This document shows positions 1-64,000 of a stretch of 64,000 nt of DNA, piece after piece. The stretch spans positions 124,001 through 188,000 of the forward strand of contig NZ_LHQS01000002.1 in NCBI RefSeq assembly GCF_004102725.1, in the 5' to 3' direction. Both the position numbers and the translations under genes were made by a program. Under the pieces are notes generated by a model. It did no database searches. It was not told the DNA's origin and saw only the letters and a list, made by a program, of their open reading frames with translations. Source of the DNA: Methanoculleus taiwanensis. Its GTDB lineage: Archaea; Halobacteriota; Methanomicrobia; Methanomicrobiales; Methanoculleaceae. How positions within the stretch are numbered: position 1 is the stretch's first letter; each line of letters starts with the position of its first letter.

Positions 1-1761
1 GGGTGGCGGCTTCATCTCGCGGGCCTTGGATTTGCCGGGTCTGCCCATTCTTCCGCCGATCCTGGTGCCGGCACGGGATCGAAGCCGAAACCCGGAGAGG
101 TGCATCACGAGCCCGAGCGAATCGTCGGTGGGAGCGTCTGTCCAGGTCTCCCGTTTCCGGAGCTGGAGCGTCAGGCCGAGGCAGGTGAGCAGCACCAGAT
201 ACTCGCCGATGACTATCCGGTCGCCCTCTATGCGGTGAAAGACGAGGAGTTCTTCAAGGATAGCCTTTGCATCCGGGGTATTCGGCAGTTTCAGCGCCCC
301 GTCCTCGATCACCCCGCTTTCGGCAACCCGGTCGGCAAGGGTGGCGATGTTGGCCGGGGTGATATCGTCCCAGAGGTAGGTGTAGTCCGGGTGGAGGTAC
401 GCCCCGTCGAGGGCAAACTCGATCGCCTCCATCTCGTTCTCGGGGTGGCGGACGCCGCCCTCCTGCAGCCACCACTCCTCACAGTAGCAGGGCGGCATCA
501 GCGGGTGATTGTTCTCGAGGAACTCTCCGTAGCTGATGAGGATCTCACCGATGTCGATGATGTCCTCCACCTGTGACGCAAGAGAACGTGCTTTCGCCGC
601 ATCGTCGATCCGCAGAACCTCGCCGCTCTTCAGCCTGACGGTCGGGCCCTGGATGGAGTCTACCGGCACAATCCCGGCGGCTTTTCCCGGCCGTTCGATC
701 TTCATCTGCGTGCCGACGGCAAGGAAATCACCGAGGATATGAAGGGTTGCAGGGTGGAGGCCTGCGGCGGCAAACCCGGTATTCCGCGAACGGCCGAACC
801 GGAGGCGAAACCCGCCCTTCCTCATCGGGTAGGAGAAGACCGGCCGGCCGCCGATGAGGTCGCGGAGGTATTTATCCTTCGGTTTAACGGCAGCGCCTTT
901 GTCGTCGTCGCTGCTGCTCGTTGTCGCCCCGCCGATCAGCTCCTCGAGCCAGTCCCAGCCCTCCATCTTCATCTTCCGGACGTTCTTTAAGACCTTCGGG
1001 GCTTTGAGCGCGAGCCCCTCCGCGACGACGAGCGCCATCCCGCCCCGCACCGTATTCGTCTCCACCCGTTCGAGGTTCCGGTAGCCGCTCACCTCCTGCT
1101 GTTCCGTCGGCTCACCGTCGATGCAGACGGGGCAGTTAGTGATGATCATCCGCAGTTCCTTCTCGCTCGGGAGGTACTGCAGGCTCATGATATTGTTGTA
1201 CTGCCGGATCTCCTCGATGTACCGCTCGACCTCTTCGGGGCGGGGGATATAGCGGTTGATCCCGAGTGCCTGCCGGACGTAGTCCCCGACGAGGACGGAG
1301 AGCGCCTGAGCGGTTCCGCCAGCACTCCGGATGGGTCCCGCATAGTAGATCTTGAGATACTCCGTCCCGTCGTCGTTCTTGCCGAGGGCAACCTTCCCGA
1401 TACCCTCGGTGGGGGCGGCCACGACCCCCTCCGTCAGCAGCGCCATCGATGCCCTGATGGCGTGGTCGAGGATCTCCTCCGTCGTCGTCTCACCGAAGGT
1501 TCGCTTTACAAAATCGTCGCCTATCTTGAGAGCGGCCTCTTCACGCGACATCTGCTGCTCAAGCTCCCGGAGACGTGCAGCGACACCCGTGTAACCGAGA
1601 AGCGCCTCCACGCGATCGGCAAGGTCGCTTGCGATGGGAATTTCGGGCTCCACGGCGGGATCGAGGCCGCGGGAGCGTGCGGCTCGCGCAACCGCCATCG
1701 CGGATTGCAGTCCGGAGTCGAGCCGGTTGAAATACACCCCAAGCGCCGGTGAGAACTCCAT
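1..1761 (-). CDS. polC: DNA polymerase II (family D) large subunit DP2, N-terminal part
   Basis: This is the catalytic subunit of the archaeal replicative polymerase PolD, which works with the small DP1 proofreading subunit. 587 codons from the start are present; full-length DP2 is usually over 1,100 residues, so the catalytic half lies beyond the left edge. The reverse-strand translation begins [11 protein letters not shown] and contains segments typical of DP2: [20 protein letters not shown], a Cys-containing segment [20 protein letters not shown], and [19 protein letters not shown] at the edge. The ATG at 1761 sits about 25 bases below a good BRE/TATA, so the transcript is probably almost leaderless. 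Identity is very secure from these conserved blocks. Confidence 0.95.
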
Positions 1762-1783
1762 ACCATTCTGATGGGCATTCACC

Positions 1784-1798
1784 GATTTATCATTTCGG
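1784..1798 (-). promoter_or_regulatory. BRE/TATA promoter of polC
   Basis: Read on the minus strand the sequence is CCGAAATGATAAATC, an A-rich BRE directly before a TATA box. It lies 23-37 bases upstream of the polC ATG, which places the predicted transcription start at or just before the start codon. Confidence 0.6.
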
Positions 1799-1855
1799 AA
1801 TCTGACTGAGGGAAAGATGAGAGAACTGAAAGCGGAAGTTTGGTCAGGCAGCCCG

Positions 1856-2374
1856 CTACCGCTCTTCTTTCAGTGCATCGGTCAGCGGTTTTGCCCCGGG
1901 CTCCCCCATCTTCCAGAGGATCAGTGCGGCACATGTCTGGATCTTCGGGTCGGGGTGGTTTATCACACCGGTGAGCGGCTTGACCGCCGGTTCGCCGATG
2001 GTGCAGAGCGCCATGGCAATATAGGGCCGGAGTTCCTCCTGTCCGTCCACGAGTTCCCGGATGAGGGGTTCGACCGCCTCATCTTTCATCTCTGCGAGGG
2101 CTGCCATTGCATACCGGCGGAAGTCTTTATTCGTCTCCTCATGCATCGCCCGTATGAGCGGTTCGGCCGCCGGCCGGCCAATCCTGACGAGTGCCCGGGC
2201 GGCATACCACCGGACGTCGTTGTCCCCTTCCTGCATCGCCCGTATGAGCGGCATCGTCGCCGTCTCTCCCATGGAACCGAGTGCATCCGTCGCCGCCCGA
2301 CGGGTCTGCAGATCTCCGGTCTTCAGGGCGCCGATCGCACGCTCCAGTATCTTTTCATCATACATGCCGTTCAC
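1856..2374 (-). CDS. HEAT-repeat protein (PBS-lyase type), soluble
   Basis: This protein of about 170 residues is nearly all HEAT repeats: roughly five units of about 31 residues with the pattern [21 protein letters not shown]. Such repeats form alpha-solenoids for protein binding; no catalytic domain is visible. I chose the GTG at 2374 because GGGAG lies seven bases before it; the ATG at 2365 is the alternative. It starts 17 bases after the stop of the larger HEAT membrane protein and is probably its operon partner, or a duplicated tail of it. The partner molecule is unknown. Confidence 0.8.
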
Positions 2375-2391
2375 GTCCGCACTCCCGGATA

Positions 2392-3660
2392 TTATAGTTT
2401 CTTCATCTGCTTCAGGGCATTCCGTGCCGCCGCCGCAACTTCGGGGCGCTCGTCGTCGAGAGATTCGATGAGAGCGTCCACCCCGGTCGGATCGCCTATC
2501 TCGCCGAGCGATGCGGCAGCACCGGCACGCACCTCCCACCGGCCGTCGCGGAGTGCACGGGTGAGCGGTTCGACGGCCGGCCGGCCGATACCCCCGAACG
2601 CTTCGGCAATGCTCTGACAACTGGTTGGTGTGCAGGCGTTAAATCCCCGTATAAGGTAGGGTATTGCCGGGCTCCCGATCTCGTCGAGCGCACCGATTAC
2701 CCGGTGGCGGACATGCGGGCTCGCATCGTCGAGTGTCCTGATGAGCGCTTCGATGGTGCTCTCTCCCCCGATGCTGCCGAGTGCCAGCGCCGCACCCCAG
2801 CGCACGTTCTCCTTCTCCGACCGGAGGGCGGCGATCAGGGCGTCCCGGGCGGGCTCACCGATCCTTCCAAGTGCCATCGCCGCCCGGCTCCGGACGTAGG
2901 TATCCTCGTCCTCGAGCGCTTTAAGGAGAGGATCGATGGCCCTGGGATCGCCGATATCCCCGAGCGCCACTGCAGCCATCCACCGGACATCAACGTTCGG
3001 ATCGGAGAGGCTTTCCGTGAGCGGCTCTACCGCTGCCCGCCCCATCTGTCCGAGCGCCTCTGCAGCCTTCCACCGCACCCCGCTCTCCTCGTCGGCAAGA
3101 AGGGCGGCGAGCGGCTCCACTGCGCGGGGGTTTTTGAGTGCTCCGAGAGCCTCTGCGGCCTTGTACCTGACGTCGGGGTTTTTGCTCTGCAGGTTGCCGA
3201 TCAGGCGTTGCAGATCGCGGGGATGTACCGCTGCACCGGCTCCCTCTTCACCGGTCTCGAGGTGACGGCCCGAGTCGGCACCCCGGTCGGTATACCCGGT
3301 GAGGTAGGAGTGGTAATCGGCGTACCTCCGCTCCAGGAGTTCGAAGAGGTAGCCGAGGATGTAGGCGACGGCGATGAACATCATGGCACGCACCAGCACC
3401 CCCGGTTCGATCGCCGCGTTCTGGAGGTACTCGACGGTGATATGCGCCCCGGCGAGGAATACGCCGAGGTATACGGCTCTTCGCTGATACCAGAACGCAG
3501 CGAGGATCAGCAGGGGGTAGAAGAAGTGGGTGTAGATGATATCGATCCCGAACCCATAGTGCACCACCAGTTCGAGGGCGATGAAGAGTGCGGTTACTAG
3601 GATAATGACGACGAGTTTCTGCCATGCGGATGACCGCCACCCGAACTCCCCGGTATTCAT
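2392..3660 (-). CDS. Membrane-anchored HEAT-repeat protein
   Basis: The 422 residues split into an N-terminal membrane part (about residues 10-120, three or four hydrophobic segments, e.g. KLVVIILVTALFIALELVVH), a short polar linker, and about nine HEAT/PBS-lyase repeats from residue 150 to the end. The layout suggests a cytoplasmic solenoid tethered to the membrane as a scaffold. It is followed by a second, soluble HEAT protein in the same direction. A TATAAATA box lies 25-34 bases upstream of the ATG, giving a very short leader. No enzymatic motif is seen; its role cannot be named. Confidence 0.85.
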   Translation of the reverse strand: MNTGEFGWRSSAWQKLVVIILVTALFIALELVVHYGFGIDIIYTHFFYPLLILAAFWYQRRAVYLGVFLAGAHITVEYLQNAAIEPGVLVRAMMFIAVAYILGYLFELLERRYADYHSYLTGYTDRGADSGRHLETGEEGAGAAVHPRDLQRLIGNLQSKNPDVRYKAAEALGALKNPRAVEPLAALLADEESGVRWKAAEALGQMGRAAVEPLTESLSDPNVDVRWMAAVALGDIGDPRAIDPLLKALEDEDTYVRSRAAMALGRIGEPARDALIAALRSEKENVRWGAALALGSIGGESTIEALIRTLDDASPHVRHRVIGALDEIGSPAIPYLIRGFNACTPTSCQSIAEAFGGIGRPAVEPLTRALRDGRWEVRAGAAASLGEIGDPTGVDALIESLDDERPEVAAAARNALKQMKKL

Positions 3661-3684
3661 TCCTGATGCAGATCTATGCCGTGG

Positions 3685-3694
3685 TTTATTTATA
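3685..3694 (-). promoter_or_regulatory. TATA box of HEAT membrane gene
   Basis: The minus strand reads TATAAATAAA, 25-34 bases before the ATG at 3660, as expected for an archaeal promoter with a near-leaderless transcript. Confidence 0.5.
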
Positions 3695-3863
3695 GTGTTT
3701 GCGTGCCCGAAGCGGTATCCGGAACGTCGTGGGTGCGGAAGAAGCTCTTTTCCGACAACGCTACCTGTACTCTCTGATACCCCTTCCGGTGGGGGGGTGC
3801 GGTGGCGGGGAGCCCCGGTGAAGAAAAGAGTCTGATACGGATCTCACGGTGCAGTGATGCGCC

Positions 3864-4409
3864 TCACCGTGCCTCTGCCGCTGTCACTCTGCCCCCGGTC
3901 TCCTGCAGTTTCCTGAGTGCGGCGTCGATGAATGCCGGAATGTCGTCAGGGTTCCTGCTGGAGATAAGGTTTCGGTCGACAACGACCTCTTCGTCGACGA
4001 ACTCCGCCCCTGCATTTTTGATATCCTGGACGATCGATCGCCACCCGGTGACGCGGCGCCCTCCGAGCACCTGCGCTGTGATGAAGAGTTGCGGTGCATG
4101 GCAGATCGCAAAGATGGGTTTGCCACTCTCCATGAACCGCTTTGCGAACGTTACCGGCTCAGCGTGAGCGCGGAGCTTATCCGGCGAGTAGCCGCCCGGA
4201 ATGAAGAGAGCATCGAAATCGTCCACCGAGACCTCCGGGACTGCCCGGTCGATCGTCACGGACTCGTTGTTGCGTTTCCCCTGCACCGTCTCTCCGGCTT
4301 TCAGACCGATATGAACAAGATCGTGGCCTGCCTCTCTGAAAGCCCGGGCAGGTTTTGTATACTCGACATCCTCGAACATATCGGTAATAAGAACTGCAAT
4401 CGTGCTCAT
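3864..4409 (-). CDS. DJ-1/PfpI family protein
   Basis: This 181-residue protein spans one PfpI/DJ-1 domain. It begins MSTIAVLITDMFEDVEYTKP and carries the nucleophile elbow AICHAPQL (Cys near residue 102, followed by His) and the IPGGYSPD motif containing the acidic-turn region. Family members are described as intracellular proteases, glyoxalases or deglycases in stress protection; the sequence alone does not separate these. It stands alone, with a 387-base divergent upstream region shared with the permease at 4797. A TATA-like TTTTATA on the minus strand near 4487-4494 could drive it. Confidence 0.88.
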   Translation of the reverse strand: MSTIAVLITDMFEDVEYTKPARAFREAGHDLVHIGLKAGETVQGKRNNESVTIDRAVPEVSVDDFDALFIPGGYSPDKLRAHAEPVTFAKRFMESGKPIFAICHAPQLFITAQVLGGRRVTGWRSIVQDIKNAGAEFVDEEVVVDRNLISSRNPDDIPAFIDAALRKLQETGGRVTAAEAR

Positions 4410-4486
4410 GGTTACACACTCCGTCTCCTCGCAAAGGCTTGATTCGGCCTTTTTGCGGGGTCGCTCTTCCCTCCCCCTGCTGGCGG

Positions 4487-4494
4487 TATAAAAG
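4487..4494. promoter_or_regulatory. TATA element in the divergent 4410-4796 region
   Basis: TATAAAAG is the clearest TATA-like element in the 387-base gap between the PfpI gene and the permease. It can be read toward either gene. The rest of the gap holds the inverted repeat at 4641-4656 and no supported ORF. Confidence 0.35.
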
Positions 4495-4640
4495 TATCGG
4501 GAGACGCCGCAGCCGAAGGGTCACGTTCTCTTCAAGAGCCGACAGGGACCGGATAGCCTGGCCACATTGCCGTCTCACTCCGCGAAAGGTGCATGCAGGG
4601 AAGAAAATCCCCGATCCTGTTGTCTCGTTTGCAACAAAAA

Positions 4641-4656
4641 TCGATATTCTTATCGA
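4641..4656. repeat. Perfect inverted repeat TCGATA-ttct-TATCGA
   Basis: Two 6-base arms flank a 4-base spacer within an AT-rich stretch about 140 bases upstream of the permease gene. It could be an operator overlapping a promoter (AAAATCGATATTC) or a small hairpin. No experimental counterpart is known to me. Confidence 0.4.
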
Positions 4657-4796
4657 GAGGACGTGCAAACACTTCATTCTGACTACACGTATCCGGCGAA
4701 TACCATGATTCTTCCTTCTCACGCAGTGAATACGGCAGCTTGGGCTTTGCTCTTCGGCGACCGGGTTTTACGATCTCAATCCGGCGGGGTTTACGT

Positions 4797-6077
4797 ATGA
4801 ACGGGCCTGAACTGATAGCGATCGCCGTATTCCTCTTCACCTATGCCCTCATCATCGATGAGCGGATTCACCGGGCGGTTGCCGCGATGCTCGGCGCTTC
4901 GATCATCGTCCTTCTCCAGATCGTCCCCTGGGATATGATCCCGGTGTATATCGACCTCGGCACCATCTTCCTCCTGATCGGGATGATGATTATCGTCAAC
5001 ACTGCGAGGAACAGCGGCTTATTCGAGTATATTGCGATCATCACGGCAAAACGAGCCGGGGGAAGCCCGCTTCGTGTCCTTCTCCTCTTCTCGGTCGTGA
5101 CCGCAGTCGTCAGCGCGTTTCTCGATAACGTCACGACCGTGCTCCTCCTCACCCCGATGCTCCTCTACATCGCCGACGCGATGAAGGTCAGTCCAATCCC
5201 GTTTATCATCGCCGAGATCTTCTCCTCGAACATCGGGGGAGCGGCGACGCTCATCGGCGATCCGCCGAATATCATGATCGGTTCCGCCGCGGGTCTCTCC
5301 TTCAACGAGTTCCTGGTACATATGGGGCCGATCATGGTGATCGATCTCTTTGTCGTTCTCGGGGTGCTCATCCTCATCTACGGCAGAACGCTCCGGGTCG
5401 ACCCGGAGCAGCAGCAGGCCATCGCCAGTACGCTCGAATCTCTTGACGAGCGGGCGGCGATACGGGATACCGTGCTCTTCAAAAAGTCCATAGTGACGAT
5501 ACTGCTCGTCGTCGGAATGTTCTTCATCCACGGAGCACTCGGTCTCGAACCGGCGCTTGTCGCGCTTATCGGGGCATCGTTCATTCTCTTCTGGAGCCGT
5601 GAGTCTCCCGAGGCGATCTTCGAGAAGATCGAATGGCCGGCGCTCTTCTTCTTCGGCGGACTCTTCGTCGTCGTCGGAGCGCTGGTCGAGACCGGCATAA
5701 TCGCAGCCCTTGCGAACATGGTGGTGAATACGGTTCATTCCGAAGGCGAGGCCATCCTCATCATCGCCTGGTTTGCAGCCATCGCATCCGCCATCGTCGA
5801 CAACATCCCGCTCACCGCAACCCTGATCCCGCTCATCCAGGATCTCGGCGGCTCGATGGACACGTACCCCCTCTGGTGGGCGCTCTCCCTTGGTGCATGC
5901 CTCGGTGGGAACGGCTCGGCCATCGGGGCGTCGGCAAACGTGGTGGTGCTCGGAATCGCCTCGCGTGAGGGGATCCTCATAACGTTCGTGGAGTTTCTCA
6001 AAATTGGGATGGTAATCCTCGCGATCACGGTAGGAATCGGCACCGGAATCCTCTGGCTCCAGTACGTGGTCTGGTGA
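4797..6077 (+). CDS. ArsB/NhaD-type anion or Na+/H+ permease
   Basis: This polytopic membrane protein of 426 residues belongs to the ion-transporter superfamily containing ArsB, NhaD and SLC13/CitT. About ten to twelve hydrophobic segments are visible. Family-typical blocks are SAFLDNVTTVLLLTPM and IGDPPNIMIGSAAGLSFNEF in the first half and SAIVDNIPLTATLIPLI in the second, i.e. the paired substrate-site repeats. An in-frame ATG exists at 4740, but the ATG at 4797 follows a GGCGGGG ribosome site and begins directly with the first membrane span. Substrate (Na+, arsenite or a dicarboxylate) cannot be decided; there is no ArsA or ArsR beside it. Confidence 0.88.
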   Translation: MNGPELIAIAVFLFTYALIIDERIHRAVAAMLGASIIVLLQIVPWDMIPVYIDLGTIFLLIGMMIIVNTARNSGLFEYIAIITAKRAGGSPLRVLLLFSVVTAVVSAFLDNVTTVLLLTPMLLYIADAMKVSPIPFIIAEIFSSNIGGAATLIGDPPNIMIGSAAGLSFNEFLVHMGPIMVIDLFVVLGVLILIYGRTLRVDPEQQQAIASTLESLDERAAIRDTVLFKKSIVTILLVVGMFFIHGALGLEPALVALIGASFILFWSRESPEAIFEKIEWPALFFFGGLFVVVGALVETGIIAALANMVVNTVHSEGEAILIIAWFAAIASAIVDNIPLTATLIPLIQDLGGSMDTYPLWWALSLGACLGGNGSAIGASANVVVLGIASREGILITFVEFLKIGMVILAITVGIGTGILWLQYVVW

Positions 6078-6084
6078 CCCCCGG

Positions 6085-6366
6085 TTACCGGGGCGGCGGG
6101 CTCTTGAGGGTTCCTTTTGTTGTCTTGACCTCCTCGAGCCTGCCTACCAGCCATTTGTAGGCGGTTTCGGCTGCTTCACGGACGGATGCGCTCGAGTCCT
6201 CCGTCCGGAGCCGGGCGACCGGATCTTTTGCTTTCGGGTCGGCGATCGCCCCGAGCGACAGTACGGCCTGCGTCCTGACAAACTCGTCCTCATCGCCGAG
6301 TGCCTGGATTAGTCCGTCCACGTCCCGGTTGTCACGCATGGTGTCGATATCATCAAGACTCGCCAT
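6085..6366 (-). CDS. Small HEAT-repeat protein
   Basis: The 93-residue product contains two to three HEAT units (e.g. VDGLIQALGDEDEFVRTQAVLSLGAIADPKAK) and a Lys-rich tail ending KSPPPR. It is convergent with the permease, whose stop is seven bases away. It resembles the short HEAT protein at 7936-8196 (both have RDxxGLI..ALDD/GDE near the start and a WLxxRL segment near the end), suggesting a small local paralog family. Function unknown. Confidence 0.72.
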   Translation of the reverse strand: MASLDDIDTMRDNRDVDGLIQALGDEDEFVRTQAVLSLGAIADPKAKDPVARLRTEDSSASVREAAETAYKWLVGRLEEVKTTKGTLKSPPPR

Positions 6367-6481
6367 CGATCATACCCCCTTCATGATATGGCATCTGTCA
6401 CTCAACAACAGTATTTATGTATTCCCGGTCTGCCCTCTACGGCAGTAAGGTATTAGCATTCTCCTTCTCAATGGGTGGCAT

Positions 6482-7201
6482 ATGACTCGGCTGCAGGTGC
6501 TCGGAGTGAGCGGAAGCCCGGTGAAAGACGGCAATACTGACGTCCTCGTGAAGGCAATCCTCGAGACGGCGGGTGTGGAGAGTGAGTTCGTTAAACTCTC
6601 CGATCTCCGGGTGGGACCCTGCAACGCCTGTATGCGGTGCACATTCATGAATCTCTGCGTCGTCGAGGACGATTTCGTGCAGCTTGCCGAGAAGGTAATG
6701 GAGGCCGACGCCCTGGTTCTCGGCTCTCCGGTCTACTACGGCACGGTGAGCGCTTATACGAAGGCGTTCATGGAGCGTCTCTTCTCAAAAAGGCATGTGC
6801 ATCTGAGGCTGAAGGGAAAACTGGCCGCGACGGTCGCGGTCGGTGAGGTGGGTGAAGTTGAGACCGCTGCCTGGATGGCGACAGCACTCGATCGGCAGGG
6901 GTTCGACCTTGTCGGGAGCATCTCCGCAAAGGGGACGCCCTGCTGCTTCGCCTGCGGGGCAGGCGAGACCTGTGCCTACGCGAACTGGAACGCCACCGCG
7001 CCGGAGGTTACCGGAGAGGATTACGGTTATGCCGAGGCTTACCGTGGATACCTTGAGATCCTGCCCGATAACGTGCCGCTGGTGCACGGGTCGGCAAAGA
7101 TCCTCCGGTGCCGGTCGGTGAAGGACGAACCGGCGGTAATTGTGGAGACGGAGAGGATCGGCCGATTGCTGGGTGACCGTCTCGGCGGGGATACCGGATG
7201 A
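6482..7201 (+). CDS. Iron-sulfur flavoprotein (NADPH-dependent FMN reductase family)
   Basis: The N-terminal flavodoxin-like fold shows the FMN phosphate loop VSGSPVKDGNTDVL (residues 9-22). It is followed by a compact cluster motif CNACMRCTFMNLC (residues 43-55), as in Isf proteins of methanogens that carry an Fe4S4 cluster and FMN and transfer electrons in oxygen or peroxide defence. ALVLGSPVYYGTVSAYTK is the second flavin-binding block. 239 residues is somewhat long; a second Cys group CCFACGAGETC (near 158) may bind a further metal. It overlaps the next gene by ATGA, so they are cotranscribed. Electron partner not shown by the sequence. Confidence 0.88.
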   Translation: MTRLQVLGVSGSPVKDGNTDVLVKAILETAGVESEFVKLSDLRVGPCNACMRCTFMNLCVVEDDFVQLAEKVMEADALVLGSPVYYGTVSAYTKAFMERLFSKRHVHLRLKGKLAATVAVGEVGEVETAAWMATALDRQGFDLVGSISAKGTPCCFACGAGETCAYANWNATAPEVTGEDYGYAEAYRGYLEILPDNVPLVHGSAKILRCRSVKDEPAVIVETERIGRLLGDRLGGDTG

Positions 7202-7911
7202 GATCCGTTGCGCTGCTGCTCGTCGTCCTGGCAAGCATCATCGCCGTATCGTCGGGGTTCTGGGCTCAGGAGCCGACAGGTGGTGAGATCCGGGATCAGA
7301 TCCTCCGACACCGGGAGAGCCTCTGCGATTACTCGGCAACCCTGCAGGTGATCAAGTATACAGACGCGTCGTCAGGGAAGATCTTCGTGCAGGTGGAAGA
7401 TCCCTACCGGTATCGGTTCGAGCGTATGGGGGCAGACGGAAAACCGGATCTGCTCGAGATCTTCAACGGTAGCGTGCTCTGGCTCTATCGTCCCGGTACC
7501 GGCGAGACCGAGCTGATTGCTGCAGGAGAAGCGGCATTCGATCGCCTCGTTCGGGAGGATTATCAGCAGGTTATTCCCAGGATTGTGGAGGAGAACGCGA
7601 TCGCCTATCTCGGGGTCGAAGGCGTGAACGGTAGCAGGGCACACGTCATCGAGGCATCGCCGGGCAATCCAATCCGGTATATGGGTATCGGGTTCACCCG
7701 GATGCGGGCGTGGATCGACGCCTCGACCTGGATGGTCGATAAAGCTGCGTTCTATAACGAGGCGGGGAACTCCGTCCTCTCGGTCGAGTACACCAACCTC
7801 GCCGTCAACAGAGGGATTCCGAAGAATACCTTCACTCCGCCGAGGGACGCTGCGTCGGAGTCGCAGGCGCTCATTCCGGTAATCTTCCCGCGGGGAGCGC
7901 CGTCGCCGTGA
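7198..7911 (+). CDS. LolA-like exported protein
   Basis: A hydrophobic N-terminus (residues 1-20, MRSVALLLVVLASIIAVSSG) looks like a signal peptide or anchor. The following about 210 residues match the outer-membrane-lipoprotein-sorting (LolA/LolB-like) beta-half-barrel family of archaea, e.g. YSATLQVIKYTDASSGKIFV, then EIFNGSVLWLYRPGTGE and WIDASTWMVDKAAFYNEAG. Archaea have no outer membrane, so the likely job is binding of a lipid or hydrophobic ligand outside the cell membrane. Start overlaps the flavoprotein stop (ATGA). The link between the two functions is not obvious. Confidence 0.78.
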   Translation: MRSVALLLVVLASIIAVSSGFWAQEPTGGEIRDQILRHRESLCDYSATLQVIKYTDASSGKIFVQVEDPYRYRFERMGADGKPDLLEIFNGSVLWLYRPGTGETELIAAGEAAFDRLVREDYQQVIPRIVEENAIAYLGVEGVNGSRAHVIEASPGNPIRYMGIGFTRMRAWIDASTWMVDKAAFYNEAGNSVLSVEYTNLAVNRGIPKNTFTPPRDAASESQALIPVIFPRGAPSP

Positions 7912-7935
7912 GGTGACCTCATGCCCGGAGGGGTT

Positions 7936-8196
7936 TTACTGCCCGCCTTTCAGTATCCGCTCCGCTCTGAGCCGCTCTGAGAGCCAGACCTGCGCTGCCG
8001 ACGCGGCCCTCCTGACCTCGGGGCGGTCGTCGAAGAACTTCGCCTTCTTCAGCGGTTCGATCGCCCGGGCATCGCCGACCGCCCCGAGCGCCGTCGCAGC
8101 GGCCTCCCGCACGTTCCCGCTCGGATCGTCGAGTGCCCGGATCAGTCCTTCGATATCCCGGTTTCGTTGCATGACGGTGACGTCTGTTCGTGGCAT
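7936..8196 (-). CDS. Small HEAT-repeat protein
   Basis: The 86-residue product has about two HEAT units (GLIRALDDPSGNVREAAATA, then RAIEPLKKAKFFDDRPEVRR) and a C-terminal WLSERLRAERILKGGQ. I start it at the ATG at 8196 (MPRTDVTVMQ), preceded by a purine-rich GGGAGAGAGGAG. A longer open frame upstream runs into the aconitase X gene and has no family resemblance. It lies 88 bases after the aconitase X stop on the same strand, so it may be the last gene of the mevalonate operon. Confidence 0.72.
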   Translation of the reverse strand: MPRTDVTVMQRNRDIEGLIRALDDPSGNVREAAATALGAVGDARAIEPLKKAKFFDDRPEVRRAASAAQVWLSERLRAERILKGGQ

Positions 8197-8284
8197 ACTC
8201 CTCTCTCCCGGTGTCCGGGGTAATGAAGGTTGCCGGATGGAGAACGGCGACCGGCAAAAAAGGTATGGTGGGAGAACGGCCGAT

Positions 8285-9448
8285 CTACGAGGTCGCGACC
8301 TCGATGCACTCTTTTCGCGTTCCGAGCCGGGCGAGTGCCCCGCACATCCCCGGGACGTACGCGAGGGCTTTTCCCGAATCGACCATGATCGCCTTGTAGT
8401 GATCCATCGCCGGCGAGACGACCATGCAGGTGTCGGGGACGACCATCGCACCGCTCCGTTCGATGGCAGCGACAAGATCCTGGTTGTCCCGGGCTACGCT
8501 GCGGGCGACGAATACGAGGAGAGGTTTTGTTGTCCTTTTTCCGGTGAGGAGGTCGCCGATCTCCCGGAGTTCGTCCGGAGAGCAGTGCGGACACCCGATT
8601 GCGACCGCATCGACGTCCATCGTCTCAAAGAGATCCTCGATATCCTGTAGCCCGACGCTTATCCGTTCAAGCCCCTCGGTCTCGAACGTAAAGACCCTCG
8701 TCTCGGGGGTGATCTTCTCGACGTGATAGAGGGCGACCGCCCCGGTCGCGGCCATTGCCGCCCCGAGCGCTTTTAACTGGTCACGGCCCGGCCTGATCCC
8801 GGTGATGAACGGAATCCGGTTCCCGACTTCCTTTCCGGCGAGGTAGCCGATCGCGCCGTAGTGATCGGCATGCAGCGAGTCTCCCGCCTCCACCTCGACA
8901 ACGACGCCCGGCCGTCGGTTCGCGACGATATGCAGACCGTAGAAGGGGGTCTTCCCGATGATTGCGGCGGCGAGGGCGCTGGGGCCCCCCTCGCGGTTCG
9001 TCCGGGCTCCGATAACCGAGTTTGCATACGCAACGGCGCTCGATTCCGACCAGGCGAGGTGCTCGCCGTACTCGGTTCTCTGCAGGTAGTAGGGTGTGCA
9101 GGTACACTCCATCCTGATCCCGAGGCGGTGGTACGCGGTGAGCACCGCCTCCTGCTGGTGGGCAAACTCGGGCGTGATCCCGTCTAGGTCCCGCCACTCG
9201 TCCCGGGGCATCCCGATCGGGTTTAAGACCGTCGGCACCGCTACCCGGGCATCGAGTGTGGAGAGCCATTCAAGCCCCCATTTTCCGATCGTCTTGTACG
9301 ATGCGCCGCTCACCTGGGCGCTCGCGATCGGAACCAGTTTCTCCGCATTATACACCCGGCCGAGGGCGACCAGGATCTCCATCATCTTCTGCCGGGTCTC
9401 CCCGAACTCGCCGCTTAAGATCTTCTCGTCTTCTGCATCGAGATACAT
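8285..9448 (-). CDS. Aconitase X catalytic (large) subunit, phosphomevalonate dehydratase
   Basis: This 387-residue protein is a DUF521/aconitase X large subunit. In archaea this enzyme, with a small DUF126 subunit, dehydrates (R)-5-phosphomevalonate to trans-anhydromevalonate phosphate. The N-terminus MYLDAEDEKILSGEFGE and the segments CTPYYLQ, SSAVAYANSVIGARTNREGG and CPHCSPDELREIGDLL are typical; the cysteines at CTCTPYY and CPHC are candidate cluster ligands. The assignment to mevalonate metabolism rests on the adjacent UbiD-like and UbiX genes. The small subunit is not in this window. Four bases separate it from the upstream UbiD gene. Older annotation would say DUF521 protein. Confidence 0.9.
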   Translation of the reverse strand: MYLDAEDEKILSGEFGETRQKMMEILVALGRVYNAEKLVPIASAQVSGASYKTIGKWGLEWLSTLDARVAVPTVLNPIGMPRDEWRDLDGITPEFAHQQEAVLTAYHRLGIRMECTCTPYYLQRTEYGEHLAWSESSAVAYANSVIGARTNREGGPSALAAAIIGKTPFYGLHIVANRRPGVVVEVEAGDSLHADHYGAIGYLAGKEVGNRIPFITGIRPGRDQLKALGAAMAATGAVALYHVEKITPETRVFTFETEGLERISVGLQDIEDLFETMDVDAVAIGCPHCSPDELREIGDLLTGKRTTKPLLVFVARSVARDNQDLVAAIERSGAMVVPDTCMVVSPAMDHYKAIMVDSGKALAYVPGMCGALARLGTRKECIEVATS

Positions 9449-9452
9449 CGTT

Positions 9453-10694
9453 TCACTCCCATCCTGCCCGGACGAACTCGTCCTCTTTTCCCATCACCAT
9501 CGTGGCGTCTAGGCCAATCTTGACGTTCGTCCCATCGGCAAGCCGTGTCGGGTCGAGGGACGAACCACGCACTCCCGTGATCACCATAAGATCGGTATCC
9601 CCCCGGACACGGGTAGCGATGGCGAACTCGACGTCGACCGGGTCATAGATGTCGATATCCTCGTCGACCACGACGACGTGCTTGAGCGAGGTGTGGGCGG
9701 CGAAGGCTGCCATGATGGCGTTCTTTGCGTCGCCCTGCGTGTTCTTCCGGATCTGGACGACGGCGTGGAGGTAGCCCGCCCCGCCCTTTGTGAGCAGTAC
9801 GTCCCGCACCGTCGTCACTTCGCCGACCGCCCGATAGATCTTCGGCTCGTACGGCGCTCCCATCAGGAGTTTGTGCTCGTTCCCGGCGGGGAGGATCCCG
9901 TGATAGATCGGGTCGGCTTTGAGATACATGGCGGTGAACTCGATCACCGGCTCCTGCCTGACCGGGTCGTAGGTTCCGGTGATATCGACAAAAGGCCCTT
10001 CTGCGGCACGCTCCGTACCGATATATCCTTCGAGTACGATCTCGGCATCAGGAACCAGGATCCCGTTTCTGCACTCCCGCACGGTGATTTCTCCGCCCAG
10101 GAGCTCTGCTGCGTAGGCGAGTTCTTTTCCTACCGGAACCCGGGTGCAGCTTGCAAACGTCACCAGGGGGTGGGTGCCGATGGTGACCGCCACGGGAAGG
10201 CGCTCCCCCCGGGCAAGAGCGGTTTTGAGCATCGTGTGGGTGTGGCGTCCTTCGACAAGACGGGCTGCGACCCTTGTATCGTCGATCACCATCATCCGGT
10301 GGATCGAACCGTTCTCGATCTCTCCCTCGCGGGAGAAGACGATCCCCGCGGTGATATAGCGGCCGGCATCCCCGGGGAAGTGCTTCATGATCGGAAGGCG
10401 GGAGAGATCTGCTGGTTTGCCGCCCTGAAGCGGCCCTGCATTGACCACTCTGCCGGAGTAGGTCGCCTTAGCGAGGTGGGGAACCAGATCGCGTTCTTCG
10501 ACGCCGAGCGCCGCTGCGAGAGCCGAGCGGTCGGCCATCAGGTTCATGACCGCCCGGTGCCCGTCCACGTCGTGGAAGAAGAGTATGGTATCGTTCTCTT
10601 TCGATCGTCTCGGGGCGTCGAAGACTGACGAGCACGGCTCGCGGATATCCTCGACAGCCCCTTTTCTTCGCATCATCTCAATGAATTCACGCAT
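9453..10694 (-). CDS. UbiD family decarboxylase, trans-anhydromevalonate 5-phosphate decarboxylase
   Basis: The 413-residue product is a UbiD-family decarboxylase that would use prenylated FMN. Recognisable blocks are PLQGGKPADLSRLPIMKHFPG, AGIVFSREGEIENGSIHRMM, GTHPLVTFASCTRVPVGKEL and VEFTAMYLKADPIYHGILPA. Archaeal members beside aconitase X form the modified mevalonate pathway, converting trans-anhydromevalonate phosphate to isopentenyl phosphate. The gene overlaps the end of ubiX by eight bases, so the decarboxylase and the enzyme making its cofactor are translated together. Other UbiD substrates (4-hydroxybenzoate and similar) are possible from the fold alone, but the neighbourhood argues for isoprenoid synthesis. 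Confidence 0.9.
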   Translation of the reverse strand: MREFIEMMRRKGAVEDIREPCSSVFDAPRRSKENDTILFFHDVDGHRAVMNLMADRSALAAALGVEERDLVPHLAKATYSGRVVNAGPLQGGKPADLSRLPIMKHFPGDAGRYITAGIVFSREGEIENGSIHRMMVIDDTRVAARLVEGRHTHTMLKTALARGERLPVAVTIGTHPLVTFASCTRVPVGKELAYAAELLGGEITVRECRNGILVPDAEIVLEGYIGTERAAEGPFVDITGTYDPVRQEPVIEFTAMYLKADPIYHGILPAGNEHKLLMGAPYEPKIYRAVGEVTTVRDVLLTKGGAGYLHAVVQIRKNTQGDAKNAIMAAFAAHTSLKHVVVVDEDIDIYDPVDVEFAIATRVRGDTDLMVITGVRGSSLDPTRLADGTNVKIGLDATMVMGKEDEFVRAGWE

Positions 10695-11241
10695 CGTATC
10701 CGCTCCATCGCACGCCGAGACGGTGCTCGACGCCCAGGTGATCCAGCACCCGTGCAGCGACCATGTCGACGAGGTCGTCTATCGTCTCCGGGTTCTGGTA
10801 GAACGGCGGGCTTGCCACCATGACTGTTGCACCCGCTTCGTCGGCCGCAAGCATGTTCTTTAAGTGTATCCGGGAAAGCGGCATCTCCCGGAGAAGAAGG
10901 ATGCACCGCCGTCTCTCTTTTAAGCAGACGTCCGCCGCACGGGTGATGAGGTTCTCGGCAAATCCGTTGCTGACGGCTGCAAGTGTCTTCATGCTGCAGG
11001 GTGCGATCGCCATCCCGTCATACCGGAACGATCCGCTGGCGATATCCGCAGCAAGATCGCTGTTCTCGGCGTAGATCGCGTCGAACCCGACAAGGTCGAC
11101 CCGCTCGATCTCTGCTATCTGGCGGGCGACGTCCGAGATGACAATGTGAACGGTCGCCTTCTCGCAGAGCACCTCGAGGATGCGGCGGGCGTAGATAACC
11201 CCGCTCGCTCCTGTAACCCCGATAACATATTCTTTCGTCAT
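10687..11241 (-). CDS. ubiX: Flavin prenyltransferase UbiX
   Basis: UbiX transfers a dimethylallyl group to FMN to make the prenylated-FMN cofactor used by UbiD enzymes. The 184-residue length fits the family. The flavin-binding N-terminus VIGVTGASGVIYARRILEVL, the segment MAIAPCSMKTLAAVSNG and RCILLLREMPLSRIHLKNML are diagnostic. A longer open frame exists, but the ATG at 11241 overlaps the HD-hydrolase stop by ATGA and starts directly at the flavodoxin-like strand. It is followed by its probable client UbiD with an eight-base overlap. Confidence 0.95.
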   Translation of the reverse strand: MTKEYVIGVTGASGVIYARRILEVLCEKATVHIVISDVARQIAEIERVDLVGFDAIYAENSDLAADIASGSFRYDGMAIAPCSMKTLAAVSNGFAENLITRAADVCLKERRRCILLLREMPLSRIHLKNMLAADEAGATVMVASPPFYQNPETIDDLVDMVAARVLDHLGVEHRLGVRWSGYDA

Positions 11242-12494
11242 AAACCCTCTTTCTGGTATGCGATCATCAGTTTGTCCTGTTTTGTCGGGCGCTTGACCCG
11301 GAGCACCTCGATAGCCGCCTGTTCGACGGCAGTCCGGTGTTCGGCCGGTGCATAGACCCCGAGGCGCCACTGCTGCCTTCTCGTGTCGTTTAAGGTATTG
11401 ATAAGCGGAGAGACCTCCTCGAGCTCCACCAGGGTATGGCTGCTCCTGACCCTGACCTCCATCGACATCTCGCCCGGGAGCGGGGGAATATCGACGAGCA
11501 CCTGCCATTCCTCGATGCCGGCGGATTCGGCTATCTCCCGGCCGATCGTCCGCTCCTTTGCAAGGTTCAGGTCGGTCAGGACGGCGGCCAGGTTTACCCG
11601 GTCCTCCCCCACGTAGAGCGCCCGTTTGTAGAGGGTGCGGTTGTAGACTCTGGCAGCGAGGTCGCGGGCAACCGGGCTCGCCGATGCCTTCAGCATCTCC
11701 ATGCAGGCGGCGTCGTCCATCCGCATCATCGCAGCCGGATCGGTGGCGGGAACCGACCGAAGGTGCTCGATGACGGCCAGGATGAACATGCTCGTCGCGA
11801 TCCGGCTGACGTGGTGGAAGTAGACCGCGGGACGCATCAGCGTCCGGGCTATCAGGAGCGACTCCGCCGCGTTGATGCCGTTCTCTTCGAGTCCTACGCC
11901 TGAGTCGGTGAGGATGATGCTCCTGATCAGGCGGTCTGCATCCACCGTCCCATAGGGAACACCGGTGTAGTGTGCATCACGCATCAGGTAGTCCATCCGG
12001 TCGACATCGAGGCTCCCGTGGATGATCCCCGCAAGGCGATGCCGGCCGCCGATCACGGTACAGACCTCGGCGGGACTGATCCCCTCGCCCTCGAGGATCC
12101 CGGCTATCGGGTCGGTCTTCAGCAGGGTGGAAACCTCGTGGTGGCTTCTTCCGGCATATGCCTCCATGACGGGTTCGATGACGTGCGAGAACGGGCCATG
12201 ACCGATATCGTGGAGAAGAGCAGCGACGGTGACGAGCTCTCGTTCGTTCGGGGTGAGGTCGAGTTTCCGCGAGAGCAGGGCGGCTAAGTGCATCGTCCCG
12301 AGCGAGTGTTCGAAACGGGTGTGGTTCGCTCCGGGGTAGACGAGATTCGCGAATCCGAGCTGTGATATATGGCGGAGGCGCTGAACCTCCCCGGTATCGA
12401 GCAGGCGAAGTGCGAGCGCATCCGCCTCCACGTAGCCGTGCACCGGATCCTTGATGATCTTCATCGCTTTCATGTGAGCGTGTGCTGACTGCAC
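11238..12494 (-). CDS. HD-domain phosphohydrolase (SAMHD1/dGTPase-like)
   Basis: This is an HD-superfamily metal-dependent phosphohydrolase of about 418 residues. It begins MKIIKDPVHGYVE after a short extension and carries HTRFEHSLGTMHLA, the HD motif ALLHDIGHGPFSHVIE, and later DVDRMDYLMRDAHYTG, which together place it with the SAMHD1/YdhJ-type enzymes acting on (d)NTPs or related phosphates. The earliest start is a GTG at 12494, 35 bases below a TATAAAA box; ATG codons at 12473 and 12464 are alternatives. It heads the operon with ubiX, ubiD and aconitase X. A link to isoprenoid phosphate metabolism is unproven. Confidence 0.87.
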   Translation of the reverse strand: MQSAHAHMKAMKIIKDPVHGYVEADALALRLLDTGEVQRLRHISQLGFANLVYPGANHTRFEHSLGTMHLAALLSRKLDLTPNERELVTVAALLHDIGHGPFSHVIEPVMEAYAGRSHHEVSTLLKTDPIAGILEGEGISPAEVCTVIGGRHRLAGIIHGSLDVDRMDYLMRDAHYTGVPYGTVDADRLIRSIILTDSGVGLEENGINAAESLLIARTLMRPAVYFHHVSRIATSMFILAVIEHLRSVPATDPAAMMRMDDAACMEMLKASASPVARDLAARVYNRTLYKRALYVGEDRVNLAAVLTDLNLAKERTIGREIAESAGIEEWQVLVDIPPLPGEMSMEVRVRSSHTLVELEEVSPLINTLNDTRRQQWRLGVYAPAEHRTAVEQAAIEVLRVKRPTKQDKLMIAYQKEGL

Positions 12495-12528
12495 ATTAAT
12501 CAGTTTCTCCCGCTCTGCGCGGTCTGCT

Positions 12529-12540
12529 GTTTTTTATACA
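12529..12540 (-). promoter_or_regulatory. TATA box of the HD-ubiX-ubiD-acnX operon
   Basis: TATAAAAAACAG on the minus strand lies about 35-46 bases before the GTG start of the HD gene and predicts a transcript leader of about 15-20 bases that contains the GGGAG ribosome site. Confidence 0.5.
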
Positions 12541-12667
12541 TTGGTCGGTGCCGCCTTGATACTTTTGGAGAAGGAGTTCTGTGTGACGCAGGCCACTCCG
12601 GAGCCTTTCGACCGATGCCCGGGCAATCCGATCAACCTTCTTCATCTAGCAGAAACATACGTCTGCT

Positions 12668-13576
12668 ATGATCACCTTCCTCTCGGGCGGGACGGGAACG
12701 CCGAGGCTGATACGGGGCATCCGGCAGGTCATCTACGACCACGAGATCGCGGTCGTTGCCAATACCGCCGACGATCTCTGGATCAGCGGCAACCACCATG
12801 CTCCCGATATCGAGACACTCATGTTCCTCTTTGCGGGTATCCTGAACACCGCCACCTGGCAGGGGATCCGCGGCGACACCTTCTCGACGCACCGGTTCCT
12901 TAAGCGGGTGGCAGGGGATGAGTGGCTCGCGATAGGGGACAAAGTCCGCGCTGTGCAGATCGCCCGGGGAGAGATGCTCCGGTCGGGTATGACGCCGACG
13001 GAGGCAACACGGCTCCAGAGCACCGCTCTTGGTATCGCGGCGCGGATTCTTCCGATGACCGATACCGAGATCACCACTTTCGTGGAGACGGATACCGGAA
13101 TCATGGGAATCTTCGAGTACTGCCGGGCAGGGCTTGAGAACCCCGCTATCCGGAGGATCGTCCGTGCCGGTGAAGAGGAGCCGGTCGCAACGCCTGAGGT
13201 TCTCTCGGCGATAGAAGAGAGTGATGCCGTTATAATCGGGCCGGATAATCCCGTCCGGAGCATCCTTCCCATCTTCGACTGCGCCGGTATCCGGGAAGCG
13301 CTTCAGGATCGGTTCGTCATTGCAGTCTCCCCGTTCCGGGGGGATACCACTCCTGACCCGACGGAGGCGGCACTGATGCGGGCTGCAGGGGAGGAGGCGA
13401 CCTCGGCGGGCATCTGGCATCTCTACCGGGAGATCGCGGACGTCTTCGTGCAGGATATCCGCGACCCTGAAGTCGTCGAGGGGTCGCTTCGCCTCGAGAC
13501 CCGCGTCTGGCGTGATCGGAATGCCGAATCGCTTGCATGGGATCTCATGGCGGTCATCAGGCATGCAAGACGGTGA
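12668..13576 (+). CDS. CofD-like 2-phospho-L-lactate transferase paralog (divergent)
   Basis: CofD joins a phospholactyl (or phosphoenolpyruvyl) group to the deazaflavin Fo in coenzyme F420 synthesis. This 302-residue copy has the family N-terminus [18 protein letters not shown] and NTADDLW, IRGDTFSTH, LPMTDTEITTFVETD and IGPDNPVRS. At the segment that reads GDLDRAVH in the next gene, this copy reads GDKVRAVQ, losing the Asp and His conserved in CofD; WWGI is WQGI and FQEYW is FEYC. It may therefore have changed activity or partner. It lies 90 bases upstream of a second, canonical cofD in the same direction, evidently a tandem duplication. Confidence 0.85.
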   Translation: MITFLSGGTGTPRLIRGIRQVIYDHEIAVVANTADDLWISGNHHAPDIETLMFLFAGILNTATWQGIRGDTFSTHRFLKRVAGDEWLAIGDKVRAVQIARGEMLRSGMTPTEATRLQSTALGIAARILPMTDTEITTFVETDTGIMGIFEYCRAGLENPAIRRIVRAGEEEPVATPEVLSAIEESDAVIIGPDNPVRSILPIFDCAGIREALQDRFVIAVSPFRGDTTPDPTEAALMRAAGEEATSAGIWHLYREIADVFVQDIRDPEVVEGSLRLETRVWRDRNAESLAWDLMAVIRHARR

Positions 13577-13630
13577 AAGCGCCGGGAAATCGACGATACT
13601 GCGGGGGGTTAACCCGGCCTATTTGACAAC

Positions 13631-13638
13631 CTTCTTAT
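13631..13638 (+). promoter_or_regulatory. TATA-like element upstream of second cofD
   Basis: CTTATAGG lies about 30-36 bases before the ATG at 13667 and gives the second cofD its own probable promoter within the 90-base gap between the paralogs. Confidence 0.35.
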
Positions 13639-13666
13639 AGGTAAGGTCTATTACCCCTATAACTGC

Positions 13667-14566
13667 ATGATTACGTTCCTCTCGGGCGGAACGGGAACGC
13701 CGAAACTGCTTCGCGGCATCCAGGAAGTGCTGGATGAACGCGAGATCAGCGTGATCGTCAACACGGCCGAGGATATGTGGCTCACGGGAAATCACCTCTC
13801 TCCCGATATCGATACCGTACTCTACCTCTTTGCGGAGACCCTCGACACGACGAAGTGGTGGGGTATCCGCGGTGATACCTTCATCACCCACGAGTACCTG
13901 CAGAAACTCGGCGTCGACGAGTTCATCGCGGTCGGGGATCTCGACCGGGCGGTACATGCGGCACGAGGGGAGCAGCTCCGCTCGGGCATGACGCTGACAG
14001 CATCAACAAAGGCGCTTGCAGAGCGCCTCGGTGTGCAGGCGACGGTTCTTCCTATGACCGACTCGGAAGTGACGACGTATGTCGAGACCGCCGACGGCTG
14101 CATCCACTTCCAGGAGTACTGGGTGAAACACCGGGGGACTGTGGAGATATCCGGTGTCGTCCGGAGAGCCCGGGAGCCCCCGGTGGCGACGCCTGACGTG
14201 CTCTCGGCGATAGAAGAGAGCGACGCCGTGATCATCGGCCCCTCAAACCCCGTGACCAGTATCTCTCCCATTCTCGAGTGTGCAGGTGTTCGTGAAGCGC
14301 TCAAAAAGCAGCATGTGGTTGCGATCAGCCCGTTCATCGGGGATGCGCCGATCAGCGGACCTGCCGCGGCGCTGATGCGGGCTTTCCGGTGCGAACCGAC
14401 ATCTGCAGGAACATTCGGGCTCTACGAAGATTTTCTCGATCTCTTCGTGCAGGACGTCCGCGATCCGGTAGAGATCGACGGCGCGCTCCGCCTCGATACC
14501 CTTATGGTCAACCGGGGCAAAAGCGTCGATCTCGCAAAGAATATTCTCCGGATCTTTGGCCGGTAA
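13667..14566 (+). CDS. cofD: 2-phospho-L-lactate transferase
   Basis: This 299-residue protein is the canonical CofD of the pair and acts in coenzyme F420 assembly (transfer of the lactyl-phosphate moiety to Fo). It keeps the [12 protein letters not shown] nucleotide loop, [36 protein letters not shown], the [13 protein letters not shown] segment and [10 protein letters not shown]. Compared with its upstream neighbour it retains the Asp-x-x-x-His of the GDxDRAxH block. It probably has its own promoter. F420 is the central hydride carrier of methanogenesis, so this gene is expected to be essential. The convergent nifU gene ends 17 bases away. Confidence 0.93.
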
Positions 14567-14583
14567 CGGGAGGCGGAGCAGAT

Positions 14584-14970
14584 CTACGCTCCCTGCCGGC
14601 TCCGGTAGTCTTTTATCGCCTCGTGGAGTGCATCCGCCGCAAGGTTCGAGCAGTGCATCTTCCGCGGCGGCAGCCCGTCGAGCTCGGTGGCCACATCATT
14701 CCGGGTGATGGTCATCGCCTCGTCGAGGGTCTTTCCCCTGGCCATGTCGGTGACCATGCTGCTCGTGGCGATGGCCGAACCGCATCCGAACGTACGAAAC
14801 TTGATATCTTCGATCCGGTCGTCCTTCACCTTGATGAAGATCTCCATGATGTCGCCGCAGACGGGGTTGCCGACCTTGCCGTATCCGTCCGCATCTTCGA
14901 TGACCCCGACGTTGTGCGGGTTCATGAAGTGCTCCATCACCTTCTGGCTGTAGCCTACCTGTTCTGCCAT
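14584..14970 (-). CDS. nifU: NifU/IscU-type iron-sulfur scaffold
   Basis: The 128-residue single-domain protein is an IscU-type scaffold on which Fe-S clusters are built. The three ligand cysteines are present: NPVCGD (near residue 38), RTFGCGSAIA (near 63) and RKMHCSNLA (near 107). The Asp in VCGD, which controls cluster release, is also kept. It is the last gene of a minus-strand sulfur operon and starts 16 bases after the NifS-like gene. Because that NifS partner lacks its PLP lysine, sulfur for this scaffold may come from the TusA/DsrE proteins or from free sulfide. Confidence 0.94.
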   Translation of the reverse strand: MAEQVGYSQKVMEHFMNPHNVGVIEDADGYGKVGNPVCGDIMEIFIKVKDDRIEDIKFRTFGCGSAIATSSMVTDMARGKTLDEAMTITRNDVATELDGLPPRKMHCSNLAADALHEAIKDYRSRQGA

Positions 14971-14986
14971 GCGAGCGTCACCTCGA

Positions 14987-16138
14987 TTACAGCGGTGTAA
15001 TAGCGCGCAGCCGTTTAACAGTTTCTCTCGCCGCGTCTACGACCATCGGCACCTGCTCCATGGTGTTCGAACGGCCCAGGGTCGCGATCATGGAGCCGTG
15101 CGCTTCCTCGTGCCGAAGGCCTATTGCGAGAAGAACGTGGGACGCTTCAAGCGTTCGCGAGGTGCAGGCCGAGCCGGTGGCGACCGCGATACCGTACATG
15201 TCCATGGCGAGCTGAATACTCTCTCCTTCTATGCGGGAGAAGCGGAAACTGGCGTGGTGCGGGAGACGCTTTACAGGGTGGCCGGTAAGGTAGGCTTCGT
15301 CGATGGTCAGGATCCTTTCGATAAGCCGATCCCGTATCCCGGCAAGCCGCCTGCTCTCCCCCTGCATATCGGCTCCGGCGATGCGTGCGGCCTCGCCCAT
15401 CCCGACGATCCCGAAGAGGTTCTCGGTGCCCGACCGGAGCCCCCGTTCCTGTCCTCCGCCGAAGATCACCGGCTGCTCCCGGACGCCCGGGCGTATGTAC
15501 AGGGCGCCGATTCCTTCCGGCCCGCCGAGCTGATTTCCTGAGAGCGTGAGGAGATCGATGCCGTCACGCTGCACGTCGATAGGAATCCGGCCCGCCGCAT
15601 CCGTTGCATCGACATGGAGATATCTGCCCCGGTCGTGGACGATCCCGGCAATCTCCGGGATAGGTTCGACGGTGCCGATCTCGTTGTTCGCGTAGATGAC
15701 CGAAGTCACTGCCGTCTCGGGCGTCACGATCCCGTTCAAAGCCTCGAGGTCGACGACGCCCATCGCATCGACCGGTATCCGGTCGAACGCAAAACCGCTC
15801 TTCTGGAGATCTTTCGCAGGATTTATGACGGAGATATGTTCAATCGTGCTCGCCGCAATCTTCTTTCCGGTGCGGATGTTCCGTAGAGCAGTGCCGCGTA
15901 CGGCGATGTTATTCGACTCGGTGGCGCCGCTCGTGAAGATGATCGACTGGGTATCCTCCGCATTGATCAGGTCGGCGACTCTGCCGCGTGCCTCCTCGAT
16001 GGCAGACTTTGCCGTAAGCCCTTCGTTGTAGAGGCTCGACGGGTTCCCGACCTTCTCGGTCAGGTACGGCAGAGCGGCATCGAGGACTCGCGGATCGACC
16101 GGCATCGCCGCTGCATGGTCGAGGTAAATTCTCTCCAT
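14987..16138 (-). CDS. NifS/IscS-like protein lacking the PLP lysine
   Basis: The 383-residue protein has the complete cysteine-desulfurase fold: LDHAAAMPVDPRVLDA at the N-terminus, FTSGATESNNIAVRG, STIEHISVI, YANNEIGTVEPI, and the active-site loop ATGSACTSRTLEASHVL with Cys325. The PLP Schiff-base motif, normally SxHKxxGPKG, reads SGNQLGGPEG, so the lysine is Gln203 and the preceding His is Asn202; the DAVQA motif reads DATDA. It therefore cannot form the normal internal aldimine. An Archaeoglobus IscS with the same defect is, as I recall, reported to lack desulfurase activity yet to bind IscU and lend a cysteine to its cluster. A similar role beside NifU is inferred. Confidence 0.9.
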   Translation of the reverse strand: MERIYLDHAAAMPVDPRVLDAALPYLTEKVGNPSSLYNEGLTAKSAIEEARGRVADLINAEDTQSIIFTSGATESNNIAVRGTALRNIRTGKKIAASTIEHISVINPAKDLQKSGFAFDRIPVDAMGVVDLEALNGIVTPETAVTSVIYANNEIGTVEPIPEIAGIVHDRGRYLHVDATDAAGRIPIDVQRDGIDLLTLSGNQLGGPEGIGALYIRPGVREQPVIFGGGQERGLRSGTENLFGIVGMGEAARIAGADMQGESRRLAGIRDRLIERILTIDEAYLTGHPVKRLPHHASFRFSRIEGESIQLAMDMYGIAVATGSACTSRTLEASHVLLAIGLRHEEAHGSMIATLGRSNTMEQVPMVVDAARETVKRLRAITPL

Positions 16139-16147
16139 AAGCCCGCT

Positions 16148-16507
16148 CTAAAAGGTTATGACGGCGTCTGCATCGATTGCAAGGTCGTTCAGCGTCACCG
16201 CACCGACGATCTTTCCTTCCGGTATGAAGTCTCCCCGCTCAAGTCCGAGCAGCTGCGTGCTCTGTTCGCAGATGTAAATGTTTACGCCCGAAGCTATCGC
16301 CTGGTTCAGTATCTCGGCGAGACCCGGGAAGTTCCCGACCCGGATCTTCTCCGCCTCTCCCTTCTTGACGACGGTCACCCCTTTGATCATAAAGAAGATG
16401 TCCGCATTCATCTCCATCGCCCGGGCCGTCATCCCGAGGACGAAGGGGGCGTAGAGCCGCTCCGGGGTATCGGTACCGCTTGTCTGGACGTAGAGAAGTC
16501 TGGGCAT
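16148..16507 (-). CDS. DsrE family sulfur-relay protein
   Basis: This 119-residue single-domain protein is DsrE/DsrF-like. It begins MPRLLYVQTSGTDTPERLYA and contains ADIFFMIKGVTVVKKG and GVNIYICEQSTQLLGL. The Cys in YICEQS (near residue 86) sits where many DsrE relatives carry a persulfide-bearing cysteine. Partners are usually TusA proteins, three of which are encoded immediately upstream, the nearest ending five bases away. The NifS-like gene follows after nine bases. Inference: it passes sulfane sulfur between the TusA carriers and the NifS/NifU pair. Confidence 0.87.
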   Translation of the reverse strand: MPRLLYVQTSGTDTPERLYAPFVLGMTARAMEMNADIFFMIKGVTVVKKGEAEKIRVGNFPGLAEILNQAIASGVNIYICEQSTQLLGLERGDFIPEGKIVGAVTLNDLAIDADAVITF

Positions 16508-16511
16508 GTTC

Positions 16512-16745
16512 TCACGTTCCCGCCTTTCGTATATAAAATGTCGTCACGCCGGAGGCTTTCTCGGTCTCCACGACCTCGTGCCCCATCCGCTTCGCCCAGA
16601 CCTTCACATCCTCTTTTGTTGCCTCCGCATCGACATCGACTTTCAGGATAGATCCCCGCTCAAGCGGATCCATCCCATCTTTCAGCATAAACATCGGTGC
16701 CTGGCAGAAAGAGCCCTTACAGTCAACGTACCTGTCGGCATGCAC
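16512..16745 (-). CDS. TusA-like sulfur carrier (variant CQAP motif)
   Basis: The 77-residue protein has the TusA fold. The active Cys (Cys14) lies in DCKGSFCQAPMFMLKD, where the usual CPxP motif has become CQAP, and the C-terminus GVTTFYIRKAGT matches the others. I start at GTG 16745 because a perfect GGGGAGGTGAT ribosome site lies five bases before it; no ATG with such a site is available. All three tandem TusA copies carry an extra Cys in a DC..G segment before the motif. It is followed after four bases by the DsrE gene. Confidence 0.86.
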   Translation of the reverse strand: MHADRYVDCKGSFCQAPMFMLKDGMDPLERGSILKVDVDAEATKEDVKVWAKRMGHEVVETEKASGVTTFYIRKAGT

Positions 16746-16805
16746 CGCACATCACCTCCCCTGCAGGAAGGGCGGGGATGCTTAATGAGCACTCCCCGTC
16801 CTCCG

Positions 16806-17084
16806 TTAGCGTCGCTGCTCGGCCGTCTGGACGGTTTTCTCCTGCTCTTCAGACCATTCTGCAGTCTTTCTGATGTACAGCGTGGTCACGCCTGCATTCT
16901 TTAACTGCTCTTCGATGGAGAACCCCTGGCTCTCAGCCCAGCTGGTGACATCCTGCACCACGCCAGGTTTATCGGTCTCGACCTGCAGCACCTGTCCCTT
17001 CTTTAGCCTTCCGAACATCTCTTTCACGATGAGCATCGGCGCCTCGCAGGCACCGATGCAGTCTGCCGTCAAATCAGCGTACAT
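16806..17084 (-). CDS. TusA-like sulfur carrier (variant CEAP motif)
   Basis: This 92-residue TusA homolog has Cys13 in DCIGACEAPMLIVKE, one residue shorter before the cysteine than its neighbours and with CEAP in place of CPxP. The C-terminal NAGVTTLYIRKTAEW matches the family, followed by a polar Glu/Gln-rich tail of about 20 residues not seen in the sister copies. It is the middle of three consecutive TusA genes and starts 15 bases after the canonical copy. Either a persulfide carrier with altered partner choice, or a sulfur-handling adaptor. Confidence 0.85.
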   Translation of the reverse strand: MYADLTADCIGACEAPMLIVKEMFGRLKKGQVLQVETDKPGVVQDVTSWAESQGFSIEEQLKNAGVTTLYIRKTAEWSEEQEKTVQTAEQRR

Positions 17085-17099
17085 GGTCTTTTGTCCCCC

Positions 17100-17342
17100 T
17101 TACTTCATCCGACGAATATAGAATGTCATGATCCCGCCTTCTTTCTGGAAGTCCACCATCTCGTGTCCGACACGCTGTGCCCAGCGTTTGATGTCCTCCT
17201 CTGCGGCGGGGTCGTCCGCTTCCACTTTCAGAATCTCCCCGACACCGATCGCATCGATCTGTTCTTTCGCCATGGCGATCGGCATCGGGCAGTAAAGCCC
17301 GATACAGTCCACTTCAGCTGCCGGTTCGATTGATGAACTCAT
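17100..17342 (-). CDS. TusA family sulfur carrier (canonical CPxP)
   Basis: The first gene of the sulfur operon encodes an 80-residue TusA protein with the standard motif: DCIGLYCPMPIAMAKE, with Cys18 in CPMP. The rest reads ILKVEADDPAAEEDIKRWAQ and ends MTFYIRRMK. I start at the ATG at 17342 because GGAGGAGG lies seven bases before it; a longer open frame to 17402 lacks support. TusA proteins carry persulfide sulfur for cofactor, tRNA and Fe-S biosynthesis. Here it leads two sequence-variant copies, DsrE, a lysine-less NifS and NifU. Confidence 0.9.
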   Translation of the reverse strand: MSSSIEPAAEVDCIGLYCPMPIAMAKEQIDAIGVGEILKVEADDPAAEEDIKRWAQRVGHEMVDFQKEGGIMTFYIRRMK

Positions 17343-17404
17343 CTTTATGCCTCCTCCTCTCCCATCGGTCGGATCAAAGCGAAGAGCCGGCCGGTACGCC
17401 ATGC

Positions 17405-17430
17405 CCCGGTATCCCCGGGAGGGATACGGG
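17405..17430. repeat. Strong hairpin in leader of the sulfur operon
   Basis: The arms CCCGGTATCCC (17405-17415) and GGGATACGGG (17421-17430) pair over ten base pairs with one bulged base and a 5-base loop (CGGGA). No T-run follows, so it is not a simple terminator. It lies about 65-90 bases upstream of the first TusA start on the minus strand. Confidence 0.5.
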
Positions 17431-17985
17431 TGGACGGAATCTGTTCTGGCAAGACCTGTTCGGTACCGGAACGTTCGGCACCTGCAGCTGCCTCTCCGGG
17501 TTGTACATCAGTGGTGACGAACCCATGATCGCTGTCGGTCGCACGGTCTCTGAAGTCAAAGAATATAAGTATTCCCCCGATCTTCGAGTCTGATTGATCG
17601 GGAGATCTGTAACCGGTCGTGCGAAACCGGAGACGATACGTCACGGGGGGAGATCACCTTTCCGATGGCTCTCCGTCTCCCGTGGGATACCTGCCGGGGT
17701 TCGTGCCCCTCCCTCTCCTGGCGGGGCATGCGCTTATACGGAGTTCCCGATCCCGATCGGCTTATGTTCCGGGTTCCGCCTCTTTTGGTAAGAATCGCCG
17801 AAGAATCCTGTTTTTCCGGCAAACCCGGCGGAACAGAGATATCTCCTGCTGCCCCCTGTTCGCCTCACGTTCACGTTTAACGGCTATACTATGCTTTATG
17901 GCTCATATGGGTCATTAAACCCTCTTAAATTGGAATAAAACTGAATTATTGGCTTATTTTTAAATTCCTGCTTAGTAGTACCAAA

Positions 17986-17996
17986 AATATTAAAAA
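17986..17996 (+). promoter_or_regulatory. TATA box of pdaD
   Basis: AATATTAAAAA, preceded by the BRE-like ACCAAAA, lies 25-35 bases before the pdaD ATG. The predicted transcript would have a leader of only a few bases. Confidence 0.55.
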
Positions 17997-18020
17997 ACTC
18001 TAGAGATAAGAAGATCGATA

Positions 18021-18563
18021 ATGTTTGTTCCGACTAAGTGTTTCTTCACGAAAGGTGTAGGCGTTCATAAAGATAAACTGGCATCATTTGAACTCGCGCT
18101 CCGACAGGCGGGCATCGAGAAGTACAATTTGGTATATGTCTCCAGCATCTTCCCACCGAACTGCAGACTGATTGACCGGGAGGATGGACTGCGGGAGCTA
18201 CATCCTGGCTCCATCGTCTACGTCGTGATGGCACGAAGCGAGACGAACGAACCAAACCGGCTGATCTCGGCCGCTATCGGGCATGCCATGCCGAAGGAGA
18301 GCAATGAATATGGCTACCTCTCCGAACACCATGCTTACGGCGAGACATCTGAGATCAGCGGCGAGTACGCAGAGGATCTCGCGGCGACCATGCTCGCGAC
18401 GACGCTCGGAATAGAGTTCGACCCTGACCGGGCGTGGCAGGAGCGGGAACAGATCTATAAAGCCAGTGGTAAGATCATTTACACGACCCATAACTGCCAG
18501 GCTGCCGAAGGGGATATGGACGGCAAGTGGACGACGGTCATCTCAGCGGCAGTCTTCGTCTGA
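18021..18563 (+). CDS. pdaD: Pyruvoyl-dependent arginine decarboxylase
   Basis: The 180-residue proenzyme decarboxylates arginine to agmatine, the first step of archaeal polyamine synthesis. It self-cleaves between two serines, here Ser41-Ser42 in [12 protein letters not shown], making the pyruvoyl group on the beta chain. Other family blocks are [20 protein letters not shown] and [14 protein letters not shown]. Length matches the family. It stands alone with a strong AT-rich promoter and a T6 run just after the stop. Confidence 0.94.
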
Positions 18564-18580
18564 TTCGTCCGCGACCCCAC

Positions 18581-18586
18581 TTTTTT
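18581..18586 (+). terminator. T-run terminator after pdaD
   Basis: A run of six T, about 17 bases after the pdaD stop, fits the simple U-rich terminators of archaea. Confidence 0.4.
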
Positions 18587-18697
18587 AAAGCACCGCTGAT
18601 GGTACCGCTCTTCTCAGGTCGCTTCTCTCTGCCGTCACCTCCCCGATCGAACGGAAAACAAAATATCTACCAGAACCCATAGTATTCAGGTTTTGAT

Positions 18698-19983
<1,286 letters not shown>

Positions 19984-19987
<4 letters not shown>

Positions 19988-20880
19988 CCCTCATCAGCAA
20001 ACTGCTGCCGACGACGGTGGTCGGCAGCTACCCGGTCTCCGGGAAGAAAGGGCTCCTCTCCCTCGACCCGCTGAAGCACGCAGTCGAGGTCGCGGTCGCC
20101 GACCAGGTGGCGGCCGGAATCGACATAATCTCCGACGGCCAGGTCCGGGGGGATATGGTGCAGGCGTTCACCTCCCGGCTCCCCGGGATCAAAGGGCAGT
20201 CGGTTGTCGGCAGGGTGATGCCCCCGGCAAAACCGCTCACGGTCGCGGATACGAAGTACGCCATCTCGAAGCATCCGAAGGTCAAAGGTATCCTGACCGG
20301 TCCGTCCACCCTTGCCCACGCCCTCAAGATCGAGACGCCGATCTATCGAAACCGTGAGGAACTGGTGCTTGACCTCGCTTCGGCTCTGGCTGTCGAGGCG
20401 AGGAATCTCGAGGCTGCCGGCGTGATCCTCCTCCAGATCGATGAGCCTATCCTCTCGACGGGTGCGGCGGATCTTGCGGTTGGACGCCAGGCAGTGAACG
20501 CTATCGTCTCGTCGCTCCGCATCCCGACCGCTCTTCACGTCTGCGGAGGAGTCGGGGCGGTCATCGACGATATCCTGAAGGCGAACGTCTCGGTCTTCGA
20601 CTTCGAGTTCGCGGTAAACCCCGGGAATCTTGAAGTCCTCTCGAAGAAGGACCTCCGGGGAAGGCTGGTCGGCTATGGCTGCGTGGACTCGAGCAGCCCC
20701 GGTATCGAGAGTGTGGAGACGATCCGGGCGCGTATCGAAGAAGGGATCGATATCTTCGGAGCACGAGCGATGCTCCTCGATCCCGACTGCGGTCTGCGGA
20801 TGCAGACCCGGGAGGCAGCTTTTGGAAAACTCAAAAATATGGTCGCGGCGGCCGCCGAGCTGCGGACCGAGTACGCTTAG
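19984..20880 (+). CDS. metE: Archaeal methionine synthase (MetE C-terminal domain type)
   Basis: This 298-residue protein corresponds to the catalytic C-terminal half of MetE. Short archaeal forms transfer a methyl group, probably from methylcobalamin or a corrinoid protein, to homocysteine. [14 protein letters not shown] opens the barrel, [10 protein letters not shown] is the family signature, and HVCGG (near residue 180) and DPDCGL (near 263) provide the zinc ligands His, Cys and Cys. It overlaps aspS by four bases and ends overlapping the convergent RecA-like gene by four bases. Confidence 0.9.
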
Positions 20881-21461
20881 ATCACCCTGGTGGTGGTCGA
20901 GAGTTCGAGCCCTTTCGCGGTGATGTTATACGGCACCGCCCGCTGGGGCACGTTCATCCCTTTTATTTTCTCGACGGAAAGTGTCCGCTCGAACTCGTTG
21001 CCGTGGAGCTCCTGCCGCAGAACGATGACCACATCCGCCGCACGCATGAGGCAGGTCTCTTCCACCGGTGAGTGGATCCCCCGGTAGAGGAGGAAGAGAA
21101 TGTTCGATCCCTCCCGGAGGCGGTCTTTTGTGGTATGGGCGAGGAACTCGGCGGCGGCGTCGATGCCGTAGTTGTGGATGAGTGTCGAGAGCGAATCCAC
21201 GACGATACGTTCGCCCCGCATCGCTGTTGCGAGCTCCTTGAGCGAGAGTTCCCGTCCGTCGTGCATTTCACCCGTCGGTTCTGCATCGAGCATCAGGTAT
21301 CGGCACTCCTCGTTACCAGCCTTCCAGAACTGCTGCGCCAGCAGCTCAAGGCCGCTTAACGCCGTTCCGTAGACGATTATCCGTGTACCGACCGGAAACC
21401 CGCCCTCGATGGTGAGGTCAAGACCGGCAATGCCGGTCGGCCGTTTTTTTGTGTCTGTCAC
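20877..21461 (-). CDS. RecA/KaiC-superfamily protein with degenerate P-loop
   Basis: The 194-residue protein has the RecA-like core seen in archaeal KaiC-type signalling ATPases: TGIAGLDLTIEGGFPVGTRI before the P-loop, RIVVDSLSTLIHNYG as Walker B, and the C-terminal strand region NITAKGLEL. The Walker A position reads YGTALSGLELLAQ and lacks the GK(S/T) lysine, so ATP hydrolysis is unlikely. It may be a regulatory or structural relative. It is convergent with metE and has a long AT-rich upstream region (21462-21540). Function unknown. Confidence 0.75.
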   Translation of the reverse strand: MTDTKKRPTGIAGLDLTIEGGFPVGTRIIVYGTALSGLELLAQQFWKAGNEECRYLMLDAEPTGEMHDGRELSLKELATAMRGERIVVDSLSTLIHNYGIDAAAEFLAHTTKDRLREGSNILFLLYRGIHSPVEETCLMRAADVVIVLRQELHGNEFERTLSVEKIKGMNVPQRAVPYNITAKGLELSTTTRVI

Positions 21462-21595
21462 GTATATATGCCCCCAAAAAAACTATGAACCATATCCGTC
21501 AGGATATATATAAGTATGCTCATAACGACCGAACCCTCTCGGTCGATGATATCAAAGACCAAAGTGTATGAAAAGTCTGCTTCCGACCTCCGCCG

Positions 21596-23131
21596 TCACG
21601 GACGGGGAGGGCAGTACTGTTCACGAAGAACTTTTCGCATCAGTTTCCAGCCGTTCACCCGGGGGAGCTTGTCGACGATGAGGATCTTCCGGGGCACTTT
21701 ATACCCGGCAAGCTGCTCTTTCGCGTATGTGACGATCATCTCGGGAGTGAGGCCGCCCTCAGCCGGGACGACTGCTGCAACCGGAACCTCGCCCCGATGC
21801 TCGTCGTTGCACCCGAAGACCGCGACATCCCTGACCCCCGGGTGCTCCATAAGGACGTTCTCTACCTCCGTCGGGTAGATCTTCCATCCCGACATGACGA
21901 TCATATCCTTCTTCCGGTCGGTAATGAAGAGCATGCCACTCTCGTCGAGGTAGCCGATATCTCCGGTGAGGAACCAGCCTTCCGGAAGGAAGACCGATGC
22001 GGTCTCCTCGGGCATCTGCCAGTATCCTGCCGCAACCGAAGGGCCGCGGAGAGCGATCTCGCCGATCTCATGCGGTGAAAGTTCCCGTTCGGGGGTGTTT
22101 TCGTCGACGATCCGCACCTCCGAGAACCCGACCGGCGTCCCGACACTGCGGAACTCATCTGCCGTCGTGTAGTGCTCGGGGCGGATGGCAGTCCCCGTCC
22201 CGACGACGATCGTCTCGGATAGGCCGTAGGCGTTGACGACCGGTATGCCGAACCGCTCGTGGAATGGCCTCCAGACTGCGGGCACGAGCGGCCCTCCCCC
22301 GCTGATCATCAGCCGTGCCGATGCAAGCCTCTTCTCGGTGCCGGGCGGCGAGCGGAGCAGCGAGTGGATCACCGGCGGCATCCCGGCGAGAACAGTGGCA
22401 CGGTACCGCTCTGCAAGGTCGAGATACGGTTCAAGGTCGAACCGCTCCATGACGACATAAGAACCCCCCGCCCGGAGGGCGGAGATCCCCCAGCTCACGC
22501 CGACGTGGCCCATCGGGTAGATCCCGAGGTACGTATCGTCCCCGGTCAGGCCGAGCACTTCCCGTTCGGCATCCATCGCCGCGATCCAGTTGCCGTGGGT
22601 GAGCATCGCTCCTTTCGGTCTGCCGGTCGTCCCTGACGTGTACTGGATCTGGCAGAGTTCGTCGAAGCGGCAGTGCGCCGGCCGGAGATATGGCGACGAT
22701 CCCTGAAGGTCTGCCCATGCCGTGGCTCCCTCTCCGCCGCCGACGGCGATCACCTCCCGCAGTGCCGGAGCTTCCTTCCGGATCTTCCCGGCCGTGACGC
22801 TGCCGGGAGTATCGGTGATGATCGCCGTAGCCCCGGCATCCCTGACGGCGTAGAGGAGCTCGGCCTCCCGGTAGACACGGTTCGTCGGTACCGCAACGCA
22901 GCCGATCCGCCAGAGGGCGAAGTAACTGATGAGATATTCCGGCGAACTGTCGAGGTAGATGCAGACCCGGTCACCTGCCTCGATGCCGATCCTGTGAAGC
23001 CCGTTTCCGATCCGGTTCACCTGATCGAGCAGCCGGGCTGTCGAATACTCCTCTCCGCGGGATGGAATTATCAGAGCGGTCTTTGAGCGGTTGCAGGCGT
23101 TGACGTCGAGAAATGTGGTACAGTTCGGCAT
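21596..23131 (-). CDS. AMP-forming acyl-CoA synthetase (long-chain fatty-acid-CoA ligase type)
   Basis: The 511-residue protein is a full-length ANL-family adenylating enzyme. The ATP/AMP motif IQYTSGTTGRPKGAMLTHGN (near residues 160-180), NAYGLSET, and the hinge region GWFLTGDIGYLDESGMLFIT followed by DRKKDMIVMSGWKIYP are all present. The C-terminal lysine region reads LPRVNGWKLMRKVL. Acyl substrate cannot be told from the sequence. It is a single gene on the minus strand, with a GGTTATACAC promoter candidate near 23187 and no evident operon partner. Confidence 0.9.
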   Translation of the reverse strand: MPNCTTFLDVNACNRSKTALIIPSRGEEYSTARLLDQVNRIGNGLHRIGIEAGDRVCIYLDSSPEYLISYFALWRIGCVAVPTNRVYREAELLYAVRDAGATAIITDTPGSVTAGKIRKEAPALREVIAVGGGEGATAWADLQGSSPYLRPAHCRFDELCQIQYTSGTTGRPKGAMLTHGNWIAAMDAEREVLGLTGDDTYLGIYPMGHVGVSWGISALRAGGSYVVMERFDLEPYLDLAERYRATVLAGMPPVIHSLLRSPPGTEKRLASARLMISGGGPLVPAVWRPFHERFGIPVVNAYGLSETIVVGTGTAIRPEHYTTADEFRSVGTPVGFSEVRIVDENTPERELSPHEIGEIALRGPSVAAGYWQMPEETASVFLPEGWFLTGDIGYLDESGMLFITDRKKDMIVMSGWKIYPTEVENVLMEHPGVRDVAVFGCNDEHRGEVPVAAVVPAEGGLTPEMIVTYAKEQLAGYKVPRKILIVDKLPRVNGWKLMRKVLREQYCPPRP

Positions 23132-23248
23132 AGCGTATCCCCTTTGGTCGGGATGCGGGGGCAGTCCGGCATCGCTGATCCGCAGTGTATAACCTTGTCC
23201 ATCAGCGGATAAATATATTGTCGAAAAAATGGGGTGGGTGGGAATGGA

Positions 23249-25693
23249 TTACTGGTACTCGAGAGGCTGCACCTCTTTCGGGAGCCCACCCTTGAAATGC
23301 TGCTGGATCTTCTGGTAGTACTGCCGCAGCCGCTCGTTCATCGTTGCGTGAACCTTACCCGTTGCCTCGGTAAAGTGTCCGGGCTCGACGAAGCGCGACC
23401 CGTCGCGGAGGGCTGCCATGGCGGCCTCGCGGGCGAGTGCTTCGAGGTCGGAACCGACGAATCCCTCGGTATTCGAGGCCAGCTTCGTGATGAGCGCATC
23501 GCGGGCGGGGTCGACAAGGTCGAGCTTCTGCTCGGTGAGCAGGCCGACGATCTTCTTTCGTCGTGCCGACCGTTTCAGTCTCTCATCGCCGTTCCCCGGG
23601 TTTGCTTCTGCCACTGCTGCTTCCGGCCGGCCGGCGAGGTGGGGGACGAGATCGTCGACGGTGATCTGTTTCTCGGTGCCGAGCATCCCGATAAGGTCTT
23701 CAAGCTGGCTCTCGGTGAACCCATCGGTCTTATCGACGATCTCCTCGAGCGTGGAGCCGGCGATAGGCACGTAGCGTGTGTGGATACGAAGAATCCGGTT
23801 CCGGTCGGCAGGTACGGGTTCGCCGATGTAGACCAATCGATCGAACCTGCCCGGCCGGAGGAGTGCCGGATCGATCATATCCGGACGGTTCGTCGCTCCC
23901 ATGACGACGACCCCGCGGAGCTCTTCGAGCCCATCGATCTCGGTGAGAATCTGGTTTAAGACGCTCTCGATGACATGCGATTCGCCGCCTCCGCCCCGCG
24001 CCGGCGTCAGTGCATCCATCTCGTCGAAGAAGATGATCGATGGGGCAACCTGGCGGGCCTTCTTGAATACCTCGCGGACCGCCCGCTCGCTCTCACCGAC
24101 CCACTTGGAGAGGAGCTGGGGGCCCCGTACCGGGACGAAGTTTGCGCCGCTCTCGGTGGCAACAGCCTTTGCGATGAGAGTTTTCCCGGTTCCCGGCGGC
24201 CCATAAAGGAGGACGCCTTTCGGCGGCTCGATCCCGAGCTCCTCGAACCGCTCCCGCTCCGTAAGCGGGTACTCGACGGCCTCGCGGATATCCATCTTTG
24301 CTTCTTCGAGCCCGCCGACGTCGCTCCACGATGTGTGGGGCACCTCGAGGAGCACTTCACGCATGGCGCTCGGACCGACGTCCCTGAGTGCATCGCGGAA
24401 GTCGCCTGGCAGCACTTCCATCTTCTCGAGCACCTCAGGGGGGATCTCCTCCGCATCGAGGTCGATCTCGGGGAGGTATCGTCTGAGCGCTTTTATGGCC
24501 GCTTCCCTGGCGAGCGCTGCGAGATCGGCACCGACGAACCCGTGGGTCTGCTTGGCGATGCTGTCGATATTCACGTCGTGTGCAAGCGGCATGCCGCGGG
24601 TGTGGATGTGGAGAACCTGAATGCGGTCGTCCTCCGGCGGAACGCCGATCTCGATCTCGCGGTCGAACCGGCCGGGCCTCCGGAGAGCGGGGTCGATGGC
24701 ATCGAGGCGGTTCGTCGCTCCGATGACCACGACCTGGCCACGCTCTTCAAGGCCGTCCATCATCGTGAGCAGCTGGGCGACCACACGCCGCTCGACCTCG
24801 CCGGTCACCTCTTCCCGGCGTGGGGCGATCGAGTCGAGCTCGTCGATGAAGATGATGGCGGGAGCATGCTGGCGGGCGTCCTCGAAGACCTCCCGAAGCC
24901 TCTGTTCGCTCTCACCGTAGTACTTGGAGATCACTTCAGGCCCTGCGATCGAGATGAAGTGGGCGCCGCTCTCGCTTGCAACGGCCTTTGCGATGAGGGT
25001 CTTCCCGGTTCCCGGCGGCCCATAAAGGAGGACGCCTTTCGGCGGTTCTATGCCGAGCTTTGAAAAGATCTCGGGGTGGCGCATGGGGAGCTCGATCGTC
25101 TCGCGGACACGCTGCAGTTCGTCCTTGAGGCCGCCGATATCCTCGTAGCTGATCTTCTTTGCTCCTTCAAACCCTGCTGCGGGTTTTTCGGAGAATTCTA
25201 TCTTGGTATTCTTGGTGATGATCACCGCGTTCTCCGGTTCGACCACGACGGCTTTGAACGCCACGAGCTGGGGCTGCATAAACGGAAGGCCGGCCTGGAT
25301 CGGGACGGAGTCGTTCTTTACGATCGGGAAGTCTATCAGCTTGTTGACGACGCTGCTGTAGTTGATAGGGAGCTGCTTGGGGAGGTCTTCGGGTGGGGCG
25401 AGAACTACCCGTTTTGCTTCGACCTCCTCGTCAAGTGTCTTGATATTGACCCGATCACCGATGCTGGCACCGGTATTGAGCCGTGTGAAGTTGTCGATGC
25501 GGACTTTACCCTGATGCCAGTCGTTCACCATGGCACGCCAGACCTTTGCAACGGTCCGTCGTTTCCCTTCGATGGCGATGAGGTCACCCGGGCTCAGCCT
25601 GAGCTGGAGCATGGTATCAGGGTCGAGCCGCGCCTTTCCCGCGCCCTGATCCTCCGGATAAGCACTATCGACTTTCAAGTATATTTCGGGCAT
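23249..25693 (-). CDS. CDC48/VCP-like AAA ATPase with insertion in D2
   Basis: This 814-residue unfoldase (archaeal p97/VAT) has an N-domain (1-190, with [20 protein letters not shown]) and two AAA rings. Each has a full Walker [16 protein letters not shown] and an intact Walker B ([14 protein letters not shown] in D1, [14 protein letters not shown] in D2). The D2 small domain is unusual. After [16 protein letters not shown] a charged stretch of about 75 residues is inserted, and the helix pattern then repeats as [20 protein letters not shown]. The ATG at 25693 starts [10 protein letters not shown]; a longer open frame is antisense to larC. It shares a 45-base divergent promoter with larC. 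Confidence 0.94.
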
Positions 25694-25738
25694 TACCTCT
25701 AATTCATATATTCTCGGATTTATAAGTACTGTCGACGC
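25694..25738. promoter_or_regulatory. Compact divergent promoter cdc48 / larC
   Basis: The 45-base interval holds a TTATAAAT element for the minus strand (about 29 bases before the cdc48 ATG) and a CATATATTC element for the plus strand (about 32 bases before the larC ATG). Both transcripts would be almost leaderless and the two promoters interlock. Confidence 0.5.
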
Positions 25739-26932
25739 ATGAAGATCCTCCTCGTAGATCCGTTTCATGGTGCGGCAGGCGACATGATTATCGGCTCCCT
25801 GCTCGATCTGGGGGCGGGTGAGGCTCTGGTTAGAAGAGCGATGCAGTCTGTCGTGGCCGAACCGACATTCGGACGGGTAGACCGTGCCGGTATCTGGGCG
25901 GTCCGGGTCGAGACGCATGCACCTGTCCACCACCGCACGCTTGAGGAGGTGCTCGCCCGCCTCGATGAGAGCGTTGCACCCGCACCTGCCCTTGAGATGG
26001 CACGCCGGGTTTTTCACCGCCTGCACCGGGCCGAGGCGAGTGTCCACGGCCACGGCGCTCACTTCCACGAAGTCGGCGCCGACGATGCGATCGCCGATAT
26101 CGTCGGTGCATGCACTGCCCTCTGGTCGCTCGGGGTCGACGGTGTGGCCGTGCTCCCGATAGCACTCGGGCGGGGATTTGCCGTCGGTTCACACGGCACC
26201 TTCCCGATCCCTGCCCCTGCCACGGTTGCAGTCATCCGCGAGTCGGCGGTTCAGACGATGATCGGAACGGAGGAGCGGGAACTCTGCACCCCCACGGGAG
26301 CGGCGCTGCTCGCCGAGTTTGCGACCCTCTCCGCCGCAGAGATCTGGCCGGCCTCTATAACGGCGGTCGGCTACGGAGCGGGAAAGAGGAACCCGGAAGG
26401 GACGCCGAACGTCCTTCGGACATTTCTTCTTGAGAATGCCTCTCCTGTCCCCCACGACCGGGTGGATATCCTCGAGACCAACGTCGACGACGTGACGGGA
26501 GAAGTTCTTGCCTATACCCTCTCCCGCCTGATGGACGAAGGAGCACGGGATGCAAGTGCCCTCCCGCTCGTGATGAAGAAAGGGCGCAACGGTTATCTGA
26601 TCCGGGTGATCTGCAGGCAGGAGATGACCGATCACCTGGCCGGCGTCATGGCCCGGGAGCTTGGCACGCTCGGTATCCGGTGTCTGCCGTCCGTCCACCG
26701 GCTCACCATCGAGCGGACGGTTCAGCCGGTAACGGTCACGATACGAGGCAGGACATATACCATCGACGTCAAGTGCGGATGGTTCGCAGGGAAAGTCTCG
26801 TCCTTCAAGGCGGAGTTCGAGCAGGCGCGTCTCTGTGCCCGGGAACTCGACGTCCCGCTCCGGGAAGTGACCGGTATCGTCGAGGATGCGGCACGGGAGA
26901 TCTTCAGAGAACGGGGAGTACTTGACGAATGA
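25739..26932 (+). CDS. larC: LarC-type nickel pincer cofactor protein (DUF111)
   Basis: The 397-residue protein matches LarC, which inserts nickel into the pincer nucleotide cofactor of lactate racemase-type enzymes. Typical blocks are [20 protein letters not shown], the His-rich [20 protein letters not shown] (His ligands), [10 protein letters not shown] in the C-terminal domain, and [11 protein letters not shown]. LarB and LarE are not in this window. It overlaps radB by ATGA. Whether this organism makes the pincer cofactor or uses LarC in another nickel task is not shown. Confidence 0.9.
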
Positions 26933-27609
26933 AATGTAACAAACTCAGTACCGGGAGTCCGGATCTCAATATGCTGCTCGGCGGCGGACTTGAGCGGCGG
27001 GTCATCACCCAGTTCTACGGTGAGCCCGCGAGCGGGAAGAGCACGCTCTGTCTCATGGCTGCGGCGGAATGTTTGCGAGCGGGGAAGTCGGTGATCTTCA
27101 TTGATACCGAAGGGTTTTCGGTGGAGCGGTTCAGCCAGGTGGCCGGTGGAGACGGAGCCGAGGAGCTTGCAGAGCACCTTTATCTCTTCGAACCGGTGGA
27201 CTTCGAACAGCAGGGGCTGATGATCGCCGAGAGCGAAGACCTCCTCCGTGCGAACCGGGAGCACCCCGTCGACCTGCTGATCATGGACTCCGCAACGGCA
27301 CTCTACCGCACCGAGCTCGAGACCGGGAAGGAGACTCTGCGACGGCTTTCCCACTATATGGTCAAGATCCTCGGGCTCGCAAAAAAGTATGACGTCCCCG
27401 TTCTGATCACCAACCAGATATACGTCGATATCGACAGAAAAAGGATCTCGGGGCTCGGGGGAACCGCACTTGAGCATATCTCAAAGGCGATTGTGAGCTT
27501 CGAGCGGCTCGACGGCACCCGCCGTGCAGTGCTCCGGAAGCATCGGTCGCGTCCCGAAGGTCTCTCTTTTGAGTTCGAGATAACGGAAACCGGTATTAAC
27601 AGGATATAG
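26929..27609 (+). CDS. radB: DNA repair and recombination protein RadB
   Basis: RadB is the archaeal RadA paralog that modulates recombination with little strand-exchange activity of its own. At 226 residues it is the RecA core without the N-terminal helix-hairpin-helix domain. LSTGSPDLNMLLGGGLERRV precedes the Walker A GEPASGKSTLCLMAA, and VDLLIMDSATALYRTE is Walker B; VLITNQIYVDID is the family loop. It follows larC with a four-base overlap and converges on dapF with a 14-base overlap. Confidence 0.94.
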   Translation: MKCNKLSTGSPDLNMLLGGGLERRVITQFYGEPASGKSTLCLMAAAECLRAGKSVIFIDTEGFSVERFSQVAGGDGAEELAEHLYLFEPVDFEQQGLMIAESEDLLRANREHPVDLLIMDSATALYRTELETGKETLRRLSHYMVKILGLAKKYDVPVLITNQIYVDIDRKRISGLGGTALEHISKAIVSFERLDGTRRAVLRKHRSRPEGLSFEFEITETGINRI

Positions 27610-28420
27610 ATCCTGTAAAGACGGTCTCGGCAGGCCCCTCCATCGTCGTCCCGTCCCGGAACCGGATGACGAGCGCCCCTCCCATCGTCTCGACCGCGAC
27701 GGTCTTCCCGACGAGCCCCTGCCGATGGGCGACTGCCGCCGATGCCGTCGCTCCTGTCCCGCAGCTGTAGGTCTCCGCCTCGACGCCACGCTCGAAGGTT
27801 CTGATGCGGAGTGTGTCGTCCTCCCCGACCTCGACAATGTTGACGTTCGCTCCCTTCGGGAAGGTCGGGTGGTTCCGGACGATAGGCCCGATCTTTCCGA
27901 TATCCACCGCTCCGATCTCCCGGACGAAGATAACGGCGTGCGGAACTCCCGTATTGACGGCGTAGACGGTATGCCCGGCGATCTTCTCAGTATAGTCGCC
28001 GTCGCCGGTTGCGGGGATGCGGGCTCTCGCAAACTCCGGTTCGGTCATTGTAATCGCCGCACGAAACTCCGTCTCCTCCTCGTTGTAACCCATGGTGACC
28101 GGCATGATCCCCGCCGCAGTCTCGACCGTGCAGGACTCCTGCACATATCCGGCATCGTAGGCGTATTTCACGAGACACCGGATGCCGTTCCCGCACATCT
28201 CGGCCTCGCTCTCGTCGGGCTGGAAGAGGCGCATCTTTATGTCCGCCTCCTCCGACGGCTGCAGGAAGAGAACACCGTCGGCACCGATGCCGAATCTGCG
28301 GTCGCAGTAGAGCGACGCAAACTGCGCCTTCATCCCGTCCGGTATAATCTCCCGGTCGTGCTCGTCAATCAGGATGAAATCGTTTCCGTTCCCCTGTAGT
28401 TTGGTAAAAGTAATCTCCAT
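27596..28420 (-). CDS. dapF: Diaminopimelate epimerase
   Basis: DapF converts LL- to meso-diaminopimelate in lysine synthesis without a cofactor, using two cysteines. Both are present: EAEMCGNGIRCLVKYA (near residue 77) and YSCGTGATASAAVAH (near 219). The start MEITFTKLQGNGNDFILID is diagnostic. The 274-residue length fits; a longer open frame to 28474 has no family support. The gene overlaps the end of radB by 14 bases on the opposite strand. Confidence 0.95.
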   Translation of the reverse strand: MEITFTKLQGNGNDFILIDEHDREIIPDGMKAQFASLYCDRRFGIGADGVLFLQPSEEADIKMRLFQPDESEAEMCGNGIRCLVKYAYDAGYVQESCTVETAAGIMPVTMGYNEEETEFRAAITMTEPEFARARIPATGDGDYTEKIAGHTVYAVNTGVPHAVIFVREIGAVDIGKIGPIVRNHPTFPKGANVNIVEVGEDDTLRIRTFERGVEAETYSCGTGATASAAVAHRQGLVGKTVAVETMGGALVIRFRDGTTMEGPAETVFTGSISC

Positions 28421-28584
28421 CGGTATCCTCAAAGACGCGTATGACGTTCGTTCAGATAATAATGAGGATTTCATCTCACCTCCCGGGGAAAACCCGATGC
28501 TCTACGGTCGGCGTCAGGAAGCGGGCTTCCGCCATATCCTGCCCTGAAGGAGCAGGTGGGGACGACGTTCTGTATCAGTCCTGC

Positions 28585-29547
28585 TCACTCATGATTTTCA
28601 GAGTTCATCACGAGTCCTTTGTGAAACTCTCCGATGCTCCATCCGAGATACTCTTTGATGATGCTGTAGGCGAGCCCGGGCGGTATCGCACCCTTCTCGG
28701 TCACGATGAGATCGACGTACTCCGCAGGCGTGACATCGAAGGCCGGGTTTCTGACCCGGACGTGCGAGAGCGCCCGGGCAAGGGTATCGGGGAGCACTTC
28801 ACTCCCGGAACGCTCCTCGATCTCGATCAGTTCCCCGAGGATGGTGCGGGGAGCGAACTTGTACGTCTCGGCAGCAACGATGAGATTTGTCCGCGCTTCG
28901 TGGGCTGCAAGGGCGATCTGTGCCGTCCCGATCTTGTTCACCACCGCACCGTTGACCGTGATGGCGTCCGCACCGACGATGACGAGGTCTACTTCGTTCA
29001 TGAAGTAGCGGACGGCGGAGTCGAGAATGTAGTTCGTCCGTATCCCCGCATCGTTCAGCGTCCGGATCGTGACGAGCCCCTGGTTTCGCGGCCGAACCTC
29101 GGTGGCATAGACCTCGATCTCCTTTCCCTGCCGGTCTGCTTCAAGGATGCAGGCAAGCGCCGCCTCCGAGTTGCAGTGCGTCATGAGGACGTCTCCGTCG
29201 GAGATGTGGCGTGCACCGATTGCTGCGATCTCCTCGACGGCGTGCAGCGATGACCGGATAAACGTATCCGCCCGTTCTCTGAGTGCGGATCTGGCTTCAG
29301 GAAGTGAATCAGCCCCTGAAAGACCGCTCATCACGGCATGCACCGCATTCGGCAGCGAGACCGCCGTCGGACGGGTGGCGATGAGCTGCTCCGCAGCTTC
29401 CTGCATCTCCGTTCGGAATGCGGCGAGGTCGGATACCTCGATTGTCCCGGCATACTCCCTGAGTGCCTCCGCAGCTGCCCGGGCTATGCGCCCGGCACCC
29501 CGGATCTTCATGGTTCGGATATCCTCGGCCGTCTCAGTCAGCAGCAT
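28585..29547 (-). CDS. Ribose-1,5-bisphosphate isomerase (eIF2B-alpha family)
   Basis: The 320-residue protein belongs to the eIF2B/MtnA superfamily. In archaea with form III RuBisCO, such proteins convert ribose-1,5-bisphosphate to ribulose-1,5-bisphosphate in AMP salvage. The segments TMKIRGAGRIARAAAEALRE, VLMTHCNSEAALACILEA, YATEVRPRNQGLVTIRTL and LVIVGADAITVNGAVVNKIG match that group, including the Cys of HCNSE and the Asp of GADAI. RuBisCO and AMP phosphorylase are not in this window, so the reaction is inferred from family. Confidence 0.87.
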   Translation of the reverse strand: MLLTETAEDIRTMKIRGAGRIARAAAEALREYAGTIEVSDLAAFRTEMQEAAEQLIATRPTAVSLPNAVHAVMSGLSGADSLPEARSALRERADTFIRSSLHAVEEIAAIGARHISDGDVLMTHCNSEAALACILEADRQGKEIEVYATEVRPRNQGLVTIRTLNDAGIRTNYILDSAVRYFMNEVDLVIVGADAITVNGAVVNKIGTAQIALAAHEARTNLIVAAETYKFAPRTILGELIEIEERSGSEVLPDTLARALSHVRVRNPAFDVTPAEYVDLIVTEKGAIPPGLAYSIIKEYLGWSIGEFHKGLVMNSENHE

Positions 29548-29550
29548 ACA

Positions 29551-29563
29551 TCTTCATTGAAGA
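29551..29563. repeat. Palindrome TCTTCA-t-TGAAGA in divergent promoter
   Basis: A perfect 13-base palindrome lies four bases upstream of the isomerase ATG, next to a shared ATACTATATTACATAG TATA region. It could be an operator for the divergent pair at 29547 and 29606. Confidence 0.35.
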
Positions 29564-29605
29564 GGCGATACTATATTACATAGAACTATTGGCGTTGGGA
29601 TTGCG

Positions 29606-30445
29606 ATGTCGGTTGCCGTTGTCTTTGATAGTGCAGGAACGTTGCTGAAGACCTTCAGGGTGGCACGTGACGTCCGGAACGGGGGTATGCTTATCGACGT
29701 GGAGACGACCACGCTGACGTATTCATCCGAGAACCGGGTGCTGGTAGTGCTCCATCTTCACTCCCGCGACGTCATCGAGGCATCTTCCGAGATGCCTCTT
29801 TCATCGTTCCTCATCGAGAAAGGTATCGGATTCGGGGTTGCCTGCGCCTGCCGTGTGATCCCTGCCGAGGTGGTCGGCAGCGTCCTCTACACCGACCGGC
29901 ATGCCCGCGTCGGGGATCTGCAGGAATGCATCAGGCAGGTCTGGAGCAGCTGTAAGCAGGAGTCCATCGTGACGCTGAACTCCGGGGTGATCGTCAATAT
30001 GGCTATGAACGGGATTGAGTTTGCCGTTACCACGGGAGGAAAGCCCTTCGACGGGGCGAAGGAGACGATCAGCGAGCTGCACCGGATGGGTGTTCCGGCG
30101 TATATCGCCTCCGGCGACCGTGTTGCTAAACTCGAGAAGATGGGGGACTACCTCGGCATTCCCCGCGAGCGCGTCTACGGTGTTGCGACCCCGTCGATAA
30201 AGGCGCAGATAGTCGAAGACCTTCGGAAACAGCACGATGTGGTCGTCATGGTCGGCGATGCCATCAACGATCTGCACGCGTTCAAGGCGGCCGATGTCTC
30301 CATCCTTTCCGAGCAGCAGTCGGATACGAAGCCGGAGGTGCTCTACCTGAGCGCAGACTATATCATCAGGAATGTGGCGGAGGTGCCCGGCATCGTCAGA
30401 GGCCTGCTCGGCAACGGTTCGTTTCCGGATACTGGTACGATATAA
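29606..30445 (+). CDS. HAD-superfamily phosphatase, P-type ATPase-like
   Basis: The 279-residue soluble protein has the HAD motifs in a P-type-ATPase style. Motif I is FDSAGTL (Asp8; the ATPase form is DKTGT), motif II lies near YIASGDRVAKLEKMGDYLGI, the motif III lysine is in TPSIKAQIVEDL, and motif IV is MVGDAINDLHAFKAADVSI. It has no membrane segments. It lies 48 bases upstream of atwA in the same direction and may belong to the methyl-CoM reductase activation operon. Its substrate is unknown; that placement is the main clue. Confidence 0.82.
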   Translation: MSVAVVFDSAGTLLKTFRVARDVRNGGMLIDVETTTLTYSSENRVLVVLHLHSRDVIEASSEMPLSSFLIEKGIGFGVACACRVIPAEVVGSVLYTDRHARVGDLQECIRQVWSSCKQESIVTLNSGVIVNMAMNGIEFAVTTGGKPFDGAKETISELHRMGVPAYIASGDRVAKLEKMGDYLGIPRERVYGVATPSIKAQIVEDLRKQHDVVVMVGDAINDLHAFKAADVSILSEQQSDTKPEVLYLSADYIIRNVAEVPGIVRGLLGNGSFPDTGTI

Positions 30446-30493
30446 ACCATAATATGATACGACCGCCACAGTAGTTGTAACGAGGAGCTTGCG

Positions 30494-32104
30494 ATGAACC
30501 CATTAATCACGGTAAAAAACCTCTGCATGGATTTCAATGGGAATACTGCACTGAAGGATATAAATTTCGAGGTTGCAGAGGGGGAGATTGTAGGGATTAT
30601 CGGCAGGAGCGGATCCGGTAAGACCGTTCTTATGCACCTGATGCGAGGCGTCGATCAACCCCCGACGAGCGGTCAGATTATGTATCATATTGCCGCATGC
30701 GCAGGATGCGAGTACATCAGCGTCCGGAGCGATGCCGGTAAACCCTGTCCCAAATGCGGCGGCGAGCTGACGGCTCTCGATGTCGATCTCTGGGCGGAAG
30801 AGAATGCCGGCATGAAACGGCGGATAATGCGCCGGACGGCGATCATGTTTCAGCGGACGTTCGCCCTCTACGGGGACGACCGTGTTATCGAGAACGTGCT
30901 GCACGCTCTCGACGATATCGGCTACCCGTCGGAAAAAGCGATCGGCAGAGCCGCCGATCTCATCGACGAGGTCCGCCTTTCCCATCGGATGATGCATATC
31001 GCCCGCGATCTCTCCGGTGGTGAGAAACAGCGGGTGGTGCTCGCCCGCCAGCTCGCAAAAGAGCCGGTTCTCCTCTTCGCGGACGAACCCACCGGGACGC
31101 TCGACCCTGAGACGGCGGTGCTCGTGCACCGGATGCTGATCGAGAGCGCACAGACCAATGATATGGGAATGGTCGTTACCTCTCACTTCTCGCAGGTGAT
31201 CGAAGACGTCGCGGATCGTGCGATTCTCCTTGAAGACGGTGAAATTGTCAGGATAGGATCGCCGAAAGAGGTTATCCAGCGCTTCATGGAGGACTACAGC
31301 GACGTCTCCGAGCGGCAGGTTGCCGAGGTCGGGGAGAAGGTCATGGTCGCCCGTGACGTCATCAAGCGCTATCTCTCCGTCGACCGGGGTGTTGTAAAAG
31401 CGGTGAACGGTGTCTCCTTCGAGGTCGGGGAGAAGGAGATCTTCGGCGTTATCGGGAAGAGCGGTGCAGGAAAGACGACCCTCTCCCGCATGATATCAGG
31501 AATCCTCGAACCCACGAGCGGTGAGCTGAATATCAGGATAGGCGACGACTGGGTGGACATGACCAAGCCCGGTATTGAAAAGCGGGGGCGTGCCAAGGCA
31601 TATATCGGCCTGCTCCACCAGGAGTACGACCTCTATCCGCACCGGACGGTTCTCGATAACCTCACCGACGCCATCGGGCTTGAGTTCCCAAAAGAGCTCG
31701 CACTTAGGAAAGCCCTCATCACTCTCGGCATGGCGGGATTCTCCGAGGAGAAGAGCAGGGCGATCCTCGACCGCTACCCTGCCCAGCTCTCCGAGGGCGA
31801 GAAGCACCGGGTGGCGCTTGCACAGGTGCTGATCCGCGAGCCCAGGGTTATCATCCTCGACGAACCCACCGGGACGATGGATCCGATCACCAAGATCGAC
31901 GTGAAGCACTCGATCCTGCACGCCCGCGAAGAGATGGACGAGACATTTATCGTGGTATCCCACGATATGGACTTTGTGAAGGATATCTGCGATCGGGTCG
32001 CGCTGATGCGTGGCGGCAAGATCATCAAGCTGGGGCCGACGGCCGAGGTTCTCAGCGAGCTGACGGAAGACGAACGGAAAGTGATGGGCAGCGCCGCCCC
32101 GTAA
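30494..32104 (+). CDS. atwA: Methyl-coenzyme M reductase activation component A2
   Basis: AtwA is a twin-ABC ATPase that supplies ATP for reductive activation of the nickel of methyl-CoM reductase. The 536 residues contain two nucleotide-binding domains. The first has Walker A GRSGSGKTVL and signature LSGGEKQRV; the second has GKSGAGKTTL and LSEGEKHRVALAQ, and both have LDEPTGT or ADEPTGT Walker B ends. Within the first domain sits a four-Cys zinc site, CAGCEYISV and CPKCGGEL, typical of this family. It opens a tightly spaced run of methanogenesis marker genes; GAGGAG precedes the ATG. Confidence 0.95.
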   Translation: MNPLITVKNLCMDFNGNTALKDINFEVAEGEIVGIIGRSGSGKTVLMHLMRGVDQPPTSGQIMYHIAACAGCEYISVRSDAGKPCPKCGGELTALDVDLWAEENAGMKRRIMRRTAIMFQRTFALYGDDRVIENVLHALDDIGYPSEKAIGRAADLIDEVRLSHRMMHIARDLSGGEKQRVVLARQLAKEPVLLFADEPTGTLDPETAVLVHRMLIESAQTNDMGMVVTSHFSQVIEDVADRAILLEDGEIVRIGSPKEVIQRFMEDYSDVSERQVAEVGEKVMVARDVIKRYLSVDRGVVKAVNGVSFEVGEKEIFGVIGKSGAGKTTLSRMISGILEPTSGELNIRIGDDWVDMTKPGIEKRGRAKAYIGLLHQEYDLYPHRTVLDNLTDAIGLEFPKELALRKALITLGMAGFSEEKSRAILDRYPAQLSEGEKHRVALAQVLIREPRVIILDEPTGTMDPITKIDVKHSILHAREEMDETFIVVSHDMDFVKDICDRVALMRGGKIIKLGPTAEVLSELTEDERKVMGSAAP

Positions 32105-32116
32105 GGGAGGTGACCG

Positions 32117-33640
32117 ATGGAGATCCATCTCGATGGGGAGCGCCGGGTCGTCCCGGAGGGTGCCCGTCTTTCCGATCTCCTTCCCGACAGGGATCCGCGA
32201 TGCACCGTCGCTCTTATTCGTCCTGCCCATGAGGAGGCTGCGGAGACCGCACAGCTCCGCATCGTCTCGACGGCGGGTGAGATCGTTGTTGAAGGGAGCG
32301 GGAGTGCGTACCGTCTCCCTGAGGAGGATTCCGGACAGCCCCGTAAGCTCGAGCTCCGCTGGACTGACCGGTATGCAGCTGCGTTCGGGCCGTTTGTATC
32401 GGCGTTCTCTCCTGCGCGCCGCCCGTACCGGTATGAACGGGGAGACGTCATCCTCGGATGCGGCGGATACGACCCGGCCAGATCCTATCTGATATTCTCG
32501 AAGATTCGCCATACGGCAGACCACGGCGCTCCGGAGGACGGAGGTGTCGTCGGGCGGGTCGTCAGCGGAAGGAGCGTCCTCGATACCTGGAAGGAGGGCG
32601 ACCGGATTCTCCGTATTGACCGGATTCAGAGCCGGGCGGATCGGTCCCGGGCGGTGACGACGACCGACGGCAGCATCGTCCTTGAAGACGGCATGCATAT
32701 CGTCAGCTGTCTGGAGGCGGAGGCCGAAGGTTTTTCAAGCGACGGTATCGATACCCGGACGGCGAAGAGTGTCGAGCATCTCCTCCTTGCGCTGCAGGGC
32801 GGCCGATTCTCCGTAGGACGGTCGGCCAGCACGCACATTCGTGACGAACGGCTCGCCAGGACGAAGGTTCCTGCGGAGCAGAACGCCGCACGCCTGGCGG
32901 GCACCGTCACGGTCAGGACAACCGGGAAATCGGAGGGAGCGGTCTATATCTATACAGACAACGCTCCGGCGAGCTCTGCACATACCGTGGTCGCCGGAGT
33001 CACCCGCGGCCTTGAGCTTGCGCGGCTTGCTCGTGAGGGTGACCTGCTCTGTATCCGGGTTATCCCGGAGAAGCTCGATCTCATCGGCAGGACGCTTGGT
33101 GAGGCGCGAACCGCTGCCGGAGAACGGGGCATCGGCATCACCGCGGATGAAGCGGGCGACGACCGTGTCGTGGTCGATCAGCGGCCGGCGACGACGCTCG
33201 AGGCACTGGCGAACGGGGAGGTTCAGGTTACGACAAAGCCTTTCGGCCAGGTGATCGGCGTCCGGCTCGACGACGAACATGCTCCCCTGACGTGCGCCGT
33301 CTTTCGGGAGGTCTCGGGGCTGAAGCACCACTCCGTCGGGAAGATCCCATTCTACTTCAAATTCGAGGATGTCTATCTCTTCAAGCCGTCGATAGCACGG
33401 GGTGTCGGCATTATCCCGGAGAATACTCCCGAAGGGGTTGTTCCCGCCAACAGTCTGGCGATGACGAACGACTCGCGGAAAGGCTCGGGTATGGTTGGAG
33501 TGCGCACGACGGAGAGTGCGGAGTTCGGGCCGACGTCCGAGCCGTTCACCGGCACCAACATCATCGGAACCGTCACGGAGGTCGAAAAACTCGAAGGCCT
33601 CAAGGAAGGTTCGATGGTCTATATCAGAGAGGTGAAATAG
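32117..33640 (+). CDS. Methanogenesis marker protein 3
   Basis: The 507-residue product matches the Mmp3 (UPF0288) family, found nearly only in methanogens and their methyl-CoM reductase-bearing relatives. Its C-terminal half contains VGKIPFYFKFEDVYLFKPSI, GVGIIPENTPEGVVPANSL and FTGTNIIGTVTEVEKL, a peptidyl-prolyl-isomerase-like region. Mmp3 co-purifies with MCR-activation complexes in work known to me. The gene follows atwA after 12 bases and its stop abuts the next ATG, so the cluster is one operon. Precise biochemical role unknown. Confidence 0.9.
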   Translation: MEIHLDGERRVVPEGARLSDLLPDRDPRCTVALIRPAHEEAAETAQLRIVSTAGEIVVEGSGSAYRLPEEDSGQPRKLELRWTDRYAAAFGPFVSAFSPARRPYRYERGDVILGCGGYDPARSYLIFSKIRHTADHGAPEDGGVVGRVVSGRSVLDTWKEGDRILRIDRIQSRADRSRAVTTTDGSIVLEDGMHIVSCLEAEAEGFSSDGIDTRTAKSVEHLLLALQGGRFSVGRSASTHIRDERLARTKVPAEQNAARLAGTVTVRTTGKSEGAVYIYTDNAPASSAHTVVAGVTRGLELARLAREGDLLCIRVIPEKLDLIGRTLGEARTAAGERGIGITADEAGDDRVVVDQRPATTLEALANGEVQVTTKPFGQVIGVRLDDEHAPLTCAVFREVSGLKHHSVGKIPFYFKFEDVYLFKPSIARGVGIIPENTPEGVVPANSLAMTNDSRKGSGMVGVRTTESAEFGPTSEPFTGTNIIGTVTEVEKLEGLKEGSMVYIREVK

Positions 33641-34105
33641 ATGGCCGAGTACACGCCCCGTCTCGTGGGCACTGTCACTAAGTACGTCTTCATCGAGTCG
33701 CCGACGATGACGCCTTCGGCTCTCGCGCTCCGGGCGTACGAGGTCTCTGAAGGCGTCATGATCAAAGAGACCTGTTTCGGCCTGCAGGTCACGGGGATGC
33801 CGGAGGACGTCGACCGGCTTATCCGGACGATCCGCACTTTTGATCCGGCACATATTTTCGTCAAGGATCGGGGTTTCCCGCCCGGCGATCCGCGGCGTTG
33901 CCGGGCGAATCTCGGCGGAGCCCGCCCGGGCTATCTCGGTCACGAGGCAGAGTTTCCTCTGCTCCGCTACGTCTCTCACGGTCTTGAGGTGCTCGAGACG
34001 GGCGGGGAGAGAGAGCCTGCAGGAGCGCCCGTGCGGCAGGAGGGACGATCGCTATTGAATATCAAAAAACTCAAAGAGTTGATCGAAGAAGCAGAGGAGT
34101 CCTGA
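33641..34105 (+). CDS. Methanogenesis marker protein 6
   Basis: The 154-residue protein matches marker family 6: it opens MAEYTPRLVGTVTKYVFIES and contains VKDRGFPPGDPRRCRANLGG. The start codon follows the Mmp3 stop directly, implying translational coupling. The family is restricted to MCR-containing archaea. No known catalytic motif is visible. Context with atwA, mmp3, mmp5, mmp15, mmp17 and mmp7 points to assembly or activation of methyl-CoM reductase. Confidence 0.88.
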   Translation: MAEYTPRLVGTVTKYVFIESPTMTPSALALRAYEVSEGVMIKETCFGLQVTGMPEDVDRLIRTIRTFDPAHIFVKDRGFPPGDPRRCRANLGGARPGYLGHEAEFPLLRYVSHGLEVLETGGEREPAGAPVRQEGRSLLNIKKLKELIEEAEES

Positions 34106-34109
34106 AGAT

Positions 34110-34562
34110 ATGGCCAAGGTGTTTATTTATCCTGCAACGAGTCTGATCCTCTCCGACCTGGTGGCACGGTTCGGTCATCAGCCGCTCGGCGCCGCACTCT
34201 CAATCCGGGAGCGTATCCAAACCGCCGGCGTCGAATCGCCGCCTCTCCAGATCACCCCCGAGGACCCGAAGAAAGGGTTGAAGTATGCGGCCGTCGAGGT
34301 GCCGTCGGGTGTCCGGGGCAGGATGTCGATATACGGGCCTCTCCTCGAGGATGCGGAGGCCGCGATAATCGTCACCGACGCCGATCTCGCGTTCGGGTGC
34401 ATGGGGTGCGCCCGGACGGACGAACTGATCCTCTTCTCTCTCCGCCAGAAGGATATCCCTATACTCGAGGTTGAGTATCCGGGGAACGAGGAGGAAGGGG
34501 TGCGCTTCGTCGCCGCCATCAGGGATTTCCTGGCCGGGCTTGCAAAGGAGGAAGAGAAATGA
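34110..34562 (+). CDS. Methanogenesis marker protein 5
   Basis: The 150-residue product matches marker family 5: it begins [20 protein letters not shown] and contains [20 protein letters not shown], whose CMGC pair could bind metal or form a disulfide. The C-terminus reads [20 protein letters not shown]. It lies four bases after mmp6 and overlaps mmp15 by ATGA. Biochemical function is not known to me; cluster membership suggests a role in MCR maturation. Confidence 0.88.
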
Positions 34563-35797
34563 CGTCACGGGTGAGGATTGCCCAGCTTTCCTGCGGTTCC
34601 GAGTACAGCGGAGTGCAGAAGGAGATTGCCGATGCGGCTGAATCGGTCGATGCGGAGATCTTCTTCCCTGATGTCGCGCTCGCCGATGTCAGATCGGCGG
34701 TGAAGGATTTCGGGCTCGATGTCCGGAGCGCCGATTTAAAACTTGCGATTGCCCGGGCAAAGGCGCTCGTCGAAGGAAAAGTCGAGGCGGACGCGGTCTT
34801 CATCGGAACCTGCTTCCGGTGTGCGGAGGCCGCGATCGTCAGGAACGAGCTCCGGCGTTACATCCACGAGCGATCGAGCCTTCCGGTCGTCAGCTACTCC
34901 TTCACCGAACGGACGACTGCAGGCACGCTGCTCACCCGAATGGAGGCGCTGACCACCATCGCGAGGAGACGGGCGCTCCTTGCCCGTGAGGAGCAGACCG
35001 GGATCACCCTCGGGGTGGACAGCGGTTCGAGCACGACGAAGGCTGTCGTCATGCGGAACAACCAGGTGGTCGGAACCGGATGGCGCCCGACGACCGAGGT
35101 GCTCAAGAGCGCCGACGAGGTTGTCGAACTCGCGCTTGCGGAGGCGGGGCTCTCCCGCGAGGATGTCGAGGCCGTCGGCACTACCGGCTATGGGCGGTTC
35201 CTCATCGGAAAGCATCTCGGTGCCGATCTTATCCAGGAGGAGCTGACCGTCAACTCGAAGGGAGCGGTCTATCTTGCCGATCACCAGCGGGGAGCCTCGA
35301 CGGTGATCGATATCGGGGGTATGGACAACAAGGCGATCAGTGTCATTGACGGAATCCCGGGAACGTTCACGATGGGCGGCATCTGTGCCGGCGCCAGCGG
35401 GCGGTTCCTCGAGATGACGGCGAAGCGTCTCGGCGTCGATATCACCGAGCTTGGACCCCTCGCCATGAAGGGTTTTGCGAAGAACGTACCGATGAACAGC
35501 TACTGCATCGTCTTTGGGACGCAGAGCCTTGTCAACGCCCTTGCGGCAGGCAGCTCCCCGGAGGATGTCGCCGCCGCCGCATGCCATAGCGTCGCCGAGC
35601 AGGTCTTCGAGCAGCAGCTTCAGGAGGTCGACATCAAAGAGCCGGTGATCATGGTCGGCGGGACGTCGCTGATCGAGGGGCTCGTTCATGCGATGGGCGA
35701 ACTTCTGCAGACCGATATCGTCGTCCCACCGAACTCCCAGTACATCGGCGCGGTGGGCTCTGCGCTGCTCGCGTCCGGATACATCAAAGGAGATTGA
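34559..35797 (+). CDS. Methanogenesis marker protein 15 (BadF/HgdC-like ATPase)
   Basis: The 412-residue protein has a C-terminal ASKHA ATPase domain of the 2-hydroxyglutaryl-CoA dehydratase activator type: [20 protein letters not shown] (phosphate 1), [19 protein letters not shown] (phosphate 2) and [20 protein letters not shown], where the Cys corresponds to the cluster ligand region of such activators. The first 140 residues are a separate domain with SCGSEYSG and [14 protein letters not shown]-driven low-potential electron transfer would suit activation of Ni(I) in methyl-CoM reductase; this is inference from the fold and operon. Confidence 0.91.
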
Positions 35798-36382
35798 ATG
35801 CCTCCGCTGAACTACTTTGAAGTCGAGTGTAGCGATAGGAGAGGGGGTGAGGCTTACAAGCGGATCGCCGCCGACGTACTGCAGGATCTCGATCTCATCA
35901 AGGTGATCGAGAAACTGCACATCTTTATCGATCCGAAGGTCCCGATCTTCGTCGCCGCCGGAACGATCCGCCACCTGCCGCGGCAGGTCCGGCTGCACGA
36001 CTTCGCCAACATCAACGTTCAGGAGGGAAAAGCCGTCCTCGATATCAGCGACGAGACCTACCTCGCCCCGCTGCTCACCCTGCTCTGGGTGCGGTTCGGC
36101 AAGGAGCATGTCGAACAGCCCGACCGGTTCACCATCGTCCTTCCTGCAGAAGGGTTCCAGAAAGAGAATATCGAGGATCTGGTGGTGGCGGATCCGAGTG
36201 CATCTATTCACCAGGACGTCATTTATGCCCTGCAGTATATTGCTCCGGAGGGGTTCAAGGTGCGGCGTCAGTATGTAAAGAGCACGAAATTTTACTATGT
36301 GGCAAGTGAGGATACGCTGCCCGAGGATGTCGTGGAGACCCTCGTTGCCGAGAAGTTCGCCCTGATGGGGGTGAGCCTGTGA
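35798..36382 (+). CDS. Methanogenesis marker protein 17
   Basis: The 194-residue product matches marker family 17: it begins MPPLNYFEVECSDRRGGEAY and contains PIFVAAGTIRHLPRQVRLHD and SIHQDVIYALQYIAPEGFKV. It starts on the base after the mmp15 stop and overlaps mmp7 by four bases. In other methanogens this protein has been linked to MCR activation complexes. No catalytic motif can be pointed out from sequence alone. Confidence 0.88.
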   Translation: MPPLNYFEVECSDRRGGEAYKRIAADVLQDLDLIKVIEKLHIFIDPKVPIFVAAGTIRHLPRQVRLHDFANINVQEGKAVLDISDETYLAPLLTLLWVRFGKEHVEQPDRFTIVLPAEGFQKENIEDLVVADPSASIHQDVIYALQYIAPEGFKVRRQYVKSTKFYYVASEDTLPEDVVETLVAEKFALMGVSL

Positions 36383-37320
36383 CGACCCTCGTGCCGATCA
36401 CCTACAAGGGCGGTGTCTACCGCCATGACGAGATCGTGGATCTGATCGACGATATCGGCGGGTATATCGTGCAGAAGCACCTGATGGCGCAGGAGGTGGT
36501 GCTCCAGTCCTTCGTGCCGAGGGACGACGTCGAGCTGATCCGCCGCATCGCGAAGCCTCTCGCGGGCGAGGTCATCGAGGCGCCGCTCGTCGGTACCGAG
36601 ATCGCCGTCGTCAGCCCGAGTCTTGAGATCCATCATCTTCCGCACACCTCGTGCGATCTCGCCGAGTACCTGCGCCGGGCCGGTGCCAAGACCAACATGG
36701 TCGGGCTCTCGCGGGGATTCGGCAAGCGGATCGCCAATCTGAACGCCGAGGAGCGTGACGTCATCAACGAGCACGACCTCGCCGTGTACGTCCTCGGAAC
36801 CTTTGAGGAGTGCATCAGACAGAAGTTTCCTGTGCTCCGGCGGGGTATCCATGTCCCGATCGTCCTCACAGGAGCTCCCGATCGGGAGACGCTGATGGCG
36901 ATCGCCGATCCGCCTGTTGAGGGGTACGTCGGCGATATCGGCCGGATAATGCATCGGTTCAAGCGGCCGGAGGAACTCCGGAAACTCGACGAACTCGTAG
37001 AGGAGGTCTCGCAGGCGCTCGACGCGAAGCGGGACGAGCTCGCGAAAGACCCTCTCTCGATCTTCCCGCCGCGGCTGATGGAGATCCTTGAAGAGAAGAT
37101 CCACGAGGTGAGTTTCCTGACTCATCCGACGCCGGTGACCGCCCAGCTCTCGGGTCTCCGGGTGAAGCTGCCGTACGAAACCTACGCAGACGACGTACGT
37201 GCTCTTGAGATCGCCGACGGTGTGACCGTTGGAGACGTCGCCGAGGTTCTCCCGTCACGAATGCGCAATTACATATTGATACGGATCAAACCTTTCTCGG
37301 AAACCCGGATCATGGTGTAA
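36379..37320 (+). CDS. Methanogenesis marker protein 7
   Basis: The 313-residue product matches marker family 7. Segments include YKGGVYRHDEIVDLIDDIGG, HHLPHTSCDLAEYLRRAGAK, TNMVGLSRGFGKRIANLNAE and LRRGIHVPIVLTGAPDRETL. It overlaps mmp17 by four bases (start GTG at 36379) and is the last marker gene of the atwA cluster; the AhpD-like gene follows after five bases. Role inferred from the operon: assembly or activation of methyl-CoM reductase. Confidence 0.9.
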   Translation: MTTLVPITYKGGVYRHDEIVDLIDDIGGYIVQKHLMAQEVVLQSFVPRDDVELIRRIAKPLAGEVIEAPLVGTEIAVVSPSLEIHHLPHTSCDLAEYLRRAGAKTNMVGLSRGFGKRIANLNAEERDVINEHDLAVYVLGTFEECIRQKFPVLRRGIHVPIVLTGAPDRETLMAIADPPVEGYVGDIGRIMHRFKRPEELRKLDELVEEVSQALDAKRDELAKDPLSIFPPRLMEILEEKIHEVSFLTHPTPVTAQLSGLRVKLPYETYADDVRALEIADGVTVGDVAEVLPSRMRNYILIRIKPFSETRIMV

Positions 37321-37325
37321 CAGCG

Positions 37326-37772
37326 ATGGATTTTGAAAAGATTCTCAATACCATTGGTGAGCGGGGTACCGAGGCCATCGCTCGGGAATGGCTCCGCGAT
37401 ATTGAGGAGGAGTACGGGAGAGTTCCGCTGATTTTTGAGCGGATGAGCGAGCGACCCGAGATACTCATCTCTCACCTCCTCTATAAGAGCGCGGTCACGG
37501 AGACGAGCCAGCTCGAGCCGAAGATGATCGAACTGATCAGCCTCGCCGTCGGCGCCGCTCTCAAATGCAGCCACTGCGTGGAGTACCATATGCAGGCGGC
37601 TCGTGCGAAAGGTGCAAGCCGGGCGGAGATCCTCGAGGTCATCCTGATCGCCGGGCTCCTCTCGAACTCCGCAGTGCTTGCGGATGCCTACCGGGTTGTC
37701 AACGGGAAGGACGAAGGATGCCCCCCCTGCGAACTCAACGGGGTCGGGTTGAAGAAGACCTGCTCGGACTGA
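37326..37772 (+). CDS. Carboxymuconolactone decarboxylase/AhpD-like protein
   Basis: This 148-residue protein has an AhpD-like all-helical core with the redox motif CSHC followed by VEYHMQAARAKGASRAEILE, where Cys-x-x-Cys and the downstream His form the peroxidase or disulfide-reductase site. A second Cys cluster at the C-terminus (EGCPPCELNG, KKTCSD) is unusual. It is five bases behind mmp7, so it is probably cotranscribed with the MCR-activation genes and may protect or reduce thiols there. A T5 run follows about ten bases after the stop. Confidence 0.86.
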   Translation: MDFEKILNTIGERGTEAIAREWLRDIEEEYGRVPLIFERMSERPEILISHLLYKSAVTETSQLEPKMIELISLAVGAALKCSHCVEYHMQAARAKGASRAEILEVILIAGLLSNSAVLADAYRVVNGKDEGCPPCELNGVGLKKTCSD

Positions 37773-37849
37773 CCGTCCCTGTTTTTCCTCTCTTCGCTCT
37801 CCCGGTCTGACCAGAGCGTTCATGAGCGTTGACCGATAACTGATATCCA

Positions 37850-39664
37850 ATGTGTGGGATTGCCGGAGAGTTCGTACTGTCGACGGGAGAGGCCGACCCC
37901 GATCTCGTCCGGAGCATGTCGGCCCGCCTCGCACATCGCGGGCCTGACGGAGACGGCCTGTACCTGGAAGGCCGTATCGGGCTTGCCCATCGCCGTCTCG
38001 CCATCATCGATCTCTCGGACGACGGAGCCCAGCCGATGCAGAACGAGGACGGTTCCCTACGGCTGGTCTTCAACGGCGAGATCTACAACTTCGTCGAACT
38101 CAGGGACGAACTCGCTCTGCTCGGGCATCGGTTCTCCTCCGCATCCGATACCGAGGTGATCCTCCATGCCTACGAGGAATGGGGCAGAGACTGCCTGCGG
38201 CGGTTCAACGGGATGTGGGCGTTCGCCCTCTGGGATGCAGGACGGGAGGAACTCTTCTGTGCCCGGGATCGCCTCGGTGTCAAACCGTTCTACTACACCA
38301 TCACAGGCGGTTCGTTCCTCTTCGCCTCCGAGATAAAGGCGCTGCTCGCCCATCCTGACACCGGGCGGGAGCCGAACGTCCCGGCGCTGATGGCGTTCCT
38401 CGCCTGGGGGGTTGCCGATCACACCGCGGAGACGCTTTTTTCCGGAATCATGCAGTTGCCGCCCGCTCACGCGCTCGTCGTCCGCCCTGACCTGGCTCTG
38501 GAGCCGTTCTGCTACTGGGACGTCGCGATGAACGCCGAACCGTCTTCCGGGATCTCCGATGAGGCGGCGGCAAAGGGGCTCCGGGAACTGCTGACCGATG
38601 CGGTGCGCCTCCGCCTGCGGAGCGACGTCCCGGTCGGTACCTGCCTCTCGGGCGGGATCGACTCCTCGACCCTGTCGATGCTGATCAACGAACTCCTCCG
38701 TGCCGAGAGGCCGGCGAGCGTCGGTGAGCTGCAGAAGACCTTCTCGGTCTGTTTCGATGATCCGCGCTTCTCGGAGGGGGGGTTCATCGACGTGGTCGTG
38801 GATGCGACGGGTGCTGCCGGTCACCGGACGAGCCCCGACCCGGTCCGTCTCTGGGACGATATCGGGCACCTGCTGTACGTGCAGGACGAACCCTTCGCTT
38901 CGCTCTCGATCTACGCTCAGTACTGTGTCATGCGGCTTGCCCGGGAGGAGGTGAAGGTGGTGCTCGATGGGCAGGGTGCCGACGAGCAGCTCGGCGGGTA
39001 TATCGCCTACCAGACCTCCTACATCCGTGGCCTCCTCCGGGACGGGTATCTCCGGCAGGCTCTCCGCGAAATGGTGGGAAGCATGCGGCATCACCGGGGG
39101 TTCTTTTCGTGGGCGCTTCGGCAGACACTGGTCCGGTCGGACCGGCGGAACCTGATTCGGGGACCTGTGCCGGAGATCCTCCGCTACCAGGGGTCGCTTG
39201 ACGAGGTGCTCAAACGGGAGCTCTTTGCAACGAACCTACCGCTCCTCCTCCACTGGGAGGATCGGAACTCCATGGCGTTTTCGATAGAATCAAGGGTGCC
39301 GTTCCTCGACTACCGGCTGGTGGAGTATCTGGCATCCCTGCCGCTCGACCAGAAGATCCGCGGCGGGGTGACGAAGTACGTGCTCCGGTCGGCGATACGC
39401 GGGCTTGTGCCCGATGCGATACGCTGCAGGATGGACAAAATGGGTTTCGTCACGCCGGAGGAGGTCTGGATGAAGGAAGACCTGAAAGGCGAGGTGCTGG
39501 CGATCTTCGCGTCGGCGTCATTCCGGGGGCGGCCTTACTGGGATGCGGAGGCGGTCTCTGCAAACTACGGTGAGTTCCTCGATGGGAAGGCCGATTACTC
39601 AACCGAGATATGGCGGATCGTCTGCGCCGAGCTCTGGCTCCGGAAGTTCTTCGACCAGCGGTAA
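37850..39664 (+). CDS. asnB: Asparagine synthase (glutamine-hydrolysing)
   Basis: The 604-residue enzyme has the N-terminal class II glutaminase domain, beginning MCGIAGEFVLS so that Cys2 is the nucleophile, with AHRGPDGDGLY and FNGEIYNFVELRDEL. The C-terminal synthetase domain has the pyrophosphate loop LSGGIDSSTLSML (near residue 265). It makes asparagine, or amidates another carboxylate, using glutamine and ATP. Since the AspRS here is of archaeal type that may also use the tRNA route, free asparagine or another amide product is possible. It stands alone. Confidence 0.92.
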   Translation: MCGIAGEFVLSTGEADPDLVRSMSARLAHRGPDGDGLYLEGRIGLAHRRLAIIDLSDDGAQPMQNEDGSLRLVFNGEIYNFVELRDELALLGHRFSSASDTEVILHAYEEWGRDCLRRFNGMWAFALWDAGREELFCARDRLGVKPFYYTITGGSFLFASEIKALLAHPDTGREPNVPALMAFLAWGVADHTAETLFSGIMQLPPAHALVVRPDLALEPFCYWDVAMNAEPSSGISDEAAAKGLRELLTDAVRLRLRSDVPVGTCLSGGIDSSTLSMLINELLRAERPASVGELQKTFSVCFDDPRFSEGGFIDVVVDATGAAGHRTSPDPVRLWDDIGHLLYVQDEPFASLSIYAQYCVMRLAREEVKVVLDGQGADEQLGGYIAYQTSYIRGLLRDGYLRQALREMVGSMRHHRGFFSWALRQTLVRSDRRNLIRGPVPEILRYQGSLDEVLKRELFATNLPLLLHWEDRNSMAFSIESRVPFLDYRLVEYLASLPLDQKIRGGVTKYVLRSAIRGLVPDAIRCRMDKMGFVTPEEVWMKEDLKGEVLAIFASASFRGRPYWDAEAVSANYGEFLDGKADYSTEIWRIVCAELWLRKFFDQR

Positions 39665-39674
39665 GAGCAGCTGT

Positions 39675-40382
39675 TCAGATCCGCTCTTCCTCCGGGCATC
39701 CGCCTTTCAGCCGTCTGATCCTCCTGCCGAAGAACGCGGCGAGCATCACGGCGAGAATGCCGGTTATGAAGATACCGTCGAATATCCCTGCCCCGCCTAT
39801 AGAGAGCACCGTGCCGGCGGCGGCTGTCAGGGATGCCAGGACGACCGGGTTTGCGAGGTTGAGGAGATCCGCCCCTATGAGCGTCCCGACCGTCCCCCCG
39901 GCATAGGCGAGCGCCGGTGCCCCGCCGCATCCCCGCGACAGGAGGAGTCCTGCGACCGCACCTGCCAGGGGGGCGACGTAGACCGGCATGGTGATCCCGA
40001 CGCCGGGGACGGGCACGGCGAAGATGTAGGTGACGACGGATACCGCGACGATTGCGGCGAGCACCCGGGAGAAGGCGACCCGCTGCTTCGCGACCAGTTC
40101 GAGGGTTACGACGAGCGGGATGACGCATCCGCCGACGTTGACGGCTATCACGGCCTCTTCGAGCGGTATCAGCGGGACGTTGATGAACCCCCCGACCAGT
40201 GCCCCGGCGGTCATCAGAACGGCCTGGTGGAACCGGAGGCCGATCGCCTCGAAGGCCTCCTCGCTGATCAGCAGGAAACTGAAGATGAGCAGGAGCGGTA
40301 CGATGACGAAGAGTGCCAGGACGACCTGTTCGAGGCTTCCGGGAAACGGCACGATGGCCACGGCAGGTAGGTACTCGTGCAT
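39675..40382 (-). CDS. DUF1614 membrane protein
   Basis: The 235-residue protein has about seven hydrophobic segments, beginning after MHEYLPAVAIVPFPGSLEQV, with GLRFHQAVLMTAGALVGGFI, PVYVAPLAGAVAGLL and GAGIFDGIFITGILAVMLAA. It matches the DUF1614 family of archaeal and bacterial membrane proteins of unknown role. The ATG at 40382 follows GAGGCGG by six bases; a longer open frame to 40463 is polar and unsupported. It converges on asnB. Confidence 0.82.
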   Translation of the reverse strand: MHEYLPAVAIVPFPGSLEQVVLALFVIVPLLLIFSFLLISEEAFEAIGLRFHQAVLMTAGALVGGFINVPLIPLEEAVIAVNVGGCVIPLVVTLELVAKQRVAFSRVLAAIVAVSVVTYIFAVPVPGVGITMPVYVAPLAGAVAGLLLSRGCGGAPALAYAGGTVGTLIGADLLNLANPVVLASLTAAAGTVLSIGGAGIFDGIFITGILAVMLAAFFGRRIRRLKGGCPEEERI

Positions 40383-40801
40383 GGGTATCCGCCTCTCTTC
40401 ACGCTGCCTACTGTGAAATAGCTTGAGGCTTTCCGGGTGCTCCTGCTCTTCTCTACCGGACATGCCGAACCCTTCTCACTCGCGTCTTCGCTGAACCGTG
40501 CGGTGCATGCAAAGCGGTTCTCGCTTTTAGGGAGGATGCCCCGATCGGATCGAGAAGAGGGGGTGAAGCTGCCTACGACGGCATCCCGGAACAGTCCGAC
40601 ATTCACAGCACAAGGGTGTTTCCGGTTGCAAATCCTGCAGCCTCAACATGGAAATCGGCCAAAATCTCGTTTATGAGGTTTCTGCGCGACACTCGCGGAG
40701 CCGACTTCGTATCGGATGGCATCATCCTGCTATGCAGGTGGCGGGCTGAAGTATCCCTATATGGTTGCCGGGAAGCCGAACGAGGCCGTTCATTGGATTG
40801 C
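40383..40801. other. Interval without a supported gene
   Basis: About 420 bases between the DUF1614 gene and the histidine kinase end. Open frames here are short and unlike proteins. A CTCGTTTATGAG stretch near 40667-40678 is weakly palindromic. I see nothing that can be assigned. Confidence 0.5.
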
Positions 40802-41821
40802 TCATATATTGACGGATACCCCGGTTGCAGACCCGATTGGGATGATTCCGTGATTGCTTACGTTCCCGATGCCGAACCGAAAGTGCCCCTTCGGCACCAG
40901 CATCTCAAAGCGGGCTCCTTTTCCCGGTTCCCCGTTCTCCCGGATGGTAACTCCTGTAATGGAAAGGATCTCACGGCAGAGAAATAGTCCAAGTCCTGTA
41001 TTCTTTCCAAATCCCCGGATGAAAATGCGTTCCTTATCCTGAACAGGAACTCCGGTGCCGTCATCCTCAACGGAGAGGATCAGCCCGTGTTCCGTCTCTG
41101 TTGATGACACACCGATAGTGCTCATACCGGGGCCTCCATAGCGGAGGGCATTGTCGATCAGATTGTAAAATACCCGTTCAAAGATCGGATCGGCAAAGAT
41201 CTCGAGATCCTCTCTGTCGACAGTAATCCGGATACCGGCAACCGGGAGTGCAGCCTTCGCTCTTTCAATACTCGCGGCAACATTCTGCCATGCCTGAGCC
41301 TGGGCACCCATGTCCTGATAGTCGCGGGTAAAATTGATCTGATGCTCGATGGCATTGGCAATGATCTCTTGTTTCCCAATGAGGTCGGAGATGGCGTCCC
41401 TGTCCTTCTCTTCCCGCACAAGTTCGATGTAATACTTTAACGCCATTACCTGGTTTAAGATGTCGTGGCGTGTGATATTTGAGAGCAGGTTGAGTTTTGC
41501 ATTCACTGTCTTGAGAGCATCCTCGCTCCGCCTGAGATCGTGGGTCTTCTCCTTCATCTCGCGTTTTCGCACAAGCTGGTAATACCGTATCAGGAATGTG
41601 CTGTCAGCGATAATCAGGACCAGGAGAAACGTGGTAGTGGAAAAGGCGAAGTGAGTTTCAGGATCGAGAAGGACAGATCCTGCCCACTGTACTGCAAGCC
41701 ACCAGTACGGGAACATGATCGCTGCCAGAAGGAGGGTGGTAACGAGTGCTCCGGGCATCGGTTCCCCTGCCCATCTCCGCATCGCGGACATCCCGGCAGA
41801 ATTGCCACTCGTCCTTTCCAT
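40802..41821 (-). CDS. Membrane sensor histidine kinase
   Basis: The 339-residue protein has two N-terminal membrane segments (about residues 25-50 and 60-80), a short coiled linker (KREMKEKTHDLRRSEDALKT) and a kinase core. The H-box is NITRHDILNQVMALKYYIEL, the N-box FYNLIDNALRYGG, the G1 box VEDDGTGVP and the G2 box GFGKNTGLGLFLC. This H-box form (RHDILNQ) is common in methanogen kinases. No PAS domain or response regulator lies beside it; a divergent membrane-sensor-like gene starts 56 bases away. Signal unknown. A minus-strand CTATTTATC element suggests a leaderless transcript. Confidence 0.88.
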   Translation of the reverse strand: MERTSGNSAGMSAMRRWAGEPMPGALVTTLLLAAIMFPYWWLAVQWAGSVLLDPETHFAFSTTTFLLVLIIADSTFLIRYYQLVRKREMKEKTHDLRRSEDALKTVNAKLNLLSNITRHDILNQVMALKYYIELVREEKDRDAISDLIGKQEIIANAIEHQINFTRDYQDMGAQAQAWQNVAASIERAKAALPVAGIRITVDREDLEIFADPIFERVFYNLIDNALRYGGPGMSTIGVSSTETEHGLILSVEDDGTGVPVQDKERIFIRGFGKNTGLGLFLCREILSITGVTIRENGEPGKGARFEMLVPKGHFRFGIGNVSNHGIIPIGSATGVSVNI

Positions 41822-41876
41822 GATTTCAGCGTAGGAGAGGAGGTGATAAATAGCATGCGGGTCGAATGTCCATTCA

Positions 41877-42497
41877 ATGCACCAGGGAACCGCAGATCCC
41901 CCGGAATTCCGTGAGAGATCGAATCAGAAGCACGTGCCGAATTTCCTGTATCTTGCGCTGTTCTTTCTGCTGATCTGCATCAATGCCCTGGTAGCCAAGT
42001 TCGCGGTGTTCTCCTTTGAGATAAGTCCCGGTATATCCATGTTGTACATCGTGGTGGCTCCGATGGTAGTCTTCGGGCTGTGGTTCGGCATGTACGGGGC
42101 AATCGCAGCCTATGCGGGATGCTACATCGGGGCAGGATTGCTGAGCGGCGTACCGCCCGGCGTAAACCTCTACTGGTCTCTTGCAGATTTCTGGCAGGTT
42201 ATCATCCCGCTCGTGGCGTTCAGGGAGCTTGGGTGCGACCCGGCTCTCAGGAGCAGGAGAGATGTAGGAGTTCTCCTGATCTTCGGGTTCGTCCTCAACA
42301 ATCTGGCCGGCGCCACATGGGGTTCTGTCACTCTCGCCCTCGGCGGGGAGATCCTGTGGGCAGAGGTAGTGCAGGTGTGGTGCGCCTGGCTGGCAGGAAA
42401 TATCATTGTCTGCATAGTTCTCGTCCCTCTCATGCTCCACTTCTTCACGCCCTATCTCCGGGATCATGAGTTGTATGTCCGGGGTTACTGGCACTAG
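41877..42497 (+). CDS. MASE1-like membrane protein, possibly a detached sensor domain
   Basis: The 206-residue protein has about six membrane spans, from NFLYLALFFLLICINALVAK to IIVCIVLVPLMLHFFTPYL. Its ISMLYIVVAPMVVFGLWFG and GATWGSVTLALGG segments resemble MASE1-type sensor domains, but no kinase follows. The true start is unclear. An excellent GGAGGTGAT ribosome site at 41839-41847 precedes an ATG at 41855 in another frame that ends at 41914. This suggests either a leader peptide or a frameshift before the membrane part. It diverges from the histidine kinase, with which it may form a split sensor (inference). Confidence 0.65.
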   Translation: MHQGTADPPEFRERSNQKHVPNFLYLALFFLLICINALVAKFAVFSFEISPGISMLYIVVAPMVVFGLWFGMYGAIAAYAGCYIGAGLLSGVPPGVNLYWSLADFWQVIIPLVAFRELGCDPALRSRRDVGVLLIFGFVLNNLAGATWGSVTLALGGEILWAEVVQVWCAWLAGNIIVCIVLVPLMLHFFTPYLRDHELYVRGYWH

Positions 42498-42703
42498 AAT
42501 CGGGCATTACGGGTGGGTATACCCAAAATAGGGATCTTTGAAAGCGTATATGATGATGGTCGGTTCTATGGCAGGGTATGGCGTGTGAAACACTCCTTCC
42601 CTGCCTGGATCTGATGGCGCCTACGTGACCTCTGCATCTTGTATCGCCATGGAACGTCCGGTGCCGAGCCCGGCGATACCGGTGATCGTTCTTGATCGCT
42701 CAG

Positions 42704-42766
42704 TCACACAAAGATGGTATGCTCAAGCACGATCCGTACCCCGATCAGGATGAGGATGATCCCGAA
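42704..42766 (-). pseudogene. 3' end relic resembling manganese efflux protein MntP
   Basis: On the minus strand the frame ending at 42704 reads AFGIILILIGVRIVLEHTIF then V and stop. This resembles the last helix of MntP-family membrane proteins (pattern GxxLIxIGxxILxEH). Nothing upstream of it continues the family, because the sequence turns into a proC fragment on the other strand. The match is short, so the identity is tentative. Confidence 0.4.
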
Positions 42767-43181
42767 CGCCCCGGCGGCCGTCGGCGAGGGCTACAACCCG
42801 GTCGTGTTCTCCGCAGGGGTGACAGCTGAGCAGAAACAGCAGTTCGAACGGGTCTTCGGCGTGCTCGGCAGAATGCCGGAGGTCGCCGAGGAGAAACTCG
42901 AGGCCTACGCCATCCTGACCGCCATGGGGCCGACCTACTTCTGGTTCCAGTGGTACGAACTCCTCGACCTCGCCCGGTCGTTCGGGCTTTCCGGCGCCGA
43001 GGCGGAGGAAGGGCTCGCCGTCATGGTCGAGGGGGCGCTCCGGACGATGCAGAGCCCGGGTTTTGCGCCCGACGTCGTGACGGATTTCGTCCCGGTCAAA
43101 CCGATCGCGGCAGGCGAAGAGACTATCCGGGAGATCTACCGGACGAACCTGACCGGGCTCTACCGCAAGCTCACCGAGTGA
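42750..43181 (+). pseudogene. Truncated pyrroline-5-carboxylate reductase (proC) C-terminal relic
   Basis: From about 42750 the plus strand reads RMIPNAPAAVGEGYNPVVFS, then LEAYAILTAMGPTYFWFQWY and a ProC-like helical dimerisation domain to the stop at 43181. The Rossmann NADPH domain (about the first 110-120 residues of ProC) is missing. The nearest ATG, at 42714, lies within the overlapping MntP-like relic. A protein from it could fold as the dimer domain but could not bind NADPH. It marks the left edge of the arsenic island. Confidence 0.75.
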
Positions 43182-43212
43182 TCCCTACTTCAACTCTTTT
43201 TGAAACCAGAAC

Positions 43213-43256
43213 CTTTATGTGGTGGTGTTGCTCACACTAATTCAAACAAATTTGAA
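43213..43256 (+). promoter_or_regulatory. Promoter and inverted-repeat operator of the arsenic island
   Basis: TTTATGT at about 43213-43219 can serve as TATA. The perfect inverted repeat TTCAAA-caaa-TTTGAA (43241-43256) falls where transcription should begin, 25-30 bases downstream. A nearly identical TTCAAACAAAATTGTAA stands at 51370-51386 before arsF. Placement over the start site fits an ArsR/SmtB-type repressor; no such gene is in the window. Confidence 0.55.
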
Positions 43257-43291
43257 ACTTTTAGATCCCCATCGTGACGGAGTGTACCCCT

Positions 43292-43429
43292 ATGGCAGAC
43301 GGCACCAGCAGAAACCAAAAAGAGGGCATCGCCGAAAAGATCAAAAAACTCTTCACGCCGGAGAACGACTGCGGCTGCTGCTGCAACGTGAAGATCGTGC
43401 CGAAGGAGACGGACAAGAAGAAGGAGTGA
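43292..43429 (+). CDS. Small Cys-rich protein (45 residues)
   Basis: The 45-residue ORF begins MADGTSRNQKEGIAEKIKKL and carries a dense cysteine block, NDCGCCCNVKIVP, then a lysine-rich tail. It is the first gene of the arsenic island, 36 bases after the operator, and three of its four cysteines are consecutive. Such a cluster could bind As(III) or another thiophilic metal, and it recalls Cys-rich tails on three other island proteins. No family is recognised. A tiny 24-codon ORF (43443-43517, also starting MAD) follows, but I do not call it a gene. Confidence 0.62.
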   Translation: MADGTSRNQKEGIAEKIKKLFTPENDCGCCCNVKIVPKETDKKKE

Positions 43430-43523
43430 CGGGAAGCAGACGATGGCGGACGAACCGGAGCCCCGGAACCCCGGACCGAAGACAGACCGACTGAAGAGAA
43501 GCGGGATCGGTGAGTGAACTCTC

Positions 43524-44429
43524 ATGGATACCATCGCAAACCTTCTCACCGCCGGACAGTTCTTCGTCGTCATCGCCGGGGAGCTGATCCTGCTCTTCAT
43601 CGGGATCACCTTCCTCGTCGGGCTCCTCCACGCCTACGTGCCGGAGGAGCGAATCCGGGGCGTGCTCACCGGAAAACGGCCGGGCACCGGCAACGTGCTC
43701 GGGGCGGGGTTCGGTGCCCTCACCCCGTTCTGCTCCTGCTCGACCATCCCGATCCTCCTCGGCCTCTTAGATGCCGGCGTTCCGTTCGGAGTCTGCATGT
43801 CGTTCCTGCTCGCATCCCCGCTCTTAAACCCGGTGATCCTCACGCTCCTCGCAGCACTGGTGGGCATCGTCCCGACCGCCATCTACGCAGGCATCACCTT
43901 TGTGGCGGCGGTCGGGATCGGGGCGCTCCTCGGGCGACTCGGGTACGAGCGGTACGTCAGGGATGTCACGGTCGCCGGGCGGCCGGAACCGTGCGGCTGC
44001 AACGCCGGCCACGGCACACGGATCCGCGGGGCGTTCACCTTCGCCGTGGCTCTGTTCCGGCAGGTGCTCCCCTACCTGCTGCTCGGCGCCGGGATCGGGG
44101 CGTTCATCTACGGGTTCGTCCCCGAAGACCTGATCGTCGCGGTCGCGGGGCCCGCTAATCCCCTCGCCATCCCGGTCGCGGCGGTCATCGGCGTACCGAT
44201 GTACATCCGGGCCGAGACGATCATCCCGATCAGCGCCGTCCTCCTCGAGAAGGGGATGGGCATCGGCGCCGTGATGGCGCTGATCATCGGCGGTGCGGGC
44301 GCGAGTATCCCGGAGGTGACGCTGCTCGCCGCGATCTTCGAGCGGCGCCTGCTCGCAGCCTTCGTGGCGGTCATCCTCGGGGTCGCCGTATTCGCCGGCG
44401 TGGCGTTCCAGGTTCTTGCCGTCATCTGA
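43524..44429 (+). CDS. DUF318 permease (ArsP/SO_0444-like)
   Basis: The 301-residue membrane protein has about eight spans and belongs to the DUF318 permease family, which includes methylarsenite exporter ArsP and metal exporters. The signature lies in LTPFCSCSTIPILLGLLDAG (Cys-Ser-Cys near residues 73-75), and the second half has GVPMYIRAETIIPISAVLLE. A central cytoplasmic loop contains CGCNAGHG, which may bind metal. It is followed by a second, different DUF318 permease 57 bases downstream. Export of an organoarsenical or thiol-reactive metal is inferred from family and island context. Confidence 0.87.
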   Translation: MDTIANLLTAGQFFVVIAGELILLFIGITFLVGLLHAYVPEERIRGVLTGKRPGTGNVLGAGFGALTPFCSCSTIPILLGLLDAGVPFGVCMSFLLASPLLNPVILTLLAALVGIVPTAIYAGITFVAAVGIGALLGRLGYERYVRDVTVAGRPEPCGCNAGHGTRIRGAFTFAVALFRQVLPYLLLGAGIGAFIYGFVPEDLIVAVAGPANPLAIPVAAVIGVPMYIRAETIIPISAVLLEKGMGIGAVMALIIGGAGASIPEVTLLAAIFERRLLAAFVAVILGVAVFAGVAFQVLAVI

Positions 44430-44486
44430 ATTGCAGACCAAGCACACGATAAGAGAACGCCATACCGTAACAAAAAGGAAAAGACC

Positions 44487-45566
44487 ATGATCGACCTACT
44501 CATCGGCGCTCTTGCGTCGGGGCTTGCGGCGGTGCTCGACTACCTCTCGGCGCACGTCCTCACGTGCCTCGTGCCGGCGTTCTTCATCGCCGGCGCCATC
44601 GCGGCCTTCGTCAAGAAAGACGCCATACTGAAGTACTTCAGTCCGGACACCCCGAAACCGGTCTCCTACGGGATCGCCTCGGTCTCCGGGACGATCCTCG
44701 CGGTCTGCAGCTGCACCATCCTCCCGATCTACGCGGGCATCCTCAAGAAGGGGAGCGGCATCGGCCCGGCGACGACCTTCCTCTTCGCAGGGCCCGCCAT
44801 CAACATCCTCGCGATCATCTACACCGCCCGGGTGCTCGGGTTCGATCTCGGCGTAGCCAGGGCGGTCTCTGCGATCGTTCTCGCGATCGTCATCGGGCTT
44901 GCCATGGCGCTGATCTTCCGGTCGACGGATGTCGAGACTCTCAAACAGAGGGCAATGGCACCGAGCGTCGCCGGGGCGTGCGAGGAGGAGAAACCGCGCT
45001 GGGTTACGCCCGCGTTCTTCGCCCTCCTTGTCGGCGTGCTGGTCTTCGGGGCGTCGCAGCTCGACTGGGCGATCCGGCTCGGCATCGTCTACATCCTCAC
45101 GCTCGCTATCGCCGTCCTCCTTATCTACTATTTCGACAGGGACGAGGTGACCGACTGGGGGCTTGAGACCTGGGATCTCACGAAGAAGATCTTCCCGATC
45201 CTTATCGGGGGGACGTTCATCGTCGGGATCATCGCCTTTTTCCTGCCGCCCGAGACCTTCCAGCCGTTCTTCGGCAACAACTCCATTGCCGCCTGTGCTC
45301 TGGCCTCGATCGTCGGGATGATCCTCTACATGCCGACGCTGCTCGAGGTCCCGATCATCGGCACGACCTTCGGCTACTCGTCCGGGCTCATGGCCGCAGG
45401 CCCGGCGCTCGCCCTTCTGCTGGCGGGCCCGACGGTCAGCCTCCCCTCCGTCCTCGTCATCTACCGGATCGTCGGGGCGGCGAAGACCGCAGCCTACGTG
45501 GCGCTGGTGGTCATCTTCGCGACTCTTGCCGGGTTTGTGTACGGGAACGGTATGCTGCTGATCTAG
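44487..45566 (+). CDS. Second DUF318 permease (ArsP-like)
   Basis: The 359-residue protein has about ten membrane spans. The family motif reads VSGTILAVCSCTILPIYAGI (Cys-Ser-Cys near residue 74), followed by GPAINILAIIYTARVLG, and the second half has PTLLEVPIIGTTFGYSSGLM and AGPTVSLPSVLVIYRIVG. This is the subgroup commonly next to small thioredoxin-like disulfide proteins, as here. The paralog just upstream is only distantly similar, so the pair may serve different substrates or form a heteromer. Substrate unproven. Confidence 0.87.
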   Translation: MIDLLIGALASGLAAVLDYLSAHVLTCLVPAFFIAGAIAAFVKKDAILKYFSPDTPKPVSYGIASVSGTILAVCSCTILPIYAGILKKGSGIGPATTFLFAGPAINILAIIYTARVLGFDLGVARAVSAIVLAIVIGLAMALIFRSTDVETLKQRAMAPSVAGACEEEKPRWVTPAFFALLVGVLVFGASQLDWAIRLGIVYILTLAIAVLLIYYFDRDEVTDWGLETWDLTKKIFPILIGGTFIVGIIAFFLPPETFQPFFGNNSIAACALASIVGMILYMPTLLEVPIIGTTFGYSSGLMAAGPALALLLAGPTVSLPSVLVIYRIVGAAKTAAYVALVVIFATLAGFVYGNGMLLI

Positions 45567-45575
45567 GAGATACCT

Positions 45576-45851
45576 ATGAAAACGACGAAGAAGCGGGAGA
45601 AACCTTGCTGCGCCGCCGAGGCGCTGCGCCGGATCCGCCGGATCGAGGTTGGGGAGGTCGTCGTTGGGCTCGCGATGCTCGACGATATCCTGGCCGACGT
45701 CATCGATCTCGGTCTTTCCGGCGAAACCGCTATCGGCGATGCGCTGATCAAACAGGTGAAGATCTACAACTACATCCCGAAGGAGGCCGAACCGCTCTAC
45801 CGAACGGCGCTCCTCCGGGAGTACCGAAACGAGGTGAAGAAAGAATGGTAA
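45576..45851 (+). CDS. Conserved small protein next to permease and thioredoxin
   Basis: The 91-residue protein has an N-terminal basic CC-containing segment (KKREKPCCAAEALRR) and a helical body (EVGEVVVGLAMLDDILADVI, then KIYNYIPKEAEPLYRTALLR). I recognise no domain with known function; genes of this kind appear to accompany DUF318 permeases and thioredoxin-like proteins. AGGAGAT lies before the ATG, and it overlaps the next gene by ATGG (45848-45851). The CC pair hints at a metal or arsenic delivery role for the permease upstream. Confidence 0.72.
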   Translation: MKTTKKREKPCCAAEALRRIRRIEVGEVVVGLAMLDDILADVIDLGLSGETAIGDALIKQVKIYNYIPKEAEPLYRTALLREYRNEVKKEW

Positions 45852-46081
45852 AAGTTGAAGTACTCGGAACCGGCTGCGCCAAGTGCAAGCGGCTCGCAAA
45901 GAACGTAGAGACGGCGATCAAGGATCTCGGTATCGATGCCGAACTCGTCAAAGTCGACGACATCACCGAGATCATGGAGCGTGGCGTGATGCTGACGCCG
46001 GCGCTCGCCGTCGACGGCGACCTCAAGGTCTCCGGCCGGGTGGCGGACGTCAAAGAAATAAAAGAGATCCTGCAGGGGTGA
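45848..46081 (+). CDS. Thioredoxin-like small disulfide protein
   Basis: The 77-residue protein has the redox-active-disulfide-protein-2 fold: MVKVEVLGTGCAKCKRLAKN with a CAKC pair (Cys11, Cys14) and the cis-Pro region VMLTPALAVDGDLKVSG. It probably reduces disulfides or hands over electrons or metal to the nearby permease or ArsC. It overlaps both neighbours by four bases, and a close paralog with the same CAKC motif lies 400 bases downstream, each followed by a DGC protein. Confidence 0.87.
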   Translation, partial: VKVEVLGTGCAKCKRLAKNVETAIKDLGIDAELVKVDDITEIMERGVMLTPALAVDGDLKVSGRVADVKEIKEILQG

Positions 46082-46482
46082 CGGACGTGACCCGCGAACG
46101 GCGCGTCATCGTCGCCTGCTGCGGTGGGTCGTATCCCGGACAACTCGCCTGCCACGGCGCGGTGCGGCTCGCCCGTGAAGGCTACGGCGATCTTGTCGGC
46201 GTCGCTGCCGTCGCCGCCGGCCATAGACCCGGGATAGAACGGGTGCGGGCCGCAGACGATATCGTCGTCATCGACGGCTGCGAGACCGGCTGCGCCCGTG
46301 CCGTCCTCGACCAGCTCGGGATCGAGCCCGACCAGTACATCGTCGTCGCCGATCTCCCCCTTCGGTCGACCGGCTACCTCGGTATCGACCCGCGGGACAT
46401 CGACGCGGTCGTCTCTGCCGGATGGGTGCGGGATAGTGCGGTATGCAATCCCCGGAGGAGGAGAAACCATGGTGCTGATTGA
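46078..46482 (+). CDS. DGC-domain zinc-binding protein (copy 1)
   Basis: The 134-residue protein belongs to the DGC-domain family of putative zinc-binding proteins: VIVACCGGSYPGQLACHGAV at the N-terminus and VVIDGCETGCARAVLDQLGI (DGC..C) in the middle. I start at GTG 46078, which overlaps the thioredoxin stop as GTGA; GTG 46087 is the alternative. Its end overlaps the next thioredoxin gene by 14 bases. The Arg-rich last residues (CNPRRRRNHGAD) appear to be run-on past the domain. Biochemical function of the family is unknown to me. Confidence 0.8.
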   Translation: MTDVTRERRVIVACCGGSYPGQLACHGAVRLAREGYGDLVGVAAVAAGHRPGIERVRAADDIVVIDGCETGCARAVLDQLGIEPDQYIVVADLPLRSTGYLGIDPRDIDAVVSAGWVRDSAVCNPRRRRNHGAD

Positions 46483-46711
46483 AGTATTCGGGACCGGTTG
46501 CGCCAAGTGCAAGCGGATGATCAAGAACGTCGAGATCGCGGTCGGGGACCTCGGGATCGATGCGGATGTACGGAAGATCGAGAACCTCGATGCCATGATC
46601 GACCGGGGCGTCATGCTGACGCCGGCGCTCTACGTCGACGGCGAGCCCAAAGTCGTCGGGCACGTCCCCTGCGTCGAGGATATCAAACAAATACTGCTTG
46701 GAGAGAAGTAA
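46469..46711 (+). CDS. Thioredoxin-like small disulfide protein (second copy)
   Basis: The 80-residue protein closely parallels the thioredoxin-like protein at 45848: MVLIEVFGTGCAKCKRMIKN with CAKC, and VMLTPALYVDGEPKVVGH. The ATG at 46469 follows GGAGGAGGAG and sits inside the end of the preceding DGC gene. A third Cys appears near residue 68 (VPCVED), absent from copy 1. Thioredoxin and DGC genes alternate here, a duplicated two-gene module. Confidence 0.87.
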   Translation: MVLIEVFGTGCAKCKRMIKNVEIAVGDLGIDADVRKIENLDAMIDRGVMLTPALYVDGEPKVVGHVPCVEDIKQILLGEK

Positions 46712-46712
46712 C

Positions 46713-47183
46713 ATGACGAAACAGAATCTACCCCGGTGCGCCTGCGGAGGCGGCGAAGAGCCGGAAGGCGGAACGAAACGGATCATCTTCGCCTGCGCCG
46801 GAGTTGCGAATGTCGGCCAGCTCAGCAATCTCGCTGCGATCCAGCTGACACAGGAAGGATACGGCAGTGCAGCATGCGTCGCGCTCCTCGCCGCCGCTCC
46901 CGAAGGCTTAACGAAGAGTATCGGAGAGGCGGACGAGGTTCTCGTCATCGACGGCTGTCCCGTCCGGTGCGCTGAGAAGATCGCCGTCGCAAAGGGCATC
47001 ACCCCCGACCAGCACCTCGTCGTCACCGTTCTCGGGATCGCGAAGAAGAGTTCGCTGGAGTTTTCCGACGCCGACCTCGAGACCGTTGTATCGGCGGTCT
47101 GGGAGGGGAAGGGAAGAGGCGAGGAAGAGAAGAAATGCCAGCCCTCCGGCGGGTGCGGGTGCGGCGGCGGGGGATGCTGCTAG
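46713..47183 (+). CDS. DGC-domain zinc-binding protein with Cys-rich ends (copy 2)
   Basis: The 156-residue protein has the DGC core (IIFACAGVANVGQLSNLAAI, then VLVIDGCPVRCAEKIAVAKG) flanked by two added cysteine segments: PRCACGGGEE at the start and GGCGCGGGGCC at the very end. These ends could bind thiophilic metals or As(III). The ATG at 46713 begins one base after the thioredoxin stop. The ACR3 exporter follows ten bases later, so it may deliver its ligand to that pump (inference). Confidence 0.83.
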   Translation: MTKQNLPRCACGGGEEPEGGTKRIIFACAGVANVGQLSNLAAIQLTQEGYGSAACVALLAAAPEGLTKSIGEADEVLVIDGCPVRCAEKIAVAKGITPDQHLVVTVLGIAKKSSLEFSDADLETVVSAVWEGKGRGEEEKKCQPSGGCGCGGGGCC

Positions 47184-47192
47184 GGTGAGAGC

Positions 47193-48284
47193 ATGGCGGC
47201 ACCACAGCCCGAGCGGCGCCTCTCCACCTTCGAGAAGTACCTCACGCTCTGGGTGGCACTCTGCATCATCGCCGGGATCCTCATCGGCAGCACCTTTCCC
47301 GGGGTTGCGGTCGCGCTCGATGCCTTATCCGTCTACCAGATATCGATACCGATAGCCATCGCGCTCTTCTTCATGATCTACCCGATCATGGTGAAGATCG
47401 ACTTTGCCGAGGTGCTCCGGGCCGCAAAGACGCCAAAGCCCGTCGCCCTGACGCTCCTGGTGAACTGGGCGATCAAGCCCTTCACGATGTACCTCATCGC
47501 CACGTTCTTCCTCGGCTACCTCTTCGTCGACTTCATCCCGGGCACCGAGATCCTCCCAAGCGGCGTCGAGATCGAACTCTGGCGGAGTTACGTCGCCGGG
47601 TGCATCCTGCTCGGCATCGCCCCCTGCACGGCGATGGTGCTGATGTGGAGTTACCTCGCCCGGGGCAACGACGGCCTGACGCTCGTGATGGTCGCGATCA
47701 ACTCGCTCACCATGCTCCTCCTCTACGCCCCGCTCGGCGGGTTCCTCCTCGGCGTCGCCGCGATACCGATCCCCTGGGAGACGATCCTCCTCTCGGTCGC
47801 GGTCTACGTCGGGCTCCCGCTCGCCGCCGGCTACCTGACAAGGAAGTGGATTATCGCCAAAAAGGGCATGGTCTGGTTCGAGACGACGTTCCTGCACTAC
47901 CTGACCCCGGTGAGCATCGCCGCCCTCCTCGGGACGCTCGTGCTCCTCTTCACCTTCAAGGGCGACGTCATCGTCGCAAACCCGCTCACCATTCTCTGGA
48001 TCGCGGTCCCGCTCTTTATCCAGACGGTCTTCATCTTCACGCTCGGCTACTTCATCCTCGCCCGGCGGCTGAAACTCGCCTACCGGGACGCCGCGCCCGC
48101 CGGGATGATAGGAGCCTCGAACCACTTCGAGGTCGCCATCGCCACCGCGACGGTCCTCTTCGGCCTCGGGTCGGGGGCGGCGCTGGCGACGGTGGTCGGG
48201 GTACTGATCGAGGTGCCGGTGATGCTGATGCTCGTGCGGATCTGCCTGCGGACGCAAGGAATGTTTGGAGATGAGGCAGCATGA
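47193..48284 (+). CDS. acr3: Arsenite efflux transporter ACR3
   Basis: The 363-residue protein is an ACR3-type As(III)/H+ antiporter with ten membrane spans. Diagnostic blocks are [40 protein letters not shown] with the catalytic Cys of GIAPCTAMV, and [20 protein letters not shown]. It follows a DGC protein after ten bases with a GGGTGA ribosome site, and its stop overlaps the Usp gene by ATGA. This is the most secure indicator that the island handles arsenic. Confidence 0.96.
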
Positions 48285-49159
48285 CGAATAGCAAACATAT
48301 TGGAACCGTGCTCGTGCCGCTCGAGATGGCGGGGAGCAGCGACGCGATCCTCTCGGCGGTGGAGGAGATCGTGCGTGCCGGTGCCGACGAGATCCAGCTC
48401 CTCCACGTGGCGAACGTGCGGGATACCCTCGCGGCTCCGGAGATCCTCGACCACGACCGGGAGGTGCTCGAGGCGTGGCGGGAACGATTGATCGCCTGCG
48501 GCGCTCCGTCCGTGACCGTGGAGGTGGTCAGCGGCATGCCCTCGACCGAGATCATCGAGCGGTCGGAACGGGACGACTACGCGCTCATCGTTCTCGGATC
48601 GCACGGACGGAACCTGGTATCCCGGGTGATCCTCGGCAGCACCACGGAGGACGTCCTCCGGCATGTCGACGATCCCGTGCTCGTCGTTCGGCTGCGGATC
48701 GTCGAGACCGGCGATGAGGCGACCTGCCGGCTCGCGGCCGACCGGCTCGTTAAGCGCATCCTCTACGCGACGGACTTCTCGGCGTATGCCGAGCGGTGCA
48801 TCCCCTGCCTCTCCTGGATAGCCGGGGCGCACCCCGAGGAGCTGACCGTCGTCCACGTTCAGGATCTCCGGCACCTCTCGTACGCCTCGAAAGAGCAGAT
48901 GGCGGCGTTCAACCGGCGCGACGAAGAGCGGCTGGCGGCGCTGAAGCGGGAGTTCGAGGCAGCGGGGTTCGCGAACGTCGACACCGTCCTCCGGACGGGG
49001 AACGCGATAGATGAGGTGCTCGCTCTCGCAGAGGAGCGCGGCGTCACGCTCATCGTGCTGGGAGCGAAGGGGCGGCACGGGACTGTCGAGCAGATCTTCG
49101 GCGGCGTGGCCGAGGCGGTCGTGCACCGGTCGGCGGGGCACGTACTGGTGGTACGATAA
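48281..49159 (+). CDS. Tandem universal stress protein
   Basis: The 292-residue protein contains two Usp domains (about 1-140 and 150-292). Each has the nucleotide-binding G-loop pattern: [20 protein letters not shown] in the first and [20 protein letters not shown] in the second, each followed by a VLVV..R strand. It overlaps ACR3 by four bases, so it is cotranscribed with arsenite efflux; its role there is unknown. Single-domain Usp proteins elsewhere in the window (53332) are different. Confidence 0.9.
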
Positions 49160-49175
49160 TTCAGGAGAGATAGAT

Positions 49176-49583
49176 ATGACAGAACAGGAACTCGTCGTCG
49201 AATGGCGGCATATCGGAGAAGACATCGAGAAGACCTGCGAACGGTGCGGGGAGACCGGACGGGCGGTGATGGACGTCATCGAAGAGATCCGGCCGATCCT
49301 CGAGGAGGAGGGCATCACGGTCCGGGTTGTCGAGACGGTTCTTCCAAACGAGGCGATAGCGCAGTCGAACAGCATCCTCTTCAACGGTGTGCCGCTCGAG
49401 GATCTGATCGAGGGGATGGAAGTAACCAGCACGCCCTGCGCCTCCTGCGCCTGCATCACCGGGCAGGACGATGCGGCGTGCCGGGCGGTCGAGTATGACG
49501 GCGAGCGTTACGAGTCGATCCCGCCGGAGCTGATCGCCCGGGCGGCGCTCAAAGCGCTCGGCATAGAGACAACAGCGGAGTGA
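49176..49583 (+). CDS. DUF2703 protein
   Basis: The 135-residue product matches the DUF2703 family, often found in arsenic and mercury loci. It opens ELVVEWRHIGEDIEKTCERC and contains GETGRAVMD, NSILFNGVPLEDLIEG and the Cys block STPCASCACITGQDDAACRA. The pattern CxxC near the start plus CASCAC in the middle suggests thiol chemistry or metal binding. I start at the ATG at 49176, since AGGAGAGA lies before it. Four bases of its stop overlap a possible GTG of the next gene. Confidence 0.83.
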   Translation: MTEQELVVEWRHIGEDIEKTCERCGETGRAVMDVIEEIRPILEEEGITVRVVETVLPNEAIAQSNSILFNGVPLEDLIEGMEVTSTPCASCACITGQDDAACRAVEYDGERYESIPPELIARAALKALGIETTAE

Positions 49584-49588
49584 TTCAA

Positions 49589-50359
49589 ATGACAGCAATC
49601 GAAGACATTCAGAAGATGGGAACCGCGATGAAGGAGCTCCTCGGGCTCTCCGGGTCGCCTGTCGGCGTGCGGATCGTGAAACGGAACGATGAGATCGCAG
49701 AGGCCGAGCCCGCCGGGGGGCACCGGTTCTGCCAGGCGCTGATGCGGGGGAGGCGTGGCGACCACGTCGTCGTGACCGCCGAGACGATCGCGTGCCCGGC
49801 GGCCGCCCGTGCCTTCGGGTTCAAGCCGCTCCCTGAGGCGCTGAAGTCGGGGAAGGGTCTGGTCGGTTTCGGGATCACCGCTGAAGAATCGGTCGGGCAG
49901 CAGATGTTCGCCGGGATGACTACCTGCAAGCCGGGCGAGATCGTCCAGCTCGACGTCTTCCCGCTGGATGCCGCCGGGAGCGAGCCTGATATCGTGGTCG
50001 TGGAGGACGAGGTCGAGAAACTGATGTGGATCGTCCTCGCCTACATGCACGCCCGCGGGGGAGAACGAGTCTCCGGCTCAACCGCCGTCCTGCAGGCGAC
50101 CTGCGTGGACGCGACGATCATCCCCTATCTCGAGGACCGGCTCAACTACGGGTTCGGCTGTTACGGCTGCCGGGACGCGACCGATATGGCGGGGGGGGAG
50201 GCGATCCTCGGGTTCCCGGCGCACTACCTCCCCGGGATCGTCCGGCACCTCGAGTACCTGAACAGAAAGGCGCTCCCGCACTCCCGGGGCAAACACGCCC
50301 TTGCCGCGCTCACGAAACAGCGAGGAGGCGGCGACCCGGGATCCTGCTCGTCGCTCTGA
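49589..50359 (+). CDS. DUF169 protein
   Basis: The 256-residue protein matches DUF169: SPVGVRIVKRNDEIAEAEPA, then HRFCQALMRGRRGDHVV, ACPAAARAFGF, and FGCYGCRDATDM near the end. The conserved cysteines could bind a metal or cluster; some relatives occur with corrinoid or methyl-transfer genes. I prefer the ATG at 49589, five bases after GGAGTGAT, over the GTG at 49580. Its Ser/Cys end (GSCSSL) precedes arsC by 13 bases. Function unknown. Confidence 0.83.
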   Translation: MTAIEDIQKMGTAMKELLGLSGSPVGVRIVKRNDEIAEAEPAGGHRFCQALMRGRRGDHVVVTAETIACPAAARAFGFKPLPEALKSGKGLVGFGITAEESVGQQMFAGMTTCKPGEIVQLDVFPLDAAGSEPDIVVVEDEVEKLMWIVLAYMHARGGERVSGSTAVLQATCVDATIIPYLEDRLNYGFGCYGCRDATDMAGGEAILGFPAHYLPGIVRHLEYLNRKALPHSRGKHALAALTKQRGGGDPGSCSSL

Positions 50360-50372
50360 AGCGAGGTGTGTT

Positions 50373-50780
50373 ATGAAAAAGAGAGTTCTCTTCGTCTGCA
50401 CCCATAATGCCGCCCGCTCGCAGATGGCGGAAGGGTATCTGAACGCCCGCTACGGCGACCGCTACCAGGCCTTCTCGGCCGGCACCGCTCCCGGAACCCT
50501 GAACCCCTACGCCGTCCGGGCGATGGCGGAGATCGGGATCGACATCTCCGGCCACCGCGCAAAAGACCTCGGTGAGTTCGACGAGCAGGAGATGGACGTT
50601 CTCGTCGCCGTCTGCGAGGGAGGGCTCTGCCCCTTCTTCCCGTGGGCGAAGGAGGAGATCCACAAGGAGTTCCCCGACCCTTCGACCCTCACCGGCACCG
50701 ACGAGGAGATCATGGCCGGCGTCCGGCGGATCCGCGACGCGATCACCGCCTGGATCGACGGGACGTTTGGAGAAGACTGA
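50373..50780 (+). CDS. arsC: Arsenate reductase (LMW-phosphatase/thioredoxin type)
   Basis: The 135-residue ArsC reduces arsenate to arsenite for export by ACR3. The phosphatase loop Cys9-X5-Arg15 is in VLFVCTHNAARSQMAEGYL, and the relay cysteines lie in AVCEGGLCPFFPWAKEE (near 83 and 88). This type is recycled by thioredoxin, and two thioredoxin-like proteins are encoded in the same operon. The catalytic loop has THNAARS where many relatives have VHNAGRS. It is followed after two bases by the third DGC gene. Confidence 0.92.
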   Translation: MKKRVLFVCTHNAARSQMAEGYLNARYGDRYQAFSAGTAPGTLNPYAVRAMAEIGIDISGHRAKDLGEFDEQEMDVLVAVCEGGLCPFFPWAKEEIHKEFPDPSTLTGTDEEIMAGVRRIRDAITAWIDGTFGED

Positions 50781-50782
50781 CT

Positions 50783-51130
50783 ATGGCGGTCACCGTCATC
50801 ACCTGCTCCGGGATCTCGAACACCGGGAAGCTGACCACCCAGGCGGGAACGATGCTCCTCCACTGCTCCTGCGGGGCGGTCGAGGCCTGCATTGCGGCCA
50901 CCCGGCCGACGGCGTCGCTCGAGAATGCCGTGCGGCACGCAGACCGCATCCTGGTGCTGGACGGCTGCACCGACTGCTGTGGGAAGAAGAAGGTGGCGGC
51001 GCTCGGCATCGAGCCGCACCTGCACCTGGTTGCTACCGACTGCGGGGTCGTGAAGAACGGGATGGCCGAGCCCCGGTTCGACGAGATCGAGCGGCTCGCC
51101 GCCGCCGTGCTGGAGGCGATCCGACGGTGA
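50783..51130 (+). CDS. DGC-domain zinc-binding protein (copy 3)
   Basis: The 115-residue protein is a third DGC member: VTVITCSGISNTGKLTTQAG, an inserted LHCSCGAVEAC, and LVLDGCTDCCGKKKVAALGI. It differs from copies 1 and 2 by the added Cys pair and the CC of DGCTDCC. It starts two bases after arsC, probably by coupling since no ribosome site is seen, and overlaps the zinc-ribbon ORF by GTGA. Confidence 0.82.
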   Translation: MAVTVITCSGISNTGKLTTQAGTMLLHCSCGAVEACIAATRPTASLENAVRHADRILVLDGCTDCCGKKKVAALGIEPHLHLVATDCGVVKNGMAEPRFDEIERLAAAVLEAIRR

Positions 51131-51273
51131 ACTGCGACCTCTGCGGGGCGCCCGGCACCCGGTTTCTCCGGGTGAACCACGAGAGCCGCGGGATCGTGCT
51201 CCTCTGCGACGCCTGCAGGGAGCGGGAGAAGGGCCGCCTCCGCCCGCTACCGAAACGGGGTGGGTGCTGCTAA
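51127..51273 (+). CDS. Zinc-ribbon peptide (48 residues)
   Basis: The 48-residue ORF starts with GTG inside the DGC stop (GTGA) and encodes a single zinc ribbon, NCDLCGAPGTRF and LLCDACREREKG, with a CC end (KRGGCC). Four cysteines in two CxxC pairs plus the final pair suggest metal binding. It is the last gene of the first arsenic unit, followed within 12 bases by a T7 run. Confidence 0.65.
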   Translation: MNCDLCGAPGTRFLRVNHESRGIVLLCDACREREKGRLRPLPKRGGCC

Positions 51274-51284
51274 CGGGAGAAACC

Positions 51285-51291
51285 TTTTTTT
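51285..51291 (+). terminator. T-run terminator of first arsenic transcription unit
   Basis: Seven consecutive T lie 11 bases after the zinc-ribbon stop, fitting an archaeal U-rich terminator and separating the first unit from arsF-arsG. Confidence 0.45.
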
Positions 51292-51335
51292 CAGCGACAG
51301 GTGCATCGTCGGCCGGATGCCACCGGGGAGAAAGC

Positions 51336-51386
51336 ATATATCTCGGTATGCACAATAGGCCGATACCACTTCAAACAAAATTGTAA
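51336..51386 (+). promoter_or_regulatory. Promoter and operator of arsF-arsG
   Basis: ATATAT at 51336-51341, preceded by GAGAAAGC, can be TATA. TTCAAACAAAATTGTAA (51370-51386) sits about 30 bases further down, over the expected start. It shares the first ten bases, TTCAAACAAA, with the operator at 43241 and has a degraded second arm (TTG-AA). Confidence 0.5.
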
Positions 51387-51414
51387 TAGTGACCTGCATA
51401 AGGAGTGTCCTCTG

Positions 51415-51945
51415 ATGAAACCAGAAAGATCAAGCCCTACCGCATCCCGGCGCACGCCCGGGCGGCGCACCGGCAGCATATCCGGCCGAAAGATCCTGCC
51501 GTTTGTCGTGCTGGCGGTGTTCCTCGCCTGCACGGCGCTCTTTGCCGGATGCATCGCGGCACCCGAAGGGCAGGCCGCCGCCACAATCAACGGCACCGTC
51601 ACCAGAGTCGAAGTCATCCATTTCACCACGCCGAACCAGTGTTACTCCTGCGTGGTGCTCGGCGACTATGCCGAAGAGACTGTGACGACGCACTTCGCCG
51701 ACGAACTCGCCTCCGGGAAGATGGTCTTCGACCACATCAGTATCGCCGACCCGGCGCAGCAGGAGATCGTCGAGCGCTACGGCGCGACCGGATCGTCGCT
51801 CTGGATCGGCGTCTACGACGACCAGGGTGGGTTCTACCCGGAGGAGGACGTCCGGGTCTGGTACAAACTGAACGACAAACCCGGGTTTACGACCTACCTG
51901 AAGACCGTCCTTGAGATGCGCCTCCGGGGTGACCTTACGCAATGA
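51415..51945 (+). CDS. arsF: ArsF-like redox lipoprotein
   Basis: The 176-residue protein has a basic N-terminus, one hydrophobic segment (about residues 25-43, FVVLAVFLACTALFAGC) ending in a lipobox-like FAGC, and an outside thioredoxin-like domain with the pair CYSC in VEVIHFTTPNQCYSCVVLGD. It matches the ArsF family that accompanies ArsG exporters in arsenical loci. It starts 29 bases after the operator and overlaps arsG by ATGA. Confidence 0.82.
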   Translation: MKPERSSPTASRRTPGRRTGSISGRKILPFVVLAVFLACTALFAGCIAAPEGQAAATINGTVTRVEVIHFTTPNQCYSCVVLGDYAEETVTTHFADELASGKMVFDHISIADPAQQEIVERYGATGSSLWIGVYDDQGGFYPEEDVRVWYKLNDKPGFTTYLKTVLEMRLRGDLTQ

Positions 51946-52658
51946 GCCTGATGGGGTTCATGGAGACGATGGGGACGAGCAGCGTTCCCCTCGTCGCCGC
52001 GTTCTTCATCGGGCTGATGATGGCGCTCTCCCCCTGCCCGCTGGCGACGAACATCGCCGCGATCGGGTACCTCTCCCGCCGGATCGGCAGCCCCGGCCAG
52101 ACCCTCATCGCCGGGTCGCTCTACGGCGCAGGGAGGATGGTCGTCTACGTCGGGCTTGCGGCACTGATCGTCATGCTCGGCCTCTCGGTTCAGGCGATCT
52201 CACTCTTCCTGCAGACCTGGGGCGAGGTGCTGGTCGGCCCGCTGCTGATCGGGGTCGGCATCGTGATGCTCGATCTCGTCCCGCTCAGTTTCGGATTCGG
52301 CGGCAGCAGCAGGCTCGCGGCGTTCAAGGAGCGGCTCGCCGATCAGGGCGTGGCGGGAAGCTTTCTCCTCGGCGTGCTCTTTGCGCTGACTTTCTGCCCG
52401 TTCTCGGCGGTGCTCTTCTTCGCCATGCTCGTCCCGCTGGCCCTCCGGACCGGCGACCCATTCGGCGTCCCGGCGGTCTTTGCCGTCGCCACTGCTCTGC
52501 CGGTGATCGCGTTCTCGCTGATCATGGTGACCGGGGTTGCGAAGGTGGGAAGCGCGATGAAGGCGGCGGAGACGTTCGAGTTCTGGATGCGGCGGATCGT
52601 CGGCGTGCTCTTCATCGGGATCGGGCTCTCCTTCCTCGCGGCAATGCTGCTCGGGTGA
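51942..52658 (+). CDS. arsG: ArsG-family (CcdA-like) exporter
   Basis: The 238-residue membrane protein has about six spans of the LysE/DsbD-CcdA type and two proline-cysteine pairs inside the membrane: MMALSPCPLATNIAAIGY and ALTFCPFSAVLFFAMLVPLA. Families of this kind next to ArsF are described as exporters of (aromatic) arsenicals; a disulfide-shuttling role with ArsF is equally possible from the fold. It overlaps arsF by four bases. Confidence 0.82.
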   Translation: MSLMGFMETMGTSSVPLVAAFFIGLMMALSPCPLATNIAAIGYLSRRIGSPGQTLIAGSLYGAGRMVVYVGLAALIVMLGLSVQAISLFLQTWGEVLVGPLLIGVGIVMLDLVPLSFGFGGSSRLAAFKERLADQGVAGSFLLGVLFALTFCPFSAVLFFAMLVPLALRTGDPFGVPAVFAVATALPVIAFSLIMVTGVAKVGSAMKAAETFEFWMRRIVGVLFIGIGLSFLAAMLLG

Positions 52659-52752
52659 CGTTCGCCGCTCCTGCCACCCCCTCCTCTTTCCGTATCCCGG
52701 AGGATTCGTGATGCTCGACCTCGCGTCTCGCTCGCGGTCGGGACGGCCGGGA

Positions 52753-53156
52753 CTATTTCCACTCCCACATTCTGTCGTGCACTGTTCCGTCGGGATCGAT
52801 CTCGACCTCAAAGGCCAGCGGCAGATCGTTGAGCCGGCTCATAACCGGCGATGTAGTCCGCAGGTGCCGGACTCCCCGCACGCTCCATCCGGATCCGTCT
52901 TTGGGCACGCGGATCCCGGAATCGTGCAGTACGGCCACCCCACCGCTCCCGGTCATCAGAGTCCGTCGCCTTTCAGGAACATGCCGCCCGGGAGCCTTTC
53001 CTTCGACCGGAACGTTGCGGTAACGGTGATCTCGGTACCAAGAACCTTCCCCTTCGACTCGATGAACCTCTCGATCCTCGGTTCCCCTCCACGGTGGCGG
53101 ACAAGGCGCTGCTCGACCACCCTGCCCGTCATTTCTCCAACCAGTTCTCCGATCAT
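52753..53156 (-). pseudogene. Frameshifted conserved hypothetical gene
   Basis: Two minus-strand frames join at 52956 in the overlapping TGATG. The first (66 residues, start 53156 after GGTGAT) reads MIGELVGEMTGRVVEQRLVR to GGMFLKGDGL. The second (67 residues) reads MTGSGGVAVLHDSGIRVPKD to TVHDRMWEWK. Together they look like one known-size protein of about 135-150 residues with a GK..G and IWEWK-like end. The break looks like a one-base frameshift, although stop-start coupling of two halves cannot be excluded. Function unknown. Confidence 0.6.
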
Positions 53157-53331
53157 ATGTATCACCGGATGCACTGATCGCGCCGATGTATATAATGGTA
53201 GACCCCCCTGCTCGTTCGGTGCACGCACGGTGTCGGTGGCGCTGTTCCCATCCGCAGGGTACGGGGCGATCGCTTCTAGCATCCCCGCCGGGAACCGGCA
53301 GATCGAAAACAGATGAGGAATAAAATGGTAT

Positions 53332-53760
53332 CTACCGGACGATCATCACCGGACAATCGGCGGTCTGGGCGATCTTCTGACTGACGCTGCCCATCACCGC
53401 TCCGCGGATGGCACCAAGCCCCCGGCTCCCGATGACGATCAGGTCGGCGTTCTCTTTTTTGGCAACTGCGAGGATCTCCGTGACCGGTTCGCCGAGCGCA
53501 ACCTTCAGCGTAGAGGACACCCCCGCCGCCTCGAGCCGGTCGAGTGTCCCCCGCACCACCTGCCGGGCATCCTCCTCAAGGAGAGCATGGACGTCGAAGT
53601 TCGCCCGGACAAGCCGCGACTGCGACGGCGGGGACGTTGCGACATGCACCACCACGACCGTCACCTGATGGGAGAGCTCCCCCGCAAGCGTGACCGCGGC
53701 CTCCGTTGCCCGGCGGGCGTTCTCCGAACCGTCCGTAGCGAGCAGAATCGTACGAAACAT
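53332..53760 (-). CDS. Universal stress protein (single domain)
   Basis: The 142-residue Usp begins MFRTILLATDGSENARRATE and ends with the ATP-binding loop VIGSRGLGAIRGAVMGSVSQ followed by CPVMIVR. I start at the ATG at 53760; the open frame upstream is not Usp-like. It diverges from the SulP transporter 213 bases away. Single-gene unit; binding of ATP is likely from the G-2x-G-9x-G(S) loop, function in stress response only general. Confidence 0.92.
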   Translation of the reverse strand: MFRTILLATDGSENARRATEAAVTLAGELSHQVTVVVVHVATSPPSQSRLVRANFDVHALLEEDARQVVRGTLDRLEAAGVSSTLKVALGEPVTEILAVAKKENADLIVIGSRGLGAIRGAVMGSVSQKIAQTADCPVMIVR

Positions 53761-53973
53761 AGCAAACTCCAACGAAAAACGGCGCCTTCGGCTGTATGCG
53801 TGCCGTATTCCCAATGGTTTACACCCGCACCATATAGACATACCGATGGTGGTGATACAGCGGCCGGTCAGATAACGGGAAACCTTCAAGTTCTGGTGCG
53901 GAAAAATGAATATTCACTTGCGGCACCTGCCGGACCCTTTTCCCCTCTGACTACTTTGAACCGAGGATCTTTT

Positions 53974-55428
53974 GTGAACTTAAAGATGCGGTTTGATCTG
54001 AGCGCGCTGAAGAAAACGTGGCTCTCCAACGTCCGGGGCGATACCCTCGCCGGGATGACCGTAGCCCTTGCTCTGATCCCCGAGGCGATTGCCTTCTCCA
54101 TCATCGCCGGTGTCGACCCCATGGTGGGGCTCTATGCCTCGTTCTGCATCGCCGTCGTGATCGCCTTCGCCGGTGGAAGGCCGGGGATGATCTCCGCAGC
54201 CACCGGGTCGATGGCGCTCGTCATGATCGTCCTGGTACGCGACCATGGACTCGAATACCTCCTGGCGGCGACGATCCTCACCGGCATCATCCAGTTCGTC
54301 CTCGGGCAGCTGAACGTCGGGCGGTTCATATCGTTCGTCCCCTACTCGGTCGTCCTCGGGTTCGTCAACTCCCTGGCCATCCTGATCTTCCTCGCCCAGG
54401 TGCCGTTCCTCATCGGCGCCTCGCTTGCGATGTACGTGATGGTCGCGGCAACGCTCGCCATCATCTACCTCCTTCCCCGGGTGACGAAAGCCGTCCCGTC
54501 GTCGCTCGTTGCCATTCTGGTGATGACAGCCGCCGCCATAGCCTTCGGCATAGAGGTCCTTACCGTCGGGGATCTCGGGGCGATCACCCGGGCGCTCCCG
54601 CTCTTCCATCTGCCCGCGGTGCCGCTGACCGCAGAGACGCTCCTGATCATTCTCCCTTACTCCCTGACGCTCGTTGTCGTCGGCCTGCTGGAGTCGCTTC
54701 TGACGGCCTCGATCGTCGACGAGATGACCGACACCGGGAGCAATAAGGATCGCGAGGTTCGGGGGCAGGGAATTGCAAACTGCGTCGCGGGTTTCTTTGG
54801 TGGGATGGCGGGCTGTGCGATGATTGGCCAGTCGGTCATCAATGTCAGGTCAGGAGGGACCGGCAGACTCTCGACACTCGTCGCCGGTCTTTTTCTGATC
54901 TTCCTCATCATCGCCCTCGGCGATATTGTCGCGCAGATACCGATGGCCGCCCTGGTCGGCGTCATGATTGTGGTTGCGATCGGAACCTTCGAGTGGCAGT
55001 CGATTCGTGATCTCCCAAAGATCCCGGCAGGGGACGCGGCCGTGATGCTCCTAACGATCGCAATTGTGGTTTATACCCACGATCTCGCAAAAGGGGTCCT
55101 CGCCGGCGTTGTTCTCGCTGCCCTGATCTTCGGATGGAAGATCTCGGTCATCTCGGCGCCGGGCACGCTCCGGGATGACGGTGTCAAGGTCTACGCAGTA
55201 AAAGGCCAGCTCTTCTTCGGTACGATGACCTCTTTTATCGGTCTCTTCAATTATGCCGGCGACCCGGAACGGGTGCGGATCGATTTTTCTCATTCCCACA
55301 TCTGGGATCACTCGGCCGTGGAGGCGATAGCCCGCGTCGTACATAAATACCAACAGCAGGGTAAATCGGTATATGTCATCGGCCTGAACCCGGAGAGCCA
55401 GGAGACGCTCGATAAGGGATTTTCCTGA
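53974..55428 (+). CDS. SulP family anion transporter with STAS domain
   Basis: The 484-residue protein has ten to twelve spans of the SulP/SLC26 type: [49 protein letters not shown] and [20 protein letters not shown]. It ends in a short STAS domain (about residues 395-484, [16 protein letters not shown] and [17 protein letters not shown]). Substrate could be sulfate, bicarbonate or molybdate; the sequence does not tell. I chose GTG 53974, seven bases after GAGG, rather than ATG 53986. A broken second copy of the gene lies just downstream. Confidence 0.9.
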
Positions 55429-55570
55429 GATGATCGGTGAAATGGCTCCTTTTGCCATCTCTTCTCTCGCATAGCGAGATGGCCGATCATGCTGCTGATC
55501 CTTGAGGCTCTTCTCCTCTGCCCGGCGGTTCGGGTTACTGGCGGTCTCCTTAAGTTCCTTCAGAATCCCC

Positions 55571-55830
55571 TTCATCACCGACGAGATGACCGGGTTCGGG
55601 AGCGATAAAGGCCGAAAATAAGAGGAATGGGTGTCGGAAAAGGTCTTGCCGGTCTCATCCAGATCTTCCTCGTCATCGTGCTCGACGATCTCGTTGTGCA
55701 GATGCGATGGCCACTCTGGTCCGCGTCATGATCGTGGTCGCTGTCGGAACTGTCGAGTGGTAGCCGTTCAGTGACCTCCCGAAATCCCGGTGGAGGATGC
55801 GGTGCGCATGCTCATTATCTCCACCGCCGC
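55571..55830 (+). pseudogene. Decayed second copy of the SulP gene
   Basis: Two stretches match the intact SulP gene upstream. Bases 55571-55613 (containing GACGAGATGACCG, GGGAGCGATAAAGG) correspond to about 54710-54755. Bases 55647-55800 (GCCGGTCTCATCCAGATCTT to GTCGAGTGG and beyond) correspond to about 54890-55040. The part between is deleted, and stops and base changes break the frame. It is a partial duplicate in decay. Confidence 0.7.
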
Positions 55831-56060
55831 CCGGAAGAGGCATGATCCGCATCGGTGCGTTCGCTGCCAGGGGCAGCTCCCGGGTATTCAGGACTCTATC
55901 TGCCTCGGAAGCTTCCGGATAGGCCTGAACGGCACCGTGGAGCAGTATGCCTGATCTATTGCGGCAGGCGCGTCTCGCCGCCTTTAGGGCGAAATACGGA
56001 CACAAAAGTGATTATTATATTATAAAATGCCATAAAACTACTCTTTGATAATGCGAAAGG

Positions 56061-56260
56061 TTTAAATATGCACAATTAAAAAAGATTGGTAATTGGCCGC
56101 AGGCACTGAAACAGCCTGCAGCAAGAATGTTTCGCACAAGCGCTCTACAAGATCCGCTCCTGTGGATTTTACCGGGTGTACTATCCCGGCTCTAGCCGGA
56201 GGCACGAGAGGGACGTTCTACGCTATACTGGAAAGATATGCATAAGAATCCGGGGACGTC
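56061..56260 (+). promoter_or_regulatory. Promoter and structured leader of the ABC ATPase relic
   Basis: GTTTAAATATG near 56061-56071 resembles TATA. The roughly 190-base stretch before the ATG holds two inverted repeats: GCAGGC/GCCTGC (56099-56104 and 56114-56119, 9-base loop) and CCGGC/GCCGG (56186-56190 and 56195-56199, 4-base loop). Whether it is transcribed is unknown. Confidence 0.3.
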
Positions 56261-56980
56261 ATGACAGTCATAACCGTTGAAGAGCTTATCCGGCATCTGG
56301 ACCGGATGCGGGCGTGTGGTCCCATACCGTTCGACGTGAAGGAAGGGGAGATTTTGGGACTCCTCTGCCCGAACGGCTACGGCAAACGGACGCTTGTCTC
56401 GATGCTTACAACACTTCTGATCCCCATGCCCGATTTTGCAGAACGGTCGGCGTTCGCCATCTTCGGGAACCTCGGTGACGTTCGCCGGAGCCTTGCAGTC
56501 GTCTTTCAGGAGGAGATCCTCGACCCGAAGATGACCGGACGGGAGAACCTCGATTTTCATGCCCGCCTGCACGGTATCGGAAAGGAGGTCCGCGATCGCC
56601 GGATCGACGATATACTCGAACGGATAGAACTCTTCGAAATGGCGGACGCCCCGGTTGAGACCTACACGCCCGGCATGGTCAAGCGGCTTGAGATCGCCCG
56701 AAGTCTTGTCCATAACCCGACGGTTCTCCTGCTTGCCGAACCCACGAGCGGACAGGACGAGTTCTCAAAACGAGGCATCTGGGACTATTTAAAACGACTG
56801 AACCGTGAGCGTGGCATTACGATCGTCCTCACGACGCATCACGTGGATGAAGTTGATTTCCTCTGCGACCGTGTTGCTATCGTCGACAGCGGGGAGATCG
56901 TTGCCCTTGATACCCCCGAGGCGTTTCGGAGAATGCTCGGTGGCGATGTGACTGCGCTCGAACTCGGGGATACTCTCTGA
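56261..56980 (+). CDS. ABC-transporter ATPase with degenerate motifs
   Basis: The 239-residue protein is clearly related to DrrA-type ABC ATPases (IPFDVKEGEILGLLCPNGYG and FQEEILDPKMTGRENLDFHA), but the catalytic motifs are damaged. Walker A reads PNGYGKRTL (Thr to Arg after the Lys), the signature reads YTPGMVKRLEIA instead of YSGGM, and Walker B reads LLLAEPTSG with Asp to Ala. It is also shorter than the usual 300 or more residues, and no permease gene follows. It is an open but probably non-functional or repurposed ATPase in a zone of relics. Confidence 0.72.
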   Translation: MTVITVEELIRHLDRMRACGPIPFDVKEGEILGLLCPNGYGKRTLVSMLTTLLIPMPDFAERSAFAIFGNLGDVRRSLAVVFQEEILDPKMTGRENLDFHARLHGIGKEVRDRRIDDILERIELFEMADAPVETYTPGMVKRLEIARSLVHNPTVLLLAEPTSGQDEFSKRGIWDYLKRLNRERGITIVLTTHHVDEVDFLCDRVAIVDSGEIVALDTPEAFRRMLGGDVTALELGDTL

Positions 56981-57008
56981 TTACTCCGGCCACCGGATTG
57001 CTCCCGGG

Positions 57009-57995
57009 TCAGCTCGCCTCCTGCCAGAGGTCACGTCCACGGTCGGATCGCTCTTCATCCACCTCCATCAGCGCATCCGGGTATGGTGCAAAGAGGCTCT
57101 GCCTCTGACAGACGGGCTCACCGAACCGCGCCACCCAGGCCTTGAGGATAGTGATCGCCGGGCAGCGTGAGGTGTTCCCTGCCCGGTACTTCCGTATGGC
57201 ATCGGAAAAGAGACCTCTTTCGTCTTTCGAGAGCTTCTCCGAGAACGACTGCATCACGCCGGTCATCACCTGTACGTAAGCTTCAAGATCCGGTGGGTGG
57301 GACAGGGCACGGTACATATGCTTGGTATACTCACGATAGGCCGTATCGAATGGTATGGTCGCATCCCCTGCAATCCGTTCGAGTGCGTGCTCTTCCTCAG
57401 GGTTGTACGCCCGGAGGAGGAGTGCATGATCGCTGTGGAACTCCCGGAGACGAGCGGATGAGCGTTCCGTCCCAAATTCGCGCAGTTCCGCGAGTGTGAA
57501 GAGTTTGGTCAGAAAGTGCTCCCGAATCCGATAGTTTCGCAGCCTTCCCTCATCTTCGATAGCGAGATGTGAACAGCGTTTCCGAACCTCTCTGGCAAAG
57601 AGCCCGCTGTTCCGGTCGGCGGCGGCTGGAACGTGAGACCCGCCGTAGATGCGGACATCCCGCACCCCGCACGACGGTGAGCGCGACTTGAGAATGAAAC
57701 CGTCGATTCCGTGGAGCGACTGCAGGTACTCTTCGGCAAACGCTTCCATCTCTTCCGTGACATCCCTTCCGGTCGCCGGTTGCACAAGTCGTGTGGCGCC
57801 GCCGCGAGCGATGAGTCGGATAGGGTCACGTGGCACGCCGAGGCCGATCGCCATCTCCGGGCAGACCGGAAAGAATCTGACATGGTCTTTTAGTTCCCGA
57901 ACGATTGGGCTGGCGATGATGTCATGATTATACCTGCACCGGTCGAATTCTATGCACCTGCTCACTACGACGTTCGGTGTTGCAAAGGTTCTCAT
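57009..57995 (-). CDS. DUF523/DUF1722 fusion protein
   Basis: The 328-residue protein joins an N-terminal DUF523 domain (about 1-155; VVSRCIEFDRCRYNHDI, FFPVCPEMAIGLGVPRDPIR, LKSRSPSCGVRDVRIYG) and a C-terminal DUF1722 helical domain (about 185-320; EFHSDHALLLRAYNPEEEHA). The three conserved cysteine sites of DUF523 are intact and may bind a metal. The fusion is common (YbgA type); function not established to my knowledge. The ATG at 57995 starts MRTFATPNVV; the longer open frame upstream lacks support. Confidence 0.86.
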   Translation of the reverse strand: MRTFATPNVVVSRCIEFDRCRYNHDIIASPIVRELKDHVRFFPVCPEMAIGLGVPRDPIRLIARGGATRLVQPATGRDVTEEMEAFAEEYLQSLHGIDGFILKSRSPSCGVRDVRIYGGSHVPAAADRNSGLFAREVRKRCSHLAIEDEGRLRNYRIREHFLTKLFTLAELREFGTERSSARLREFHSDHALLLRAYNPEEEHALERIAGDATIPFDTAYREYTKHMYRALSHPPDLEAYVQVMTGVMQSFSEKLSKDERGLFSDAIRKYRAGNTSRCPAITILKAWVARFGEPVCQRQSLFAPYPDALMEVDEERSDRGRDLWQEAS

Positions 57996-58086
57996 GGCTC
58001 TTGCTGCTCCCTGAGTGCAAGCATCTATATATTCTCTCCCCCGCCAGACCGCCATCTACTTATGTCCTGCCTGTATGCTCAGTCTC

Positions 58087-58557
58087 ATGGTTGGAATGAA
58101 AGAGATTGTGCGGGTTGCAGCGGTTCTCCTTCTGCTCATCGGCCTGATACTTGCTTCCGGGTGTACGGAAGGCGGCCTTTCCGGCGGCGGGGAGGGTAAC
58201 TCCGGGGGAGGAGAAGAGGGTGTTCTCCCCGTAGGGGATGAGGGGGCAGGCTCTCTCGCGCCGCAGGAGGCACGGACATTCATTGAGATGGATGCCCCGA
58301 TCGTCGTCGACGTCCGGACACCCGCTGAGTATGCGGGCGGCCACCTTGCCGGAGCGATTAACATCGACTCTTCCTCGCTTGGCAATCGTATCGGGGAGAT
58401 GGATCCAAATGCGACGTACCTTCTGTACTGCAAGGCAGGCGTCCGGAGCGGGAATGCCCTCGGCCTGATGCAGGATGCCGGTTTCACCCGCGTCTACGAT
58501 ATCGAGGGCGGCATCACGGCATGGAAGGCGGCGGGTCTTCCGGTGGTGCAGGGGTAA
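58087..58557 (+). CDS. Rhodanese-domain lipoprotein
   Basis: An N-terminal hydrophobic segment ends in a lipobox ILASGC (near residue 24), then a Gly/Ser/Glu-rich linker, then one rhodanese domain (about 65-155). The catalytic Cys lies in LLYCKAGVRSGNALGLMQDA (CKAGVR loop), and the fold motifs VVDVRTPAEYAGGHLAGAIN and DIEGGITAWKAAGLPV are present. It would act on thiosulfate or persulfides outside the cell membrane. Start is uncertain: ATG 58075, 58087 or 58096, none with a clear ribosome site; a TATATATT element near 58026 argues for a short leader. Confidence 0.85.
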   Translation: MVGMKEIVRVAAVLLLLIGLILASGCTEGGLSGGGEGNSGGGEEGVLPVGDEGAGSLAPQEARTFIEMDAPIVVDVRTPAEYAGGHLAGAINIDSSSLGNRIGEMDPNATYLLYCKAGVRSGNALGLMQDAGFTRVYDIEGGITAWKAAGLPVVQG

Positions 58558-58574
58558 CGGGTCTGCCCCCTTTC

Positions 58575-59027
58575 TCACTCATCCTGTTTTACATACCTGA
58601 TCCCTTCCTGTTCGCGGTACTCCGTCTCGACTACGATCGTGTTTGAGAGGCGGTTGAAGAGCCTCTGCTTCGATCCCGGCATGGCGATCCAGCCTATCAG
58701 ACAGTCTATGACGAGGAGGAATGCCTTCCCGAAGCTCTCGATGGCTGCAGCAGTATATCCGATATCGTCCCCGGTGCGTCCGGTGACCTTGATATTCAGA
58801 GCCATCTTCCCGATTGACTGGCCCCGGTAGCCCTCGAGCACCGTCCAGTAGAGAAAGAGCAGAACGCCGTCAATGCCGATGGCATCAAACCCCACGGGGA
58901 GCAGGTGAGTGCGAAAAAGCGGCCCTACCTGTATGGATAGAGCTGAACCGAGGAGGCCGACGAGGATGATGTCGATGAGCCACGCCCAGAATCTGGTCGT
59001 CCACCTGGCGAGAACGAGCGTTACCAT
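58575..59027 (-). CDS. RDD family membrane protein
   Basis: The 150-residue protein is an RDD-family integral membrane protein with three to four spans. The family signature lies in RFWAWLIDIILVGLLGS (Arg, then Asp of the first helix) and in GQSIGKMALNIKVTGR. Family function is not defined beyond membrane association; some relatives are linked to ion antiport. It converges on the rhodanese gene 17 bases away. Confidence 0.86.
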   Translation of the reverse strand: MVTLVLARWTTRFWAWLIDIILVGLLGSALSIQVGPLFRTHLLPVGFDAIGIDGVLLFLYWTVLEGYRGQSIGKMALNIKVTGRTGDDIGYTAAAIESFGKAFLLVIDCLIGWIAMPGSKQRLFNRLSNTIVVETEYREQEGIRYVKQDE

Positions 59028-59112
59028 GGCGATACATTTCGCATCGGCTCTTCATAACCGTTCTGCCGGTGGTCTGGCAGCAGAAGATGGAGGTTGCAGA
59101 ACCTCGCCCTGC

Positions 59113-59478
59113 TCATTGCGCCGAAGGATCGCTCTCCCAGAGGCCGAACCGGTTCTTCTCGGTATCCTCGCAGACGATATAGTACCCTCTGCCGGGGATG
59201 GCGGTCTTCTCTGTGATCACCGCCCCTCCCAGTAAGGCCGCACGTTTTGCAAACTCCTCCGCATCCGATACATCGATGAAGATCGTCATCGTCCGGCCGG
59301 GAGCGTCGCGCTGGTAGAGGTCGCCTCCGATGGCGCTCTCTCCGGCTGTGATCATCCAGAAATCCTCTCTTGAAACGCCGGGAAACGGCTCTATCTTCCA
59401 TCCGAAGAGTGTCTGGTAGAAGGTTCGCGCCCGTCCGGTATCATCCGCAGGTATGTCAAACCAGGTGATCGTCGGCAT
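59113..59478 (-). CDS. VOC (glyoxalase/bleomycin resistance) family protein
   Basis: The 121-residue protein is one VOC domain built of two beta-alpha-beta-beta-beta modules: TITWFDIPADDTGRARTFYQ with LFGWKIEPF, and IFIDVSDAEEFAKRAALLGG with NRFGLWESDP. The glutamate of GLWES and the acidic/His positions of the first strand are the usual metal sites, but the first His is replaced (TWFDIP). The exact reaction is unknown. I start at the ATG at 59478; the open frame further upstream is the antisense of the aldo/keto reductase. Confidence 0.85.
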   Translation of the reverse strand: MPTITWFDIPADDTGRARTFYQTLFGWKIEPFPGVSREDFWMITAGESAIGGDLYQRDAPGRTMTIFIDVSDAEEFAKRAALLGGAVITEKTAIPGRGYYIVCEDTEKNRFGLWESDPSAQ

Positions 59479-59598
59479 CGGTATATCACCGTTCTCCGGG
59501 ATGATCCCCGCTCCCGATAATCGTTTCCGTCGATCCGGATAGCATCGGCACGCTGAAGGCTTTATGATGTGGCACGGAGAGGGGGGTGGCGATGCACT

Positions 59599-60450
59599 AT
59601 GGCAGCACTGGAGATGCGAACATTCGGGAAGGGCGACCGGAAGGTCACCGCTGTCGGGCTCGGGGGCGAAGGCATCCTGCGGACCTACGGTAGGGGGAAG
59701 GAGGCCGAAGCGGTTATACGGGAAGCGCTCGCCGCCGGGATCACCTATTTTGACTCGGCGCAGGCTTACGCGGGAAGCGAGGAGTACTACGGAAGTGTCT
59801 GGTCGAATGAACCCGAAAAGCGGCGTGGCATCTTTCAGGCGAGCAAGTCGGTCGACCGCGATCGTGCGGGAGCAGAGCTGACCCTCGAGAGGACCCTTGC
59901 GAGAATGGGAACCGACCACCTCGACCTCTGGCAGATCCACGACGTGCGATCATTCCCCGAACTGACGGCCATCGAGGGTCCCGACGGTGCTCTCGGTGCG
60001 TTTGTCGAGGCACGGGAGGCGGGGCTTGTCCGGAACATCGGTGTCACCGGTCACCATGATCCCTCGGTGTTGACCTACGCCGTCGAGAACTGGCCGGTGG
60101 ACTCCGTGATGATGCCGGTCAACCCGGTAGAAGGGGCGCTTGGCGGGTTCCTCGATACGACGCTCCCTGCGGCACGGGAGCAGGGGATGGCGGTCATCGG
60201 CATGAAGGTGCTCGGGGCGTCGCACTACCTCGACCCGGACGGAGGCATCACCGCCGACCTCTTGATCCGCTACGCCCTTGCTCAGGATATCTCGGTGGTG
60301 ATCGTCGGGTGCTCGACCCCCGGAGAAGTGCGGGCACTCGCGGCGGCCGGTCGGGGTGCCGCTCCGCTCGCCGATGAGGAACAGAATCTCCTCGTCGATG
60401 TGTTCAGGCCTTACGCACGGGAGCTCGCTTACTATCGGGGAACATTCTAA
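59599..60450 (+). CDS. Aldo/keto reductase
   Basis: The 283-residue protein has an aldo/keto-reductase barrel: AVGLGGEGILRTYG, then ITYFDSAQAYAGSEEYYGSV (catalytic Asp and Tyr), KSVDRDRAG (Lys), and DHLDLWQIHDVRSF (His). NADPH-binding residues appear in VVIVGCSTPGEVRA. Substrate is not predictable. The ATG at 59599 is preferred; an earlier in-frame ATG (59569) would add an Arg/Gly-rich tail. Four bases from the usual ferredoxin-type C-terminal extension are absent, so this is the short form. Confidence 0.88.
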   Translation: MAALEMRTFGKGDRKVTAVGLGGEGILRTYGRGKEAEAVIREALAAGITYFDSAQAYAGSEEYYGSVWSNEPEKRRGIFQASKSVDRDRAGAELTLERTLARMGTDHLDLWQIHDVRSFPELTAIEGPDGALGAFVEAREAGLVRNIGVTGHHDPSVLTYAVENWPVDSVMMPVNPVEGALGGFLDTTLPAAREQGMAVIGMKVLGASHYLDPDGGITADLLIRYALAQDISVVIVGCSTPGEVRALAAAGRGAAPLADEEQNLLVDVFRPYARELAYYRGTF

Positions 60451-60526
60451 ACGACTATCTTCCCGGGACACCAACCTGATTCCGACAGCAGATCGGGAGA
60501 GTCCCGGTGCCGGAGCGGAGCAGACG

Positions 60527-61804
60527 ATGATGGTGGAGAATCAGGCACGAAGCGTGCGGCAGAGACAGTCCGGCGGGCGAGCCTCTTCACGCACCGTCGT
60601 TCTGCCCCTCGTGATCCTCGTCATCTTCATGGATATGACGGTCTACAGCCTGGTCATCCCGGTACTGCCGTCGTATATCCGCCTGCTCGGAGCTGACGCC
60701 GTGATGATCGGTATCATCTTCGGCATGTACTCTGCTATGATGTTTCTCTTCAGCGTCCCGATGGGGATGCTCTCCGACCGGGTGGGGAGGCGACCGGTTC
60801 TTCTGGCCGGGATGGTGCTCCTGGCCGTCTCGACCGTCGTGTTCGGCTTCGCGACGACGGTTTCTTCCCTGATCGCCGCGAGGATCATTCAGGGCATCTC
60901 CGCCGCCGCAACATGGTCGGCAGGCCTCGCCCTCCTCGCTGATACCTACGACCGCACCGAGCTTGGGGAGAAGATGGGCGTGACGATGTCGGCGATGGGT
61001 GTCGGGATGGTGATCGGCCCGGTTGCCGGAGGGTATCTCTATGAGCACGTCGGGTACGCTCTTACCTTTGTCGTCCCGTCCGTGGCAGCAGGTCTCGTCG
61101 CATTCATGATACTCATCCTGCCGCTCGGTCTTCACCCTCCGCCCTCCCGCCGATCTGCTGCCCTGCTGCCGGAGTCGGGCAGGCTCCATCTCGCCCTGTA
61201 TGCCGCTGCCGTCGTCGCCGTTGCCGCAACCTACGGGATCATCGAGCCGTACCTCCCGGTCTACCTCGCCGATTCATTCGCTTCGTCGCCGGTTGTGGTC
61301 GGCCTTGTTCTCGGGCTGCTTGCGCTCGTCGGCGTTGTTGCGCAGCCGTTCGCCGGACGATTGTCCGATCGCTACGGCGGACATATACTGGTGACCGTGG
61401 GGCTCTCCCTCTCCGGCATCGCTCTCGCTCTCGTCATGGCGATGCCCGATCTCCTCCTCGTCGCTGTTGCCGTCTCGCTGATGGGGATCACCTTAAGTCT
61501 CGCCCTCATCCCGACGATGCCGCTTATTGCCGACCTCTACCGCGGCGAGGGGGCGCAGGGTATTGCATTCGGTATCTACAACACCTTCTTTTCGGTCGGG
61601 CTTGCCGTGGGGCCTTTTGCCGGTGCGCTGCTTACAGGCCTGCTGCTGCCTCGCACGCTTTTCCTGTTCCACGCGGCGTTTCTCGCCGTGACGGGGGTCT
61701 TCGGGTTCTTCATGCTCCGGAACGCGCACTTTCGGCGTGGGGGGAGATCGGCCGGTTCATCGGAGGGTCTTACTACCCCTCCGGAAGACGCTCCCCGGAT
61801 ATGA
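60527..61804 (+). CDS. MFS transporter
   Basis: The 425-residue protein has twelve membrane spans and the MFS motif A between helices 2 and 3, GMLSDRVGRRPVLLAGMVLL, and again in the second half, GRLSDRYGGHILVTVG. It resembles drug or metabolite exporters of the DHA1 type (YSLVIPVLPSYIRLLG at helix 1). GGAG six bases before the first ATG supports the start at 60527; the longer open frame overlaps the aldo/keto reductase. Substrate unknown. Confidence 0.88.
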   Translation: MMVENQARSVRQRQSGGRASSRTVVLPLVILVIFMDMTVYSLVIPVLPSYIRLLGADAVMIGIIFGMYSAMMFLFSVPMGMLSDRVGRRPVLLAGMVLLAVSTVVFGFATTVSSLIAARIIQGISAAATWSAGLALLADTYDRTELGEKMGVTMSAMGVGMVIGPVAGGYLYEHVGYALTFVVPSVAAGLVAFMILILPLGLHPPPSRRSAALLPESGRLHLALYAAAVVAVAATYGIIEPYLPVYLADSFASSPVVVGLVLGLLALVGVVAQPFAGRLSDRYGGHILVTVGLSLSGIALALVMAMPDLLLVAVAVSLMGITLSLALIPTMPLIADLYRGEGAQGIAFGIYNTFFSVGLAVGPFAGALLTGLLLPRTLFLFHAAFLAVTGVFGFFMLRNAHFRRGGRSAGSSEGLTTPPEDAPRI

Positions 61805-62094
61805 TGCCTGTCCGGATACCGTGACACGCACAACGTTCTGGTCTTCCAGGGCAACCGGTCTGCTCTTTATCCCGTCCTTATCGCCGGCATCAGCTTTGGG
61901 TAGTTCCGGATCTACCCGGATATAACGACCTCGCCCTCTTCCTGCTCCTGCCCGCAGGTACTCAAACCTGAATGTGTTCAGCGGGAATGGCTGGTGGGGA
62001 GTGACGTGAGCGGTACGAACCCGGAGGTGCAGAAGAGCGGTTTTGCGGCGATCGGACTGTTCGAAATAAAAATCTCTCGAGAAAAGCACTGAAA

Positions 62095-62181
62095 CGCTGA
62101 GGGGGAGATTTGAACTCCCGAGGGGCTCAACGCCCCACGGGCTTTCCAGGCCCGCGCCCTACCGGTCTAGACTACCTCAGC
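62095..62181 (-). tRNA. tRNA-Ser (anticodon GGA)
   Basis: The minus strand begins GCTGAGGTAGTCTAGACC and ends with CCTCAGC, a 7-bp acceptor stem (GCTGAGG/CCTCAGC). It has a long variable arm (TGGGGCGTTGAGCCCC), an anticodon loop CTGGAAA with GGA, and a T-arm GGGAGTTCAAATCTCCC. Length is 87 bases with discriminator G; CCA is not encoded. The long variable arm is diagnostic of Ser/Leu, and GGA and the G discriminator settle Ser. Confidence 0.95.
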
Positions 62182-62244
62182 ACAGTGTGCATCATAATTT
62201 TGATCTCGCTTTAATTAATGGTATCCTTTCTATCCTGCCGCCCC

Positions 62245-63189
62245 TCACTCTTTTCGGGCGGCTTTCTTCCAGCCACGCGGATACGTACCCGGCTTCATCA
62301 TGACGGTATGCGGTGCTATAACAAGTCCCGGCGTTCCGGGCTTGATCTTCGTCGAGCTTTCAAGCGCCGTGCCGAGAGCGACGAGTTCTCCTTTCTCCGT
62401 CAGAATCGTGATCGTATCTCCCTTCCCAAAGCCGGTGAGGCTCCGGACGCCGACTCCTGCAAGCACCGCTCCCCTGCAGACAGCATCGACGGCAGTGTCC
62501 CGGATTACCACGCGCGGCAGATCGGTCACCGCCTCTTCCACCGGCAGGATCATCTCCCGGAGCGGCCCGGTATCCCCTTTCTCCGCCCGTATGCGCGCGT
62601 CCTGTAGGTCGTGGAGCGTGTGGGCGTGCTCCTCGGAGAACTGGCCGGAACGGGTTCTCCTGAGTTCCTGCATATGACCGCACACGCCGAGTGCAAGCCC
62701 CATATGGACACAGAGCGTGCGGATGTATGTTCCGGCATCGCAGCGTACACGGAAGAGGACGAGCCTTCCTTCAACATCGAGGATGGTAAGCTCGTGAATC
62801 TTCCGGATCCGCAGATTCCGCTTGACGGCGCTTCTCCGGGGAGGACGCTGGTAAATCCGGCCGGTGAACTCCTTTGCCACCCGCTCGATATCTTCCCGGG
62901 AAACGTCGCCGTGCAGCCGCATCAGGCAGACGTACTCTTTGCCGTGCTGGAGGAGGTGCTGGGCCAGCCGCACGGCATCCCCGACCATGATGGCAAGGAC
63001 GCCGGAGACCTGCGGATCGAGCGTACCGGAGTGGCCGACTTTTGCGCCCAGGATCTCTCCGACCCAGGCGGTGACCTGATGGCTGGTCGGCCCCCGTGGT
63101 TTATCGATGACGATGATCCCGGAGCCGGTCGATCCCGGGAGCCGGGTGATGCATGCCTGTTCAGGCATAGTCTGTTCAGAGTTTGTCAT
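62245..63189 (-). CDS. tRNA/rRNA pseudouridine synthase TruB/Cbf5 type
   Basis: The 314-residue protein is an archaeal TruB/Cbf5 pseudouridine synthase. The catalytic Asp is in VGHSGTLDPQVSGVLAIMVG (near residue 61), with the family blocks IVIDKPRGPTSHQVT and RPPRRSAVKRNLRIRKI. RVRCDAGTYIRTLCVHMG and a PUA domain (PRVVIRDTAVDAV to the C-terminus) follow. It works as the catalytic part of box H/ACA ribonucleoproteins or alone on tRNA U55. Its start overlaps the hemD stop by ATGA. Confidence 0.94.
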   Translation of the reverse strand: MTNSEQTMPEQACITRLPGSTGSGIIVIDKPRGPTSHQVTAWVGEILGAKVGHSGTLDPQVSGVLAIMVGDAVRLAQHLLQHGKEYVCLMRLHGDVSREDIERVAKEFTGRIYQRPPRRSAVKRNLRIRKIHELTILDVEGRLVLFRVRCDAGTYIRTLCVHMGLALGVCGHMQELRRTRSGQFSEEHAHTLHDLQDARIRAEKGDTGPLREMILPVEEAVTDLPRVVIRDTAVDAVCRGAVLAGVGVRSLTGFGKGDTITILTEKGELVALGTALESSTKIKPGTPGLVIAPHTVMMKPGTYPRGWKKAARKE

Positions 63190-63872
63190 GCTTGTATGGA
63201 TGAAAGATGGGTGTTCAGCGCCTCAAGCGTCCCTGCGAGCGTCCCGTTGCCGGTGACGTCCGGGGGGTATCCGCCGTCGCGCATCGCGTCTGCGGTAATA
63301 TCGCCTATCGCCACGAGGAGGAGGCCCGGGTGCGGCCGCCAGCGTGCTTCCCGGAACGACATGGCGCTTGTAAAGATGAGGGCGTCCGCACCGTCGAGGG
63401 CGAACTCCCGGCCGGTCGGTTCGAGCCCGTATATGGGAACCTCCTCCGGGTCTCCTCCCGCTGCCCGGATACCCTCGATGAGTACGGGGTTCGGTACGTC
63501 AGCACGGGGAATGCCTACGCTGCGGCCTTTGAGCCATTCTCCGAGATACGGCACGAACTCCCGGGAGTAGTATGCAGGGAGTGTCTCGGCGTCGATGCCG
63601 TAGTCCTGCAGTGTCTCGGCGGTCTTCGGGCCGATAGCGATCACCCGGGGATACCGCTCGATCTTCGGGGCGATGAGCACGGCAGGGAGTGCGCTCGTAA
63701 AGAAGAGGCAGTCGAACGCCTCGCGGTTGACGGCATCGGCAAACTCGACGATCCGATCCTCCAGGATCACCGCCTTTAAGGGAGAGACCGTGTAACATTC
63801 GTGCCCGAAATGGGCACAGGTTGCCTGGTCGTCTGCCGCTTTATTCTCGAGCCGGGTGATCGCTATCTTCAT
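63186..63872 (-). CDS. hemD: Uroporphyrinogen-III synthase
   Basis: The 228-residue HemD closes hydroxymethylbilane to uroporphyrinogen III, the branch point for F430, cobalamin and siroheme in methanogens. Two-domain fold features appear in DCLFFTSALPAVLIAPKIER, VIAIGPKTAETLQDYGIDAE, and DALIFTSAMSFREARWRPHP. Family members are poorly conserved, but the TSALxA, IGPKTAE and ALIFTSA elements support it. Its stop overlaps the pseudouridine-synthase start by four bases. Confidence 0.88.
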   Translation of the reverse strand: MKIAITRLENKAADDQATCAHFGHECYTVSPLKAVILEDRIVEFADAVNREAFDCLFFTSALPAVLIAPKIERYPRVIAIGPKTAETLQDYGIDAETLPAYYSREFVPYLGEWLKGRSVGIPRADVPNPVLIEGIRAAGGDPEEVPIYGLEPTGREFALDGADALIFTSAMSFREARWRPHPGLLLVAIGDITADAMRDGGYPPDVTGNGTLAGTLEALNTHLSSIQA

Positions 63873-63983
63873 CGCCCAATCGTTCGCTCCGAAGGAATAT
63901 GACTGTATTGATCGTGTGCGGCCGGCAGTCGCGGTACCGTTTCGATTGGTTTATGCCACGGGATTGAGGATTAAGGAATAGTG

Positions 63984-64000
63984 ATGCTCGTCGGCATTCT
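63984..64000 (+). CDS. Start of an unidentified gene cut by the right edge
   Basis: An ATG at 63984 follows AAGGA at seven bases; the first five codons read MLVGI and the window then ends. A TATA-like GGTTTATG near 63947-63954 could drive it. The reading is too short to identify. Confidence 0.35.

Follow-up and report, generated by a model that had tools for sequence, protein, structure and literature searches.

A probable internal deletion scar joins MntP-type and ProC-like gene relics within an arsenic-resistance cluster of Methanoculleus taiwanensis

Introduction

Three described systems lie closest to the locus reported here: end joining in archaea via microhomologies of 4–20 bp, a pathway that according to PMC8708640 has been observed in two archaea, Haloferax volcanii and Sulfolobus islandicus; the ArsR-regulated ars modules of archaea and bacteria; and the MntP manganese efflux family (PF02659). 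The locus lies in a window of 64,000 nucleotides from Methanoculleus taiwanensis (G000:C2:124001-188000; assembly of 2.75 Mb in 12 contigs), and a literature search on it found no paper. A first-pass annotation of the window, made from the letters alone, had described two opposed gene relics sharing bases and had taken them for the edge of an island. Comparison with related genomes, principally the genus mate Methanoculleus sp. FWC-SCC1 (G001; 3.2 Mb), indicates that the joint is a scar inside an arsenic-resistance gene cluster, ordinary in kind. The features are collected in Table 1.

Table 1 Features of the joint, its surroundings and the operator-like palindromes (window positions unless a locus is named)
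Feature	Position	Strand	Basis or remark
Inserted block	40352-56260		blastn synteny; contains both relics, the joint and the arsenic module
Histidine-kinase ORF (minus, to 41821) and weak MASE1-like membrane ORF (plus, from 41877)	40802-42497		between left edge of block and joint
3' relic of MntP-type gene	42686-42758	-	stop codon 42704-42706; 84% to 3' end of intact G001:C3 mntP
Chimaeric predicted open frame, 155 aa	42714-43181	+	ORF list; antisense mntP at its start, then proC-like frame
Joint, GGATG common to both parental sequences	42754-42758		DNA matches to G001 mntP and proC-like genes
3' relic of ProC-like gene	42754-43181	+	comparison with G001; about codon 118 to stop, without internal stop or frameshift
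Operator-like palindrome pair, TTTCA-N8-TGAAA	43188-43205 and 43240-43257		one mismatch each, 52 bp apart; before small-ORF/arsP operon
Arsenic/metal module	43274-48284	+	small Cys-rich ORF, two ArsP-type permeases, small thioredoxin-like ORFs, ACR3
ArsP-type permeases	43524-44429, 44487-45566	+	ArsP_1, PF03773
ACR3 arsenite transporter	47193-48284	+	TIGR00832, 390 bits
Palindromes in relatives	L006 7134, 8010, 8062; L026 12728, 12780, 13658, 15991; L112 5203, 5256, 6126		at promoters of ars modules; some paired, 52-53 bp apart

Results

Two gene relics meet at the joint

Both opposed 3' relics named in the first-pass annotation, of proC on the plus strand and of an MntP-like gene on the minus strand, are confirmed by DNA matches to intact G001 genes. 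On the plus strand, 42754-43457 is 92% identical to G001:C2:215575-216278, after which the similarity continues into the following arsenic module; the gene is intact in G001 (259 aa, the first gene of that stretch) and in G004. Against TIGR00112 (cut-off 196.75) the intact G001 copy scores 105.7 bits and the relic 38.1, both below the ProC threshold, so that the gene on the plus strand is a paralogue resembling ProC; a separate full-length, canonical-looking proC on C3 of the M. taiwanensis assembly (G000) is 28% identical to it. The intact G001 copy carries PF03807 and a weak PF14748; in the relic the nucleotide-binding half is absent and the dimerisation part alone remains (PF14748 at E 9e-4, which is below the cut-off). 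At E 1e-30 or better the ProC-like gene is found in 23 of 232 genomes of the class, at 25 places, often beside ars genes. An island-free relative having the same proC fragment, which the first-pass annotation would have taken against its own reading, was not found among 40 genomes of the family: three carry the gene, which is whole in the two besides G000.

On the minus strand, 42686-42758 matches G001:C3:314898-314970 with 84% DNA identity (E 4.9e-15 in the 3.2-Mb genome), at the 3' end of an intact mntP (C3:314383-314949, 189 aa, PF02659 E 4e-43). The relic retains only about 18 C-terminal MntP codons; scanned against Pfam by itself, the 22-aa tail gives no match, as expected at that length. 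Lack of MntP homology in a profile search of the tail had been proposed as contrary evidence; the scan of the short tail indeed gave no MntP hit, but at the DNA level the relic strongly matches an intact mntP. When the C-termini of 53 MntP proteins were ranked, that of G038 (same family, other genus) came first and that of G001 third, with L090 between them. The tail belongs with the MntP type of G001 and G038, an assignment that would be weak by protein alone and is carried by the DNA match.

Apart from the relic, G000 has an MntP on C1 only, of 46% identity. Searches for the missing 5' parts in G000 were made at the protein level with every candidate scored, and detected neither the 5' half of the ProC-like gene nor the 5' part of the relic's mntP type elsewhere in that genome. 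In the whole-genome DNA searches the best 40 candidates per genome were scored, so that weak DNA matches may escape; one such search omits the mntP tail of the window that another recovered. A rearrangement inside the genome, whether by inversion or by reciprocal translocation, was considered and rejected, as the protein searches found no reciprocal piece in G000.

Five shared bases at the joint

The first-pass annotation had placed the overlap of the two relics at about 42750-42766, reading IPNAP in one direction and GAFGII in the other. The overlap exists, but the bases common to both homologies are the five of the joint, and those to the right of 42763 give the minus-strand GAF as antisense proC, not as MntP. 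The match to the G004 proC-like gene is exact over 42754-42769, and that gene reads RMIPNAP, the same as the window. To reach about 42763, the overlap would require the GII of the window to have stood in the lost MntP as well, and its length, taken from relatives 84-92% identical, may differ from the real one. When all breakpoint pairs between the G001 mntP and proC-like genes were computed, at least 5 bp were shared in 0.95% of them and at least 10 bp in 0.003%, which supports the proposal of a microhomology joint between two broken genes. Since the sequence left of 42686 matches nothing compared (none of 42498-42690 has a match in these loci), a second breakpoint may lie at the left end of the mntP relic, from 42686 leftwards.

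The edges of the block lie elsewhere

The further proposal, that the joint was left when an island joined the chromosome, does not hold. Synteny with G001:C17 and G004:C1 extends to 40351 and resumes at about 56260; the block between is absent at the syntenic site in both (21274 to 20725 and 228842 to 228318, respectively), where the relatives carry about 0.5 kb. It is flanked by genes for a DUF1614 protein and an ABC transporter. With boundaries at about 40351 and 56261, a seam between island and chromosome at 42754 is ruled out, the joint lying about 2.4 kb inside. No direct repeat of 12-30 bp is common to 40301-40820 and 55401-56300, no tRNA gene lies near the edges (the sole one of the window is at 62094-62182), and 40352-40804 has no match in the loci compared.

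The segment 47170-49190, with ACR3 and a universal-stress-protein ORF, is absent at the G001:C2 counterpart, where matches stop at 220401 and restart at 220425, and G004 has at the place of ACR3 an ACR3 of only 35% identity. Further right, 53332-55428 encodes a universal-stress protein and a SulP permease, the latter with 81% identity to a permease that G095 has near its proC-like/arsR pair. The small ORFs of the module were named by eye.

Probable former linkage of mntP, arsR and the proC-like gene

In G001:C2, G095 and G156, arsR lies directly upstream of the proC-like gene and divergent to it; in G130 it is likewise upstream, in tandem and not divergent. A link between arsR and mntP is seen in two genomes. 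Ahead of the intact mntP of G001:C3, and on its strand, stand residues 1-56 of an arsR (59-68% identical); the DNA upstream of these resembles the arsR-proC intergenic region (80% identity; L007 6116-6266 vs L006 7185-7035). This remnant represents a second copy of arsR in G001, which has diverged and lies on another contig than the module. G038 likewise has the remains of an arsR, frameshifted and matching in two frames (E 9e-9), ahead of an mntP of 66% identity. At 51 further mntP loci searched as a control, no arsR match reached an E-value below 0.21. The order mntP-arsR-proC was found intact in no genome, and no mntP was seen near the 24 proC-like copies outside the window (loci with about 1.5 kb of flanks, fewer at contig ends) or within 14 kb around the G095 copy. 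In G004 this spot is rearranged too: the arsR-proC region occurs there twice, once with a broken arsR, and a carbamoyltransferase-like ORF separates the copies (L026 13600-16400).

A conserved palindrome before the operon

The palindrome pair before the small-ORF/arsP operon recurs at identical spacing in G001 and G004 and, 53 bp apart, in G095, and further copies stand in the arsR-proC intergenic regions of these three genomes. The whole window contains three such palindromes, two of them at 43188-43257, and 100,817 bp of other DNA searched contained none. From its position and conservation, our guess is that the palindrome is an ArsR operator. The ArsR of G000 nearest to the lost one (70% identical; the next, 34%) is encoded on C1 beside arsC, and no operator-like site within 3 mismatches was detected beside that arsR-arsC pair. 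We infer that the operon lost its cognate repressor and kept a promoter region. In G095 a transposase-like ORF (L112 3103-4041) lies between operator-like sites at 2976 and 4102, upstream of arsP.

Discussion

Because mntP is preceded by arsR relics in G001 and G038, and arsR and the proC-like gene are divergent in G001, G095 and G156, the order expected in the ancestor is mntP and arsR in one direction and the proC-like gene in the other, an arrangement that a single deletion would convert into that of the window, and both relics probably derive from one such divergent module. As they appear to be opposite ends of a single divergent unit, an internal deletion is the simplest account of the scar, and we consider it likely that the joint records the loss of about 1.4 kb within the arsenic-resistance module. 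The ancestor would have carried mntP and arsR, a divergent promoter-operator region, and then the proC-like gene, the small ORF, the two arsP genes and the remainder of the operon, this linkage being deduced from the relatives. A break would have been resealed at the 5-bp (possibly up to 10-bp) common sequence, presumably by end joining. Judged from the G001 lengths, the deletion would have taken about 515 bp of mntP, about 480 bp (478) of arsR and the arsR-proC promoter region, about 350 bp (351) of proC and a short gap. The proC-like gene would thereby have lost its first 117 codons and, with arsR and the divergent promoters removed, the remaining operon may have been freed from ArsR repression.

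It is also conceivable, though rather unlikely, that unlinked fragments were joined end to end, the broken left end of the module having been ligated, while it was captured or moved, to an mntP fragment from elsewhere; this comes close to the reading of the first-pass annotation. The module indeed has a different location in each of G000, G001 and G004, the G001 mntP lies, among the matches listed, between segments matching two different G000 contigs, and the sequence left of the mntP relic has no counterpart in the loci compared. Such joining, however, requires two coincidences: that the fragment came from the very mntP type linked to arsR in two other genomes, and that it landed in the orientation predicted by a divergent arsR-mntP unit. 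The boundaries between block and chromosome, moreover, lie elsewhere.

A functional role for the chimaeric frame, as a new gene selected for a free dimerisation domain, appears very improbable. The frame is open across the joint, its proC part contains neither stop nor frameshift, and the pairwise dN/dS to G001 is 0.20; this pairwise value, however, mostly reflects the time before the break, and the nucleotide-binding half is missing. Changes on the branch leading to the window number 3 synonymous and 5 non-synonymous in the relic; the two arsP genes have 51 and 18, a difference of p 0.047 in one of several tests, while the G001 branch of the proC-like gene, with 9 and 4, is not different (p 0.20). 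These counts give weak evidence of relaxed constraint in what would be a recent proC relic. An assembly chimaera is scarcely credible: the assembly is 99.98% complete, the contig is 1.2 Mb long with the joint far from its ends, and the missing halves of the two genes occur nowhere in the assembly.

Returning to the deletion within the module, we speculate that in methanogens of the Methanomicrobiales type an ArsR regulon once coupled an MntP-type pump, the ProC-like reductase and the ArsP and ACR3 transporters via the TTTCA-N8-TGAAA operator. The deletion would then have taken the regulator and left the operator pair with the operon, so that efflux might now be constitutive or under a foreign ArsR; this wider scheme is possible and is put forward tentatively. 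What was apparently the seam of an island is re-read as an internal deletion, and an MntP-type pump and a ProC-like protein would be tied to an ArsR regulon in archaea whose candidate operator is conserved and directly testable.

The locus is worth comparing with the known systems. As in microhomology-mediated (alternative) end joining in archaea, a short common sequence stands at the joint and the intervening DNA is lost (PMC8708640); here, however, the event is read from relatives only, and replication slippage would leave the same scar. The module resembles other ArsR-regulated archaeal and bacterial ars modules in its ACR3 and ArsP_1 proteins and in the divergent ArsR of its relatives, but its cognate ArsR is gone from the locus, and in the nearest relatives a ProC-like gene heads the operon. 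Finally, the intact G001 homologue is a clear member of the MntP manganese efflux family, and the type that it shares with G038 is linked to arsR, unlike the 51 other mntP loci compared.
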